DNA of 64,000 bases, from NCBI GenBank assembly GCA_946406115.1, contig OX291546.1:8363019-8427018 (forward strand). Reading direction: 5' to 3'. Positions 1 to 64,000 of the stretch are shown piece after piece; position 1 is the first letter of the stretch, and every line of letters begins with the position of its first letter. The notes under the pieces were generated by a model, which had not been told where the DNA came from, did not search any database, and saw only the letters and a program-made list of their open reading frames with translations. The stretch is from Apoda limacodes (lineage: Eukaryota > Arthropoda > Insecta > Lepidoptera > Limacodidae). The position numbers and the translations under genes were made by a program.

Positions 1-548
1 GTACTTCACGTCGAGGCGAAGGTTGCTACTTTACAAGTCGCAAGTTCGGCCCCATATGGAGTACTGCTGCCATCTCTGGGTGGGTGCACCTGGATACCAG
101 CTTGGCCCTTTTGACTTGGTTCAACGATAAGCTGTGAGAATTGTCGACAATTCCAAACTCACTTGCGGTATCGAGCCCTTAAGAATGAGGAGAGACTTTC
201 CTCCCTGTGTGTGTTCTACCGCTTGTACAATGGGTTGTGTTCTGAGGAATTGTTCGAAATGATGTCCACGGCTATTTTCTACCATCACACCGCTCGCCAT
301 CGGCAGGGAATTCATTGCGGTGCGGTTTCTAAGAAACTTCCTCCAGCGAACGCTTGAGTTGTTGAATGAACCCTGCCAAGGTTTTCTCCAAGGACAACAG
401 TATGGGGTTCTTCAAGAAAGAGGTTATTAGATTTCTGAAGGGTCGGCAACGCGCGAGTGATACCTCTGGTATTGCAAGCGTCCATAGGCTACGGTGACCG
501 CTTACCATCAGGTGGACCGTAAATTTGTTTACCACCTTAGTGGTATAA
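1..548 (+). mobile_element. LINE family A, 5'-truncated 3' end (copy 1)
   Basis: This is the C-terminal reverse-transcriptase tail of a CR1/Jockey-type non-LTR element, cut by the window edge. Translation in shifted frames gives a segment like SLCVFYRLYNGLCSEELFEM, also present at 30.1 kb and (reverse strand) 35.9 kb. It is followed by a 3' tail (gtggaccgtaaatttgtttaccaccttagtggtata) and a short A-run near 545-555, as expected for a LINE 3' end. Frameshifts and stops show it is dead. Confidence 0.8.
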
Positions 549-799
549 AAAAAATCAATCATTGCTAAAGTGTGTGCTCAATAATTCTCACTTACGCATG
601 AGGATCTAATGGTTATCATTTATTTGTAAAATTTCAAAAATCAAGAGAATTTTAACGTACTGCTTACATAATGATTATTTTATTGTGCCTATTAACCTTT
701 ATAATTACTACAATGTTGTATGAAAACCTAGTAATTGCAATAAAAGCCTTTATTACAGATTTAAAAATTGTTTGGTATTAAGTTCATCTGGCAACCTTG
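549..799. other. gene-free spacer
   Basis: AT-rich sequence between a LINE 3' end and an inverted repeat. I see no open frame, RNA gene or repeat of note. Confidence 0.5.
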
Positions 800-1042
800 C
801 CGATGTCGCAGGCAAATCGTATAATCCACCGTTTCATAATATGCCTAGGCAGATCGTAAAGTATGGAATAGAAATTATCATATAACTGAACAGATTATTA
901 TATGAAGCTTGGCTGGAACGCTCCACTCGCTCCGCATCTATGTTTACAAAAATAATACATAACTCATACAGTGCGAGTTCCTTTTTTTCCATTAGGCATA
1001 TTATGAAACGGCGGATTATACAATTTGCCAGCGACACCGACA
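800..1042. repeat. foldback/MITE-like inverted repeat
   Basis: Two arms of about 45 bases, near 800-848 and 992-1042, are inverted copies around a spacer of about 145 bases. The core ggcatattatgaaacggyggattatac appears in one orientation at right and reversed at left. Short open frames that cross it are not coding. Confidence 0.65.
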
Positions 1043-1319
1043 ACGCGACGCTTGCGTGCGGCACTTGTAGGTATCGGACGGAAACGTTCTGCGATGCGAG
1101 CTGATCGCGACACCCGCCGAAGTCAGACACTCCGTGCCAAATTGCCAGTTCTTTTTGGTTCTATAAAGTTGTTTGCATTGAAATGACGATTCAAAAGTAT
1201 TTTCAGAAACCTACAAATGTATTCTCAGAAAACTACTTGAATAAAATATTGTTTGATTAGATTTGATTTTTCAAAAAATTACGCAAAACATGTTTCTTTT
1301 AAACAAATAGCGCAGCCTC

Positions 1320-1405
1320 CTTCATCGCTTAAACGGGACAGGTAGTTGATGCCAAAATAAGATTTTGCTATGAAATAGCAACGCTGCTGAGAAGGAACAC
1401 GCCTG
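1320..1405 (+). repeat. short dispersed repeat, second copy at 55.46 kb
   Basis: About 85 bases (cgcttaaacgggacaggtag ... gagaaggaacacg) match, with substitutions, 55,463-55,546 in the same orientation. The family is not identified. Confidence 0.6.
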
Positions 1406-1734
1406 AAAACAACAAAAAGAAAAGAAAATGTATGCGTGTGTGATGTTTCTGATTGTAAAGGTGAAGTTCCTGTGGTGAAGTTAGGTTATAAAATTTTGAA
1501 AACAAATAGACAATCTTGTAGATCGCCTTTTCAAAATTTACAAAGCATCATCATATGTCACTAGATATTTATGACAAAGTTAATGATGGATTCAAATATT
1601 ATACTTGATCAGAAAGACTATTTTTACGGTAATTTCTATCTTATTTACGTTGCAAGTTAATGACCTCCGGTTTCGTCATTAATGTAGTACTTTACGCCTC
1701 GAGTACAGCTTTTATAAGGCTACGTTACAAAACG

Positions 1735-2300
1735 CAACGTTAAGGTTAAAAAATAGTTTTGGAAGCCGCTGGGCGGCAGAGATAAATTATCAACTGTCAA
1801 GTTGCATTATTGACACTCTTGAAATCCCTCCCTCCATCCCGAAACGGGTGGAAAATCAACTTTACCGGGCGATAATTACCCGGCAGAGAGTAAAATTGCA
1901 TTAGGCTAAATGTAATGATTGTAGTCGTACGGTATGCTTTAACGTGAAAATAAAATACACTTATATTTGTTGTATAATTTACTGTTTTCATTAAGGCCCT
2001 GTAGTAGTAAAAATGGTAAATCTGTTCTTTTTTAGGGCTACCTTTTCAAACCAAACATTTGTACTTGTCAGAGAGTAAAATTTTTTAAAAATTGCGTTCC
2101 AAATCGCAATGAGGAAGTTAAAAAAGTGGTTTTGGGGCGCCCGGGGTAGAGTCATTTTCCAACTTTCAAGTTGAATTCTTTACACTCCATGGAAAAGGTT
2201 GAAAATCACTCCTGTCAGTGTGAAAATTAACTGTCAAACGCTAGTTCCAGAACGGGTTGATTTTTCAACTTTGCTGGGCGATAATTACTCTGCGCGATTT
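1735..2300 (+). repeat. two diverged copies of a repeat of about 270 bases in tandem
   Basis: The segments 1760-1895 and 2135-2300 share, in order, a 'ggcagagat/ggtagagtc' start, 'caactttcaagttga', 'aacgggttga/aaacgggtgga' and 'ccgggcgataattac/ctgggcgataattac'. They look like two old insertions, or a duplication, of one hairpin-containing repeat. Confidence 0.5.
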
Positions 2301-3002
2301 GGAATATAGCCTAGAAAGTTTGAAAAAATACCTTATTATGGAACCCCTCTTTCAAGTCTGAACTATCAAATTGAATGAGTTTCATAGTCTGCTGAAAATC
2401 ACCTAGGTAGAAAATTTGCTTTGTTAGCAAATTAATTGCTTTAATTCTAACTTATTAAAATAAATGAACATTATGAAACTCTTAAATCAATTTGATTCTT
2501 AAAAAAAATTATATTAATGTAAATGTACAGAAATATACTCAATACTTACTAACATGGCATGTATGATGTATTTTGGGGAAGTCATAAACAAAGAAAGATT
2601 ATTTCTATGTATGTATATTTATGTTGTATTCTTTAAATCTATAAATATTTGTGTATTTGTAGGATTTATGCAAAAAATTAGCAAGTAGCAACAAGGAACA
2701 TTGTGAATTTTTTTCACCTAAACTCTCCATCAATGAAGAATGGCATCTCATAAATTGTTTATGCCAGACTATATTGGTTAAGTTTTCATAGCTTCTAGAG
2801 AATTAAAATTCTAATAAATTATGATAAAATACTTTTTACTGCCATTTTTTTAAGTAAACATTCCTTTGTTTGATCTCAAGTACCTACGTAAACACTTGAT
2901 TTATATTGTGTCAGCTTTGCATTTAGTACATAGCTTTAGTCAAAAATTATCGTTAATTATATAAAGCATCTTTCCAGAATTTACTCAATTACATTCCATA
3001 GT
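2301..3002. other. gene-free spacer upstream of Atf6 exons
   Basis: AT-rich. The missing 5' exon(s) of Atf6 may lie here or further left, but I could not recognise a convincing start-codon exon ending in the required phase. Confidence 0.4.
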
Positions 3003-3310
3003 ATTAGGGCTCGCACGGTCTTAGCAGACCATTTATGCATTTGCCAGAGTCAAAGTCAATTATATTATATCGTATCGTGGCGCGGGCGTTACCGCGCGTC
3101 CTCGTTTTCAAGACCCAAGATTGGGCGGGAGATTTGGTGTGGATCTTCAGACATTGCGCGTCATGTCCTGCTTATTTCTTCATAATTCACTATTCATGAG
3201 CCTTTTGTAAAACATTGCTAAAATATATACATCGAAAGTCACTAAATGAATTTAGAAAAATTAAACAGAAAAAAAAAACCACTCCTTCTTAAGATTCGCG
3301 CCAAAATTCC
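3003..3310 (+). repeat. dispersed repeat of about 300 bases, inverted copy at 55.64-55.98 kb
   Basis: It begins 'gggctcgcacggtcttagca', has a GC-rich middle (gcgcgggcgttaccgcgcgtcctcg) and ends 'cttaagattcgcgccaaaa'. The whole segment recurs in reverse complement at 55,640-55,976 with few changes. The copy here is just upstream of Atf6 exon 3527; the other is just upstream of Ana2. Confidence 0.8.
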
Positions 3311-3526
3311 CATATATACTTTGTTTAATTTGCCCCCAAAAACTTGTTGTTTTTGTGTTTGTTTTAATATGCCAATTTGGTAGGCAAAGGACATAAACAA
3401 TACAGCCTTATCTAGTGTCTTTTTTTCTTTTATATTAAATGTGAAGTTTGGGTTTCTTCTGTTGAATCCATGTGTAAAAAATAATATGACTTGTTTAAAA
3501 ACTATTCATTTACGTTTTATTTTTAG

Positions 3527-6500
3527 GTGAAGACTTTTTAGAACAAATGACCACAGAGTATCAACAATGGTCATCACTTTTAGATGTTAATGATGCTTCA
3601 CCTAGTGAGATCCTAGCTGATGCTGTGCCCTTGCTAGCATCACCTTTTTCACCCATCAAATCATCATCAACAGAGAGCAGCAATTCAGACTCCAGCAGTG
3701 AAGATGATTCAAAGAAGTATGTATAATTTATTTACATTTAATTATAGAGTTTTGTTTTTTACTAACAAGCTTTTGTTTATTTTTAGGGTTAATCTGAATC
3801 AGATTTTTCCCATACAATCTTCAGTGCACTAGATATTAACCTAACTAAAAACATTTTGCCACTGAAATTTCATAGTCATATTATATTATCATTTATCGCT
3901 TCCACCATAGTCCCAAAACATGCATGAAATGTCAGTGAATCAATAAATAACCAAAGTTTTTGATGGTTTCATACATTAAATTGATTTGGTCAAATCAAAC
4001 AATATTTATTCAAATAGGTTTCTGAGAACTCTTTTGAATTGTCGATATAAACAATGTTAATTTCTGCCAAAAGGAGCTGGCTTTTTTTTGTTTTCATGTA
4101 CCATGTGAAGCGTCAAAAATTGTCAAATGTTTGAAGGAATTCAGATGTTTAATAGTACTAGTGGCATTAGCGCCATCATAATAACATTCTTGCACAATCA
4201 TATGTATACATTCATCTATAACTATCCATATACTTTTTATATATAGTTATTTAATGAAACACTGGCAGTATAAACATCAGCCACAGGGAACCATAAGAAA
4301 GAATATGCTTTTTGTGACTAACCTTAATAGAGATACATGATAATAACACTTTTGTAACTAGCAAATTTTTTCTAGCAAAAATATTTAGTGTAACATTGTG
4401 GTCTATAATCTTAATCCGATTAACCTTAAGACATTATTTATTTATTTAAATGGGGCAGCCAACAAAACCTATTTTTTTGCAGCAGTTCCAGTAGTGATAA
4501 TGCTAGGGAATCGTCACAGTCACCGTTGGATTGGATATGCAGCTTAGATGATGAACCAACTATTGATCTAAAACCTGAAGATGTAGATCAATTTTTGCAA
4601 AAGTGTGGTTGGTTTTTTTTTTTTAGTTTATGATAGAAACTTTATGAAAGTATAGTAGAAGCCAGTTAAATCCTTGATAATGTTAGACTTTCATGTTTTA
4701 TGTTAACAAGTACATGTTTATGTAACTAATAAAACTCTTATTATGATTTAAAACAGAGAAAAAAAATTGGATTTGGGAAGGGACTAATGATTCCAATGAC
4801 CACAGAGAAAGAATTGAAGTTTAAGATCTAGAACTAATGAGCCAGCGGTCTATTGTGAGTGATGATGAGGACTCAAATAATTTCGTAATTTATCTTCCCC
4901 TAATCTCTGTTGAAAAAATCTTAGACAGGAGGTAGATAGGTATTATCTTGCATGTGCATTTGTGCATTATAAAAAATACTAGCTTTTGCCCTAAATTTGG
5001 TTATCGGCATAGGATTCTTATGGCAACTCCTTGATTATACTAAGGAAGTTTATTATTGCAAGCTGCAGCTATGGTTCGTTTGTGGAATGGTTATAGTTAC
5101 TACCTCGGGAACTTATGAATTTTCTGGGATAAAAAGTAGCCTTTGTCCTTCTCTGTATCTTCAACTATCTCTGTGCAAAATTTCAGCTCAGTTGGATGCT
5201 CCGTTGCTACAGGATTAAGTAACAAATGTTATAGTTATTCCCGCAGGAACTTTTGAATTGTCTGGGATAAAAAGTAGCCATGTGTTAATCTACCGCCATA
5301 CTAATTTTCATCAAAATTGGTCCAGCAGTTTGAGCGTGAAGACGTAACAAACGCAAAGTTTCGCCTTTATAATATTAGTGCGAAGAGACTGATTACTTGT
5401 TGAATTAATAAAGCAACATATACGTGAACAATAAGTGTTTTTTTTTTAATTAAAAAGTATCTACAAGAAATATATATCAGATAATAAGTATATATCAGGT
5501 TAACCCACTTATTTACTTAGAAAATTTAACAGTAGTTACTAAAACGTAGCTTTTGAAATATTTTGGTTGTTAATTTAAATGTTTTAATATAAGGCAAGTA
5601 AAATGTATTAAAGCTATTTGCCATAAGTAATGTCATATAACCAATGGGTTGAAATATTGTTTTCAATAATAAGTATTTTGTTGTCATTCTGTCTTCTGTT
5701 ATACCATTTGATTCTACATGTTTTTGCAGTGTTTTTGATATACTATATAAGTAAATAAAAATCATTTAATTTCGAAATACTTTTCGCTTATATTTCAAAG
5801 CATACAAAAACAATTTATATAATTATGTCTTATTCTAAATACTACTTAAAATAGTACCTAGTACTTAAAATTAAGAGATTATGTTTAAAACATAATAGAA
5901 GTTTCGTCATGTATTATAATGCGCACCTAACGCCCAAATAAAACAAAAATCGGTTAAGAGCAAGTCCGCGCACCATGGGTTCCGTACCACTATTTACGTA
6001 TTTTATTAACACAAACAAAAACAAAAAGTGTGCTACTAAGTGGTCATTTATCCAATGACTGACCATTCCTGACGTTGCTTAACTTTGCATATAGTTTGTT
6101 TGTTATTGTACATTAATAAAATTTAATATAATAAATATCACTACAAAAACTGCAATCATAGATTATTCTGATTCTACTAAACAAAATTGTTTGTAAAACT
6201 AATCTTTATAACTATTTTTATATGTACAGCTAAGAACAATGAAATCACTTCCTCAAATGACCCTCTAGCTACTGTGAGACCTCCCGAGCGAAATGGCCCT
6301 GTCATGTCTATAGAAAATGGGGTAATCAAAATTGAGGTATATATATGAATATCTTAATATTAGAATTATCATATAAATCATATTGATGTTTTAACACTGA
6401 GAATTTTACTTTAGGGAATCAAACCAGAGAATGATGAGGAAATAAGTTGCAAGCTTTCTACATCTCCTAAACAGAATGGTAATTTTTTTTGTATTCAACA

Positions 6501-9500
6501 CATAATATTATGTTATACTAGTGGTTGTTACAAGAGATTTATAATAATAAGTAAAATAGTCAACTGAAGTGTGTCAAAAAAAATTAATCCTGAAATTAGT
6601 TTAATTTTTTAAACAATTTTTTTTTTTTAAATAAAACGTGACACCATGCAGAAATACGCCAAGGCGATATGTAGCAAACTAGAGTTAATTATAAACATTA
6701 TTATTTTTTAGGAAAAATGTTACAGAATGCCTATTTCAAAGTAGTCAATGAAAATTATATAAATGGGAATACAGTGGGAGAGAATAATTACGTAATACCA
6801 AACGAAAAAGGGAAGGTAGTTATGTGTCAAAAGAAATTACCAAATATATTAAAGAGATCTTCAAATATATTGGTCAGTAATGTTGTAACAAGTAACATTA
6901 CAAATGGTCCTAAAATTGCTATAACGCCTCTACAGCTAAATAAAAACAATTGTGCCAAAGACAACAATAGGAATCAAATAAAGGTAGGTGAAAAACACAC
7001 TCTAACTCTTATTTTTAATAAACAAACGGATCATTGGCTCAGTTTGTGACACCACTTGCTGAGCTTAAGGTGCTAGGAAATTTAGAATTATAGGGTAAAG
7101 TTTAGTAACCTCAGGAAAATAAAATCTGTAATGAGAAAATTCAGAAACAAACTAAAGTCAGTGACGTAGCCCGAATAGTTAGCAAGCTGAAGTGGCAATG
7201 GTCTGGTCACATCACTCGTCAAACCAACAGCGACGGAACAATAGTTCTATAGTGGCAATCCTGAGAAGGAAGACGCAGGGTAGAATGGCCTCCTACCAGG
7301 TGAGCAGATATCTAGTCAAAGCCCCAGAAAGCTACTGCATTTCTAACTGGCTGTTAGAAACTGTACAGGATGAGTTTTTTGATGATACCTAATGAATTAT
7401 ATATCAAAAAAAAATTAAACGCATTAATTATTTTTTTTCCTTTTTAAGTTACTAAAAAAATATTTGAGCCTTAATTATTACAAAAAGAAGCATCATGCAG
7501 TAGATAAATATAGTTCATAAGAATAGACAAAGGCATTGTTCTAGAAAACAAACAATTTGTTAGTGCAGAATATGTCATCAGTTTTATGATTCTAAATATG
7601 TCGGATTTTTTTTGGATATAATTTTATGTAAGTAAAAATAGGTTACCTACTTCTAGTAACTTTTAGTTAGCTATTAATTTGGACTTTAACAATACATTAA
7701 AGGTTTCGCCACCCGTAAACAACATAGTATTAAGCTATAAGCCAGTATCGCCTAAATCAGAAGACAGTCCTACAAATAGTTCTACAATAGTACAAACTGG
7801 TGTGATAATTGATGATCCAAATAGCAACCACAAAGATTTTAGTAATTATAGTGAAGCTGAGCTCAAGGCAATTAAGAAACATCAAAGGATGATTAAGAAT
7901 CGGTAAGTACATAAGAACGTATGGCGTACAGTAATTTGTAACATGACTGGTTGAATTGCATACTTATTTTATTATTAGTGAGCTAGACAAACTATACTAT
8001 TATGTAAAAGCACAAAAATTGCTAGCCACACTGAGCCATCTCACAATTTATGTTGCAAATGAACATTCAACTATCGTGGACCTCTTAGAATTTGAAAATA
8101 AGTGTAACAATTTTATTTAAACAATTAATTAAACAGTGAATCGGCGTGTCAGTCAAGGCAGAAGAAGAAAGACTATGTGACAGCGCTTGAGCAGCAGTTG
8201 CTGGAGGCGCACCAAGAGATAGCCAAACTGAGGCTCGAAAATAAACTGCTGCGGGATCAACTTGAGACGCGTGGCCCCACTCGGAAGGTATATGTATATA
8301 TGTGGATATCTGAGTAGGTAGACAGATTTTAATAAATTCTGATAAAATATTATGTAGGTAGCTTAAGTTCTGAAAATATGATAAGTAGGTAATAAAATCT
8401 GATAACACCTAGCGATGTAAGTCGGTAAGGCGAAAGGCGTTTAAACAATCGTGCTAGTGTCTCGCCTCGTCATTTGCGCGAATGATGTGTATCGGCTCTC
8501 TTATGTTATTAGAACTATAAAGAACTAACTAGCTTTCACCCGCGTCGGATATTTGCATCTCTACGGATTCTACGGCAACTCCTTAATTGTAGTAAGAAAG
8601 TTTGCTATGGCAAGTTATACCCGTAGCTATAGTTTGTCAACTTAGCTGTTGTTTTGAACTTTCCTGATCTATGTCCTTCTCCATCTCTTCAACTATTTTT
8701 GTGCCAAATTTGATGCTTCGTTGCAACGTGAAGCAAATGACAAATAAACTCACTCTTTATAATATTAAGATGGATTTCATCTTGTAAATACTTTTATGAA
8801 GAATTAAATTTCTACTATCGCAAATACAGTTACCTTCACATATCCGTACACCTCGCAAATCTACGCGGAAGCATGTTGCACAGTATCGCGAGAGACTGAC
8901 GTTTCCTCTCAATATCTGCATTACCAGATAAGTTCTTGTCAAGACATGTCTCAAGCACTTGAAGCTCTGGGCAACTAGAATCGACAAACCATTTTAAACT
9001 TTGCATCAATTTATGTTAAATGCTGAAACTGCACTGTGTGTGACTATTTAGGTTTTAAGGTTTGGGGATCAACTTTCTGCCTCTGCAGCGGTGTTCTGAG
9101 GAGGCTTTTTCAGATTTGGTCATATATGTAATACATATCTTATTTACAGATTCCGCGCCTGGACTCTGCTATGCTCACTCCCAAAAGAAATATAGCTGTT
9201 ATATTTGCCATGGTTTTTATGGTTTCCTTGAATTTTAGTGTTTTACCGTAAGTATTTACATTTCGAAACGTTGCAGATACACGACGATAGAATTGCACTT
9301 TCATTTCTCACAATCTTATTTATATTTGTAGTTGGAACTCTAAACCCTTTGTAGGACCTTCCCAGCACAGAAGCACGAGACATCTGTTATGGTCAGAAGA
9401 TAACTCTGACGAAGTGCTGCCCGGTAAGTAATACTTAAATTGTACATGTACAGTGCAACAAACTATTCTGACCCGGTGACTGTCGCTAGTGTCGCGTAAG

Positions 9501-12022
9501 TTCAGACTGTTTTAGAAATTAGAAAAGTTTGTTACAATATACGTCACCACATTTTAACCTGGTGACTGTAGTATTGATTTCTGACCACTGCACTGTGTCA
9601 GAAAAGTTTGTTGCACTTTATTATTATTTTTGTACTACCTACATGTAAACGTTACAGCTAAATTAAATGGCATGGTAAAGATTTAACACTATTATGCCTA
9701 CATTATAAGGTATATACATTATTAAGAAAGAAGTTTAACTGAGAAAAACTTGATATAGATCATATTTCACATATTTTTTTTGTTTAGATTATGATGATGG
9801 TGAAAACCGTACTTACACTGATTGTCAGAATGTTACGATGAATCCTGGTGATTTCATAAACCAAACTGAAAGCATAAGAATAGCTAGCGATCTTAACCGA
9901 TGGATTGGAGGCGTAAAGTCATTGAACTGGTCCCATAATGCTCCTAGGGATAGACGAAAAGTTTACTTGAGTGAAGAAAAAATTAATGGTGAGTTTTGAA
10001 ATTCACGACATTTTAAAAATAATTTGAATTTGTGCATACCAATTGCTTGGTACTGACCTATTTCACTAGCAGTAAATGTTATGGAAGATAAGTTATTAAT
10101 TTTAACTATCTGAAAGAATTATATAATTAGTTAGGACCATTTTACTCCGAAGTAATCGAAAATCTTTTTTGGTTACGGATCTATTAGTAATTGTGTACTT
10201 TTATACCACTAAGATAGCAAATAAGCTTAAGGTCCGCCTGATGGTAAGCGGTCACCGTAGCCTATGGACGCTTGCAACACCAAAGGTATCACTCGCGCGT
10301 TGCCGATCCTTCAAAAATCTAATAACTTCTTTCTTAAAGAACCTCATACTGTAGTCCTTAGAGGAAACCTTGGCAGGGAGCTCATTCTACAACGCAAGCG
10401 TTCGCGAGAGAAGTTTCTCTGAAACCACACTGTACGCAACCGTTTCGGTTCTATTAGGTTCTATATATTTTTTTGTATCTTTTTTTTTACATAACCGATT
10501 ACTATGCAATTGTGTGATTGGTTATACGTTAAAATTATGTAATTTATTTAGTGAAATAACTACCTGCCGCTGACTCACGATTATTTTAAAATTTACTTAA
10601 TCTAGTTATGAAGCTGAAATTTGGCATGTTGATTTATTACGGGGTGCAGACATCCACTAAGAAAGAATTTTATGTTAGGGACCCCCCATACTGTAGTCCT
10701 TATAGAATACCGTGGCAGGCTCATTTCACTACCTAAGTGTTCGGTTTTTTTTATATTCCCGTATTTATTTGGAAAAAATATTTGTGAATGGTTTTGATTC
10801 TATTTATGGATTTAAGACGTCGGTTTTCAAGTATATATTTTTGTTGCAGGAGGATTGTTAGAAACTTACAGATTGTTTAACAAAATGAGTATAGATAACA
10901 ATATTTTAGATTTTCCTGGCAGTTATAAAAGTCCTGTAAAAAATCTAAAAGAGAGATCACGATTACGTCGCATGAGAAAGAATAAGGACTTGGATTTTCC
11001 TCATAATGAAATAATTGACTATGGAACACTTTATCCAAAACCTAGCAGAAAAGCGGTAAACGACTTTGACATGGATGATTTTGGCGAATGGAATGCACTA
11101 CTGGAAGCCTTACATAGACGAGACGATACATTTTATGTGGTAGGCGTAGGTAAAGGAGAACACCTATTGCTACCAGCGGTATCGCACAACGTTACTAGAC
11201 CTCCGAAAATGGCGCTAATTTTACCAGCTCGTACTGGTAACGGTAAGTTCGTTAAAGATATAATCACCAATCACCATCGCGGACTATTTACGAACTATAT
11301 CGAAAAGTGACCATTAAATAAATGTTTGATGGGTTTAAAACTTAATAGTGTATTATAAATACACGTCTCCATTGGAAAAAAAAAATTGGATAAAAAATCT
11401 TGGTAAGAAAGATTTTAGTATGTTGAAAGTGCGGTAACAGCTTTCTAGTAAATCCTTTAAATCCCGGTCCCATATGTTGCTTAGGGCCTTTTTGGATTAG
11501 CCTAACGTGGAACGAAGTAAGATTTTCGTTTCGATTTATTGTGAACCTGGTTTAATTTCAGATTCTATGATGAACGGTCACGTAACACTTATGCAAATTG
11601 ACTGCTCTGTCGTCAACACAACGTTGGTCAAACTAAAGTCAGATGCATTGCCAGGTAATGTGAAGACTAAACCTACTCACAAAGCAAAACCCTACCACGA
11701 GGACCCTAATACCGAACAAAAGAAAGTAAATAGGAGTAAGTTTAGTGTTATCAACAATGACATAGTAAACATGAACAAAGGCATTATAAATAATAGGTCA
11801 CTAGATAAAAGCGAAGGAAATATTTCTGGTGACATAAATGTTATGAACGAAAGTGTGTCACGTCATAAGTTAGATGATCGCAAAGAAGATATTTTTGCTG
11901 AATACGTTTTGTCTAAATTAAGGTTAGAGAAGAATGTATCCAATAATTTAAAGGATAATGTACAAATAAATAAGGACAATGTTACAAAAAGTAAAGTAAA
12001 AATGAAAAAAGATGTAACATGA
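3527..12022 (+). CDS. Atf6: ATF6: membrane-bound bZIP transcription factor (ER stress sensor), 5' end not found
   Basis: ATF6 resides in the ER membrane. On unfolded-protein stress it moves to the Golgi, is cut by S1P and S2P, and its N-terminal half activates chaperone genes. Exons with matching phases and GT-AG boundaries: 3527-3716, 4483-4607, 6230-6336, 6415-6478, 6712-6983, 7703-7902, 8137-8287, 9150-9247, 9332-9423, 9788-9988, 10850-11242, 11562-12022 (TGA). The first exons are acidic and Ser-rich (activation region). Across 7902/8137 lies the bZIP basic region, [16 protein letters not shown], then a leucine zipper. Exon 9150 codes the membrane segment ([17 protein letters not shown]); exon 9332 has an S1P-type RHLL site. 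The luminal part keeps family blocks: [25 protein letters not shown] and LMQIDCSVV. The first exon here opens in phase 1, so at least one earlier exon with the start codon is missing. Introns hold only transposon debris. Identity is near certain; exon ends are read by eye. Confidence 0.93.
3985..4060 (+). repeat. LINE 3'-tail remnant
   Basis: 'aatatttattcaaataggtttctgagaac...tttgaattgtcg' resembles 44,020-44,075, in the same orientation. It looks like a LINE 3' end. It lies in an Atf6 intron. Confidence 0.45.
4985..5395 (+). repeat. SINE-like/LINE-tail interspersed repeat
   Basis: It contains the block 'tgggataaaaagtagcc' twice (about 5125 and 5263), then 'catcaaaattggtccagcag', 'gtaacaaacgcaaag' and the end 'tttataatattagtgcg'. 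These are hallmarks of a very common lepidopteran repeat. The 73-codon open frame inside is not a gene. It lies in an Atf6 intron. Confidence 0.65.
5950..6005 (+). repeat. fragment of the 'gggttccgta' interspersed repeat
   Basis: 'caagtccgcgcaccatgggttccgtaccac' matches the start of the larger copies at 42,965 and 50,495. It lies in an Atf6 intron. Confidence 0.55.
7125..7330 (+). mobile_element. RTE-type LINE C-terminal fragment
   Basis: Translation gives ...[20 protein letters not shown], then a broken [17 protein letters not shown] part. It matches the tails at 24.7 kb (+) and 61.7-61.9 kb (-). It has stops and a frameshift and lies in an Atf6 intron. Confidence 0.65.
8525..8770 (+). repeat. 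SINE-like interspersed repeat, second copy
   Basis: 'tagctttcacccgcgtcgga ... ctacggcaactccttaattgtag' and the end 'tttataatattaagatgg' make this a diverged relative of the repeat at 4985-5395. It lies in an Atf6 intron. Confidence 0.55.
9452..9617. repeat. MITE of about 165 bases in an Atf6 intron
   Basis: The terminal inverted repeats AGTGCAACAAACTATTCTGAC (9452-9472) and its reverse at 9597-9617 differ at one position. An inner pair 'ccggtgactgt' / 'cctggtgactgt' is also seen. No target duplication could be fixed. Confidence 0.65.
10195..10465 (-). mobile_element. LINE family A 3' end (copy 2)
   Basis: Read on the minus strand, this is the 3' tail of LINE A. The plus strand shows 'accactaagatagcaaataagcttaaggtccgcctgatggtaagcggtcaccgtagcctatggacgcttgcaac', as at 35.6 and 55.0 kb, then RT C-terminal sequence as far as the 'gttctattaggttctat' region. 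It lies in the Atf6 intron before exon 10850. A second small scrap is at 10,688-10,735. Confidence 0.75.
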
Positions 12023-12082
12023 TTGTAGTTCGTATTCAATTTTGATATTAATAATTTAAGTTAAATACTTCATTCCTATTGC

Positions 12083-12088
12083 AATAAA
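12083..12088 (+). promoter_or_regulatory. probable Atf6 polyadenylation signal
   Basis: AATAAA lies about 60 bases after the Atf6 stop codon, in AT-rich sequence. Confidence 0.5.
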
Positions 12089-14352
12089 ACTGCGTATATT
12101 TTTTCTAAAGTTAAGAGTTAAATTAGCACAATAGCTTGACAACTTGTTTTATTTGGACAATCAAAACATTTCTTCAAAAATGTATCTCTTTTTTTTTTCT
12201 TACAGAAAAAAATAGCCTAAAGGTGTGCTAAAACTATTTTTGATAAACTTCAACTGTAATTGTATTTTGTCAGAAAATTTTATCTATAAAATCCTTTGTA
12301 TTATTGATAAAATGAAAGTTTCGTTTATTATAGATTTTATGTCGTTATTTTTTCACTATAAGTTTATTATTATTTTATTCTACAACTTTACTACGTCAAT
12401 ATTGTATCACAAAACATTAGATTCGCTAGAAGAATATTTTACCCTGTTATGTAAGTTGGTTATCATGTATACCTATATACTTACTAGGCAACAATTTAAC
12501 ACGATACATGTTGAATGTTGTTCCGTAACTTTTTTTAAGTCACGTTCTCTGTCCATGCGCGTCAAATCACGTGTTCCAAGTCTTTGTTGTCTGATGAATA
12601 CGAGGCTAGTTTTGTTACTCTAACTATTGCTACTCATATCTATTGAATAGGCGACAATTGATGCGCAACATGTTTAACGACGACGCTGCGATGATCTATT
12701 GTTTATCAATGTTGTCTGTGCAAGTTGCAGCGTCAACTGTATATGTCCGCCCATTGAAAACGAGGCTTTAAAGTAAAGGAAAAAAAATATCTTGGCATTG
12801 TTTATTTTGGTCCTAATCTTCTTTATTTATAGTCAGAAATACTTTACTTACACATAATCATGCTATCTGTTCGTAGTTGTACCATATCTTAAAGAACAAT
12901 TTAAAAGTAAGGCTCAAAAAAATTATAGTAAAACTTTTCGTATTTTTATAAGATATGTCAATAGCTTATAGGTATGTGTGTTATTCAGACGATACATAAT
13001 AAAATATCTGGGAAAATGAACTTCAATGACAATATTTCGTACTTTGACTGCAGTGTATTTACAGTAACACTGTAAAAGTACTTGTACTCAGAGATTCTTT
13101 CGAGCGTATTGTACTGATGTCAATATTTAAACATTTGATTTTAGTTTTAGACGGATGACAAGTCACTGGCGACCTTACACTACAGACGAGCTCTTAGAAT
13201 CTAAGTACTAGTTGTAAAGGTATTATGGCTGAATATTATGTATTTTGTTTTTTTTTTGACAGACTATTTAAAATTTAAGACTCTAGTTAAAAATAAAAAA
13301 AAAATCTGCACTTACGTGATTTGAGACTTGCTAGCAGTGAGCTGTTTTTCGTACTTAATTTTTTCCTTTTTTTAGTCTTTTCCTTGGTCTGGTGGAAAGG
13401 GCACTTTTTTAATAGTAAGTATTTTAAAACAATATCTACATAATTATGATTCATTATATTAACAACTCGAATATTATCAATTGTTTTGAAAAATCGTCAA
13501 TAGCTTTGTATTGTTTGTATTAAGCAATTATTTTTATGCTGAAACTTGAACTAAATTATATGTACCATTATAAAAATAAGTTGAAAATTGTCAAAAACTA
13601 AAGGTAGCTTTATAACTTTTGCAATCGAGAAAGATTTATTGCATTACGTTAAATAACATTAAAATTTATGAACAGCTTCGGAAGAATCAAATTTGGGATT
13701 TTTTTATTTTAATATTCTGGACCATTCAAGTACAAGTGGTACAGTTATGGATGTCAATATCACACATATTATCTAGTGATTGATAGCTGCTGTAATAATA
13801 ATTGTAAATAAATTATAATTCTCTAATGAAATTCTGTAGTGCTACTAGTGCAGTACCTACCTACGCACGACTTCTGTCGTACAATGCCATCTGTAATATG
13901 TATACTTATAGACAGTGTTCTAAGTTAGTAAAATATTTATTTTTTGTTTTATTATTTACTATGATGGGTATGCTCTCAACAATTTATTTATCTGTTTTTT
14001 ATTTTATGCAAGGATTTGAATAAATATGCATTCTAAAAATATGAAGTGTGAGTTCACGTTCTAATAATTGTTTATTTATTTATTTGATATCCTCTAAATA
14101 CGGCAGTGTATAAATCAGTATTTAGCAAGTACTAGGTACAAGGTGCAAGTGCAAGGCACATTAGCGACAACCCCGCGGGGAGCCCTTGAGCGTTGGGCGC
14201 TATATAGGCTGAGACTCCTTCAGAGTCTCGCCCCAAGAGCTCGGTGGAGCAGTAATGGCTGTATCTGCCAACTGCATAGTCAGTCAGAAAAAAAAATAAT
14301 AATACTTCTGCTCTTGATTTTGTACATGACATTTTGAACCTTTTTTTCCATA
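12089..14352. other. gene-free intergenic stretch
   Basis: AT-rich sequence with several 60-130 codon frames of low-complexity, Phe/Leu/Ile-rich content and no family signature. At 14,130-14,300 there is a GC-richer patch with a perfect small hairpin (gagactccttcagagtctc) of unknown origin, just outside the left end of the foldback element. Confidence 0.5.
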
Positions 14353-14361
14353 CGGGAAATA
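14353..14361. repeat. 9-bp flank repeat (left), CGGGAAATA
   Basis: CGGGAAATA stands directly before the left inverted terminus and again directly after the right one (28,298-28,306). This is the pattern of a target-site duplication. Confidence 0.75.
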
Positions 14362-14530
14362 ACCAGTGTGAAGTTAGCGGCCTAAGTTAGCGGCTTTTTA
14401 TAATCCGACCAAATTAAAAAGTAAAGGATTTTAATGAAATAATTTACTGAATTAAACGGATATAACAATAAATAGACCGAAATAATGAGAAACCGGTCAA
14501 AAATTAAACAAATATATATATAATTTAAAT
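14362..14530 (+). repeat. left terminal inverted repeat
   Basis: It holds a direct doublet of the core GTTAGCGGC (14,373-14,382 and 14,386-14,394), then unique sequence (ataatccgaccaaattaaaaag ... gagaaaccggtcaaaaatt) that passes into the first satellite unit. Confidence 0.85.
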
Positions 14531-17500
14531 AATAAGTAAGAGAATTTTCACAATGTGATACTTATCGGCCTAAAAGGTCATCATAAAAATGCGGTAACAC
14601 TTAGTGACGCATATCAAATTGAGCCTCTTTAAACCAGAAACCATATCAAGTTTTCAAATCACACCTATCTCGGGGTTAACTGTGAGTAAAATGGTTAGCG
14701 GCGTAAAAAATATTTTCTTTCAAAATTTCAAACACACCGTAAATCTGTTAGTTGAGGAAAAAGTTACAATCAAATGCCGTTGAAACAAGCATTTTGTATT
14801 GTTCTTATTAATAAATATTGCTACATGTGTAATACCTCTTCTATTTAAATAATAAAAAAATAAAAGTTGAAGAAAATTTTACAATGTGATACTTATCGGC
14901 CTAAAAGGTCATCATAAAAATGCGGTAACACTTAGTGACGCATATCAAATTGAGCCTCTTTAAACCAGAAACCATATCAAGTTTTCAAATCACACCTATC
15001 TCGGGGTTAACTGTGAGAAATATGGTTAGCGGCCTAAAAATTATTTTCTTTCAATATTTCAAACACACCGTAAATCTGTTAGTTGAGGAAAAAGTTACAA
15101 TCAAATGCTGTTGACACAACCATTTTGTATTGTTCTTATTAATAAATATTACTACATGTATGTGTGTCTTCAATTTAAATAATAAAAAAAATTGAATAAA
15201 ATTTCACAATGTGATACTTATTGGCATAAAAAGTTATCATGAAAATGCGGTAACACTTATTGACGCATATCAAATTGAGCCTCTTTAAATCAGAAACCAT
15301 ATCAAGTTTTCAAATCACACCTATCTCGGGGTTAACTGTGAGTAAAATGGTTAGCGGCGTAAAAATATTTTCTTTCAAAATTTCAAACACACCGTAAATC
15401 TGTTAGTTGAGGAAAAGTTACAATCAAATGCCGTTGAAACAAGCATTTTGTATTGTTCTTATTAATAAATATTGCTACATGTGTAATACCTCTTCTAATT
15501 AAATAATAGAAATAAAAGTTTAAGAAAATTAGAAAATGTGATATTTATCGGCCTAAAATGTCATCATAAAAATGCGGTAACACTAAGTGACGCATGTCAA
15601 ATTGAGCCTCGTTAAACCAGAAAGCATATGAAGTTTTCAAATCACACCTATCTCGGGGTTAACTGTAAGAAAAATGGTTAGCGGCCTAAAAATTATTTTC
15701 TTTCGAAATTACAAACACACCGTAAATCTGTTGGATAAGGAAAAAGTAACAATGAAAGGCTGTTGAAACAAGCATTTTGTATTGTTCTTATTAATAAATA
15801 TTACAACATGTGTAACACCTCTTCAATTTAAATAATAAAAAATTAACAGTTGACGAAAATTTCACAATGTGATACTTATTGGCATAAAAAGTCATCATGA
15901 AAATGCGGTAACACTTAGTGACGCATATCAAATTGAGCCTCTTTAAACCAGAAACCATATCAAGTTTTCAAATCACACCTATCTCGGGGTTAACTGTGAG
16001 AAATATGGTTAACGGCGTAAAAAATATTTTCTTTCAAAATTTCAAACACACCGTAAATCTGTTAGTTGAGGAAAAAGTTACAATCAAATGCTGTTGACAC
16101 AAGCATTTTGTATTGTTCTTATTAATAAATATTACTACATGTGTGTGTCTTCAATTTAAATAATAAAAAAAATTGAATAAAATTTCACAATGTGATACTT
16201 ATTGGCATAAAAAGTTATCATGAAAATGCGGTAACACTTATTGACGCATATCAAATTGAGCCTCTTTAAACCAGAAACCATATCAAGTTTTCAAATCACA
16301 CCTATCTCGGGGTTAACTGTGAGAAATATGGTTAACGGCGTAAAAAATATTTTCTTTCAAAATTTCAAACACACCGTAAATCTGTTAGATGAGGAAAAAG
16401 TTACAATCAAATGCTGTTGACACAAGCATTTTGTTTTGTTCTTATTAATAAATATTGCTACATGTGTAATACCTCTTCTATTTAAATAATAAAAAAATAA
16501 AAGTTGAAGAAAATTTCACAATGTGATACTTATTGGCATAAAAAGTCATCATGAAAATGCGGTAACACTTAGTGACGCATATCAAATTGAGCCTCTTTAA
16601 ACCAGAAAGCATATGAAGTTTTCAAATCACACCTATCTCGGGGTTAACTGTAAGAAAAATGGTTAGCGGCCTAAAAATTATTTTCTTTCGAAATTACAAA
16701 CACACCGTAAATCTGTTGGATAAGGAAAAAGTAACAATGAAAGGCTGTTGAAACAAGCATTTTGTATTGTTCTTATTAATAAATATTACAACATGTGTAA
16801 CACCTCTTCAATTTAAATAATAAAAAATTAACAGTTGAAGAAAATTTCACAATGTGATACATATTGGCATAAAAAGTTATCATGAAAATGCGGTAACACT
16901 TAGTGACGCATATCAAATTGAGCCTCTTTAAACCAGAAAGCATATGAAGATTTCAAATCACACCTATCTCGGGGTTAACTGTAAGAAAAATGGTTAGCGG
17001 CCTAAAAATTATTTTCTTTCGAAATTACAAACACACCGTAAATCTGTTGGATAAGGAAAAAGAAACAATGAAAGGCTGTTGAAACAAGCATTTTGTATTG
17101 TTCTTATTAATAAATATTACAACATGTGTAACACCTCTTCAATTTAAATAATAAAAAATTAAAAGTTGAAGAAAATTTCACAATGTGATACATATTGGCA
17201 TAAAAAGTTATCATTAAAATGCGGTAACACTTAGTGACGCATATCAAATTGAGCCTCTTTAAACCAGAAAGCATATGAAGTTTTCAAATCATACCTATCT
17301 CGGGCTTAACTGTGAGAAAAATGGTTAACGGCGTAAAAAATATTTTCTTTCAAAATTTCAAACACACCGTAAATTGTTAGTTGAGGGAAAAGCTATAGTC
17401 AAATGCTGTTGAAACAAGCATTTTGTATTGTTCTTATTATTAAATATTACTACATGTGTAACACCTCTTCAATTTAAATAATAAAAAATTAAAAGTTGAA

Positions 17501-19794
17501 GAAAATTTCACAATGTGATACTTATTGGCATAAAAAGTCATCATGAAAATGCGGTAACACTTAGTGACGCATATCAAATTGAGCCTCTTTAAACCAGAAA
17601 GCATATCAAGTTTTCAAATCACACCTATCTCGGGGTTAACTGTGAGAAAAATGGTTAGAGGCCTAAAAATTATTTTCTTTCGAAATTACAAACACACCGT
17701 AAATATGTTGGATAAGGAAAAAGTAACATTGAAAGGCTGTTGAAACAAGCATTTTGTATTGTTCTTATTAATAAATATTACTACATGTGTAACACCTCTT
17801 CAATTTAAATAATAAAAAATTAAAAGTTGAAGATAATTTTTCAATGTGATACATATTGGCATAAAAAGTCATCATGAAAATGCGGTAACACTTAGTGACG
17901 CATATCAAATTGAGCCTCTTTAAACCAGAAAGCATATGAAGTTTTCAAATCACACCTATCTCGGGATTAACTGTGAGAAAAATGGTTAGCGGCCTAAAAA
18001 TTATTTTCTTTCGAAATTACAAACACACCGTAAATCTGTTGGATAAGGAAAAAGTAACAATGAAAGGCTGTTGAAACAAGCATTTTGTATTGTTCTTATT
18101 AATAAATATTGCTACATGTGTAATACCTCTTCTATTTAAATAATAAAAAAATAAAAGTTGAAGAAAATTTCACAATGTGATACTTATTGGCATAAAAAGT
18201 CATCATGAAAATGCGGTAACACTTAGTGACGCATATCAAATTGAGCCTCTTTAAACCAGAAAGCATATGAAGTTTTCAAATCACACCTATCTCGGGGTTA
18301 ACTGTGAGAAAAATGGTTAGCGGCCTAAAAATTATTTTCTTTCGAAATTACAAACACACCGTAAATATGTTGGATAAGGAAAAAGTTACAGACAAATGCT
18401 GTTGAAACAAGCATTTTGTATTGTTCTTATTAATAAATATTACTACATGTGTAACACCTCTTCAATTTAAATAATAAAAAATTAAAAGTTGAAGATAATT
18501 TCACAATGTGATACATATTGGCATAAAAAGTTATCATGAAAATGCGGTAACACTTAGTGACGCATATCAAATTGAGCCTCTTTAAACCAGAAAGCATATG
18601 AAGTTTTCAAATCACACCTATCTCGGGGTTAACTGTGAGAAAAATGGTTAGCGGCCTAAAAATTATTTTCTTTCGTAATTACAAACACACCGTAAAAATG
18701 TTGGATAAGGAAAAAGTTACAGACAAATGCTGTTGAAACAAGCATTTTGTATTGTTCTTATTAATAAATATTACTACATGTGTAACACCTCTTCAATTTA
18801 AATAATAAAAAATTAAAAGTTGAAGATAATTTCACAATGTGATACATATTGGCATAAAAAGTTATCATGAAAATGCGGTAACACTTAGTGACGCATATCA
18901 AATTGAGCCTCTTTAAACCAGAAATCATATGAAGTTTTCAAATCACACCTATCTCGGGGTTAACTGTGAGAAAAATGGTTAGCGGCCTAAAAATTATTTT
19001 CTTTCGTAATTACAAACACACCGTAAATCTGTTGGATAAGGAAAAAGTAACAATGAAAGGCTGTTGAAACAAGCATTTTGTATTGTTCTTATTAATAAAT
19101 ATTACTACATGTGTAACACCTCTTCAATTTAAATAATAAAAAATTAAAAGTTGAAGAAAATTTCACAATGTGATACTTATTGGCATAAAAAGTTATCATA
19201 AAAATGCGGTAACACTTAGTGACGCATATCAAGTTGAGCCTCTTTAAACCAGAAAGCATATGAAGTTTTCAAATCACACCTATCTCGGGGTTAACTGTGA
19301 GAAAAATGGTTAGCGGCCTAAAAATTATTTTCTTTCGTAATTACAAACACACCGTAAATATGTTGGATAAGGAAAAAGTTACAGACAAATGCTGTTGAAA
19401 CAAGCATTTTGTATTGTTCTTATTAATAAATATTACAACATGTGTAACACCTCTTCAATTTAAATAATAAAAAATTAACAGTTGAAGAAAATTTCATAAT
19501 GTGATAGTTATTGGCATAAAAAGTCATCATGAAAATGCGGTAACACTTAGTGACGCATATCAAATTGAGCCTCTTTAAACCAGAAAGCATATGAAGTTTT
19601 CAAATCACACCTATCTCGGGGTTAATTGTGAGAAAAATGGTTAGCGGCCTAAAAATTATTTTCTTTCAAAATTTCAAACACACCGTAAATCTGTTGGTTA
19701 AGGAAAAAGTAACAATCAAAGGCTGTTGAAACAAGCATTTTGTATTGTTCTTATTAATAAATATTACTACATGTGTAACACCTCTTCAATTTAA
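14531..19794 (+). repeat. satellite array, left arm: 16 units of about 331 bp
   Basis: The marker gcggtaacac occurs at 14591, 14922, 15247, 15574, 15905, 16228, 16559, 16890, 17221, 17551, 17882, 18213, 18544, 18875, 19206 and 19537, mostly exactly 331 bases apart. The first units are 323-331 long and more varied; later units are homogeneous. Each has 'cacacctatctcggggttaactgt' and a 'tggttagcggcctaaaaa' block. No open frame is conserved. Confidence 0.95.
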
Positions 19795-22577
19795 TTGGTG
19801 TGATTTGAAAACTTAACATGGTTTCTAGTTTAAGGAGGCTGAATTTGATATGCGTCACTAAGTGTTACCGCATTTTCATGATGTCTTTTTATGCCAATAA
19901 CTATCACATTATGAAATTTTCTTCAACTTTTAATTTTTTATTATTTAAATTGGAGAGGTGTTACACATGTAGTAATATTTATTAATAAGAACAATACGAA
20001 ACGCTTGTCTTAACAGCCTTTGATTGTTACTTTCTCCTTAACCAACAGATTTACGGTGTGTTTGAAATTTTGAAAGAAAATATTTTACGCCGCTAACCAT
20101 TTTTCTCACAGTTAACCCCGAGATAGGTGTGATTTGAAAACTTGATATGGTTTCTGGTTTAAAGAGGCTCAATTTGATATGCGTCACTAAGTGTTACCGC
20201 ATTTTCATGATGTCTTTCTATGCCAATAAGTATCACATTGTGAAATTTTCTGCAACTTTTAATTTTTTATTATTTAAATTGCAGAGGTGTTACACACGTA
20301 GTAGTATTAATTAATAAGAACAATACAAAACGCTTGTCTCAACAGCCATTGATTGTTACTTTTTCCTTAACCAACAGATTTACGGTGTGTTTGAAATTTT
20401 GAAAGAAAATATTTTTTACGCCGCTAACCATTTTTCTCACAGTTAACCCCGAGATAGGTATGATTTGAAAATTTGATATGGTTTCTGGTTTAAAGAGGCT
20501 TAATTTGGTATGCGTTACTAAGTGTTACCGCATTTTCATGATGACTTTTTATGCCAATAAGTATCACATTGTGAAATTTTCTTCAACTTTTAATTTTTTA
20601 TTATTTAAATTGAAGACACACATACATGTAGTAATATTCATTAATAAGAACAATACAAAATGCTTGTTTCAACAGCATTTGACAGTTACTTTTTCCTCAA
20701 CAAACAGATTTACGGTGTGTTTGAAATTTTGAAAGAAAATATTTTTTACGCCGCTAACCATTTTTCTCACAGTTAACCCCAAGATAGGTGTGATTTGAAA
20801 ACTTGATATGGTTTCTGGTTTAAAGAGGCTCAATTTGATATGCGTCACTAAGTGTTACCGCATTTTCATGATGACTTTTTATGCCAATAAGCATCACATT
20901 GTGAAATTTTCTTCAACTTTTAATTTTTTATTATTTAAATTGAAGAGGTGTTACACATGTAGTAATATTTATTAATAAGAAAAATACAAAACGCTTGTCT
21001 CAACAGCCTTTGATTGTTACTTTCTCCATAACCAACAGATTTACGGTGTGTTTGAAATTTTGAAAGAAAATATTTTTTACGCCGCTAACCATTTTTCTCA
21101 CAGTTAACCCCGAGATAGGTGTGATTTGAAAACTTGATATGATTTCTGGTTTAAAGAGGCTCAATTTGATATGCGTCACTAAGTGTTACCGTATTTTCAT
21201 GATGACTTTTTATGCCAATAAGCATCACATTGTGAAATTTTCTTCAACTTTTAATTTTTTATTATTTAAATTGAAGAGGTGTTACACATGTAGTAATATT
21301 TATTAATAAGAACAATACAAAATGCTTGTTTCAACAGCATTTGACAGTTACTTTTTCCTCAACAAACAGATTTACGGTGTGTTTGAAATTTTGAAAGAAA
21401 ATATTTTTTACGCCGCTAACCATTTTTCTCACAGTTAACCCCAAGATAGGTGTGATTTGAAAACTTGATATGGTTTCTGGTTTAAAGAGGCTCAATTTGA
21501 TATGCGTCACTAAGTGTTACCGCATTTTCATGATGACTTTTTATGCCAATAAGCATCACATTGTGAAATTTTCTTCAACTTTTAATTTTTTATTATTTAA
21601 ATTGAAGAGGTGTTACACATGTAGTAATATTTATTAATAAGAAAAATACAAAACGCTTGTCTCAACAGCCTTTGATTGTTACTTTCTCCATAACCAACAG
21701 ATTTACGGTGTGTTTGAAATTTTGAAAGAAAATATTTTTTACGCCGCTAACCATTTTTCTCACAGTTAACCCCGAGATAGGTGTGATTTGAAAACTTGAT
21801 ATGATTTCTGGTTTAAAGAGGCTCAATTTGATATGCGTCACTAAGTGTTACCGTATTTTCATGATGACTTTTTATGCCAATAAGCATCACATTGTGAAAT
21901 TTTCTTCAACTTTTAATTTTTTATTATTTAAATTGAAGAGGTGTTACACATGTAGTAATATTTATTAATAAGAACAATACAAAATGCTTGTTTCAACAGC
22001 ATTTGACAGTTACTTTTTCCTCAACAAACAGATTTACGGTGTGTTTGAAATTTTGAAAGAAAATATTTTTTACGCCGCTAACCATTTTTCTCCAGTTAAC
22101 CCCAAGATAGGTGTGATTTGAAAACTTGATATGGTTTCTGGTTTAAAGAGGCTCAATTTGGTATGCGTTACTAAGTGTTACCGCATTTTCATGATGACTT
22201 TTTATGCCAATAAGCATCACATTGTGAAATTTTCTTCAACTTTTAATTTTTTATTATTTAAATTGAAGAGGTGTTACACATGTAGTAATCTTTATTAATA
22301 AGAAAAATACAAAACGCTTGTCTCAACAGCCTTTGATTGTTACTTTCTCCTTAACCAACAGATTTACGGTGTGTTTGAAATTTTGAAAGAAAATATTTTT
22401 TACGCCGCTAACCATTTTTCTCACAGTTAACCCCGAGATAGATATGATTTGAAAACTTGATATGGTTTCTGGTTTAAAGAGGCTTAATTTGGTATGCGTT
22501 ACTATGTGTTACCGCATTTTCATGATGACTTTTTATGCCAATAAGTATCACATTGTGAAATTTTCTTCAACTTTTAA
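19795..22577 (-). repeat. satellite array, right arm part 1: 9 inverted units
   Basis: The reversed marker accgcattt/accgtattt occurs at about 19867, 20197, 20527, 20857, 21188, 21518, 21850, 22180 and 22511. The switch of orientation falls at about 19,795, in a different phase of the unit from the left arm, so the junction is not a perfect palindrome. The array stops in mid-unit at 22,577 (caacttttaa) where the inserted block begins. Confidence 0.93.
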
Positions 22578-22749
22578 AGTTTAGCACACACACACACACA
22601 CACACTCCAGCGCGCGGGTATACTAGGTTCACTAATATACCCGGGCGCTTTGACTAGTTAGATTTCAATAATAATAGGCGAGGGCTGAAGTGTTTCTTGC
22701 CGTTTCTTCTCTTTAGAACGCCTTTGCTTTTCCGAAACGGCGGTAAATT
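22578..22749. other. junction of inserted block with (CA)n
   Basis: A (CA)n run (22,587-22,606) and a short GC-richer stretch mark the left border of the retroelement block. The part from about 22,610 on may be LTR or 3' flank of the BEL/Pao relic. Confidence 0.45.
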
Positions 22750-23252
22750 TTAGTCAGATTCAAATTTAGTTGTAAGAGCAGTTGCCCAAGCCGAGGTTCG
22801 TGTCCAGAACACCGCTGCGCAAACCGCCCCAACTTTTCGCTGAAGACTGTGGCTTCAATTATCGTCAGTAACTTGACAGGGTAGCAGAACTAGTCTTGTG
22901 AAGGATCTTCGTACTAGACCTCGGATAGTGTTCAGCTCTGCCACTCTTGAAATGCCATCAGAACCAGGAAATAGGCGTGTAACTCGACCTTAACGCCAGC
23001 TCAACGTTGGCACATTGTCTTCTTGAAGCAAGACGAGATCGCCGAGAGACAAACATCCCCTTTTGAGTTTTCCATTGTGATCTTTGTTGTAGTTCGCTCA
23101 CAGACTCCCTTTGCCAACGATCCCAGAAATGTTGACGAATTTGTTCAAGCCTCTCGTAGCGTTTAAGTGACGCAGGTCTGAAATCTTCTAATGAAGGGGA
23201 TGGCAATGCAGTTAGAGGCCTTCCAATCGGAAAGGGGATCGTGTAACGGAGG
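22750..23252 (-). mobile_element. BEL/Pao retrotransposon relic (integrase C-terminal end)
   Basis: On the minus strand, 'FPIGRPLTALPS', then YERLEQIRQHFWDRWQRESV and SELQQRSQW are the hallmark C-terminal end of Pao/BEL polyproteins. After a frameshift it goes on as SRVAELNTIRGLVRRSFTRL, also typical. Only the 3' end of the element is present; frames are broken. Confidence 0.8.
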
Positions 23253-24350
23253 TCCGTAATTTGGGTGTGCTGATGGATCACGGCCTTCGCTTTGAGGGAC
23301 ACATTGTTGAGATCGCACGTAACTGCTTTTACAGGCTTAAAGTCCTATATCGATTAAGAGATTTCTGGAGTAAGGAACTACGCACGTTGCTGTGTGACTC
23401 ACTGATCCTATCGAAGCTGAGCTATGCAGATGCAGTGTATGGTCCCAGACTGCTGGCAAAGACTGAACTCATAGTACAAATTGCATGTGCAAGGTACATT
23501 TTTGACATTCCCCCTCGTACTCACATTGGTCCGTACTTAAATACCTCGAATTTATTGAGAATGTCATTACGTAGGAAACTACACCTAGCTACGCTTATAT
23601 TCGGGGTCCTGAAAACTAATAGACCTGAATACTTATTCGCAAAATTTAAGTGGCGAAGAGTTGACAGCACACGGGATATGAGGACGCTCAATAGTATTTT
23701 AAAAATACCTCAGCACCGTACAACAGCATTCCGTAGAAGTTTTAGGTATGCGGCCACCAAATGTTGGAATAACTTGCCCCCACCCATTCGCGCACTCAAT
23801 ACAGTAACCACCTTTAAGTTACAACTAAAGAAACATTTTTTACAGTATCAAAAGAAACACGAGAACAGCGCCAGGTGGCCAAGATATTTTCAACACGCTT
23901 TAATTGAATAGGGATAGATAAATAGAAAGTGCAATATTTAATTTTATTTATTTATTTATTTATTTATATTTAATTTATTAGCTTCATTAGTGTATTATCT
24001 TAGTATATGTAGGTACCTACATATAAAGGGTATAATTTCACTAAAATCAGTAGTGAAATCGTTTTTAATTATAGTTAACAGCGACACCACGACCGTGCTA
24101 CTTGCTCCGGTGCAGATTCCTACCTTGGGCTCCGCAGAAAATCAGAGTTAATCACAAGCTGAGCTGGTGTCCATTTCAACATCACAGCGCTCACGATATG
24201 CCTACTTACAAAACAACTCCTTTATCTTATTGTCTTTTTCGTTTGTAATTTTTATTTTATGTAATTTAACTATTTTTAAATATATGTTTTTAACTTTGTG
24301 AGCGAAATGATGTTGAATAAATGTTTGTCTATGTCTATGTCTATGTCTAA
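23240..24350 (+). mobile_element. LINE (CR1/Jockey-like) C-terminal RT piece
   Basis: The open frame 23,261-23,911 (216 codons) encodes the region after the RT catalytic core. It has NLGVLMDHGL..F, then LLCDSLILSKLSYADAVYGP, CARYIFDIPP and CWNNLPPPIRALNTVTTFK, the usual order at LINE C-termini. The stop is followed by about 420 bases of 3' region ending in a (TGTCTA)n tail (24,326-24,349). It is 5'-truncated and fused to the BEL/Pao relic. The frame is intact to its stop, so it is younger than most debris here. Confidence 0.8.
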
Positions 24351-24955
24351 ATGTCCATGCTGTGCCCACCCAAATATCAGTCGGAAACTCGAGGCTCGAA
24401 GTTGTTGGTCCAACTAGGTAGGTCCAACTTCGGGAAAGAGGTCAATCGTCGAATCCAACTCGGCTCAGCTGCGTTCGGAAAACTCCGCAACGTCTTTTCG
24501 TCCAAAATACCTCAGTGCGTGTTACCAGTAATGACATATGGCACTGAAACGTGGCCTCTAAATATAGGCCTTATAAGTAAGCTCAAAGTCACACAACGAG
24601 CTATGGAGAGGGCTATGCTCGGGGTTCCTCTGCGAGATTGAATCAGAAATGAGGAGATCCGTAGATGAACGAAAGTCACCGACATAGCCCAGCGCATTAG
24701 CAAGTTGAAGTGGCAGTGGACAGGGCACATAGTACGTAGAACTGATGGTCGATGGGGCCGAAAGGTTCTCGAATGGAGGCCACGGACTGGCAAATGCAGC
24801 GTCAGAAGACCGCCCACAAGGTGGTCAGACGACATAGCGAAGGACGCAGGAAGACGCTGGATGCAGGCCGCTTCCAACCGTTTCCTTTGGAAAACTATGG
24901 GGGAGGCCTATGTTCAGCGGTGTACTTCTTGCGGCTGAGATGATGATGATGACAG
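24350..24955 (+). mobile_element. RTE-type LINE 3' end
   Basis: Translation gives LGRSNFGKEVNRRIQLGSAA, QCVLPVMTYGTETWPL, RAMERAMLGV and, in the next frame, KWQWTGHIVRRTDGRWGRKV ... GEAYVQRCTS, ending in a gatgatgatgatga tail. The same protein end is found in reverse at 61,693-62,200. It has in-frame stops. Confidence 0.85.
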
Positions 24956-25620
24956 GTCTCATAGTGATAACACAGACGTAGTTCAACTCTCCCTGCACCT
25001 GAGTTTGACGAGTGACAAAATTCTAGAGCAATATCCCACAGCAGAATTAGTTAATTTGAGAGATTTTAACGCCCACCATCGTGAGTGGCCCAGTTGTTGA
25101 TCCAATGACGACACAGGGATATCTACCCATGAATTTGTTTTGACCTATGTATTCTTTCTGCTGGTACTTTTTCCAACCAGAATACCAGATATAGAGGACC
25201 ATACGAGCCCCGTACTAGATCTTCTGCTGACTACACGTCCGAACGGATATTCCGTCTCAGAGGATGCGCCTCTTGGCACCTCGGACTACTGTCTCGTTCG
25301 GAATCAAGTGTCATGCACACAACCCGATCCATCTGGGCCAACTAATTGGCGTCGTGAGTGGGATTATAAGTCAGCAGACTTGATGGATTGGGAGAATTTT
25401 ATGCATAGTACCCGTGGAGGCAGCTCTGCTTTAGCTCAGAAGATCCTGACGTCTTTGCAGCCGCAGTCACTGAGACAATCCTCCCTGGTATGGAATGATT
25501 TATTCCTAACCCGCGAGTAGTTGCCGGTTTCAAGAACCGGCCGTGGTTTAATCAATCTTGCAGAGAAGCTAAAATTCTTTAGCAAATTGCGTAAGAGGCT
25601 TCGAACACGGCTCGTAATAA
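24956..25620 (+). mobile_element. LINE endonuclease/linker fragment
   Basis: It carries 'LRDFNAHHREWPS' (APE-type endonuclease GDFNAHH motif), then VLDLLLTTRPNGYSVSEDAP and LGTSDYCLVRNQVS (the usual LGTSDHCLV), and ends in 'WFNQSCREAK'. It is a different LINE from the one at 23.2 kb. It contains a stop after 'REWPSC' and is cut at 25,620 by the satellite. Confidence 0.75.
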
Positions 25621-25625
25621 TAACT

Positions 25626-28140
25626 CGTAAAATATTTTTTACGCCGCCAACCATTTTTCTCACAGTTGACCCCGATATAGGTGTGATTTGAAAACTTGAT
25701 ATGGTTTCTGGTTTAAAAAGGCTCAAGTTGATATGCGTCACTAAGTGTTACGACATTTTCATGATGTCTGTTTATGCCAATAAGTATCACATTGTGAAAT
25801 TTTCTTCAACTTTTTATTTTTTATTATTTAAATTGAAGAGGTTTTACACATGTAGTAATATTTATTAATAAGAACAATACAAAATTCTTGTGTCAACAGC
25901 ATTTGATTGTAACTTTTTCCTCAACTAACAGATTTACGGTGTGTTTGAAATTTTGAAAGAAAATATTTTTTACGCCGCTAACCATTTTTCTCACAGTTAA
26001 CCCCGAAATAGGTGTGATTTGAAAACTTGATATGGTTTCTGGTTTAAAGAGGCTCAATTTGATATGCGTCACTAAGTGTTACCGCATTTTCATGATGACT
26101 TTTTATGCCAATAAGTATCACATTGTGAAATTTTCTTCAACTTTTAATTTTTTATTATTTAAATTGAAGACACACATACATGTAGTAATATTTATTAATA
26201 AGAACAATACAAAATGCTTGTTTCAACAGCATTTGACAGTTACTTTTTCCTCAACAAACAGATTTACGGTGTGTTTGAAATTTTGAAAGAAAATATTTTT
26301 TACGCCGCTAACCATTTTTCTCACAGTCACCCCAAGATAGGTGTGATTTGAAAACTTGATATGGTTTCTGGTTTAAAGAGGCTCAATTTGATATGCGTCA
26401 CTAAGTGTTACCGCATTTTCATGATGACTTTTTATGCCAATAAGCATCACATTGTGAAATTTTCTTCAACTTTTAATTTTTTATTATTTAAATTGAAGAG
26501 GTGTTACACATGTAGTAATATTTATTAATAAGAAAAGTACAAAACGCTTGTCTCAACAGCCTTTGATTGTTACTTTCTCCTTAACCAACAGATTTACGGT
26601 GTGTTTGAAATTTTGAAAGAAAATATTTTTTACGCCGCTAACCATTTTTCTCACAGTTAACCCCGAGATAGGTGTGATTTGAAAACTTGATATGATTTCT
26701 GGTTTAAAAAGGCTCAATTTAATATGCGTCACTAAGTGTTACCGCATTTTCATGATGTCTTTTTATGCCAATAAGTATCACATTGTGAAATTTTCTTCAA
26801 CTTTTAATTCTTTATTATTTAAATTGAAGAGGTGTTACACATGTAGTAATATTTATTAATAAGAACAATACAAAATGCTTGTTTCAACAGCCTTTCATTG
26901 TTACTTTTTCCTTATCCAACAGATTTACGGTGTGTTTGTAATTACGAAAGAAAATAATTTTTAGGCCGCTAACCATTTTTCTCACAGTTAACCCCGATAT
27001 AGGTGTGATTTGAAAACTTCATATGCTTTCTGATTTAACGAGGCTCAATTTGACATGCGTCACTAAGTGTTACCGCATTTTTATGATAATCTTTTAGGCC
27101 GATAAGTATCACTTTTTGAAATTTTCTTTAACTTTTATTTTTTTATTATTTAAATAGAAGAGGTATTACACATGTAGCAATATTTATTAATAAGAACAAT
27201 ACAAAATGCTTGTTTCAACAGCCTTTGATTGTTACTTTTTATTAACTAAGAGATTTACGGTGTGTTTGAAATTTTGAAAGAAAATAATTTTTACGCCGCT
27301 AACCATTTTTCTCACAGTTAACCCCGAGATAGGTGTGATTTGAAAACTTGATATGGTTTCTGGTTTAAAAAGGCTCAATTTAATATGCGTCACTAAGTGT
27401 TACCGCATTTTCATGATGTCTTTTTATGCCAATAAGTATTACATTGTGAAATTTTCTTCAACTTTTAATTCTTTATTATTTAAATTGAAGAGGTGTTACA
27501 CATGTAGTAATATTTATAAATAAGAACAATACAAAATGCTTGTTTCAACAGCCTTTGATTGTTACTTTTTCGTTAACTAACAGATTTACGGTGTGTTTGA
27601 AATTTTGAAAGAAAATATTTTTTAGGCTGCTTACCATTTTTCTCACAGTTAACCCCGAGATAGGTGTGATTTGAAAACTTCATATGCTTTCTGGTTTAAC
27701 GAGGCTCAATTTGACATGCGTCACTAAGCGTTACCGCATTTTTATGATAATCTTTTAGGCCGATAAGTATCACTTTTTGAAATTTTCTTTAACTTTTATT
27801 TTTTTATTATTTAAATAGAAGAGGTATTACACATGTAGCAATATTTATTAATAAGAACAATACAAAATACTTGTTTCAACAGCATTTGATTGTTACTTTT
27901 TCCTTAACCAACAGATTTACGGTGTGTTTGAAATTTTGAAAGAAAATAATTTTTACCATTTTTCTCACAGTTCACCCCGAGATAGGTGTAACTTGAAAAC
28001 TTGATATGGTTTCTGGTTTAAAGAGGCTCAATTTGATATGCGTCACGAAGTGTTACCGCATTTTTGTGATGACCTTTTAGGCCGATAAGTATCACATTGT
28101 GAAATTTCCTTTAACTTTAATTTTTTATTATTTAAATTAT
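25626..28140 (-). repeat. satellite array, right arm part 2: 8 inverted units
   Basis: Reversed markers occur at about 25750, 26080, 26410, 26743, 27073, 27403, 27733 and 28055. The unit at 26,005-26,335 is nearly the same as that at 20,451-20,780, including the rare 'gaagacacacatacatgtag' variant. Toward the right end units are more varied, as at the left end. Confidence 0.93.
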
Positions 28141-28297
28141 ATATATAATTATATATTTTTGACCGGTTTCTCATTATTTCGGTCTATTTATTGTTATATC
28201 CGCTTAATTCAGTAAATTATTTCATTAAAATCCTTTACTTTTTAATTTGGTCGGATTATAAAAGGCCGCTAACTTAGGCCGCTAACTTCACACCGGT
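28141..28297 (-). repeat. right terminal inverted repeat
   Basis: Reverse complement of 14,362-14,530 with only a few differences. It ends ggccgctaacttaggccgctaacttcacaccggt. Confidence 0.85.
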
Positions 28298-28306
28298 CGG
28301 GAAATA
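28298..28306. repeat. 9-bp flank repeat (right), CGGGAAATA
   Basis: Identical to 14,353-14,361 and directly next to the right terminus. Confidence 0.75.
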
Positions 28307-28423
28307 ACACCCAGCTAAAAATTATTGCTAGATCTTGCCACGTTTATAAGCTATTTCGAGGGTCATTATCACAAATATATTGGAAATCTTCTTGCCTTTA
28401 TTGAAAGATTTTCAACCACCTGC

Positions 28424-28617
28424 ATAGGACGGTTACGGCACTATAGCACATTCAAAAAGTGAGGCAGACTTTACACAAGACGTCCTCGGACATCAGCCCA
28501 TGTGTCAAGCCTATGAGAATGTTGACTGGCAATGCGTCGAGGTGTTTGAGATGTTTCTGAAAAATCAGTTTTACAAAACAGTCAAACATGATCTATTCAG
28601 CTACAAAAAGAAGTGAA
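28424..28617 (+). pseudogene. unrecognised coding-like remnant
   Basis: 64 codons are open without a start codon. The frame includes TQDVLGHQPMCQAYENVDW and FEMFLKNQFYKTVKHDLF and ends in KKK and a stop. Composition looks protein-like (Trp, Cys, Tyr spread out) rather than random AT-rich, but I do not recognise the family. It could be a transposase or captured-gene scrap. It lies just outside the foldback element. Confidence 0.35.
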
Positions 28618-28724
28618 CCCGTTTATCATGTCCTCGAAACTGTTAACAATCGCACTGATGTTTTAAAGTATTGATAACTGGAAATGTGAACAGTGACTAA
28701 ATTTCACACCTACAATTTTCTGAC

Positions 28725-28855
28725 GACGATATTATGGTGCAGTTGGGTAAAAATCATTTCGAAAAAGAAGCCGATAAGGAGCGTCTATTTAGGTTGGGCA
28801 GGATTTAGGAAGCTTCGTCACGTCTTTACGTCGCGTCGTCCATACAGCAGTGCTC
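28725..28855 (+). mobile_element. RTE-type LINE scrap
   Basis: The frames give 'KNHFEKEADK' and 'YLGWAGFRKLRHVFTSRRP', matching the RTE block LGRSNFGKEVNRRIQLGSAA/FGKLRNVFSS at 24.4 kb, with frameshifts. Confidence 0.55.
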
Positions 28856-28917
28856 CTACCTGCTCTTTCTGGAACAAGTAGTAATATCATAAATGCTGTT
28901 GTCTATTTTTCTCACAT

Positions 28918-29182
28918 AGGCTACTTAAAAACGTCAAGTGTGAGTCGTTTTTTTTTCTATAATTGAGGAGTTGCCGTGTAAATCCTACACCGATTATTGA
29001 ATTTAGAGTGGGTAGAACCGCGGGAGAATTAGCCATGGAGATAGTTTAAGTCCAGGGGAAGGACATAGGTTACTTGAAAACGTCAAGCGTGTGTCGGATT
29101 TTTTCTATAATTAAGAAGATGCCGTTGAAATCGGAAACACCAATTACGAATTACGGGCGGGCGAAACCGCGGCAAAAGCTAG
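28918..29182 (+). repeat. two imperfect copies of a repeat of about 115 bases
   Basis: 28,918-29,030 and 29,068-29,182 share 'taggctacttaaaaacgtcaa', 'ttttttctataattgaggag' and '..gtagaaccgcgggag/gcgaaaccgcggcaaaagctagtag'. The last block is a typical tail of lepidopteran SINE-like repeats. Confidence 0.55.
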
Positions 29183-29369
29183 TAGATAAAAAATTAAATG
29201 ATCGCGGGTCCACACGGCCTTGCATCATCATATACTGAGGAACTACTTTTCTACTCGTGAAAGGTTTGGCGAACAGTTGACTGTTAAGCTTTGTACAGAT
29301 TATTTGAAACACAAGATGTAATGCAACAAGAATATATGTGGACAGTCCCTCACTGCGCGCCTCAACAAC

Positions 29370-29585
29370 GGCCATTCCTGGCAGGGTTCAGCGCGCACGC
29401 CATTGCTGGCCATCCTCCTTACGTCCCCACTGCTGGGGCACGGCCTACCCTCATAAGCCAGGGTGATTTGGGCCATAAGTCCACACGCGGGTCCAGTGCG
29501 GATTGTGGACTTCACATACGTCATTTTTTTTTTCTTGGCGTTTGCAGGTTCCCTCACGATGTTTTCCTTTACCGAAAAGCCAGTG
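29370..29585 (+). repeat. common lepidopteran interspersed repeat
   Basis: It contains 'cgtccccactgctggggcacgg', 'cacacgcgggtccagtgcggattg' and 'tttgcaggttccctcacgatgttttcctt', strings I associate with a very common interspersed repeat of moths. Overlapping open frames on both strands (115 and 124 codons) come from this repeat. Confidence 0.6.
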
Positions 29586-30111
29586 GTGTGAATAAATACA
29601 TCAGTGTACTTGTTATCACCGCTGCAAGAATGCAACACAAATTGCATCCAAAAACATTTATATAAAAATGCATAATTTTTGTCATGTAATGTTTCGTAAT
29701 AATAAGTTAATATTAAGTATATATTTACACAATCAAAACTATTTTCCTTATAGGGACTAGTTTAGATTTAAGAAAATGTTATAACAATCAGTGTAAAATT
29801 GTATTAAGTTAGGTAAAAGTAGAGTAGGTTTGTTTCATTTCCCCTCTTTACTATTTGTTGATATCAAAAATAATATTGTGTGAGTACCGACATGTTGACT
29901 TTGTACGCACGACTATCCCCAAAAAAGCGGGAAATTTAGTTTAATATATGTATATAAAACATATGCCATTTGTTGTGCGAAAATGTACAGAACTACTATG
30001 TAAAGTTCTATATAGACCGTATGTACGGTTATTAAGTTACAGGCGAAAACAGTTAGCATGTTGAGTATTGTACATTCTTTCTCCCTCACTCCTACGATAA
30101 TAGACTGCGAT
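29586..30111. other. gene-free spacer
   Basis: AT-rich; nothing recognised. Confidence 0.4.
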
Positions 30112-30420
30112 AGACATGGCGTCCAAAAAACTTGGTGTACTCAACAGAGCGAAGCAGTACTTCACGTCGGGGCAAAGGTTGTTACTTTACAAGTCGCAAG
30201 TTCGGCCCCATATGGAGTACTGCTGCCATCTCTGGGCAGGTGCACCCGGATACCAGCTTGGCCCTTTTGACTCGGTTCAACGACGGGCTGTGAGAATTGT
30301 CGACGATTCCAAACTCACTTGCGGTATCGAGCCCTTAAGTTTGAGGAGAGACTTTGCCTCACTGTGTGTGTTCTACCGCTTGTACAATGGGTTGTGTTCT
30401 GAGGAATTGTTCGAAATTAC
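30112..30420 (+). mobile_element. LINE family A (copy 3)
   Basis: The open frame 30,116-30,420 starts KKLGVLNRAKQYFTSGQRLL and has QVRPHMEYCCHLWAGAPGYQ, then FASLCVFYRLYNGLCSEELF. This is the best-preserved copy of the LINE A RT C-terminal region, but it is cut abruptly at about 30,417 with no 3' tail. Confidence 0.8.
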
Positions 30421-30514
30421 CACACCATTACACATCCATTGGTTAAAATACTGTTTTTACGTGAAAGTGATTGGTTGTATATTAATAATATTTAATAAAT
30501 ATGACAACAATACC

Positions 30515-30662
30515 CACCTCCCAAGATGGGTTTTTGGTAGCAAAATCGCTTAGACGAAACGCTAAAAGTCAACATTACAATGACCTCATCATGAATCGCA
30601 AAGCGCTAACAATTTCTGCTAGAGTAGTCAGATGGAACGCCCTACTTGATACTATTATCAAG
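30515..30662 (-). repeat. short dispersed repeat, inverted copy at 52.43 kb
   Basis: On the minus strand it begins 'agggcgttccatctgactac', then 'agcagaaattgttagcg', 'tttgcg', 'tgttgacttttagcgtttcgtct' and 'ttgctaccaaaaacccat'. These blocks recur in order at 52,434-52,600 on the plus strand. The 61-codon plus-strand frame here is a by-product. Confidence 0.6.
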
Positions 30663-30836
30663 TATCCATGCATTCTCAATTATTAAAAAAAAAAGGATAC
30701 TTACCAAACATAACCCCTATTTGAAATAAATTTTGATTGCTTTTGTTTAATTACTAACTTAATAACATTGGATTTCTTTGTATTCTCTTGATTGGTAGGC
30801 ATGTGTATTGAATGAAGAATATGCATTGATTACAAA

Positions 30837-31487
30837 ATGTACTGTCTAAGGTTGACAAGATTATTGCGAAAACAATGTAATATATTTGAAGTTTTACCTA
30901 AATATGGTTTACATAACCATCCTATGAGATTTATGGAAACAGAAAATAGATGGCAGCAAAAAGATGGTGTTTCGCGACAGTGGCAGTTAATCTATAAAGC
31001 ACCTATGGAGAAGTGGCTAAAGTATTTATCAGTGTATTTGACCGTTTCTACTGGAATTATTGGAAGTGCAGGAATCTATTACGCTATATTTGTTTACGAC
31101 AGAACGAAACTCAATACACCCGTTGTTCTTGGAGATGATGTGGTTATAGCCAATAGCAGCTTTGAATATCTGACATATCTTAGTGCATTTCTTATCTTCC
31201 ATATAGCGGTCAAACTTTTGCTTTCAAAGTATGTTGTAAGACTATACCAGAATGGCGACAATTATTTAGCTATTTTTAGAGGCCATATGTTTAATTCTAT
31301 AAAGAAACATGAATTTCAGCTACAAGAATTTAAAAAATTGAAACCTTCAATGATCATCTCATGGAGCGATGCAAGATTTGCACTTGGAAAAAAACAAGCA
31401 ATAATTCTAGACAGCCATTTCAAGACTCCAGAATATTTCAATTATTTATTATATAAAAAGAAAGCTGATAACCTTGACAATGACTGA
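30837..31487 (+). CDS. Tmem186: TMEM186-like mitochondrial inner-membrane protein
   Basis: Single-exon gene of 216 codons. In mammals TMEM186 is a mitochondrial inner-membrane protein that takes part in building the membrane arm of respiratory complex I (MCIA complex). Visible here: a basic, mitochondrial-type N-terminus (MYCLRLTRLLRKQ); the family-type entry RQWQLIYKAPMEKWLKYLSV before the first membrane segment (about residues 63-82, YLTVSTGIIGSAGIYYAIF); a second membrane segment (about 106-125, YLTYLSAFLIFHIAVKLLL); then RLYQNGDNYLAIFRGHMFNS, matching the 'ILYLNESGTMLRVAHLNFWG' region of the family. The ATG at 30,837 is the first in frame and gives the expected length (about 200-220). Upstream are LINE A and dispersed-repeat pieces, so its promoter lies within about 170 bases of them. 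The family call rests on topology and the post-TM block. Confidence 0.72.
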   Translation: MYCLRLTRLLRKQCNIFEVLPKYGLHNHPMRFMETENRWQQKDGVSRQWQLIYKAPMEKWLKYLSVYLTVSTGIIGSAGIYYAIFVYDRTKLNTPVVLGDDVVIANSSFEYLTYLSAFLIFHIAVKLLLSKYVVRLYQNGDNYLAIFRGHMFNSIKKHEFQLQEFKKLKPSMIISWSDARFALGKKQAIILDSHFKTPEYFNYLLYKKKADNLDND

Positions 31488-31842
31488 TGTGGAATAATAC
31501 CCTGAGGTTACAGTCCAAGACTACCAGGAATCTAAAATTTTCACTATACAAAGCACTTCATTATTTGGTAGTGGACTGCAAGCAGCGATTATGTTGTACT
31601 GTTTGGATTGGATGTGATAATTTTTTTTTATATGTAGTCTATTTATTTAGCATAAACAAATGTTAACATTCATTGTTTTATTTGTGTATGGAACTTACAA
31701 CACCATCAAAAACCTTTCAGCTCTTAGCTCATTAGGACCACTTCATAAGGACCACATCCTATAATCCTATAAGGATACTTTAGAAAATGATATCTTATCA
31801 AGATCTTTTCCAGGCTAAATCTCTGTAACTTTTATATAGTAG
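31488..31842. other. 3' flank of the TMEM186-like gene
   Basis: AT-rich; no clear AATAAA was seen close to the stop codon. Nothing else recognised. Confidence 0.4.
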
Positions 31843-32114
31843 TAGTAGTTTCCTTACAGATGATAGAACTCATCAAGATAAACCCCTTTCTAGATTAGCG
31901 GCTTTCAAAAAGATCTTCATGAGATCTATCACTTCTGTAAAGAAACTACTCTCAATATTTTACGAGATATAGCTCTTCCTAATTTGACATCTGTCATCCG
32001 TAATAAAGATCTTGATGTGATATATAATTTTTATGAGGAAACTGCTAGTTTAATGATGAATAAAGATTTCGAGGTGATATATTGTGATAATTTTGTGAGG
32101 AAACTGCTAGTCTA
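31843..32114. repeat. foldback and tandem repeat cluster
   Basis: 'agtagtttccttacagatgatag' (about 31,845) is inverted at about 31,925-31,950 ('gatctatcacttctgtaaagaaactact'). Then 'aataaagatcttgatgtgatatat...gaggaaactgctag' is repeated in tandem at about 32,003-32,051 and 32,060-32,114. Confidence 0.5.
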
Positions 32115-32329
32115 AGATCAGTAATTATGGTGGAAAAGCGTGGAGAACTTGTGTGTCAAACTGACTGGTCCAAGGTCTGACTGGGTCGGGAAAACTTGGT
32201 CCAATTTAACCCTACAAAGACACTGCTAAGAAAACCCCATTCACTGAATTTAGTCCCACACCATCTACAATTGGTGTTGACATCTCCAGCTATGTTCAGT
32301 TCTGATATCATTTGCAAGTCAAGATAAAG

Positions 32330-32594
32330 CTGGCATCTAAGAAAACTTGGTGTACTCAACAGATTGAAGCAGTACTTCATGTTGGGCAAAGTTTGCTACT
32401 TTACTAGTCACAAGTTCGGCCCCAAATGGAGTACATACATCTGCCAACTTTGGGCAGGTGCACCCAGATACCAGCTTGGCCCTTTTGACTTGATTCAACC
32501 ATGAGCTGTGGGAATTGTTGTCGATCCCAAAACTCTCTTGCCGTATCGAGTCCTTAAGTCTGAGGAGAGGCTTAGCCTTCCTGTGTGTGTTCTA
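32330..32594 (+). mobile_element. LINE family A, decayed (copy 4)
   Basis: 'aagaaaacttggtgtactcaacagattgaagcagtacttcatg' and 'cacccagataccagcttggcccttttgact' match the 30.1-kb copy with more changes. It stops at 'tgtgtgttcta' (about 32,594), where LINE B begins. Confidence 0.75.
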
Positions 32595-35440
32595 TTGCGC
32601 TGCATCATCGTGATGTCGTACATGCCTACCGGGGATCTGGACAATCTCCCGCTGCTCACAGAGAGTTTATCAACCATCTCTGCAGTTATCAAAGTGTTTT
32701 AACAATTGGTGATTATAATGCAGACGTTACACGCGTGAAAAGTTTATCCGGAAATGAATTAAGTGAATACTGTTGGGACCAGGAATGGTCAATTTCGGAT
32801 GTGGACTTGCTTGATATGTACTCAAAAACGTATGCATATGTGAGCGATGCACATGGCACAACCAGCTGGTTAGATCATTGTATTGCAACCTCGGCGGGGC
32901 TTAATCTTATAAAAAATATTAAGGTTTTATGACGTTTATTGGTCAGACCATCATCCTCTCGTAATGGAATGTGATATTGAGGGTATTGTCGCAAAAGATA
33001 CTACCAATCAAAACAACCAAAAAATTAATAAAGTCCTATGGGGAAACAGTAGTTATGAGCAGCAAAATAAAACGCAGAATTATGTGACCAACTTATAGTC
33101 TCCTCTGACATGACTGATGATGACCCATGCAGTGGTTTAGCATGTAACAAGTTAGAACACTGCAAACTGATTGATGGTATCTACGACAGTATCGTCGATG
33201 GTACATCCAGGGCAGCTGTAATGACATATGCAGGAGAAACGTCTTTTGATAATCAGAAAATAATCGGATGGAATTGTCATGTAAGTAATTTACATATAAT
33301 AGCTAAACAATGTTACAAACTTTGGCATTGGCATGATCGGCCTTTGCAGGGTAAACTGTATGATGATAAGTGTAAAAGTCACAAAGCCTTTAAAAATAAG
33401 GTGAAATGGTGTCAAAAAAATGAAAATAAAATAAAAATGGATATTATAGCTATGCATAAGTGCAACGGGGACTTCATAAATTTCTGGAAAGAAACAAACT
33501 GACTTATAAGTCTTTCCTCCCAACATCTGTAAATGGTATTCAGAACCATATGGACATTGCTAATATGTTGGCTGGTAAATTTAACCCTAAATCTAGCACA
33601 GAAAATGAATGTAGGTATCATGGGGCTTGTGGTGCGTCGGGGACAGAAGTGCGGCCGCCGCGCGACACTAGTGCACTTCACGTGACCGCAAAACAAGTGT
33701 ATGAATGTGTGAAGGCGATGAAGCGTGGTAAGTCCCCGGGGCATGACGGGCTCAGTATTGAGCATATATTATATGCGGGCCCGATACTAGGTACTCGATA
33801 AAATTTTACTTCTTTTCAATGCCTGTATTGATCGCAGCCACCTACCTAAAGAATTTATGAAGACCACGGTTGTACCTATTATCAAGAATAGAACGGGTGA
33901 CTTCTCAAATCGGTCGAAATTTCGTCCCATCTCATTGGTCACCATTCTAAAATTTTTGAACGGTTAATTAACAAACACATGGCAAGACAAATATACCACT
34001 TAGTAGTGCTCAATTTGGTTTCCGTCAGGGTCTATCAACAGACTTATCAATTTTCGCTCTTAAGAATACAGTCCATAGGTCATGGATCAGTGTATGCCTG
34101 CTTTCTAGACCTAAGTCGTGCCTTTGACTCAATTAATTATAATTTATTATGGAGAAAACTACGTAACACAGAGGTACCTCATGACATTGTAGACCTATTA
34201 GAATTCTGGTATGCAAATCAGACTAACCAAGTTAAATGGGGTAATGCTGTAGCAGATAGGTACCTATGGGGTCAGACAGGGTGGAGTGACGTCACCTGTT
34301 CTATTTAATTTATATGTTAACAAGCTAATCGAGGAGCTGAGCAGTACCAGAGCCGGCTGCAACATTGGCGGAGAATGTCTTAACAAACTAAGCTATGCAG
34401 ACGATATGGTGCTGCTCAGCCCCTCAGTAAATGGCCTAAGGAGACTTATAGCAATATGCGAACGATATGCGGCTACTCATCATCTGCTGTATGTTAGCAA
34501 AACTGAAGTTATGATCTCCAAGTATGGTAAAGGCCCAAGTGTTATACCTCCTGTAAACTTATGTGGTACTACTCTAAAAATTGTCGACTCATTTAAATAC
34601 CTTGGTCACATAATATCGAGTAACTTGTTAGATGATATTGTGTGGAGAGCCAGCGCAGAGGTATTGCCTGTAGGAGTAACATGCTAGCCAGGAGATTTAG
34701 TCACTGTTCAAACCAAGTCAAAGTGACCCTGTTCAAGGCATACTGTCAGGCATCCTACACCAGCCAACTCTGGTACCATCACACAAAAAGAGCATATAAC
34801 ACTCTTCGTGTGCAATACAACAATGCCTTTAGGGCCATGCTCCACTTGCCCTGGCGATTTACCGCGTCTGGCATGTTTGCCGAGAACAGGGTTGATGACT
34901 TCTTTGCTGTTTTACGAAGGCATAGGGCCTCCTTTCATATGAAGCTGATGAAGTGTAACAATGAAATTGTAAGGGCTGTTTTCCATACCTAAGTGGTATG
35001 TTAAGAAAACATGGTATTCTGACTGCATAGTGCTTTTATTTAATTTAATTTAATTTAACAAATAAACATAGTAAATATAGGTGTATCTGTCTGTCTGTAT
35101 ATATACAAAAGAAATAATGTAATTCAATTTAATGTAAAAATAAATAAATATTAATTTTTAATTGTTTAATATAATTTTGATATGGTATTATAAATGATTT
35201 GGCTTAATTAACTGTGACTCTATTCTAATCATTTAAATGTATATACATTTGTGACCATATATATTATATATGACTATATATTATAGGATAGGAATAATGT
35301 ATTAAGTTTGATGTAATTTAATTTGATTGATTTGTTTCTTTTCTTTTGGTTTGATTGGATTTAATTTAATTAAGACTTAAAAAAAAAATCATGTAAAACC
35401 TAGATTAATACATATCAATAAAACATTTTATTATTTATTT
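32595..35440 (+). mobile_element. LINE family B (endonuclease to RT to 3' tail), decayed
   Basis: A nearly gene-length non-LTR element in several broken frames. 32,595-32,932 holds the APE endonuclease C-terminus (VLTIGDYNADVTRV, TTSWLDHCIA). 33,460-33,800 has AMKRGKSPGHDGLSIEHI before the RT. 34,085-34,310 has YACFLDLSRAFDSINYNLLW. 34,286-34,690 has SPVLFNLYVN and the catalytic LSYADDMVLLSP. 34,642-34,992 has the thumb and C-terminus (FKAYCQASYTSQLWYHH). A (TTTAA)n patch at 35,037-35,060 and AT-rich 3' sequence follow. The order is that of CR1-group LINEs. At least five frame breaks make it inactive. Its start is fused to a LINE A scrap. Confidence 0.85.
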
Positions 35441-35606
35441 AGAAATTCTTACTTACACTTACAGCCTGTAAATATGTAATTCCTTTTAACCCAAGTTAAT
35501 ATCGTATTTATTTAATGCTTAACAAAATACATTAGAACTTTTAACATTAGATTATAATATTTATATGTATAACCCTTAACTATGCGTACACGTATGTTGT
35601 GTTCTT

Positions 35607-36085
35607 ATGTTTTTTTTTTTTTTTTTTTTTCACTAAGGTGGCAAACAAGCTTACGGTCCGCCTGATGGTAAGCGGTCACCGTAGCCTATGGACGCTTGCA
35701 ACAACAGGGGTATCACTTCTTCCTTGAAGAACTCCATACTGTAGTCCTTGCAGAAAACCTTCGCAGGGAGCTCATTCCACAACTTAAACGTTCGCGGGAG
35801 GAAGTCTCTGAAACCGCACTGTTCGCGACCATTTAGGTTCTAAAGTGTGAGAATGAATTCCCTGCCGATAGCGAGCGGTGCGATGGTAGAAAGTAGCCGT
35901 GGGCATCATTTCGAACAATTCCTCAGAACACAACCCATTGTACAAGCGGTAGAACACACACAGGGAGGCAAAGTCTCTCCTCAGACTTAAGGGCTCGATA
36001 CCGCAAGTGACTTTGGAATCGTCGACAATTCTCACAGCCCGTCGTTGAACCGAGTCAAAAGGGCCAAGCTGGTATCCAGGCGGTG
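35607..36085 (-). mobile_element. LINE family A with poly-A tail (copy 5)
   Basis: The poly-T at 35,611-35,631 is the 3' A-tail of a minus-strand LINE. Next comes the standard 3' tail (cactaaggtggcaaacaagcttacggtccgcctgatgg), then RT C-terminal codons with FASLCVFYRLYNGLCSEELF read on the minus strand. The element ends (5' truncation) at about 36,085. Confidence 0.85.
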
Positions 36086-36099
36086 GTATATTGTTTCAG

Positions 36100-36245
36100 G
36101 TAGTGGTCCATATCCCAGAACTTCTCACTTAGAAGAATTTCGAAATTATTTGAAAATCTTCTGTGAACCGGCCAAACAAATATACAATACACGTGCCTCC
36201 CTCTCCACAGACATTGGCAAAGTTATGTGGCTTAGTCCACAATAG
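36100..36245 (+). CDS. exon-like open frame, possible terminal exon of an unknown gene
   Basis: A strong-looking acceptor (ttgtttcag) at 36,091-36,099 is followed by 48 open codons ending at TAG 36,243-36,245. The sequence (SGPYPRTSHLEEFRNYLKIF, then AKQIYNTRASLSTDIGKVMW) has protein-like composition and does not look like any LINE part nearby. If real it is the last exon of a plus-strand gene converging on mRpL30, with LINE A (copy 5) inserted in the intron before it. No upstream exon was found, so it may instead be a captured or dead fragment. Function unknown. Confidence 0.3.
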
Positions 36246-36334
36246 AAGCCAGTAAAGCCACTAAAGAGAAGGACTTGAACCAATATTAGTTTAGATAAAA
36301 AATATTTGCATTTCTTTATCTTTTTGTTGACAGT

Positions 36335-36495
36335 ATCCCATAGCAGTATCCTTTTGAGAAACGGTCCTGTAGGAAAGTGTTTTTTTTTTTTTGGAAGTGG
36401 TCCTTTTGGGAAAAGACTTTTTAAAAAGTGTTCCTTTTGAGAATTGTCTGGGGTTCTGTTTGGGAAGAGGACTTTATGGGAAGTGGTCCTTATGA
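36335..36495 (+). repeat. degenerate minisatellite
   Basis: Loose repeats of a unit of about 20 bases based on 'agtggtccttttgggaaaa' (cggtcctgtaggaaag, agtggtccttttgggaa, agtgttccttttgagaa, aggactttatgggaag, tggtccttatgagcc). Confidence 0.5.
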
Positions 36496-36617
36496 GCCAA
36501 AACGAACAAGAATAATAGAAACAAATATACGGTTTCTATAAACTGTTTATCTGTATTTAGTTTTTCAGGTAGAATGAAGAGCATACTGTATTTACAATAA
36601 TAAGTCATCTTTGTGTA

Positions 36618-36623
36618 TTTATT
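36618..36623 (-). promoter_or_regulatory. possible mRpL30 polyadenylation signal
   Basis: TTTATT on the plus strand (AATAAA on the minus strand), about 85 bases past the stop codon. Confidence 0.4.
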
Positions 36624-36708
36624 AATTAGTTACAAAAATATTATCACTACAGACTAGGGCTAATTTCCTATATACGTGTACCAGCTGAGATAAACAAATT
36701 CACTAGAG

Positions 36709-39576
36709 TTAGAATCCTCCATTAAAAGCATTATTCCATTTACGTCTGGAGTCCCTCTTTATTGTTCTTGAGTCCATTTTCTTTTTGTCATTATCAAAAC
36801 TGTCTAAAGCTTCTGTTTGACTTGCAAGAGGCTGTAATGTTTTTGTAACTATACATTGTCCATTTTCTTTTAAAATAGTATGTTTAACATCCTCCTCGGT
36901 AGGTTTCCCATATGGGAAAGTTATTGGAGTGATTTTAACTAAATGTTTGACTTTCCATAATTTGGCATTGATTTCGGGTATATTCTTGACAACTGTCACT
37001 CTTTCTTTCTGAAATTAATATAAAATGGTTAACAAATACATATATTCTTGTTTTCACCCATTATAAAATACTGTCCTTTTTTTATGTAGAACTACAATTA
37101 CATTGTCTTCTCCACTTGCCAATTGCCATCTCAGTAACTTCAAAACATTTATGGCCACACTCAGAAAGTTTCCCTAACTTAGGGCTAATGAATGATTAGT
37201 GAATGCACATTAACTTAGTTAAGTATGGTCCACACTCAGAATCAAAATAAGGGTTGTTAATAAATGAAAAGAGTAGTGCGGGTAGGTATGCATCGTGATA
37301 AGTCATCAATGTTTGCTATTTGTGATTATTCAAAACCCTGAAATGACATTATTTAATATTTTATACACTTTTTATCAATGAAAAAATATAGCTCTTTATG
37401 TAATTAGCTTACTTCTTGATTTGTCACTTTTATATAAATCATAATAAATAATTTGCATCTGGACATATTTAAGAAAGATATAGTGAAACCAATTTTTACT
37501 AACTTACCATATGATTAAGATTTTGTGTTGTGTTATACTTACAGTCGTACACATTCTAAAAATACCTACTAATAGGTAATGTTAAGGTTTTTAAATGAAA
37601 CTGTTAGAAGGGCGATTTTCTCAGCCTGATCACAAGGGTGTTGTTAACCTGCAGCCCCTACCGCCTGCTGTTTGGGCTTTTGTATTAAGGGAGCATGGTC
37701 AAAGAGACAGTTGATGCTCTAATGTTCCTCTGTTTATTAGTGAGTTAAGTATGGTCCTTGGGTCACCTTAATTTATGCATCTATTGAGATCAGTAAAAGC
37801 TCATTAACTCTCTTTGAGTGTCGATTTTCTAAGTTTTTACTAAGGATGCAATTAAGTAAATGTTAAGCGAATTTAGTGTGGCAGTTAATGTTTAGTAAAT
37901 GGGTAAAAATTCTTTTTGAGGCCAAAAACGTCCCTGGTACATTTTAACACATAATTTTTTACTTACTCGGATAATCTGCAAACAACATATTATTTGATGA
38001 GTTTTATCGAAACATTTGGGCTCAAAATAAAAAAAGGACTTGTTTGGTAACGCAGTAAACATTATTTTTGAGGGCTCATGGGGACTGGTGGTAACTGGTA
38101 ACTAAAGCAGTGGTAATTTGAGTACCAAATGAGATTTTTTAATGATAAAAATCCTAGGAGAGTGGGGAAATTCATAATAAACATTGAGGCCCGGTTGAGA
38201 ACTAATGTTAAACTACTCGGAAAATATTTCGAGGCATCAACAAATTTGTAAAAGTGTTGCTGTTTTAGGCACTAAAAATAATTTTGGCCCACACACCTTT
38301 TTATGTAATAATATTGAATACGGGGTTAACTTGGTCATTACACAGAACAGGGAAACAATGGGGTACATTTAGGTGCATGTCTCAATTTAATAATGAATGG
38401 AATGTATTTTAATAAAATATTTTACTATCATAGATTTTTTAATATATAGTTTTTGTTATAGTTTGTATTGTTAATATTTTCAAGCTCAACAAACTGGCAA
38501 AAAACTGAAGTTCAAAAATAAAATAAGAAAAAAAATAATCAGTGAATTACAATTTTTCTGGGTACAGAAGGCAGCACATCAATCTAACCAACCCTTTAAC
38601 TACAATGTTTAGATATAAATAAATTGTTGTAAAGGGGCTGAACATTTCTTGGTCCAACAATAGGTTATATTCTACTAATATACTATGCGGAAGCTGTTGG
38701 CGGGTCGAGAAATGTTTAGTTCCTTTTACACAATATCTCTAGCTAAAAGTTGAAGTCATGTAGGGGTGGGTAGGTTAATGTGCTGCCTTGTGTACTTGGT
38801 TCAATTTGGAGTTTTACTGGTATTCTTGCAAATAAGTGATATAGACTTAAATTACTTCTAAAAATAATTGAAATTGCTAGAATAAAGTTGTTTTCAGGAC
38901 TACACTAACCAAGTTAAGCTTATTTTGTGTAACAAATCTTATGGAACCCAATGACTAAGCTTGGCCTGCCACCCGATTTGATGGGATTTTTTATACATAA
39001 ATAGTACAACGCCTCTTACATATTTCATCATCTCTAAATTAGGTTATTGATGTCACATTTGTATTATATTATAGTTACTTAGTTCAAAAAATTTAGATCT
39101 TTTATAAGTTAAATTCAGATTTTTTATCATTTATCATTGCATTTACAGTGTAGATATTTATAAACAAGGTTTGTATGTACTGTTTACCTACCTCCTCATT
39201 AATTTTTAACTCCTCCAGAATATCTTTTAACCACCATGGTTGATACTTTGAAGTTTTAATGCGCTCAACTCTGAACAATTTTGAAGGAGCATACTCAGGG
39301 TCTACATGATCTGGATGCCTGTAAAAATGTAATACCACAACTGTCAGTTAACAATCAACACCATTTTTTTTATGTAAGGTTAATTTTCTATAGCTTCAGT
39401 CATTTATAAAATTTCTTTCTAGATATGATTAGATAAATGGCCAAAAATTCATTTAAAATTTATTAAATGTTTTATCCAAGAATCAGTGTCACACCAATGC
39501 AACTTACCGGAAATTATTGAAACACAACTTGTAAAAATTTTTGAGATCACAAACATGATATTCTATGACTATTCTA
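36709..39576 (-). CDS. mRpL30: mitochondrial ribosomal protein L30 (uL30m), first exon not found
   Basis: uL30m is a protein of the large subunit of the mitochondrial ribosome. Minus-strand exons with agreeing phases: 39,576-39,508, 39,318-39,192 and 37,008-36,709 (stop at 36,711-36,709). The middle exon gives HPDHVDPEYAPSKLFRVERI, then KTSKYQPWWLKDILEEL, matching the vertebrate L30 block '[22 protein letters not shown]'. The last exon gives KNIPEINAKLWKVKHLVKIT and TFPYGKPTEED, matching '[29 protein letters not shown]'. The C-terminal tail is Lys/Arg-rich and longer than in mammals. Donors GTAGGT (39,191) and GTAAGT (39,507) and acceptors TTTCAG and TTACAG fit. The exon at 39,576 opens in phase 2, so the start codon and import signal lie in an exon further right that I could not place. 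The 2.2-kb intron carries a foldback MITE (38.56-38.80 kb). Confidence 0.88.
38561..38797. repeat. foldback MITE of about 236 bases in the mRpL30 intron
   Basis: 'GTACAGAAGGCAGCACATC' at the left end is mirrored by 'ATGTGCTGCCTTGTGTAC' at the right. The inverted likeness goes on inward ('gtaaaggggctgaacatttc' against 'gaaatgtttagttccttttaca'), so the whole element can fold on itself around about 38,680. Confidence 0.7.
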
Positions 39577-39689
39577 CTAAATAACAAAGAAAAATCAGGA
39601 TTTTGTTGATTTCTGAATTGTGACAGTCTTTACGTGGGGGTGCAAAAGCCCAAAATGCAGTATTAGCAAAAATTTATACATTGAGAGTG
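39577..39689. other. probable 5' region of mRpL30
   Basis: The start-codon exon of mRpL30 should lie here or further right. I see no clear candidate. Confidence 0.3.
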
Positions 39690-39880
39690 GTTCACAAGTC
39701 ATAAACAAACAACAATTTTGACTACATATGACCAAATGACTTCATAACCATGGTCCATAAACTTCAATCTAAAATAATCCAACTCACTACAACTAACCAC
39801 AGGTCATAGCAAGGTATTTTGTTTTTTTCTTAGTTGTATGTCAGCTGTCAATTCAAATCAGTAAAAATCACCTTACACCA
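39690..39880 (+). repeat. diverged direct repeat (copy 1; copy 2 at 41,120-41,310)
   Basis: 'tatgaccaaatgacttcataaccatggtccataaacttcaatctaaaataatccaac' and 'tagttgtatgtcagctgtcaat' recur in order at 41,140-41,285 with scattered changes. Confidence 0.65.
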
Positions 39881-40522
39881 ACTTAATCTGTAGTTTCTTG
39901 TGATTGTGGACCACTACCATCGTAGCAGTCTGCGTTTTAATGGGTAACGAGGAGGTGTGGCATACACCCTTATTTCTATATAATATTTTTGTATTGGGAT
40001 TCAGTCAAGCCAAATGAATTACATTATAGGGCTAAATTGTACATTCAGGTCCATCAAAACAATGCATGACCCCTTTAATATTATTCTTATAAAAAATTAG
40101 GGTTTCCTCTTTACAAAGGTAGTTCCCCTGCTTCTCCACACCCCTCCCCCACCTAGGGTTAAAACTGAAAGCCAGACAGACCAGTCAAAAGCCGGACATT
40201 TGGGTGAAAAGGACATCTTTAATTTTTAGACTAAGTGTAACACAACAATTTTTTTAGTGTAAAACAAGGATTTTTTCTCATTTACCATAAAATCTTAAAT
40301 TCCAATGAAACAACAATAAAATTAAATTAATCAGTCTTCTTTATTATTAATCATGCAATATTTATTACAATATTAATTTGAATATTTGCAATAGTAGTTA
40401 GTAGTAATTACTACTGTTGCAATTTGCAATGGTAAAAAAACAAATTAAACAAAATGTTTATTTACCTTAAAATTTTCTTAAATTATAATGAAATAACAAA
40501 TTAAATGAAACAGTATTCCCTT
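39881..40522. other. gene-free spacer
   Basis: AT-rich; a small inverted motif 'gtagttagtagtaattactact' at about 40,393. Nothing else recognised. Confidence 0.4.
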
Positions 40523-40526
40523 TTAA

Positions 40527-41028
40527 CCCGTCAAGCGTCCCCATACTAAGGAAATTATCCATCCTTGCCGCGTACAAATGGACATACACCTAACTTTATT
40601 ATGTTTATTCCTCTTTATTTATTATTAGGTATGTTCCCTTATATATACAGTATAAAAAAAAAGTAATAAGAATAAGTTTATGATAAATATATAATAATAA
40701 AGATAAGTTTATTTATTAAAAAAAGGCATAGTTTTTTATATATAGCACATTACCCGGGGTCAAAATGAACACTATGCTACTGTTAATAAAATCCAAAATC
40801 CAACTCAAAATGGCACAACATAAATGGCGGCCGGATCAAATTACCAAAACAATTTCTGATAAAAAAATAATAAACGCACAAAATATTGTCCACCCAAAAA
40901 TACTAGAACGTAGGACAGGCCATTGGCTTCACTTACAATTAGTCTGTCTGATAAAAGTCGTCCTGAAAAAATTCCCCCGCGACACAAGTCACTTAGAGAC
41001 CACTGTGGTCCCTAGGACGCGTAATGGG
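40527..41028. mobile_element. piggyBac-type MITE with TTAA target sites
   Basis: TTAA at 40,523-40,526 is followed by CCCGTCAAGCGTCC. At the right end GGACGCGTAATGGG is followed by TTAA (41,029-41,032). The termini are inverted copies (CCCRTYAMGCGTCC) that start with CCC next to TTAA, as in piggyBac-like elements. The 97-codon frame inside has no transposase signature. It is about 502 bases and non-autonomous. Confidence 0.75.
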
Positions 41029-41119
41029 TTAATTATCATTCATTACTTAATACTATAACAATTTACAATGGAAAACAAAACGTTAGTAGGAAAGTGCTTG
41101 TGCTAGTAATACAAGGGTT

Positions 41120-41310
41120 GCGGTTCAGGTATGATAAACAACAACCATATTTGACCAAATGACGTCAAAACCATAGTTTATAAACTTTAATCTAAAATAA
41201 TCCAACTTAAACCAACATACCACAAACAACACAGGTAATAGCAAGGAATTTTGTTTTTTCGTAGTTTGTATGTCAGCTGTCAATGTCAAATTTTCACTAA
41301 CAGTCAATTT
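41120..41310 (+). repeat. diverged direct repeat (copy 2)
   Basis: Match to 39,690-39,880 in the same orientation; includes 'tttgaccaaatgacgtcaaaaccata' and 'gtatgtcagctgtcaatg'. Confidence 0.65.
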
Positions 41311-42091
41311 GATTTAATACAGTAAACACCTGAAAGTGATGTGCTGCCATTCATTAAGAAAAGAAAGAAAGTGATGTTGAAAAAGCAGAAACCAATACAT
41401 GACAATTATAAAAAAATAATAGGTTTATTCTCACAAAAACATAAATGGTATTAAATGCATGTATACATACAGCTGAACAGAGTTCCAGAACATCTAAAAT
41501 CATCCAATGAAAGTCAGACTACCGTACCAAACGATATGTTAACTGCACTGTAAAATTACTAAAAGAGCTGCAGCAAGATTGATCAAGAATATTCATATAC
41601 ACATTATGTACATGTGTTTCAGACACAAAACAGAAGCCTAAAAAAATTTGTACCCATTGAATAAAAGTTTTGGCATAAGTTGCATAATAGACAAAATCGT
41701 TTTTCAGTGGCAAAATATCGCATCTGAACCATCTCTACAAAGGACATCTATGAATGAAACCTTCAAATTTTCAGCCGAAACTTTTCAATACAAAGATGTT
41801 GGTGGTAATAATCCACTTAAAGAACTGGCTGAATTAGCTTTGCATAAAAATATTTAATTTTACACCTAGATACCTTGTTCAAAAAACACACTAATCTGGC
41901 ACTTTCTCAAGGTCCATTTAGTGTGCTACCACTAAAGAGTGTTGGCAACACTGGTCTAATGTGGCCACATGTGTAAAAAGACTGACTGTGTCCGGCTTCA
42001 TCTAAACACCTGGCAGCTCTAAACCCTTTCCTTTGGATGGTCCAGTCTACCAATTTGTCAGAAAGGGATGGACATATGAGTTCCCATTGTT
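41311..42091. other. gene-free spacer
   Basis: Several 60-70 codon frames on both strands; none has a recognisable domain, and none has splice partners that I can see. Confidence 0.4.
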
Positions 42092-42220
42092 TTAAGAGGG
42101 ACCCCAACGCATATATACATTTGCTTTATGGGTGTTAAGAGGGACCCCAACGCATATATACATTTGCTTTATGGGTGTTAAGAGGGACCCCAACGCGCGT
42201 ATACATTTGCTTTATGGGTG
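42092..42220 (+). repeat. 43-bp tandem repeat, 3 copies
   Basis: 'ttaagagggaccccaacgca' plus 'tatatacatttgctttatgggtg' begins at 42,092, 42,135 and 42,178. The first two copies are identical; the third has 'gcgcgtatac' in place of 'gcatatatac'. Confidence 0.95.
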
Positions 42221-42374
42221 TTAAGCTGATATCGACAATGTTAATATGTGTTACTGTTAATGAGTTACCTAGGATAGTATAGAATGCCACCGGGATATCG
42301 AACCCCTCCAGGTGCTTTATAACCTTTCCAACGACACAACGCCGTAAAAGGAGAGATAACTTTTAACAACTGAC

Positions 42375-42470
42375 TAGGCATTTTATTTTAACGATTTCAC
42401 TGTTTTATTTTATTTTATTTATACTAAAATTATTTTCTAATTTGATTTTGGCAAACTTGATTTATAATTA
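42375..42470 (+). repeat. paralogous empty site of the 44.8-46.7 kb palindrome
   Basis: 'attttaacgatttcactgttttattttattttatttatactaaaattattttctaatttgattttg' equals the left flank (44,755-44,805) joined to the right flank (46,722-46,750) of the palindromic element, with nothing between. Confidence 0.7.
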
Positions 42471-42964
42471 TATAGACTAAACTGACAGCTGCAATCGATC
42501 TTTTTTTTTAAAATGTTGCAAGCGTGGCGCACAGTGTTGTATTAGTGATTCAACGAATCACTCATTTTGACCACCCCAAGCAAGTGTGCACAGCGGCGAA
42601 AGTTATTAAAAATATTTCATATATTAAACTATGGTATGTGTGTTTCTGTGTGTGTGTCGAAGGCATGGTAGTATTTTTTCATGAATTTAATTTATTTGAA
42701 ATGCATATTATACAAAAACAGTAGCTTTTTGGACTCTTCTCCATATAAACTTTAACTGTGCCTTGTACAACTACTCCTACGTCCACGTAATTTTTGTAAA
42801 AAGTGGTACAAAGTTTTTGCTCCACGTATTACGGTTAAAGCTACGTCTCCGACGATCTTAACATGATATGTGTACGTATGGTCGGCTTCTATAATAAGCA
42901 ATGGCTCTCAAATTTAGCAATCCTGTAACACCGAGAGCAATATAGTATATTAATTTTTCAACAA
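42471..42964. other. gene-free spacer
   Basis: AT-rich; nothing recognised. Confidence 0.4.
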
Positions 42965-43256
42965 ATTAAAAAATCGGACTCGCGCACGAAGGGTTCCGTA
43001 CCATTATCTACAAAAACGAGCAAATAAAATCACATATGTTGTTTGGGAGCCCCCTTAAATATTTTTTTTCTGTTTTTTAGTATTTGTTGTTATTGCGGCA
43101 ACAGAAATACATCTATTGTGAAAATTTCAACTGTCTAACTATAACAGTTCATGAGATACAGCCTGGTGACAGATGGACGGACGGACGGACGGACGAACGG
43201 ACAGCGAAGCCTTAGTAATATGGTTCCTAATTACCGTTCAGGTACGGAACCATAAA
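42965..43256 (+). repeat. 'gggttccgta' interspersed repeat, full copy
   Basis: 'cggactcgcgcacgaagggttccgtacc ... gggagcccccttaaat ... ctgtctaactataacagttcatgagatacagcctggtgacag', then an (ACGG)n run and 'ggtacggaacc'. Further copies are at 5950 and 50,495-51,020. Confidence 0.75.
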
Positions 43257-43489
43257 AATGACACCCATAAGTGCTTTAAAATGTAATTTGACATAAATGA
43301 GCAAAAGTTTAATGAGAGCGCTAGTTTTTTATGACTGTAATTTTTTACCGTGAAATACTTGTGTATGGCAACAATCTTGTATGATTCCTATTTTATTCAC
43401 TTTTCACTTCTTTTTTCTTTTTCTTAAAATGTGTGTGTTCTATTGCCAGTGTAAAGAATTACTATTTTATGGAATTATGCCGAAATTAA

Positions 43490-43925
43490 AAAAGGGATTC
43501 CGTTTTAATGTTAGATAATGCGTGGCATGATGCCTAAATTCAAGAGTGGCTGAACTCAAGGAATTTAAACTTCGAAGACACAATGATTCAAGATATTGAA
43601 AATCGTTAAAAAAGAAAAGGCTAATTATCAAAAGTAGTTGATGATGACCTTGCTGCCAAGTACAGTGTGACTAGCCTAAGACTGCCTAAGCTGCCACATT
43701 GCCACTGTTAATTAAATCTAATAGAACTAGTATGGGCACAGGTAAAGGGGCAGGTCGCAAGAAATAACAAAAGTTTGAAAATGGCAGAAATTAAACAATT
43801 GCTAAGTGAAGGGTTGCTACAGTTCGGTACATTTGTTCACACCGCAACGGTGGTCGAGTTGTATAGATCATGTTATAAAAGAAGAGCTCAAAATTATGCA
43901 ACTCGATCACCTTATTGATGATGAG
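43490..43925 (+). pseudogene. Tc1/mariner-IS630 type transposase relic
   Basis: In broken frames one reads VLDNAWHD (catalytic D region), a LPKLPHCHC*LNLIELVWAQ block equivalent to the family's 'PPYHCELNPIELIWAQ', then VKGQVARNNKSLKMAEIKQLL and, after a frameshift, DHVIKEELKIMQLDHLIDDE. The order and spacing are those of the DDE_3/IS630 transposase C-terminal half. Stops and frameshifts throughout; the N-terminal half is not seen. It has no intact termini that I can define. Confidence 0.75.
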
Positions 43926-43999
43926 GTTTATTATAAGTGTAACTGACTTATAAAAGAACTCAATATTGTTTTTGTTTTTTTTTATTATTTATTTTTAAA

Positions 44000-44100
44000 T
44001 CAAGATCAAATCAAAATCTTTTTATTCAAATGGGTTACTAAGAACACTTTCGAATCGTCACGTAAATTAACTACAACTCGCTTTACAAACTATTTACAAT
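44000..44100 (+). repeat. LINE 3'-tail remnant
   Basis: 'tttttattcaaatgggttactaagaacactttcgaatcgtc' resembles 3985-4060. Confidence 0.45.
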
Positions 44101-44805
44101 ACTATTTTATTGCGTGCGACCAATAGGTGATTTTTGTAAAATCACAAATGAAACATATTATTATAGTGTATCAACTAATAAATGCATGTTTTGTATTGAA
44201 ACACTAATAAACAAGATTTACAATGTAAATAATTTGATTTAAAAAAAAAATCAATCACAATTTTGGTAGTAATCTAATTGCCTATTGTTTTTCAGATTGC
44301 ATAGGGGTGTGTGATACATGTGATCACCATGTGATACGTTAAAAGTCTTCAATTACTCTGTGACGGGATTTCAAGTAACTCCCGAGAAAAATATATTCAT
44401 ACAAGATATAATATTACACAGCAGACGTTATATACATTTTATTTACACCTTTTTGTTATTTTTTTTCGACTCGCGCTTGGCTATTTTATCTACCCCATAA
44501 CACTCGGGAAATGAATACGTTTTACTTTTAACCTCATTTATTAAAAAAAATGGATCAAAAAATAGTTGAACTAAACAAAAGATTGAATCGTTCAGGTACA
44601 ACACTATTTTTACGTTAGCATAAGGTGGCAACCCACCAAATGTCACTTTAGTCTATATAATTAAAAATCAACGTTTTTTTTTAATTTTTTTTTGGCTTTA
44701 ATTTAAGGCTTTGAGTCATCGCTCTAGTTTGATGGTTCCTTTTCTTGAAAAAATTATTTTACTTTAACGATTTCATTGTTTTATTTTTATTTCATTTATA
44801 CTAAA
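44101..44805. other. gene-free spacer
   Basis: AT-rich flank of the palindromic element. The stretch 44,689-44,740 (ggctttaatt ... cgctctagtttgatggttcct) has a rough second copy at about 46,776-46,850. Confidence 0.4.
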
Positions 44806-46721
44806 TAGTCTGGTCGAGAAGTGAGTTTTCTGCGAAAAATAGTTCGAACAAATTTAAAAATATGGGGTTTGGTTGTTTGGATTCAGAATGTTATTCTGAA
44901 AAAGGGGAATTTTGGATTTTTTTTGCTAGTAAATATTGCAATTGTTATTAACAAAAAACGAAGAGAGAAAAAGGTGGTCTCCGTTTTTTAACAATAACTT
45001 CAAAAATATTAAAAAAAGCTCCATTTTGGAAAAAGATTCTAAAAGAGGAGAAAAGTTCATAAAAAAAGTCTCGACTCCCGAAATTGTAGTGCCATTATTT
45101 ATAATTTTAATTTAAAGTTGAAAATAGCGTTCCGCGCGGCAGTTTCAACGTTGTGACGACGCCGCCAAACAAGCTAAGCGTCAGAAAATATTTTTTTTAT
45201 AATATTTATTATCAATATAAAAATTTGAATAAATTATAGTATCATTTAGACACTTGAAGGAATACAATCCAGTTTACAAAAAATTTTTAACTTGATTTTT
45301 GTTTAACTTATCCAATTGTTAATTAAGTTATTTTTCATGAACTTAAGATAACATAAAATCTATCATAAACTTTTAAATAATTTAGCTAAAAATCTTTTTC
45401 CTTTTGGAGCTTACTCTGATATACTCAATAAACAAGATTCCGGTATAAAAATTTATTAAAGTTTTTTATTTGTTTATAATGATTTTTGTAAGTTAACAAA
45501 AAATGAAAAATCCGGAAAATGTAGTTAAAAATTTTTTTTTTACGAAACCTTTGATTTTCACTGTTATTGTATCTATTTTTTACATTTCATTGCTTAGTTA
45601 AAAAATTTTTTACATCATTTGTTTAAAATTTTTTTATAAACAAATAGGCAAATTTAATATTAAAAAAAAATTTTTTTTTTTGCCATTATATTGCCAAAGT
45701 GGAATAATGATTTTCAGGAATAAAAAATTTTCTTAAAAATTTTTTTTATTTGTAGTAACCGTTTTTTTCATTTATCTGAGCTATCAATTATTAATTAAGG
45801 AATCGGTGTTTTTCTAAAAATCATAATTTCTTATTTTAAATAAATAAATAAATAATTTTTTAAAAATATTAAATTTGCCTATTTGTTTATAAAAATTTTT
45901 TAAACAAATGATGTAAAAAATTTTTCAACCAAGCAATGAAATGTAAAAAATAGATACAAAAACAGTGAAAATCAAAGGTTTCGTAAAAAAAAATTTTTTA
46001 ACTACATTTTCCGGATTTTTCATTTTTTGTTAACTTACAAAAATCATTATAAACAAATAAAAAAACTTTAATAAATTTTTATACCGGAATCTTGTTTATT
46101 GAGTATATCAGAGTAAGCTCCAAAAGGAAAAAGATTTTTAGCTAAATTATTTAAAAGTTTATGATAGATTTTATGTTATCTTAAGTTCATGAAAAATAAC
46201 TTAATTAACAATTGGATAAGTTAAACAAAAATCAAGTTAAAAATTTTTTGTAAACTGGATTGTATTCCTTCAAGTGTCTAAATGATACTATAATTTATTC
46301 AAATTTTTATATTGATAATAAATATTATAAAAAAAATATTTTCTGACGCTTAGCTTGTTTGGCGGCGTCGTCACAACGTTGAAACTGCCGCGCGGAACGC
46401 TATTTTCAACGTTAAATTAAAATTATAAATAATGGCACTACAATTTCGGGAGTCGATACTTTTTTTTATGAACTTTTCTCCTCTTTTAGAATCTTTTTCC
46501 AAAATGGAGCTTTTTTTAATATTTTTGAAGTTGTTGTTAAAAACGGAGAACACCTTTTTCTCTCTTCGTTTTTTGTTAATAACAATTGCAATATTTAATA
46601 GCAAAAAAATTCCAAAATTCCCCTTTTTCAGAATAACATTCTGAATCCAAAAAACCATACCCCATATTTTTTAATTTGTTCTAACTATTTTTCGCAGAAA
46701 ACTCACTTCTCGACCAGACTA
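44806..46721. mobile_element. 1.9-kb palindromic (foldback) DNA element
   Basis: Starts TAGTCTGGTCGAGAAGTGAG and ends with its exact reverse complement. The arms of about 860 bases (44,806-45,668 and 45,862-46,721) remain complementary almost throughout. They include a GC-rich island (gttccgcgcggcagtttcaacgttgtgacgacgccgccaaac), inverted at 46,358-46,410. The spacer is about 190 bases and AT-rich. No transposase is present; open frames of 70-95 codons in the arms are mirror images and low-complexity. The empty site at 42.4 kb supports insertion after 'actaaa', with AAA on both sides; a TA duplication (Tc1/mariner style) is the other reading of the same ends. Confidence 0.85.
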
Positions 46722-49700
46722 AAAATTATTTACAAATTTGATTTTGACAATTAATATAATTGGAATTTTTAGGATTAGCTTTAATTTTTTCTTTTCTCTT
46801 TCTTAAATTTTTTTGGTTTGTCTTCGCTCTAGGTTGATGTTTCCTTTTCATTCACTTTACGAATAATTTACACAAAAAGATGTATTGCCAATATATTACA
46901 TTTTATGCTAAATTTAGCATGTGCCAGCTTAGCATATGTATTTCTCATTCAGCGTGTTGTATATTTCAAAATATTACATAGAAGGGAGTCATACAGAAAA
47001 TCAGTAAGTAATACACGTAACAGAAAATGATAAAATAAATAAAAAAAACTACATCGTACATAAATATTAATTATCACAAAAATTGCTGATTAATATCCCT
47101 GCACAACTTCACTGTGGCGTAGACAAGACTTACTACTTTATTAATTGATAAAGACGGGTGAAGTTAATTCGTACTTGTTCCTGAAAAAATAGAACCTCAT
47201 TCTATTCACTGTACTAAATCCTTAAATTACTACTTAACAGCAGGTGCGGTCGCAGCCTTAAATTTTGGAGGCGTCATCTAAGATCTCATTTCCACAGCAT
47301 TAATTGTACTCTCATCTTCTTCCCATACATAAGTGATGGAACAAACGCACCTCATGTAATATGAAAACCTAAATGTGCATTATTAAATAACATCTGACAA
47401 TCAAAAATATGCAACACACTATTCACAAGATTTCATAGGACCTCCATATTTTTCATTCTGTGACAGTTTTATTCCTTTCAAACACCTTGACTAAATGTAG
47501 AGATGAAACTCACATTTATTTTTATTAATTTCCTTTTTCCCTACATAATTGTTACTATTTCTTATGAAACTTCACCGCTATCGTTGCGCAGGTCACCTAG
47601 TTATAAGCGTATAGGAGGTACTTGATTAGTAATTTATTTTTTCTCAAACCAGATTTCTTCTGTTTCAAATCTAGGAACCTCGTAATGAGATATCTCGGCA
47701 ACAGCTGAAATAATCTAAGCGTTGTGGTTCCAATCACACGCGGCAAGGTATAAATCCCATGGAACGAAAATCCAAGTGCTAAACTGAAGCCCTCCTTTAT
47801 CGAGTACTTTCTTGCAGTAGAAATGTATTAAGGGTGGCTAAAGGGAATCGAAAGTTTTTATTCAGATATATAAAAATATATGTAAATGAATACATATGTA
47901 AATTAATACTGTCATTACTCATTAGTTTCTACTTTTCTAATATTCAAATACGAAGATACGAATAACGTGGTCTAGTTTCTACCGGCACGGCAATTATAAA
48001 ATCTTAAACATAAAGAAGTAGTTATAGTAACATAACCATAACGATTGGACAAATGGCATCGTGAATCTTTTTGTATTTATTAATGTGTTCTCTTAAACTG
48101 TAGTAAATTATTTTGTTCTATCATCAATAATTTTCGAAGCGCGCACGATGTAAGGCATTTTATAGGTATTTTTTACTTTGGGTTACATTATTGGAGTTTT
48201 GTAAGGATTCACAATTTTATTGAAGATAAAATATAGCCTATGTTACTCAGTGATTATACAGAATTCTACTAGTCAAAGAATTTTTAAAAAAAGTTTATAA
48301 GTTTATTCATTACAAAAAATACAAATTCCCTTCATTATAATAGTATGGACTAAATGAAATCACTCACACCACACATACACACACTATTATAAACAATTGA
48401 TAAATACGTGTTTGGCAGTTGACGGATTTGGTGTACCAAAACTCCTCATTAAGTTTCATTGCTCGGTAGTAGAAGTAACCAAAATTACTGTTTTTTTTTG
48501 TATTTTTGACACCAACTAAGCGAACAGGTGACAAAATACGTTCCTATCTATTCCAAACTGAACGCACTCAGTTCCAAAATTGATGATTCGCCTTTGGATT
48601 TACTTAAATAAAATTTCATTAGCATATACGACGATTGTATTTGAGGAAATGAACTACAATTTGCCTTTTGATTAACTTAAATACGATTTCACTATATTAT
48701 ACATTAATTGCATAAGTTTAAACCGCCCTCGATTATGTTTTAATAAACATTAATAATGCCTTCTGAAAAAAATCTCACTCAAGCTGGTGAAATAGTTTAG
48801 ATACCACGCATACTCAACAACTTTCCATTCCAATTTAAACGCGTGCAGTTTCCTGTGAGCGTATGCTTCGTCGTGACCATCAACAAGTCGCAGGAATAGC
48901 AGTTTCAAAACTGTTTTTCACAAAGACAACTCTACTCAGATCTCAGATTACTTTTTGTAATGGCTCCTATGGGTAAAATATCAAATGTTGGAGACATTAA
49001 TTTTTTTTCCTAATTTATTTACAAACAATACAAGGCCATTCCCATATCCAGGCCTATTGGTAGTTTATACTATAACTATCTGTGCTATAAAATAAATCGA
49101 TTCTGTGCCGTTGCAGCGTTTTGACATTTTCTCCTATACTTTTTTATATCCGGTGATCACACAAAAATAAGGTTTTAATGCTGTAAACAGTATTTTATGT
49201 CCTCTTGACTATCTGTATGATTTGTTACATCGTTCTCACTTTTTCACTTGTGTAACATTACATCAGCTTTTTCCGCGAGAATCTTCTTTAGTAAAACAAG
49301 TCTGTGTCGCTTGGCACTGTACCACGTCTATCCGTGTATTTTTATAAAGCATATGCTTTATGCAGGTATTTCTCAAAGTTATTCCTTAGTGTTCCTCTTG
49401 GGTATCAAGTAATTTGCCCTCCAAACACATCTCTAGGTCAACTGGTTTAGGCTGTGCATTATATGTCTGTGGATATCCATGTACATATCAGACATGGCAT
49501 GTTTTATGTGTGTACTAGCTTTCTCTTACATGCAATCAAAGAAAAATATAGTTATTAACTTCCAAATTTCAAATGCACGAAGTCGCGAGCAAAAGCTATT
49601 ACAAAAATAACTGTACTGGGGTTAAACCATTAGTAAATAATAATAAAAAATCGCAGTACGTAGGAATTGTCAATTAAGTGCATCGCTTGCGACTACTTTT

Positions 49701-50460
49701 AAATCGAGCGAAAACGCTTTATACGAAGAAGATAAGATTTAGATCAATTTATCGTAGTGCCTCTAATGTTAAGAAAAAATGATTTAGGTATAACACAAAC
49801 CTGCAACGTTTCCACACAATATAATCCATCCATTTCACTATACTTTTAGCGCAGCTAAAGAAGTTTTACTTTAATAATTTGAATTGAATGAACTATTCTA
49901 AAGTAAATGAAATCGGGGTATAAAGAAGAGTAGACTTTCAATAGAAGAATGATTGATGTAACTCAAACCACACAAGTAAACAATAATAAACTTATCCATT
50001 ACAACAACAAATTTAAAATCATTGCGTACGGTAAATATTAATTTATATCCAACTTATTAAGTGATAACTGTTACAAAATAAAGAAAAAAACATTTTAAAA
50101 GTCGTAATTTAAAGGATACGAGATTAATAATTTAATTGTATTTTATCGATATCATACTAAGACGCTACCTCATCACTAATTAGTGGGGTAGGTAGACTAT
50201 AGTCTCGTGGGAAGTACATATCGTTCGATTGATTAATGTTATGCAGATACATACTGTCTTCTAAAGTGATAAGGTTGTAAAGTTGTTGTATTCATATTAG
50301 ATTGTTAAATCAATTGTTGTTTATTCCAACTCTCATCATTATGTTTCAATATTTTAAACGCAAAATATACAGAAACCACTTGTATATGAAATGTAATACC
50401 ATTTTTTCTAGTGTTAATTGGTTTGCCCTGTTTTTATATTATTTGCGTAGCTCTTTACCC
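46722..50460. other. 3.7-kb stretch without recognisable gene
   Basis: AT-rich, mostly non-repetitive sequence. Possible short minus-strand terminal exons (for example 47,372-47,281; also about 47,810-47,712 and 49,466-49,380) are discussed under findings. None reaches the level of a gene call. Confidence 0.4.
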
Positions 50461-50469
50461 ATCGAAAAC

Positions 50470-51022
50470 GATGCATAAAATCGGCCAAGTGGTAGTCGGA
50501 CTCGCGCACGAAGGGTTCCGTATCATTATTTATAAAAATGGCAAAAAAATCACTTTTGTTTTATGGGAGCCCCCCTTAAATATTTGTTTTATTTTAATTT
50601 AATTATTGATTTTTAAAGCGACTATATAACTAAATATTCTGTGCATATTTTAACCCCTCGCACGCGCAAGGTCCTATGACAGGTTTTAGGCGTATGAAGC
50701 ACTTCATTAAGTAAATAACCGGACGCGCGAAGTCTACCTGTTGCCGATATCAATATCGAGCAAAATCAAGCAAAGAAATTATTATAATTATTATTAAAAT
50801 TAATTATTATAAATTGTTGTATAGGAGCCCCCTTAAATATTTATTATTTTATTTTTTATTATTTTTTGTTATAGTGGCAACAAAAAAACATCTGTGAAAA
50901 TTTTAACTGTCTAACTATCACGGTTCATGAGATACAGCCTGGTGACAGACGGACGGACAGACGGACATATCGGAGCCTTAGTAATAGGGTTCCTAATTAC
51001 CCTTCGGGTACGTAACCCTTAA
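50470..51022 (+). repeat. 'gggttccgta' interspersed repeat, two overlapping partial copies
   Basis: A first partial copy (50,495-50,600, ending at 'gggagccccccttaaatatt') and a second (50,815-51,022, from 'taggagcccccttaaatatt' to 'ggtacgtaaccct') flank an unrelated 200-base stretch. Compare 42,965-43,256. Confidence 0.7.
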
Positions 51023-51229
51023 AACAAAAATTTATTACTAGTTATTATAAAAATGTAAGATCATTTTGATCTTGTTACCTAGGCAGAGGGCAATCAGAAC
51101 GCGTCGCGTTTCAAATGACAATGTGTACAACTTGTGAAATGAAACTTAACTAACTATATAGAAGTATTAATTGTTACTTAGTTTAACATTTTAAGTAAGT
51201 TGTAGTAATAAGTATTACAAACGGAGGTG

Positions 51230-52368
51230 GATGTTAAGACTCCTTTGTTAGTCTCTGTTTTGTCTGTGCCAGTGTTGCGTTACCAAGACAACTATTCTGG
51301 AATTTTAATGAAAGAAAGTCAATGTAATGTAAAGTACTGATATAGTCGTTTTATTATACAATGAGATGCTAAATGTGTTTTATCTATACTCAACTCTATA
51401 AATCCACAAATGGCATACTTTAATATGGTAGCAGAGCGTTAAAAGGTAGAGTTTGCTAAAAGTTTTTTCCTATTGTAATACAATTCTTTCTAAGCAAGAC
51501 AAGTTGCCGAGGTCATAAAATTATCATGGATAAGGTGATAGCGGAGGCCTCAAAAGTACAGGTAATGCACCTTAATGGAAAAAAATATAAGCATTGGAGG
51601 TATAGAATCAAAACAGTATGCAGGGCGATACCCAGTGCTGAGGATATCTTAGAGGGTAAATTTCATAAACTCTTTACTCTCATAAACATAAAGAGGGTAA
51701 ACTGCTGATACCGCTGCTCAAGCAAAATTTGGAAAAGACCTTATACAATTTCGGTACGTTGATCGTGCAGTGCTGACGCTGATGACAACTAATATGACGG
51801 ACGAAATACTAGATCAAGTCATGCGCTACAAAACAGCAAAAGAAGTATGGGATGAATTGTAACGCCTATACAGCGGCAGCAGTGAGGATAAAAGCTATGA
51901 TTTGTGTATACAATTCTTTGACTACAAAAAGGATGCTGAAAATGATATGAGGAAGTATATATCTGTATTGAAGAATATATGGCACGACTTAAATTGTCAA
52001 CTCAATACAAAGTTGCCTGACATTTTACTAATTTGTAAAATTCTTGGTACGTTGCCTGAAAGTTACTTTGCTTTCAAATCAAGTTGGCTCAAAGAAAGAT
52101 CGTACAATAGAGAACTTAACTTCACAACTAAGTGTATATGAGAAAGCTTTAAGCAGTAAAGAAGATGTAGACCATGTTGAAGAAGTATTAACCGTAAGAA
52201 CACAAAAGAAAAAAGTTTACAAATGCAATTACTGTGAAGAACTTGGACGCGTAGTGCGTAAATGTAAAAAATGGATAAACGATGGACGCCCACGAAAACC
52301 GTCGACCAGTAATCAGAATTCAAATGTTAACGTAAATAAATATAAATCCACAAATGGCATACTTTAAT
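51230..52368 (+). mobile_element. Ty1/copia relic: 5' LTR end, PBS and gag, joined to an LTR end
   Basis: A probable 5' LTR (start near 51,235 uncertain) ends at about 51,424 and is followed by 'tggtagcagagcg', a copia-type primer-binding site. The gag reads from 51,526: VMHLNGKKYKHWRYRIKTVC (UBN2-type gag), TAKEVWDEL, LPDILLICKILGTLPESYFA and a zinc knuckle CNYCEELGRVVRKC whose His position is Arg. There are at least three frame breaks. The 28-bp string at the LTR end (51,397-51,424) recurs exactly at 52,341-52,368 right after gag, so all of pol and most of the 3' LTR are gone. Confidence 0.8.
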
Positions 52369-52433
52369 AATAAGTTTATATTGTTTGGTGCAAAAGAAAA
52401 TAAATAAAAATAAATAAATTTTAAATATCTATA

Positions 52434-52640
52434 GGGCGTTCCATCTGACTACTTTTTAGCAGAAATTGTTAGCGGTTTGCGTTTCATGCTTTTGATAACA
52501 AAATCATGGCAAAATCTAATGTTGACTTCTATCTAGTGTTTCGTCTGAGCAATTCCGCTAGGTTAAATTATTTAAATGTTGCTACCAAAAACCCATGTCG
52601 GGAGTTGGGTATTTTGCACTGCTTTTTGACTGCTGTCAAA
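52434..52640 (+). repeat. short dispersed repeat (inverted copy at 30.5 kb)
   Basis: 'agggcgttccatctgactac ... agcagaaattgttagcggtttgcg ... tgttgacttctatctagtgtttcgtctgagcaattccgc ... aaaaacccatgtcgggagttgggtattttg'. See 30,515-30,662. The 101-codon frame from 52,506 is a by-product of this repeat. Confidence 0.6.
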
Positions 52641-52889
52641 TGTGAAAGTGAATCCTTTAAGGAAAATAGTAATAACTTTGTTTTTTCAAAGAAAAGTTTA
52701 TTTTTGCATTATGAACTATATATCTTTGTTATCTACAAAAAAATCAAAATAATATACTCAAACATGAAACTGTCAAAAAAAGACACGAAACACGTTTCAC
52801 TTAAGCAATAATGAGGATCAACGAGGTTTTTAGTTCTGAATGTAGTATTAAAGTTTTTGTCATACGACTAAAAATGAGCTAGCAGTATT

Positions 52890-52949
52890 CAAATTAATAC
52901 GTCGATCGCCGAGTTGCCGCGGCGCAGAGTGCGTGACGTCATCTTACTC
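52890..52949 (+). repeat. possible left terminal inverted repeat of a THAP-carrying transposon
   Basis: 'caaattaatacgtcg...gccgcggcgcagagtgcgtgacgtcatcttact' matches the reverse complement of 55,254-55,317 (caaattaactcttcc...gcgctgcgattgcgtgtgacgtcatcgtact) with several changes. Confidence 0.45.
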
Positions 52950-53061
52950 ATCGGCCGCCAGTTAGCCGTTGGCAGTAACAAAGCGCGTAGTGTTTATGTT
53001 TGATTCACGGACTTAAAAAAGGATTAAGTGACTAATTTGTGCACGGTTCAACTTTGTAAAC

Positions 53062-54180
53062 ATGAATAAATATTGTATAGTGCCGAAATGAACTAACACA
53101 ACTATTAAAACGCCAGGAAAATTATTTTTTTGCGTGCCATAAGACTTAAAAATTCGTCAAATATGGTGTTACATTATGACAAGAGATGGTAAAACTCCAC
53201 CCTCGGCCCATTCTACAAGATATTGCTGTGAAGATCATTTCGATGTTCGTACCTATACAAATAATATTTTTTTCAGGTCCTTGTGTAAGTACCTACCTAT
53301 ATATTTTCCTGCTGATTAGTGCCTATCTACTTACTTTTTAATGGTTTTGAGGAGTTGGGTAGGTATTTGCCCCTTTTTATTTAACCAACTTCAAAAAAGG
53401 AGAAGGTTCCATGTTTGACTATTTTTTTTTCTTTGTATGTCCAGTGGTGTCTCCGTCAATTTTGGGCTGATTTCAATGAGGGTGGCCCCATTTGCTTGTG
53501 TTTAATAGTTTAATTGTTGGCTAAAAATAGTGAAATAGGTACTTACCTTGCCTTAATAAAATATAAACCGTCTTCAAAACTCTACTAAAAAGTAAAAAAA
53601 AATATTTGTTGGCATCCGACTTCAAGTATAAAACACTTAGCTCAAAACTCTGTGCTTTAGAAGCTTATTTTTTTACTTTTTAGTGGAGTTTTCAAGTCGG
53701 TTTATATTTATATTATTCTATGTAGGTAGCTACCAAGTATTCCAAATTCAAAACAACATCACAGGGAAGATTCTTAATCATTAACACAACAACTATAAAT
53801 TATTGTTAAAAGCAAATTTATTATTAATGTAGGACTATTTTGGTGTTTCAGTTGGAAAAAGATATGGAAAACTATGTAAAGTTCCGCTTGGTTGGAGGAC
53901 AGCTTTAACTTAAGAAGGGAGTTCTGCCTCATAGGTTTAAATGTCAAAAGCCTGAAAAAAAGAAAATTATTAGGTCCGGTTTCAAAAAAAGACAAGATAT
54001 TGAATATTTTGAAAGGGTTTTAAGTAAAGATATTGGACACTAAGACCTGTTGTTGCATTCCATTGAAGTAGTAGAGTGTGAGAATCAAGACTCAAATATC
54101 ATCCAAAATAGTGATCCACTTGAAATAGGTACCTGAAGAAAAAGATGTATTATTAAAAGTAATGAAAAGGGTCAAAAAAC
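53062..54180 (+). pseudogene. THAP-domain protein relic (DNA transposon or dead host gene)
   Basis: From ATG 53,062 the frame reads MNKYCIVPK, stop, TNTTIKTPGKLFFCVP, stop, DLKIRQIW, then STRYCCEDHFDV. This is a THAP zinc finger (C-x4-C ... W ... C-x2-H) whose second Cys codon position is now a TGA stop. A probable intron (donor GTAAGT at 53,285, acceptor GTTTCAG at 53,851) leads to LEKDMENYVKFRLVGGQL and KKGVLPHRFKCQKPEKKK, a block that follows THAP domains in many insect THAP proteins. The frame then decays. The DDE-type catalytic part, if ever present, is not visible. Confidence 0.7.
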
Positions 54181-54987
54181 ACAAGCAATGCAGGTTAACA
54201 TGCAACCAAAAATTAAAAATAAATCCAATAATACGCCCGCTATATGGAAACAGAACTTAGTTAAAAAAAAAGTATGCCCAAATCGATCCGCGGATGCCAA
54301 TAATCGCGAATGATCTACGTATAATAAGATAGCACTCGTTATTCAAGATATAATAAATACTTTATTCATAACTTCCAAATACGTCCCCATGTTTTTACCA
54401 CATATCCAAACTTTTATTGCGGGCGGGGATTAATACCAACCAACCCCCCCCCCCCCTGTATACAGCTTAGAGTCCGCACCACCACTCAAGTCCTGACTCA
54501 TAAAAACTGGAATTATTGCAATAAAATTGAAACCATTGCAATAAAACTAAAACCAGAGAAATATCAAGTTATACTTTGGTAGGGATATCAATATGTGGAA
54601 TAGGTACCTATAAGGTATAATGCTTATTGACAAGATTTAGTAACAAGACTACTGGTGTCCACTCGATTTTAGATAAAGAATCAAACCCCTCGCACCCTCT
54701 GGAGAGAGTTAATTCCTTGCCGGTGGCTACAGATAATACATACCTAGTATACTTACCTAGTTATCGGACTTGAGTGGTGGCGTGGATTCTATCTAAAGTT
54801 ACAATAAGTAGGCAGATAAATAAGGTCCAACCTTACTTCTGTAGTTTCCAACCACGGATCTCAGCACTGGTAAACTTTGAATTATTGCCTAGGTATTCAA
54901 ATACCATAAAAGAATCAACTTTAGGAAGGTATTTGATTGAGCTTGTACAAAACCAGCTTCAACTTTATTTATACTCATAATGTGTAG
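54181..54987. other. gene-free spacer with poly-C
   Basis: Contains a C-run at about 54,447-54,459. No gene recognised; it may be the eroded inside of the THAP element. Confidence 0.4.
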
Positions 54988-55130
54988 GTTTTTTTTTTTT
55001 TTTTTTTTTTTTTTATATACCACTAAGGTGGCAAACAAGCTTACGGCCCGCCTGATGGTAAGCGGTCACCGTAGCCTATGGACGCTTGCAACACCAGGGG
55101 TATCACTTGCGCGTTGCCGACCCTAAAGTA
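54988..55130 (-). mobile_element. LINE family A 3' end with poly-A tail (copy 6)
   Basis: The poly-T run (54,988-55,014) is the A-tail of a minus-strand LINE. It is followed by the same 3' tail as at 35.6 kb and truncated within about 110 bases. Confidence 0.8.
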
Positions 55131-55253
55131 GACCCTAGGTATAGGTTTTATAGTAATTATCACAAATTTACACTCTTGATATGTATCGACACTTTATTTA
55201 GGTACATATCGCAAGCGACTTGTGAATGAGTGCACGGGCTTGCAGTCCGTTCA

Positions 55254-55317
55254 AGTACGATGACGTCACACGCAATCGCAGCGCATTGGCTTTTAGCGGC
55301 ACGGAAGAGTTAATTTG
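55254..55317 (-). repeat. possible right terminal inverted repeat of a THAP-carrying transposon
   Basis: See 52,890-52,949. It includes the palindrome tgacgtca. Confidence 0.45.
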
Positions 55318-55462
55318 TTATTTAATATCTCTGTAAGTAATGGTCAGATTTTAATAATTCAAAAAGATATACCATTCTTATATTATAAAGAACAACAAAG
55401 GTACTTATTCTATTTAATTTGTGTTAACTGTACTGATCCTCATAGCGGAAATTATCAGATGC

Positions 55463-55546
55463 GCTTAGACGGAACGGGTAGTTGGTGCTAAAATGAGGTT
55501 TTACTATTAAATTGCGACGCGCCTCAGAAGGAACGTCCTAATAATG
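55463..55546 (+). repeat. short dispersed repeat (copy at 1320-1405)
   Basis: 'gcgcttagacggaacgggtagttggtgctaaaatgagg ... gcctcagaaggaacg'. Same orientation as the copy upstream of Atf6. Confidence 0.6.
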
Positions 55547-55639
55547 GTTTAAAGGTCTTATAAGGCCCAAGTATTTGTTTCTTCTATGGAAAGGCCATAA
55601 AATAAAATAAAGTTATTTTAAGTTTAATGGTTTTATCAA

Positions 55640-55976
55640 TTTAAAGTTTGTGTAGGAGTTTTGGCGCGAATCTTAAGAAGGAGTGGTGTTTTTTTTCTGT
55701 TTAATTTTTCTAAATTCATTTAGTGACTTTCGATGTATATATTTTAGCAATGGTTTACGAAACCGTGTTAAGAATTGTGCAGCGAAGGCTCATGAATAGA
55801 GAATTATGAAGAAATAAGCAGGACATGACGCGCAATTTCTGAGGATCCACACCAAATCTCCCGCCCAATCTTGGGACTTGAAAACGAGGACGCGCGGTAA
55901 CGCCCGCGCCACAATACGATATAATTGACTTTGACACTGGCAAATGCATAAATGGTCTGCTAAGACCGTGCGAGCC
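55640..55976 (-). repeat. dispersed repeat of about 300 bases (inverted copy at 3003-3310)
   Basis: Reverse complement of the repeat upstream of Atf6, ending 'gtctgctaagaccgtgcgagccc' at 55,976, about 200 bases before the Ana2 start codon. The 74-codon minus-strand frame here is part of the repeat. Confidence 0.8.
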
Positions 55977-56175
55977 CATTATAATATTAAAAAAATAAAA
56001 ATAAAAAAAAAGTTGGTGTATTACCTTACATTGTGTATTTTATGTATTGCAGCAGTTGTCAGTTCTTTTTCTTACTTTTGAAAGTGTGAATTTATGTTAG
56101 GAGTGTCAAAGTCAGTCAAGCAAGAATGATGTGGTCAACGTTTTAGATTTTATATTGTTCTTAAATACTTAAGAT

Positions 56176-59100
56176 ATGAAGAAAGTTCGTTTCGAAACAA
56201 ATTTTACCCCCTTGAGAATGAATGATTCTGAATGCCACTCTCCTCGACCTTTTACTGAAAAGAAAATAGATACGAAAACACCCGATATATATTATGATTA
56301 TCCGAAAATTTTACATGTCCAAAGTAATCCTGTTCAAATTTACGACAGTAGTAACAGTTCTCCATACCCTGTTGCTAACCGAACCTCTCTTCTATCTTCT
56401 AATGACTCTAGGTCCAAATGGATACCATCTACAGATTTGGAAATAAGTATGCTTGACGGTACTCATATTGCACCTGTAAAGACTGTTCATTCGAAAACTG
56501 ATACAGTTCTTCAATCTGAGATATCAAAAACTTTTTCAAGACAAATGCTATCTTCTGTAGAAAATAAAATGCCAAATATGAACAGAGATGATAGTTTCTT
56601 TATAAGACGGGACAATTTAGGTAAATCAACTTTGCAGGATGTAAATTCTATCAGTAAAAGAATTAACAGGCTAATTATTGATAAAGAAAATAGTCCTTTA
56701 GCTAGGAAAGCTGAAATCATGACTAATCTCATTACAAATCCTGTCTCATACCAAAAATCTCAGTGTATAGAACCTGTTAATCTGTCAAATAATTTGATTA
56801 TTGATACTTGTAAATGCCATCATTGTTTTAAAGAAACAACTAAAGTACCCATGCCTCCAAACAGTAGTCACTTTTGCAATACAGCTCATGGCTGCTGTCA
56901 TTGCATAAAGCCGGTAACTCCTAAAAATTATTGCCATGGTATGCATGAATGCTATTATTCAAAACAAAATTTGACAACTGATGCTTATCATGATAAAACT
57001 AAAAAGGAACCATTGACTGCAGTAGATAAGAAAACCTGGGCAATAGAGAAATTTGAAAAGAGTAATCAAACTCCATGTTCTGAGATTGAAGTGCAGAATA
57101 ATGTTAAAGAGAAAAGGGAACCCACAGTTTCTGACCTTTTTAAGATTATCAAACTACAAAATGAACAGTTGCAACTACTTCAAGAGAAAGTTGATAAGTT
57201 TATTTCAGTCTCAACACCAATCATCCAAAATGTTACACTACCCGGTGTAGAAAATTATTTGACTAAGCAAGCTGCCCTTGAAACTATTGACAATAAAGTA
57301 TCTATTGGGGTAATGACAAGCTTTGAAATGGTGAGAACTTCTACAATTATAAACAAGGAGATCATAACTCAGGTGAATGACAATCAGGTGCAATGTAACA
57401 GGTCAGAAATTAGTATTAAAGAAGTTGTGACTAAGTCCCAACCAAGGAATCCAAATTTTTTAGATGGGATTAGACCTGTGTCAAAGACAGCACAGGCTGG
57501 TTTGCCGGTGTACATGGGAGAGTCCTTACACAATGAATTAAATTTAGTCCCTGAAAATGCACAATGTCATCATACAGAGTATGTGGATGATAAAACAATG
57601 AATGATATTAGTCTTTACAATGTACAAGTTGACAATGCAACAACTCCCTACATGTCACCAGAACCGAGTTTATGTTTAGATGTTCGAGATTACAGCGAGT
57701 AAGAATTTAAGTGATGTTTAACTTTGAAGTTCTTTTACTCCGGAATATTTTTACTTTGATATCATTATTTTCTTTTGCAGTTCTGACTCCAGCAGTGAAG
57801 GCCAGTCTAATGTTGGATGGACATATTACAATAAAGTTATGGTAAATGAGTATTACTTTGTTAACATATTGAACACAAAACAAAAAAGGCAGTTAGTCAT
57901 CACCATGGGGGACACCAGTGGGCCATCCTATAATGACCCATTCAAACTATTAGGTACACCCACCACCCGAAAGTGGTGTTCAATCCAATCAGTTGATTTT
58001 AATGAAGGTAAATAAATGATGGAAATGAAAATTTCCACTTGGTTCGAACAGGTTTGCTTAAAACGCCACACCGGTGGGCCAAATGGCGTTCAATGTGTTA
58101 ACCAACTTTGAGACATATTTAGAACAAAGAAACTAATTGATATAATACCTTCAGTGGCTTAGGAGTGATACTGCCTGCTGAACTGAATGTCATAAGTTCG
58201 ATCTTTGCACAAGACAAACATACATGTGATAAATGTATGTGATTCTTTTGATTGGGTGTTTACTATGTATAATATTATTTATGTATTTGCAAAATGTATG
58301 TTGTTGTTGTTGTATACACTTCATTGCATAACACATAAAACTAAAATACAAAATTACACTTTAACATATTAAGCATAGAAAAGCAATTACACAATAGGCG
58401 GACTTATCCCTATGAGGAATCACTTCCAGTCTACTTTTGAATTTTTGAAACCAGAGTGATTGATTAGGCTAAGGCGCATACAAATGGTCGAAATAATTAT
58501 AACACATAAAAGATATATATAAATATATACATACATATATAAAATATACTTACACAAATACATATAAATACATACATACATCTGATTATTTATACATACA
58601 TGTCATTATATATATACCAACAGACATAAATATATTTACAATTATTATAAGGCTTACATAATGTGAAAAATAACACTGACACAGAAAACAAAAGGATCAG
58701 AGCAAATTCCGAAATAAAAAGAAAAAAACCTACTAAATGAGACAGGTTATACTTATAGCAGATCAGTAAAGTACATTTTGCTGAGTGCGGCTTTAAAAGA
58801 ACCAAGTGATTGTAGCTTACGAATCTCAATAGGCAATAGATTCCACAGTTGGACAGCATGTACAGTGAAGGTCTTCGAGTAAGAGTGCGTTCTATGAACG
58901 GGAACTGAAAGAAATAGTGGTCTGGACATACACAAGCGTTGGCTAGAATATTCTGCAAAAACCAAAGTTTTCTTTAAAATAAATCTGAGCAGAAGGATGA
59001 AAAAGAATTTTATACAGAAGGGAAAGGGTCTAAAGATTTTGTTGAGTTGTAAATGGTAACCACTTTAATTGATTGCGGAAGTCAGATATATGATCATACT

Positions 59101-62100
59101 TACGCAGCCGGAACACATAGCGGATGCAAACATTTTGTAGACGTTCTAATTTACAGAGCAATTCCACTGTTACATCAAGAAATACGGAATTACCATAATC
59201 TAGAAGTGGCAACAGCAAGGAACGTGCCAACATAATTTTAGTGGGTATGGGTAAAAAGTTTTGCAGTCGCTTCAGTGAATGCATGGAAGCAAAGAGTTTA
59301 CGACTAAGCTCATTCACATGTGGAGCCCAGGATAATGTTTGATCCATAGTAATACCTAGATTTCGAACGGTTTTTGAATAAGCTATTACGTTATTATTAA
59401 GTTCGATGCTAGGTAGTACTACAGATTGAAGCTTAGATATAAAGTGCTGACTGCCAATTATAATGGCTTGTGATTTATTAGCATTGACCTTAAGACCATA
59501 GCATTGAGTCCGATTTATGTATTAGGTGAAGATCAGAATTAATTTTGACAATCACATCTGACAAATTCTCAAAAGGAGTTGCTGCATAAATTTGTAAGTC
59601 ATAAGCGTACAGGTGATAAGAAGAAGAAATACAGTTTGTTATACCATTGATGAAGATTGAAAAAAGAATAAGTGATAGCACTCCACCCTGTGGAACACCC
59701 ATGGTTAGAGCAGTCCAGTTAGACTGACATCCATTGAGCTTCGTGAGTTGTTGACGGTTTTTTTAATAAGAGTCAAACCAAGATAAAGATAAAGGAGAAC
59801 AATTCAACGATTTAAGAATAGCTAACAGAATGTCTAGATCCACGGAATTAAACGCACTGCTAAAATCCAATAGAACGAGAACAGTAAGTTTTTTATGTTC
59901 AATATTAAGTCTAATATCATCAGTGATCTTTAGAAGAGCTGTGGTTGTGCTGTGATCTGGACGAAAACCAGATTGAGAAGGGCTAAGTAAATTATATTTA
60001 TGAAGATATCTTACTAATAATTGATTAACATGTGTTCAAAACTTTGGAAATAATGGGAAGGATAGAGATAGGCCGGAACTGCGAAAAAGAGGAAGGATTA
60101 GATTTTTTAGGTACGGGTATTACATGCGAATATTTCCAGGAGAGCGGAAATTCTCCTGAACTTATGGAGAAATTTAAAATATGGGTTAAAAGCGGGACAA
60201 TTAAGTCAGCGATTGGTAAAATCATGTCGAGGCTCAGACAGTCATTGCCAAAAGCTTTAGTTTTAAATGATTTAATAATTTTGAGAACTTCATCATCTGA
60301 TAAGCGCGTTGTTTGGAATGGTGAGGAATTGGGACACGTTAAATTGCTGAGAGTGTTTAAGGTATTTTGTTTCAAAAGGGGATCTAGAATACAAGGAGGG
60401 TCACTGAAATGAGAGTTGAGGGTGTTGATATCCAAGTTGCCTACACTGTCAACCACCGAACTGCCAATGTCATGCCTTAACTTAACGTGAGCCTTATTTC
60501 TTCGAGTCATTAACTGCTTAATATTCTCAGTCAACCATGGTGCTGGAGAATGTTTAACTCGTATTGGTTTAAGAGGAGCATGTTTGTCATAAAAGTTTAT
60601 TAAAATACTACTAAAGGTATCCACCCTATTATTTAAATCGGTTCGAGACATAACAGCACTCCAATCTGCATCCATGACATCTTTCTGAAGCACCTGTTAA
60701 TCCATTTTCAGGAGTTGCAGGAGAACTTTATGAGATTTTCTAGGAAGTCGCATTTTAAATGATGAAAATACTAGGTTGTGGTTCGAAAAAGCAGCTGCAA
60801 TAAATTGACCGTGGTGTTCATTCTGGAAGACTGAGCTTTGCTCGTTTTTTTTCAACAATGCCATCTATTGTCAAGTAGCTTTAGTTTTGCTTAACAACAA
60901 CCATCTATTGTCAAGTAGCTTCAGTGTTGCTTAACAACGCCATCTATTGTCAAGTAGCTTTAGTGTTGCTGTGTCGGTAAAAATAATAGTATTTATACTC
61001 GCCAATACATGCCAGGAAGTTATATTTTTCAGTTTATCATTGCTTGATTGCTTGAAAACACGGATAAAACGACGTTTTCTAAATTGAAACTTAGTTAGAT
61101 CAATTTATCGCCCCTGAAATCCCCGCATACTAAGTTTCATGAAAATCGTTGGAGCCATTTCGAGATCCAGATTATATATATACAGACAGACAAGAATTGC
61201 TCGTTGAAAGGTATTAGGTCCAAAAATCGAAATCGCTAAATTTGCGTTTTCTTTACGTTTTGAGAACAGGAAACAATAATTCTTAGAGTGATGTTTGTGT
61301 GTGTTTTTTTGCCCTTCAATATTAAGAACCAATGGATGCTCTTGTGACCATATGAATCGATACGCAAAATTGGTCCAGCGGTTTGTTCGATTTGAGAGAT
61401 TTGAGCGGCAAAATCTGATTTTTTTTAAAGAAGCAATAATAATCTTCATATATATTTTTTCAAATATAAAAAAATATTCTAAAGTTGCTCGAGCGGTACT
61501 TGTTACTGACCTAATTTTTATAACACATTCTTTCAGAATCATGTAAATGGTATGTTGCAAGACACAGATATGCCATCTTCAGCTAGTGCCCTTCACAGAA
61601 AAACACGCCAATGTGTACAAATGCAAATTGACAAGACCAATGTTAGTGTAGCAAAAAGGTTTGTATTATTTTAATTCAACATCATCATCATATCAGCTCA
61701 TTGACGTCCACTGCTGGACATAGGCCTCACCTAACTTTCTCCACAGCGTGCGACTCTGTGCCGCCTGTAACCAACGGCTCCCCGCTACCTTTACAAGGTC
61801 ATCTGTCCATCTAGCGGGGGGCCGTCCCACGCTGCGCGCTCCGGTTCGTGGTCGCCACTCGAGAACCTTCTTCCCCCATCGGCCATCGGTTCTTCGAGCC
61901 ATGTGGCCTCCCATTGTCACTTCAGCTTTGCGATTCGGTGAGCTATGTCGGCGACTTTAGTTCTCCTACGGATTTCCTCATTCCTGATTCGATCACGTAG
62001 GAAAACTCCGAGCATAGCTCTTTCCATGGCCCGCCGAGCGACCTTGAGCTTTTGTATAAGGCCCATAGTTAGCGGCCACGTCTCAGTGCCATAAGTCATC

Positions 62101-63557
62101 ACTGGCAACACACACTGGTTGAGGACTTTTGTCTTCAAGCATTGGGGTATTAAGGATGAGAAAATAGTACGCAGTTTTCCGAACGCGATTAACCTCTTTC
62201 TTGAAATTGGACCTACCTAATCGAACAGTTTGTCCTAGATATACGTATTCGTCAACAACTTCGAGTGTAGAGTTCCCAACAGTTATTGGAGTGGGTGCTA
62301 CATGGCCATTCGACATGATTTTCGTCTTGTCCATGTTCATCTTGAGGCCCACTCGTTGGGAAGCTCTACTGAGGCTTTCGAGCATTGTGCTAAGGTCCTC
62401 CATCGATTCTGCCATGACCACAATATCGTCGGCAAACCGAAGGTGGGTAATGTACTCGCCATTAACATTGATGCCCGTCCCAGTCCAGAAGCTTAAAGAC
62501 ATCTTCCAACGCATTTGTGAACATTTTCGGAGATATGACACCTCCCTGTCTCACCTCTCTGCAGTTGGATCGGTTCCGAGTTCTGATCCTGGAGACGGAC
62601 TGACATGGTGGCGTTATCGTACAAGCATTTTAGCACCTCGATATACCAATGATCAATACGACATCTCTGTAGAGCCTGTAGCACTGCCCATGTTTCCACC
62701 GAATCGAAGGCTTTCTTATAGTCTACAAACGCTAAGCAAAGGGGCCAATTATACACTTTTGACTTCTGTATAATCCGCCGCAGCGTTTGTATGTGGTCTA
62801 CGGTACTTTAGCCTTTGCGGAAACCGGCTTGTTCGGGAGGCTGGAAGTCGTCGATGTCTTGATGACTCTTGATATTATTTTAATTACTTTTGTTTTAATT
62901 AAATTAAGTAAGTCTCAGGAAAATTAGTTAGATTTACATAATTCTAATTCTAGTAAACCAAATTTCTACCTTGAATTTAGGTAATTAAGTTATTTTTAAT
63001 AAATGAAATAACATTTACTTAACTAAAAGAATTTGCCATTCGTATTGATCAGGTGGTTCTATGGCTATATTGGTAGTAGTGACCGCCTGCTGATCAGAGG
63101 AGCCTGGGTTCAATCCCCATACATTTGTCTTGAGACTGGGTGTATATGTTCACAAAAAAGAATATACATATAAGTATTTGTATGTATAGTCTGGTATCAT
63201 AGTACAAACTTTGCTAAGTTGGGGATCAAATGGTGATATGTGTGGAATATTTATTATATTATTATTATTGTTCTATGTTTCTAATTTGGAAAATTTGTTA
63301 CTGTGAAAATATTTAATATCAAATATATGTTTCTGATCATTTAAGGGTAAAATTTGGTGATGATCCTTTCGGTGTTCTCCAACCGCATATTTATACTGCT
63401 TCTGATACAAGCTTGAAGATGAATCAGCTTGCAGCAAAGTATTTGAAGAATGGTGGTCGCCCAGAACTAGTGCAGCCTGCTCCTACACCTGTCGTGTCAC
63501 CTACAGATTTATCTTTAGCCACAAGAAATTATATGGAACGACATGCATTGTTGCAAG
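56176..63557 (+). CDS. Ana2: Ana2/STIL centriole duplication protein, 3' end beyond the window
   Basis: Ana2 (STIL in vertebrates) is recruited and phosphorylated by Plk4 and binds Sas-6 to start a new centriole. Exons: 56,176-57,698, 57,781-57,841, 61,537-61,658 and 63,346-63,557; phases agree and the last donor (GTATGC) points outside the window. The long first exon (about 508 codons) is Ser/Asn-rich and disordered, with a Cys/His cluster (residues 212-259). A short coiled coil follows (about 317-344, SDLFKIIKLQNEQLQLLQEK), as used for Plk4 binding in the family, then VSIGVMTSFEMV. Exons 2-3 give WTYYNKVMNHVNGMLQ, like the STAN domain that binds Sas-6. Exon 4 has KMNQLAAKYLK and SPTDLSLATRNYMERHALLQ, close to the STIL C-terminal repeats. 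The ATG at 56,176 is the first in the open frame. The 3.7-kb and 1.7-kb introns hold a LINE, an RTE and SINEs. Confidence 0.85.
58140..58290 (+). mobile_element. tRNA-derived SINE, partial
   Basis: 'cagtggcttaggagtgatac' resembles an A box and 'aagttcgatc' a B box; then a 'gggtgtttactatgtataat...tatgtatttg' body as in the copy at 63,050. It lies in an Ana2 intron, sense orientation. Confidence 0.55.
58490..60860 (-). mobile_element. LINE (CR1/Jockey-like), 5'-truncated, antisense in Ana2 intron
   Basis: Read on the minus strand: an endonuclease C-terminal scrap (about 60,850-60,700; FIAAAFSNHNLVFSSFKMRL); a linker and RT N-terminus in the 222-codon frame 60,693-60,025 (HSPAPWLTENIKQLMTRRNK, WKYSHVIPVPKKSNPSSFSQ, FRPISILPIISKVL); then, after frame breaks, GVPQGGVLSLILFSIFING, YAYDLQIYA (catalytic YADD changed to YAYD), RLQNVCIRYVFRLRKYDHI and HAVQLWNLLPIEIR. 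The 3' region has AT-microsatellite (58,490-58,620). It is inactive: the catalytic Asp pair is damaged and the frame is broken. Confidence 0.85.
60860..60978 (+). repeat. tandem repeat of about 40 bp, 3 copies
   Basis: 'ccatctattgtcaagtagct' plus 'ttagttttgcttaacaac' begins at 60,861, 60,901 and 60,940. It borders the 5' truncation point of the antisense LINE. Confidence 0.9.
60979..61536 (+). repeat. intron remainder with SINE-like tail
   Basis: 'gaaatccccgcatactaagtttcatgaaaatcgttggagccatttcgagatccag', then an at-run and 'cagacagacaagaatt', is the usual tail of a common insect repeat. The rest is unique intron up to the acceptor TTTCAG at 61,536. Confidence 0.5.
61675..62870 (-). mobile_element. 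RTE-type LINE, 5'-truncated, antisense in Ana2 intron
   Basis: On the minus strand: FVDYKKAFDSVETWAVLQAL (RT motif A) at about 62,730, then LRFADDIVVMAESMEDLSTM (catalytic FADD), VDEYVYLGQTVRLGRSNFKK, QCVLPVMTYGTETWPL, GHMARRTDGRWGKKVLEWRP and GEAYVQQWTS. It ends in a (TGATGA)n tail at 61,678-61,692. The catalytic motif is kept but frames shift at least twice. Same family as 24,350-24,955. Confidence 0.87.
63050..63275 (+). mobile_element. tRNA-derived SINE, nearly full length
   Basis: The head has A-box-like 'tggctatattggtagtag' and B-box 'gggttcaatcccca' (about 63,107-63,120). The body 'gactgggtgtatatg...gtctggtatcatagtacaaactttgctaagttggggatcaaatgg' is that of a widespread lepidopteran SINE. 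It ends in a (TTA)n tail. Sense orientation in an Ana2 intron. Confidence 0.7.
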
Positions 63558-63721
63558 GTATGCTCAATATACTGTTACCAAACTCTGAAACTAATATCTA
63601 TATCTAATATCGTCGGTAATATCTCAAAAAAAGTCACCATTGAAAGCATTGCTGAAACTTTTTTTAATTATCTGTCACTTTCGTCTTTTTTTTTTTTTGT
63701 TTTTAGGGTTCCATAGTCAAA

Positions 63722-63821
63722 CAGATCCCTTATAGTTTGACTAATGCCTTTCCATCACACAGATATTCTATCAGATCCCTTATAGTTTGACCTATGTCTT
63801 TCTATCACACTGATATTTTCT
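63722..63821 (+). repeat. tandem repeat of about 50 bp, 2 copies
   Basis: 'cagatcccttatagtttgac' plus 'taatgcctttccatcacacagatattctat' is repeated with six or seven changes, inside another 'gggttccatag' repeat that continues to about 63,900. Ana2 intron. Confidence 0.8.
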
Positions 63822-64000
63822 GAAAACTGCCCATCTGTATGTCACAGAACGATTAGGCTTAATAATTGGGGCCCCTTTGGCACCCTTCCGGTACTAAAGA
63901 CTAAAAACTATGTATATTTGATCACACGGATTATGATAGTAAATATACACTGACATCAACATCTTTACATGCATGCAACACACACAAACAACTTATAACA
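63822..64000. other. Ana2 intron, window end
   Basis: Repeat tail and unique intron sequence; no exon recognised. Confidence 0.4.

Follow-up and report, generated by a model that had tools for sequence, protein, structure and literature searches.

A 14-kb satellite-armed foldback element, probably a DNA transposon, in the genome of Apoda limacodes

The 64-kb window, the whole stretch of Apoda limacodes DNA analysed here, contains a 13,936-bp block (14362-28297) with inverted ends, on either side of which the same 9 bp (CGGGAAATA) stand as a perfect direct repeat. About 33 copies of a 331-bp satellite unit make up nearly all of its two mirror-image halves. We interpret this block, with a probability of roughly 0.8, as a non-autonomous foldback-type DNA transposon that inserted here with a 9-bp target duplication. 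How satellites spread is a live question in genome evolution: transposons may carry them, or they may grow from what a transposon leaves behind once it has landed. Within this one element, the outer units seem to record a shared origin of the arms and the inner units their separate turnover, which makes it a datable case.

The two copies of CGGGAAATA, at 14353-14361 and 28298-28306 (both on the plus strand), agree in 9 of 9 bases and are the only ones in the window. They lie exactly at the ends of the near-identical inverted termini, and the sequences beyond them differ between the left and right sides, which supports the foldback transposon of the first-pass annotation on structural grounds and confirms its flanking 9-bp repeat. 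With a duplication of nine, moreover, the inverted repeats pair right out to their last bases (ACC...). The repeat is a single observation from one insertion; identical 9-mers were found in 98 of 2,000,000 random position pairs and, at the same spacing, in 3 of 50,046 pairs. Because the direct repeat happens to extend over 11 bases, these three pairs are probably the element's own match in three registers.

The outer, non-satellite domain of each terminal inverted repeat spans 142 bp, at 14362-14503 on the left (plus strand, beginning ACCAGTGTGAAGTTAGCGGCCTAAGTTAGCGGC) and at 28156-28297 on the right (minus strand). The two domains are identical at 139 of 142 positions (97.9%), with mismatches at positions 4, 34 and 95, and share the end sequence ACC[AG]GTGTGAAGTTAGCGGC. 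The near-identity previously proposed for the termini thus holds, while the proposed length of about 165 bases is slightly generous, the 142 bp being followed by an AT-rich transition to the first satellite unit (14504-14521, plus strand). Two tandem copies of GTTAGCGGC are located within the left terminus (14373-14394, plus strand) and are mirrored at 28265-28286. The sequence AAGTTAGCGG occurs twice at each element end and nowhere else in the window; termini standing singly within ordinary arrays, which had been put forward as the mark of a plain satellite block, were therefore not seen in the window.

The left arm comprises 16 tandem units, L01-L16, on the plus strand (14522-19787). The right arm comprises 17 minus-strand units (19795-28138), three of which (R08, R09 and R17) are incomplete, and is split by a 3,051-bp interruption at 22578-25628 into an inner part with the half unit R17, R16-R10 and the cut R09 (19795-22577) and an outer part with the cut R08 and R07-R01 (25629-28138). 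Every unit is of the 331-bp type and 92-98% identical to the consensus. The opposed arrays abut at the element centre (19788-19798), meeting without a spacer at about 19795, and there is no middle domain. With the interruption removed, the arms measure 5,433 and 5,450 bp, lengths possibly influenced by assembly, and are 93.5% identical over ungapped columns (a difference of about 6.5%). The unit counts and the near-equality of the arms were both correctly given by the first-pass annotation. No copies of the unit were found elsewhere in the 64-kb window. With extended inverted ends that consist mostly of tandem repeats, the block has the structure of a foldback-type element, and the head-to-tail tandem units together with their array-wise homogenisation are as expected of satellite DNA.

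As the equality of arm lengths depends on how array loss at the interruption is counted, we gave more weight, as evidence for a joint origin of the arms, to the correspondence between individual units. For the outer six units, a cut-off picked after the identity matrix had been seen, 4 of the 720 permutations scored at least as high as the pairing of each left unit with the right unit of the same rank, a count that includes this pairing. With any single pair removed, 1-4 of 120 permutations were as good, and with pairs 1 and 4 both removed, 3 of 24 were. When the 16 pairs were taken together, 58 of 5000 shuffles did as well, and the inner ten units displayed no left-right correspondence (4228 of 5000). 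Mean identity was highest at zero offset (93.32) among 13 offsets, the runner-up reaching 93.12. The positional correspondence between the arms is thus modest. Units also cluster by arm: 3 of 2000 label shuffles, made over 32 units, gave as large an excess of within-arm over between-arm identity, and a tree of 31 units contained 5 arm changes compared to 10.7 in shuffles, none of 500 being as low. Nine of the 27 inner branches of this tree are well supported, and these force only 2 arm changes. Some right-arm units are nearly or fully alike (R11 and R13, 100%; R06 and R14, and R10 and R12, 99%; R10/R12/R14, 97-99%). The positional correspondence of the outer units, its absence among the inner ones and the clustering of units by arm make it probable that the arms already contained several units at their formation and that the inner arrays turned over separately. 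The arms would have arisen as an inverted duplication already holding about five or six units each, after which the inner units may have been re-made separately in each arm by unequal exchange or conversion, as in an ordinary satellite.

The termini and the satellite units share short sequences. The motif GTTAGCGGC[CG]TAA is present in 25 of 33 units, in uniform orientation within each arm, and a 13-mer, GTTAGCGGCCTAA, is common to the terminus and unit L02. In a composition-weighted motif test, no shuffle of 1000 reached the L02 value; the signal was weak for the consensus (29 of 1000) and for L01 (34 of 1000), and the test was negative for R02 (238 of 1000). Same-strand local-alignment scores between terminus and unit were not significant, being reached by 569 of 1000 shuffles for the consensus and 108 of 1000 for L02. 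The similarity between terminus and unit amounts to one short motif.

The enzyme that moved the element is probably a Mutator-like (MULE) transposase, perhaps from the Phantom or Rehavkus branch, whose gene lies elsewhere. Only two features point to this class, the 9-bp duplication and the design of the arms; the duplication falls within the 8-11 bp range tabulated for the MULE group (PMC6446971). The MULE affiliation proposed earlier remains plausible on these two features, but the 13 ORFs of at least 70 amino acids that overlap the element gave no transposase match in Pfam, and neither did 7 further ORFs scanned in the window. An autonomous partner is plausible because complete MULEs have been reported from 88 lepidopteran species (PMC13359780). 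The transposase would bind the 142-bp ends, possibly also the GTTAGCGGC motif of most satellite units, and would have mobilised the element in cut-and-paste fashion. Exact searches of viral contigs, which are not insect genomes and carry little weight here, returned 0 matches to a 24-base double motif and 0 to a 35-base unit stretch; prokaryote contigs, of equally little weight, gave 0 and 0. A 16-base terminus pattern occurred in 5 viral contigs, presumably by chance, since blastn of the element against their available stretches gave nothing at E<=0.001. A protein search with an 87-codon ORF of the satellite yielded nothing at E<=10 among 2 candidates.

In the FB elements of Drosophila, as here, the inverted ends are long and contain tandem repeats. 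To name these as the nearest design, with much shorter units, as the first-pass annotation did, is incomplete, since Tetris of Drosophila virilis (repeats of ~220 bp) and Rehavkus-1_TC of Tribolium (164 bp) come nearer (PMC4079207, PMC10218199). Satellite repeats in inverted ends are therefore not new; what is unusual here is the arm length, the lack of a middle domain and the host. Tetris is likewise of the foldback type, with a flanking domain followed by tandem repeats in its inverted ends, target duplications of 8-10 bp, no transposase found, and a stretch common to flanking domain and repeat unit (37 bp, versus 9-13 bp here) (PMC4079207). Its flanking domain measures up to 866 bp, compared to 142 bp here, and its complete copies have ends of up to 1,735 bp around a middle domain, compared to 5.4-kb arms and no middle domain here (PMC4079207). 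As many as 66 copies of the Tetris repeat can stand in one array, and long arrays bracketed by two flanking domains have been seen by fibre-FISH (PMC4079207). Rehavkus-1_TC, a MULE-related element of Tribolium castaneum, carries short arrays of the satellite TCsat23 in its inverted ends, mostly of 5 and 8 units, and at 9.5 kb is smaller than the 13,936-bp element (PMC10218199); 9-bp duplications are tabulated for the Rehavkus group (PMC6446971). A transposase with a PHD finger is characteristic of Rehavkus; the present element gave no transposase match among its scanned ORFs. Tm1 of root-knot nematodes also has foldback-like ends with tandem repeats that vary in number, and 45 of 53 copies show 8-10 bp duplications; it includes non-autonomous forms and one form with a Phantom-type MULE transposase, and it differs in its 13-15 bp repeats and asymmetric outermost motifs (PMC3169594). 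Galileo, too, has tandem repeats inside its long inverted ends; these repeats vary independently between the two ends and in Galileo G of D. buzzatii hold secondary transposase-binding sites (cited as submitted in PMC3573991). It is, however, a P-type element with 7-bp duplications, ends of up to about 1.26 kb and two or three ~210-bp repeats, these in one subfamily (PMC3573991). Arthropod MULEs with a complete transposase have inverted ends of 13-1193 bp, long in some of them, and are transposase-coding; the words 'foldback' and 'tandem' are absent from the available text of that report (PMC13359780). A literature search whose coverage mostly excludes subscription journals turned up no title dealing with a lepidopteran foldback element that has satellite arms. 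Helentrons are a different type of element, without inverted arms. Those of oysters are mobile and carry satellite-like arrays (PMC7492417).

Several other explanations have to be weighed. Inversions occur within satellite arrays, and the inner arrays behave as satellite, so that the block might be an ordinary array with an inversion and the 9-bp repeat a product of chance or repair. We regard this as very improbable: the non-satellite inverted ends stop exactly at the 9-bp repeat, a coincidence at odds with the random-pair control, and the flanks are free of unit copies. Long palindromes are also a known type of artefact, but a foldback chimera of library or assembly would not readily account for arms about 6.5% apart with private unit types, nor for the unlike flanks beyond the duplication, and we give this explanation the least credence. 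Foldback structures have arisen in several superfamilies, Galileo being of the P type (PMC3573991, PMC3169594), and the element could belong to a group other than MULEs, for example P/Galileo-like, hAT or Merlin. This is unlikely, though by no means negligible, as 9-base duplications fit MULE/Rehavkus elements (PMC6446971) and Galileo copies have 7-bp ones (PMC3573991).

A stronger contender, to which we allow somewhat less than an even chance, is that a short-armed foldback element landed first and the satellite arrays grew in place, the array itself never having moved; such growth has been proposed for Tetris (PMC4079207). It is a variant of the foldback-transposon reading with another order of events. 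In its favor, the inner units are specific to each arm, and the most similar units (99-100%) are more alike than the termini; on the other hand, the correspondence of the outer five to six units points to arms that were probably multi-unit at formation, and near-equal counts (16 and 17) are not favoured by independent growth. Of the earlier suggestion that a whole array is itself mobile, movement of the ends is supported, but some array turnover may postdate insertion. Returning to the foldback transposon, we consider it possible, though less likely than not, that the complete 10.9-kb arm pair moves as one unit, its repeats acting as stacked putative transposase-binding sites. If so, each jump would seed a ready-made array of about 33 units in gene-bearing DNA, where it would then evolve as satellite.

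The interruption of the right arm is a mosaic of retroelement fragments, a cluster that would have entered later. One piece, presumably of BEL/Pao type, carries DUF5641 (Pfam PF18701, E=6.4e-9) in a minus-strand ORF at 22961-23344, and others look, by eye, like non-LTR retroelement fragments. About 146 bp of the array were lost at the insert, the unit register passing from 204 to 19, and the alignment of the arms contains about 143 gap columns near it. The segment 24513-24951 is 74% identical to 61680-62117 of the window, which adjoins and partly overlaps an ORF carrying RVT_1 at 62083-62550.

The element, a 13,936-bp block at 14362–28297, is flanked by the 9-bp direct repeat CGGGAAATA (14353–14361 and 28298–28306), which has only these two occurrences in the window. 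It starts with ACCAGTGTGAAG and, read from the opposite end, with ACCGGTGTGAAG, and its inverted termini (14362–14503 on the forward strand and 28156–28297 on the reverse strand) are identical at 139 of their 142 outermost bases. The direct repeat extends two further bases past the nine, and the inverted ends pair to the last base only if the duplication is nine bases long. Identical 9-mers occurred in 98 of 2,000,000 random position pairs of the window, and chance is a poor explanation of the repeat because the inverted repeats fix its position. An insertion-like structure, in which a 9-bp duplication encloses inverted satellite arms, is seen in the sequence.

The left arm comprises 16 satellite units (L01–L16) and the right arm 17 (R01–R17), numbered inward from the element ends, with R08, R09 and R17 incomplete. 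The unit is 331 bp long, and individual units are 92–98% identical to the consensus. Without a 3,051-bp insert in the right arm, the arms measure 5,433 and 5,450 bp and are 93.5% identical over ungapped columns, 335 of the 5,609 alignment columns being gapped. The opposed arrays abut at about 19795 without a spacer, the left one stopping at about a unit end and the right one inside a unit, some 156 bases in, and the element has no middle domain. The end-most units L01, L02 and R01 (3 of 33; 14522–15168 and 27821–28138) have a sequence type of their own in common, in which CGGCCTAAAAGG replaces the consensus TGGCATAAAAAG.

The insert (22578–25628) breaks the right arm with retroelement fragments, including a DUF5641 piece (PF18701) that we take to be BEL/Pao. 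Part of it is related, at 74% identity, to window DNA adjoining a reverse-transcriptase ORF (62083–62550, reverse strand; RVT_1, E = 7.5e-11). The unit register goes from 204 to 19 across the insert, where about 146 bp of the array are missing, and this stretch of the arm alignment contains about 143 gap columns. The longest run common to the two junctions, with 80 bases around each examined, is only 6 bases; therefore, there is no clear target duplication at the insert. All 13 stop-to-stop ORFs of at least 70 amino acids that overlap the element were scanned against Pfam: none matched a transposase, one matched DUF5641 (E = 6.4e-9), and two satellite ORFs gave sub-threshold CUB-like matches (E = 0.1).

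We compared left unit i with right unit i using shuffles, which ignore the kinship of adjacent units and whose counts are guides rather than exact probabilities. The correspondence of all 16 pairs was equalled by 58 of 5000 shuffles. For the outer six pairs, a cut picked after the matrix had been inspected, 4 of 720 permutations were as good, the true pairing being counted among the four; 1–4 of 120 were as good when any one pair was dropped, and 3 of 24 when pairs 1 and 4 were both removed. The outer four, five, seven and eight pairs gave 1/24, 1/120, 178/5040 and 1226/40320, respectively, and the correspondence was absent from the inner ten (4228 of 5000 shuffles as good). Among 13 offsets, zero gave the top mean arm-to-arm identity, narrowly (93.32 versus 93.12%).

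Identity is higher within arms than between them, by a difference that 3 of 2000 shuffles reach (32 units). A tree built from 31 of the 33 units, all except R08 and R17, requires 5 arm-label changes; shuffled labels require 10.7, none of 500 shuffles being as low, and the well-supported inner branches (9 of 27) force only 2 changes. R11 and R13 are identical (100%), and R10, R12 and R14 are 97–99% alike; units two apart in the right arm score 95.2% versus 93.5% for neighbours, and units three apart in the left arm 95.3% versus 94.3%. Taken together, the pair correspondence, the arm clustering and the near-identical units indicate that the arms are, in their outer parts, probably old inverted duplicates of one another, with the inner parts renewed separately in each arm. 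The termini differ by 2.1% and several unit pairs by 0–1%, which argues that some array turnover is probably younger than the ends' last likeness to each other. The outer-unit correspondence also suggests that each arm started out with several units.

The termini and units have a motif in common. GTTAGCGGC forms two tandem copies in the terminus, and GTTAGCGGC[CG]TAA is found in 25 of the 33 units (28 with GTTAACGGC permitted), in an orientation constant relative to the element end of the unit's own arm; elsewhere in the window GTTAGCGGC occurs once, at 62068. None of 1000 shuffles reached the 13-base identity between terminus and L02; 29 reached the 9-base identity to the consensus, 34 that to L01, and 238 the 8-base identity to R02. 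Terminus–unit similarity was not significant by plain alignment score. The motif resembles a 37-bp stretch that Tetris has in both of its domains (PMC4079207) and the secondary binding sites of Galileo repeats (PMC3573991), and may bind a transposase.

The element is of a known general plan, and its likeness to Mutator-like elements (MULEs), Tetris and Rehavkus falls short of assignment. Tetris (PMC4079207) and the TCsat23-bearing Rehavkus-1_TC (PMC10218199) are described with the same plan, but the arrays of their complete copies are shorter. Fibre-FISH of Tetris revealed long arrays with a flanking domain on both sides, and therefore the element's scale alone has precedent; the authors of the Tetris study suggested that transposition may have been disrupted by arrays of greater size (PMC4079207). 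The point of interest is that about 33 units are enclosed here by intact ends and an intact duplication. The element would have moved by cut-and-paste transposition, with a transposase, probably of a MULE, provided in trans; complete MULEs are reported for 88 lepidopteran species (PMC13359780).

The element lies in gene-bearing DNA, as a transmembrane protein 186-like gene (30816–31487, forward strand) is located 2.5 kb to its right. This ORF has 53 protein matches at E ≤ 0.001, four of them named transmembrane protein 186; a species is named for 26 of these matches, in every case a moth or butterfly. The top match has 61% identity over 97% of the query, and the highest identity, 68%, covers only 54%. 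These matches mark the window as nuclear DNA of a lepidopteran, and their identities are spread too flatly to point to one family. Two ORFs at 59030–59521 and 60025–60696 appear retroelement-like by eye and have no Pfam match. An interspersed repeat family occupies 1–554, 10199–10453, 30109–30417, 32323–32594, 35610–36080 and 54994–55124 (pairs 75–98% identical), and an inverted pair of about 345 bp (2998–3322 and 55643–55987, 87% identical) is probably another dispersed element. A tandem repeat at 42092–42225 consists of 3.1 copies of a 43-bp unit with 96% matches.
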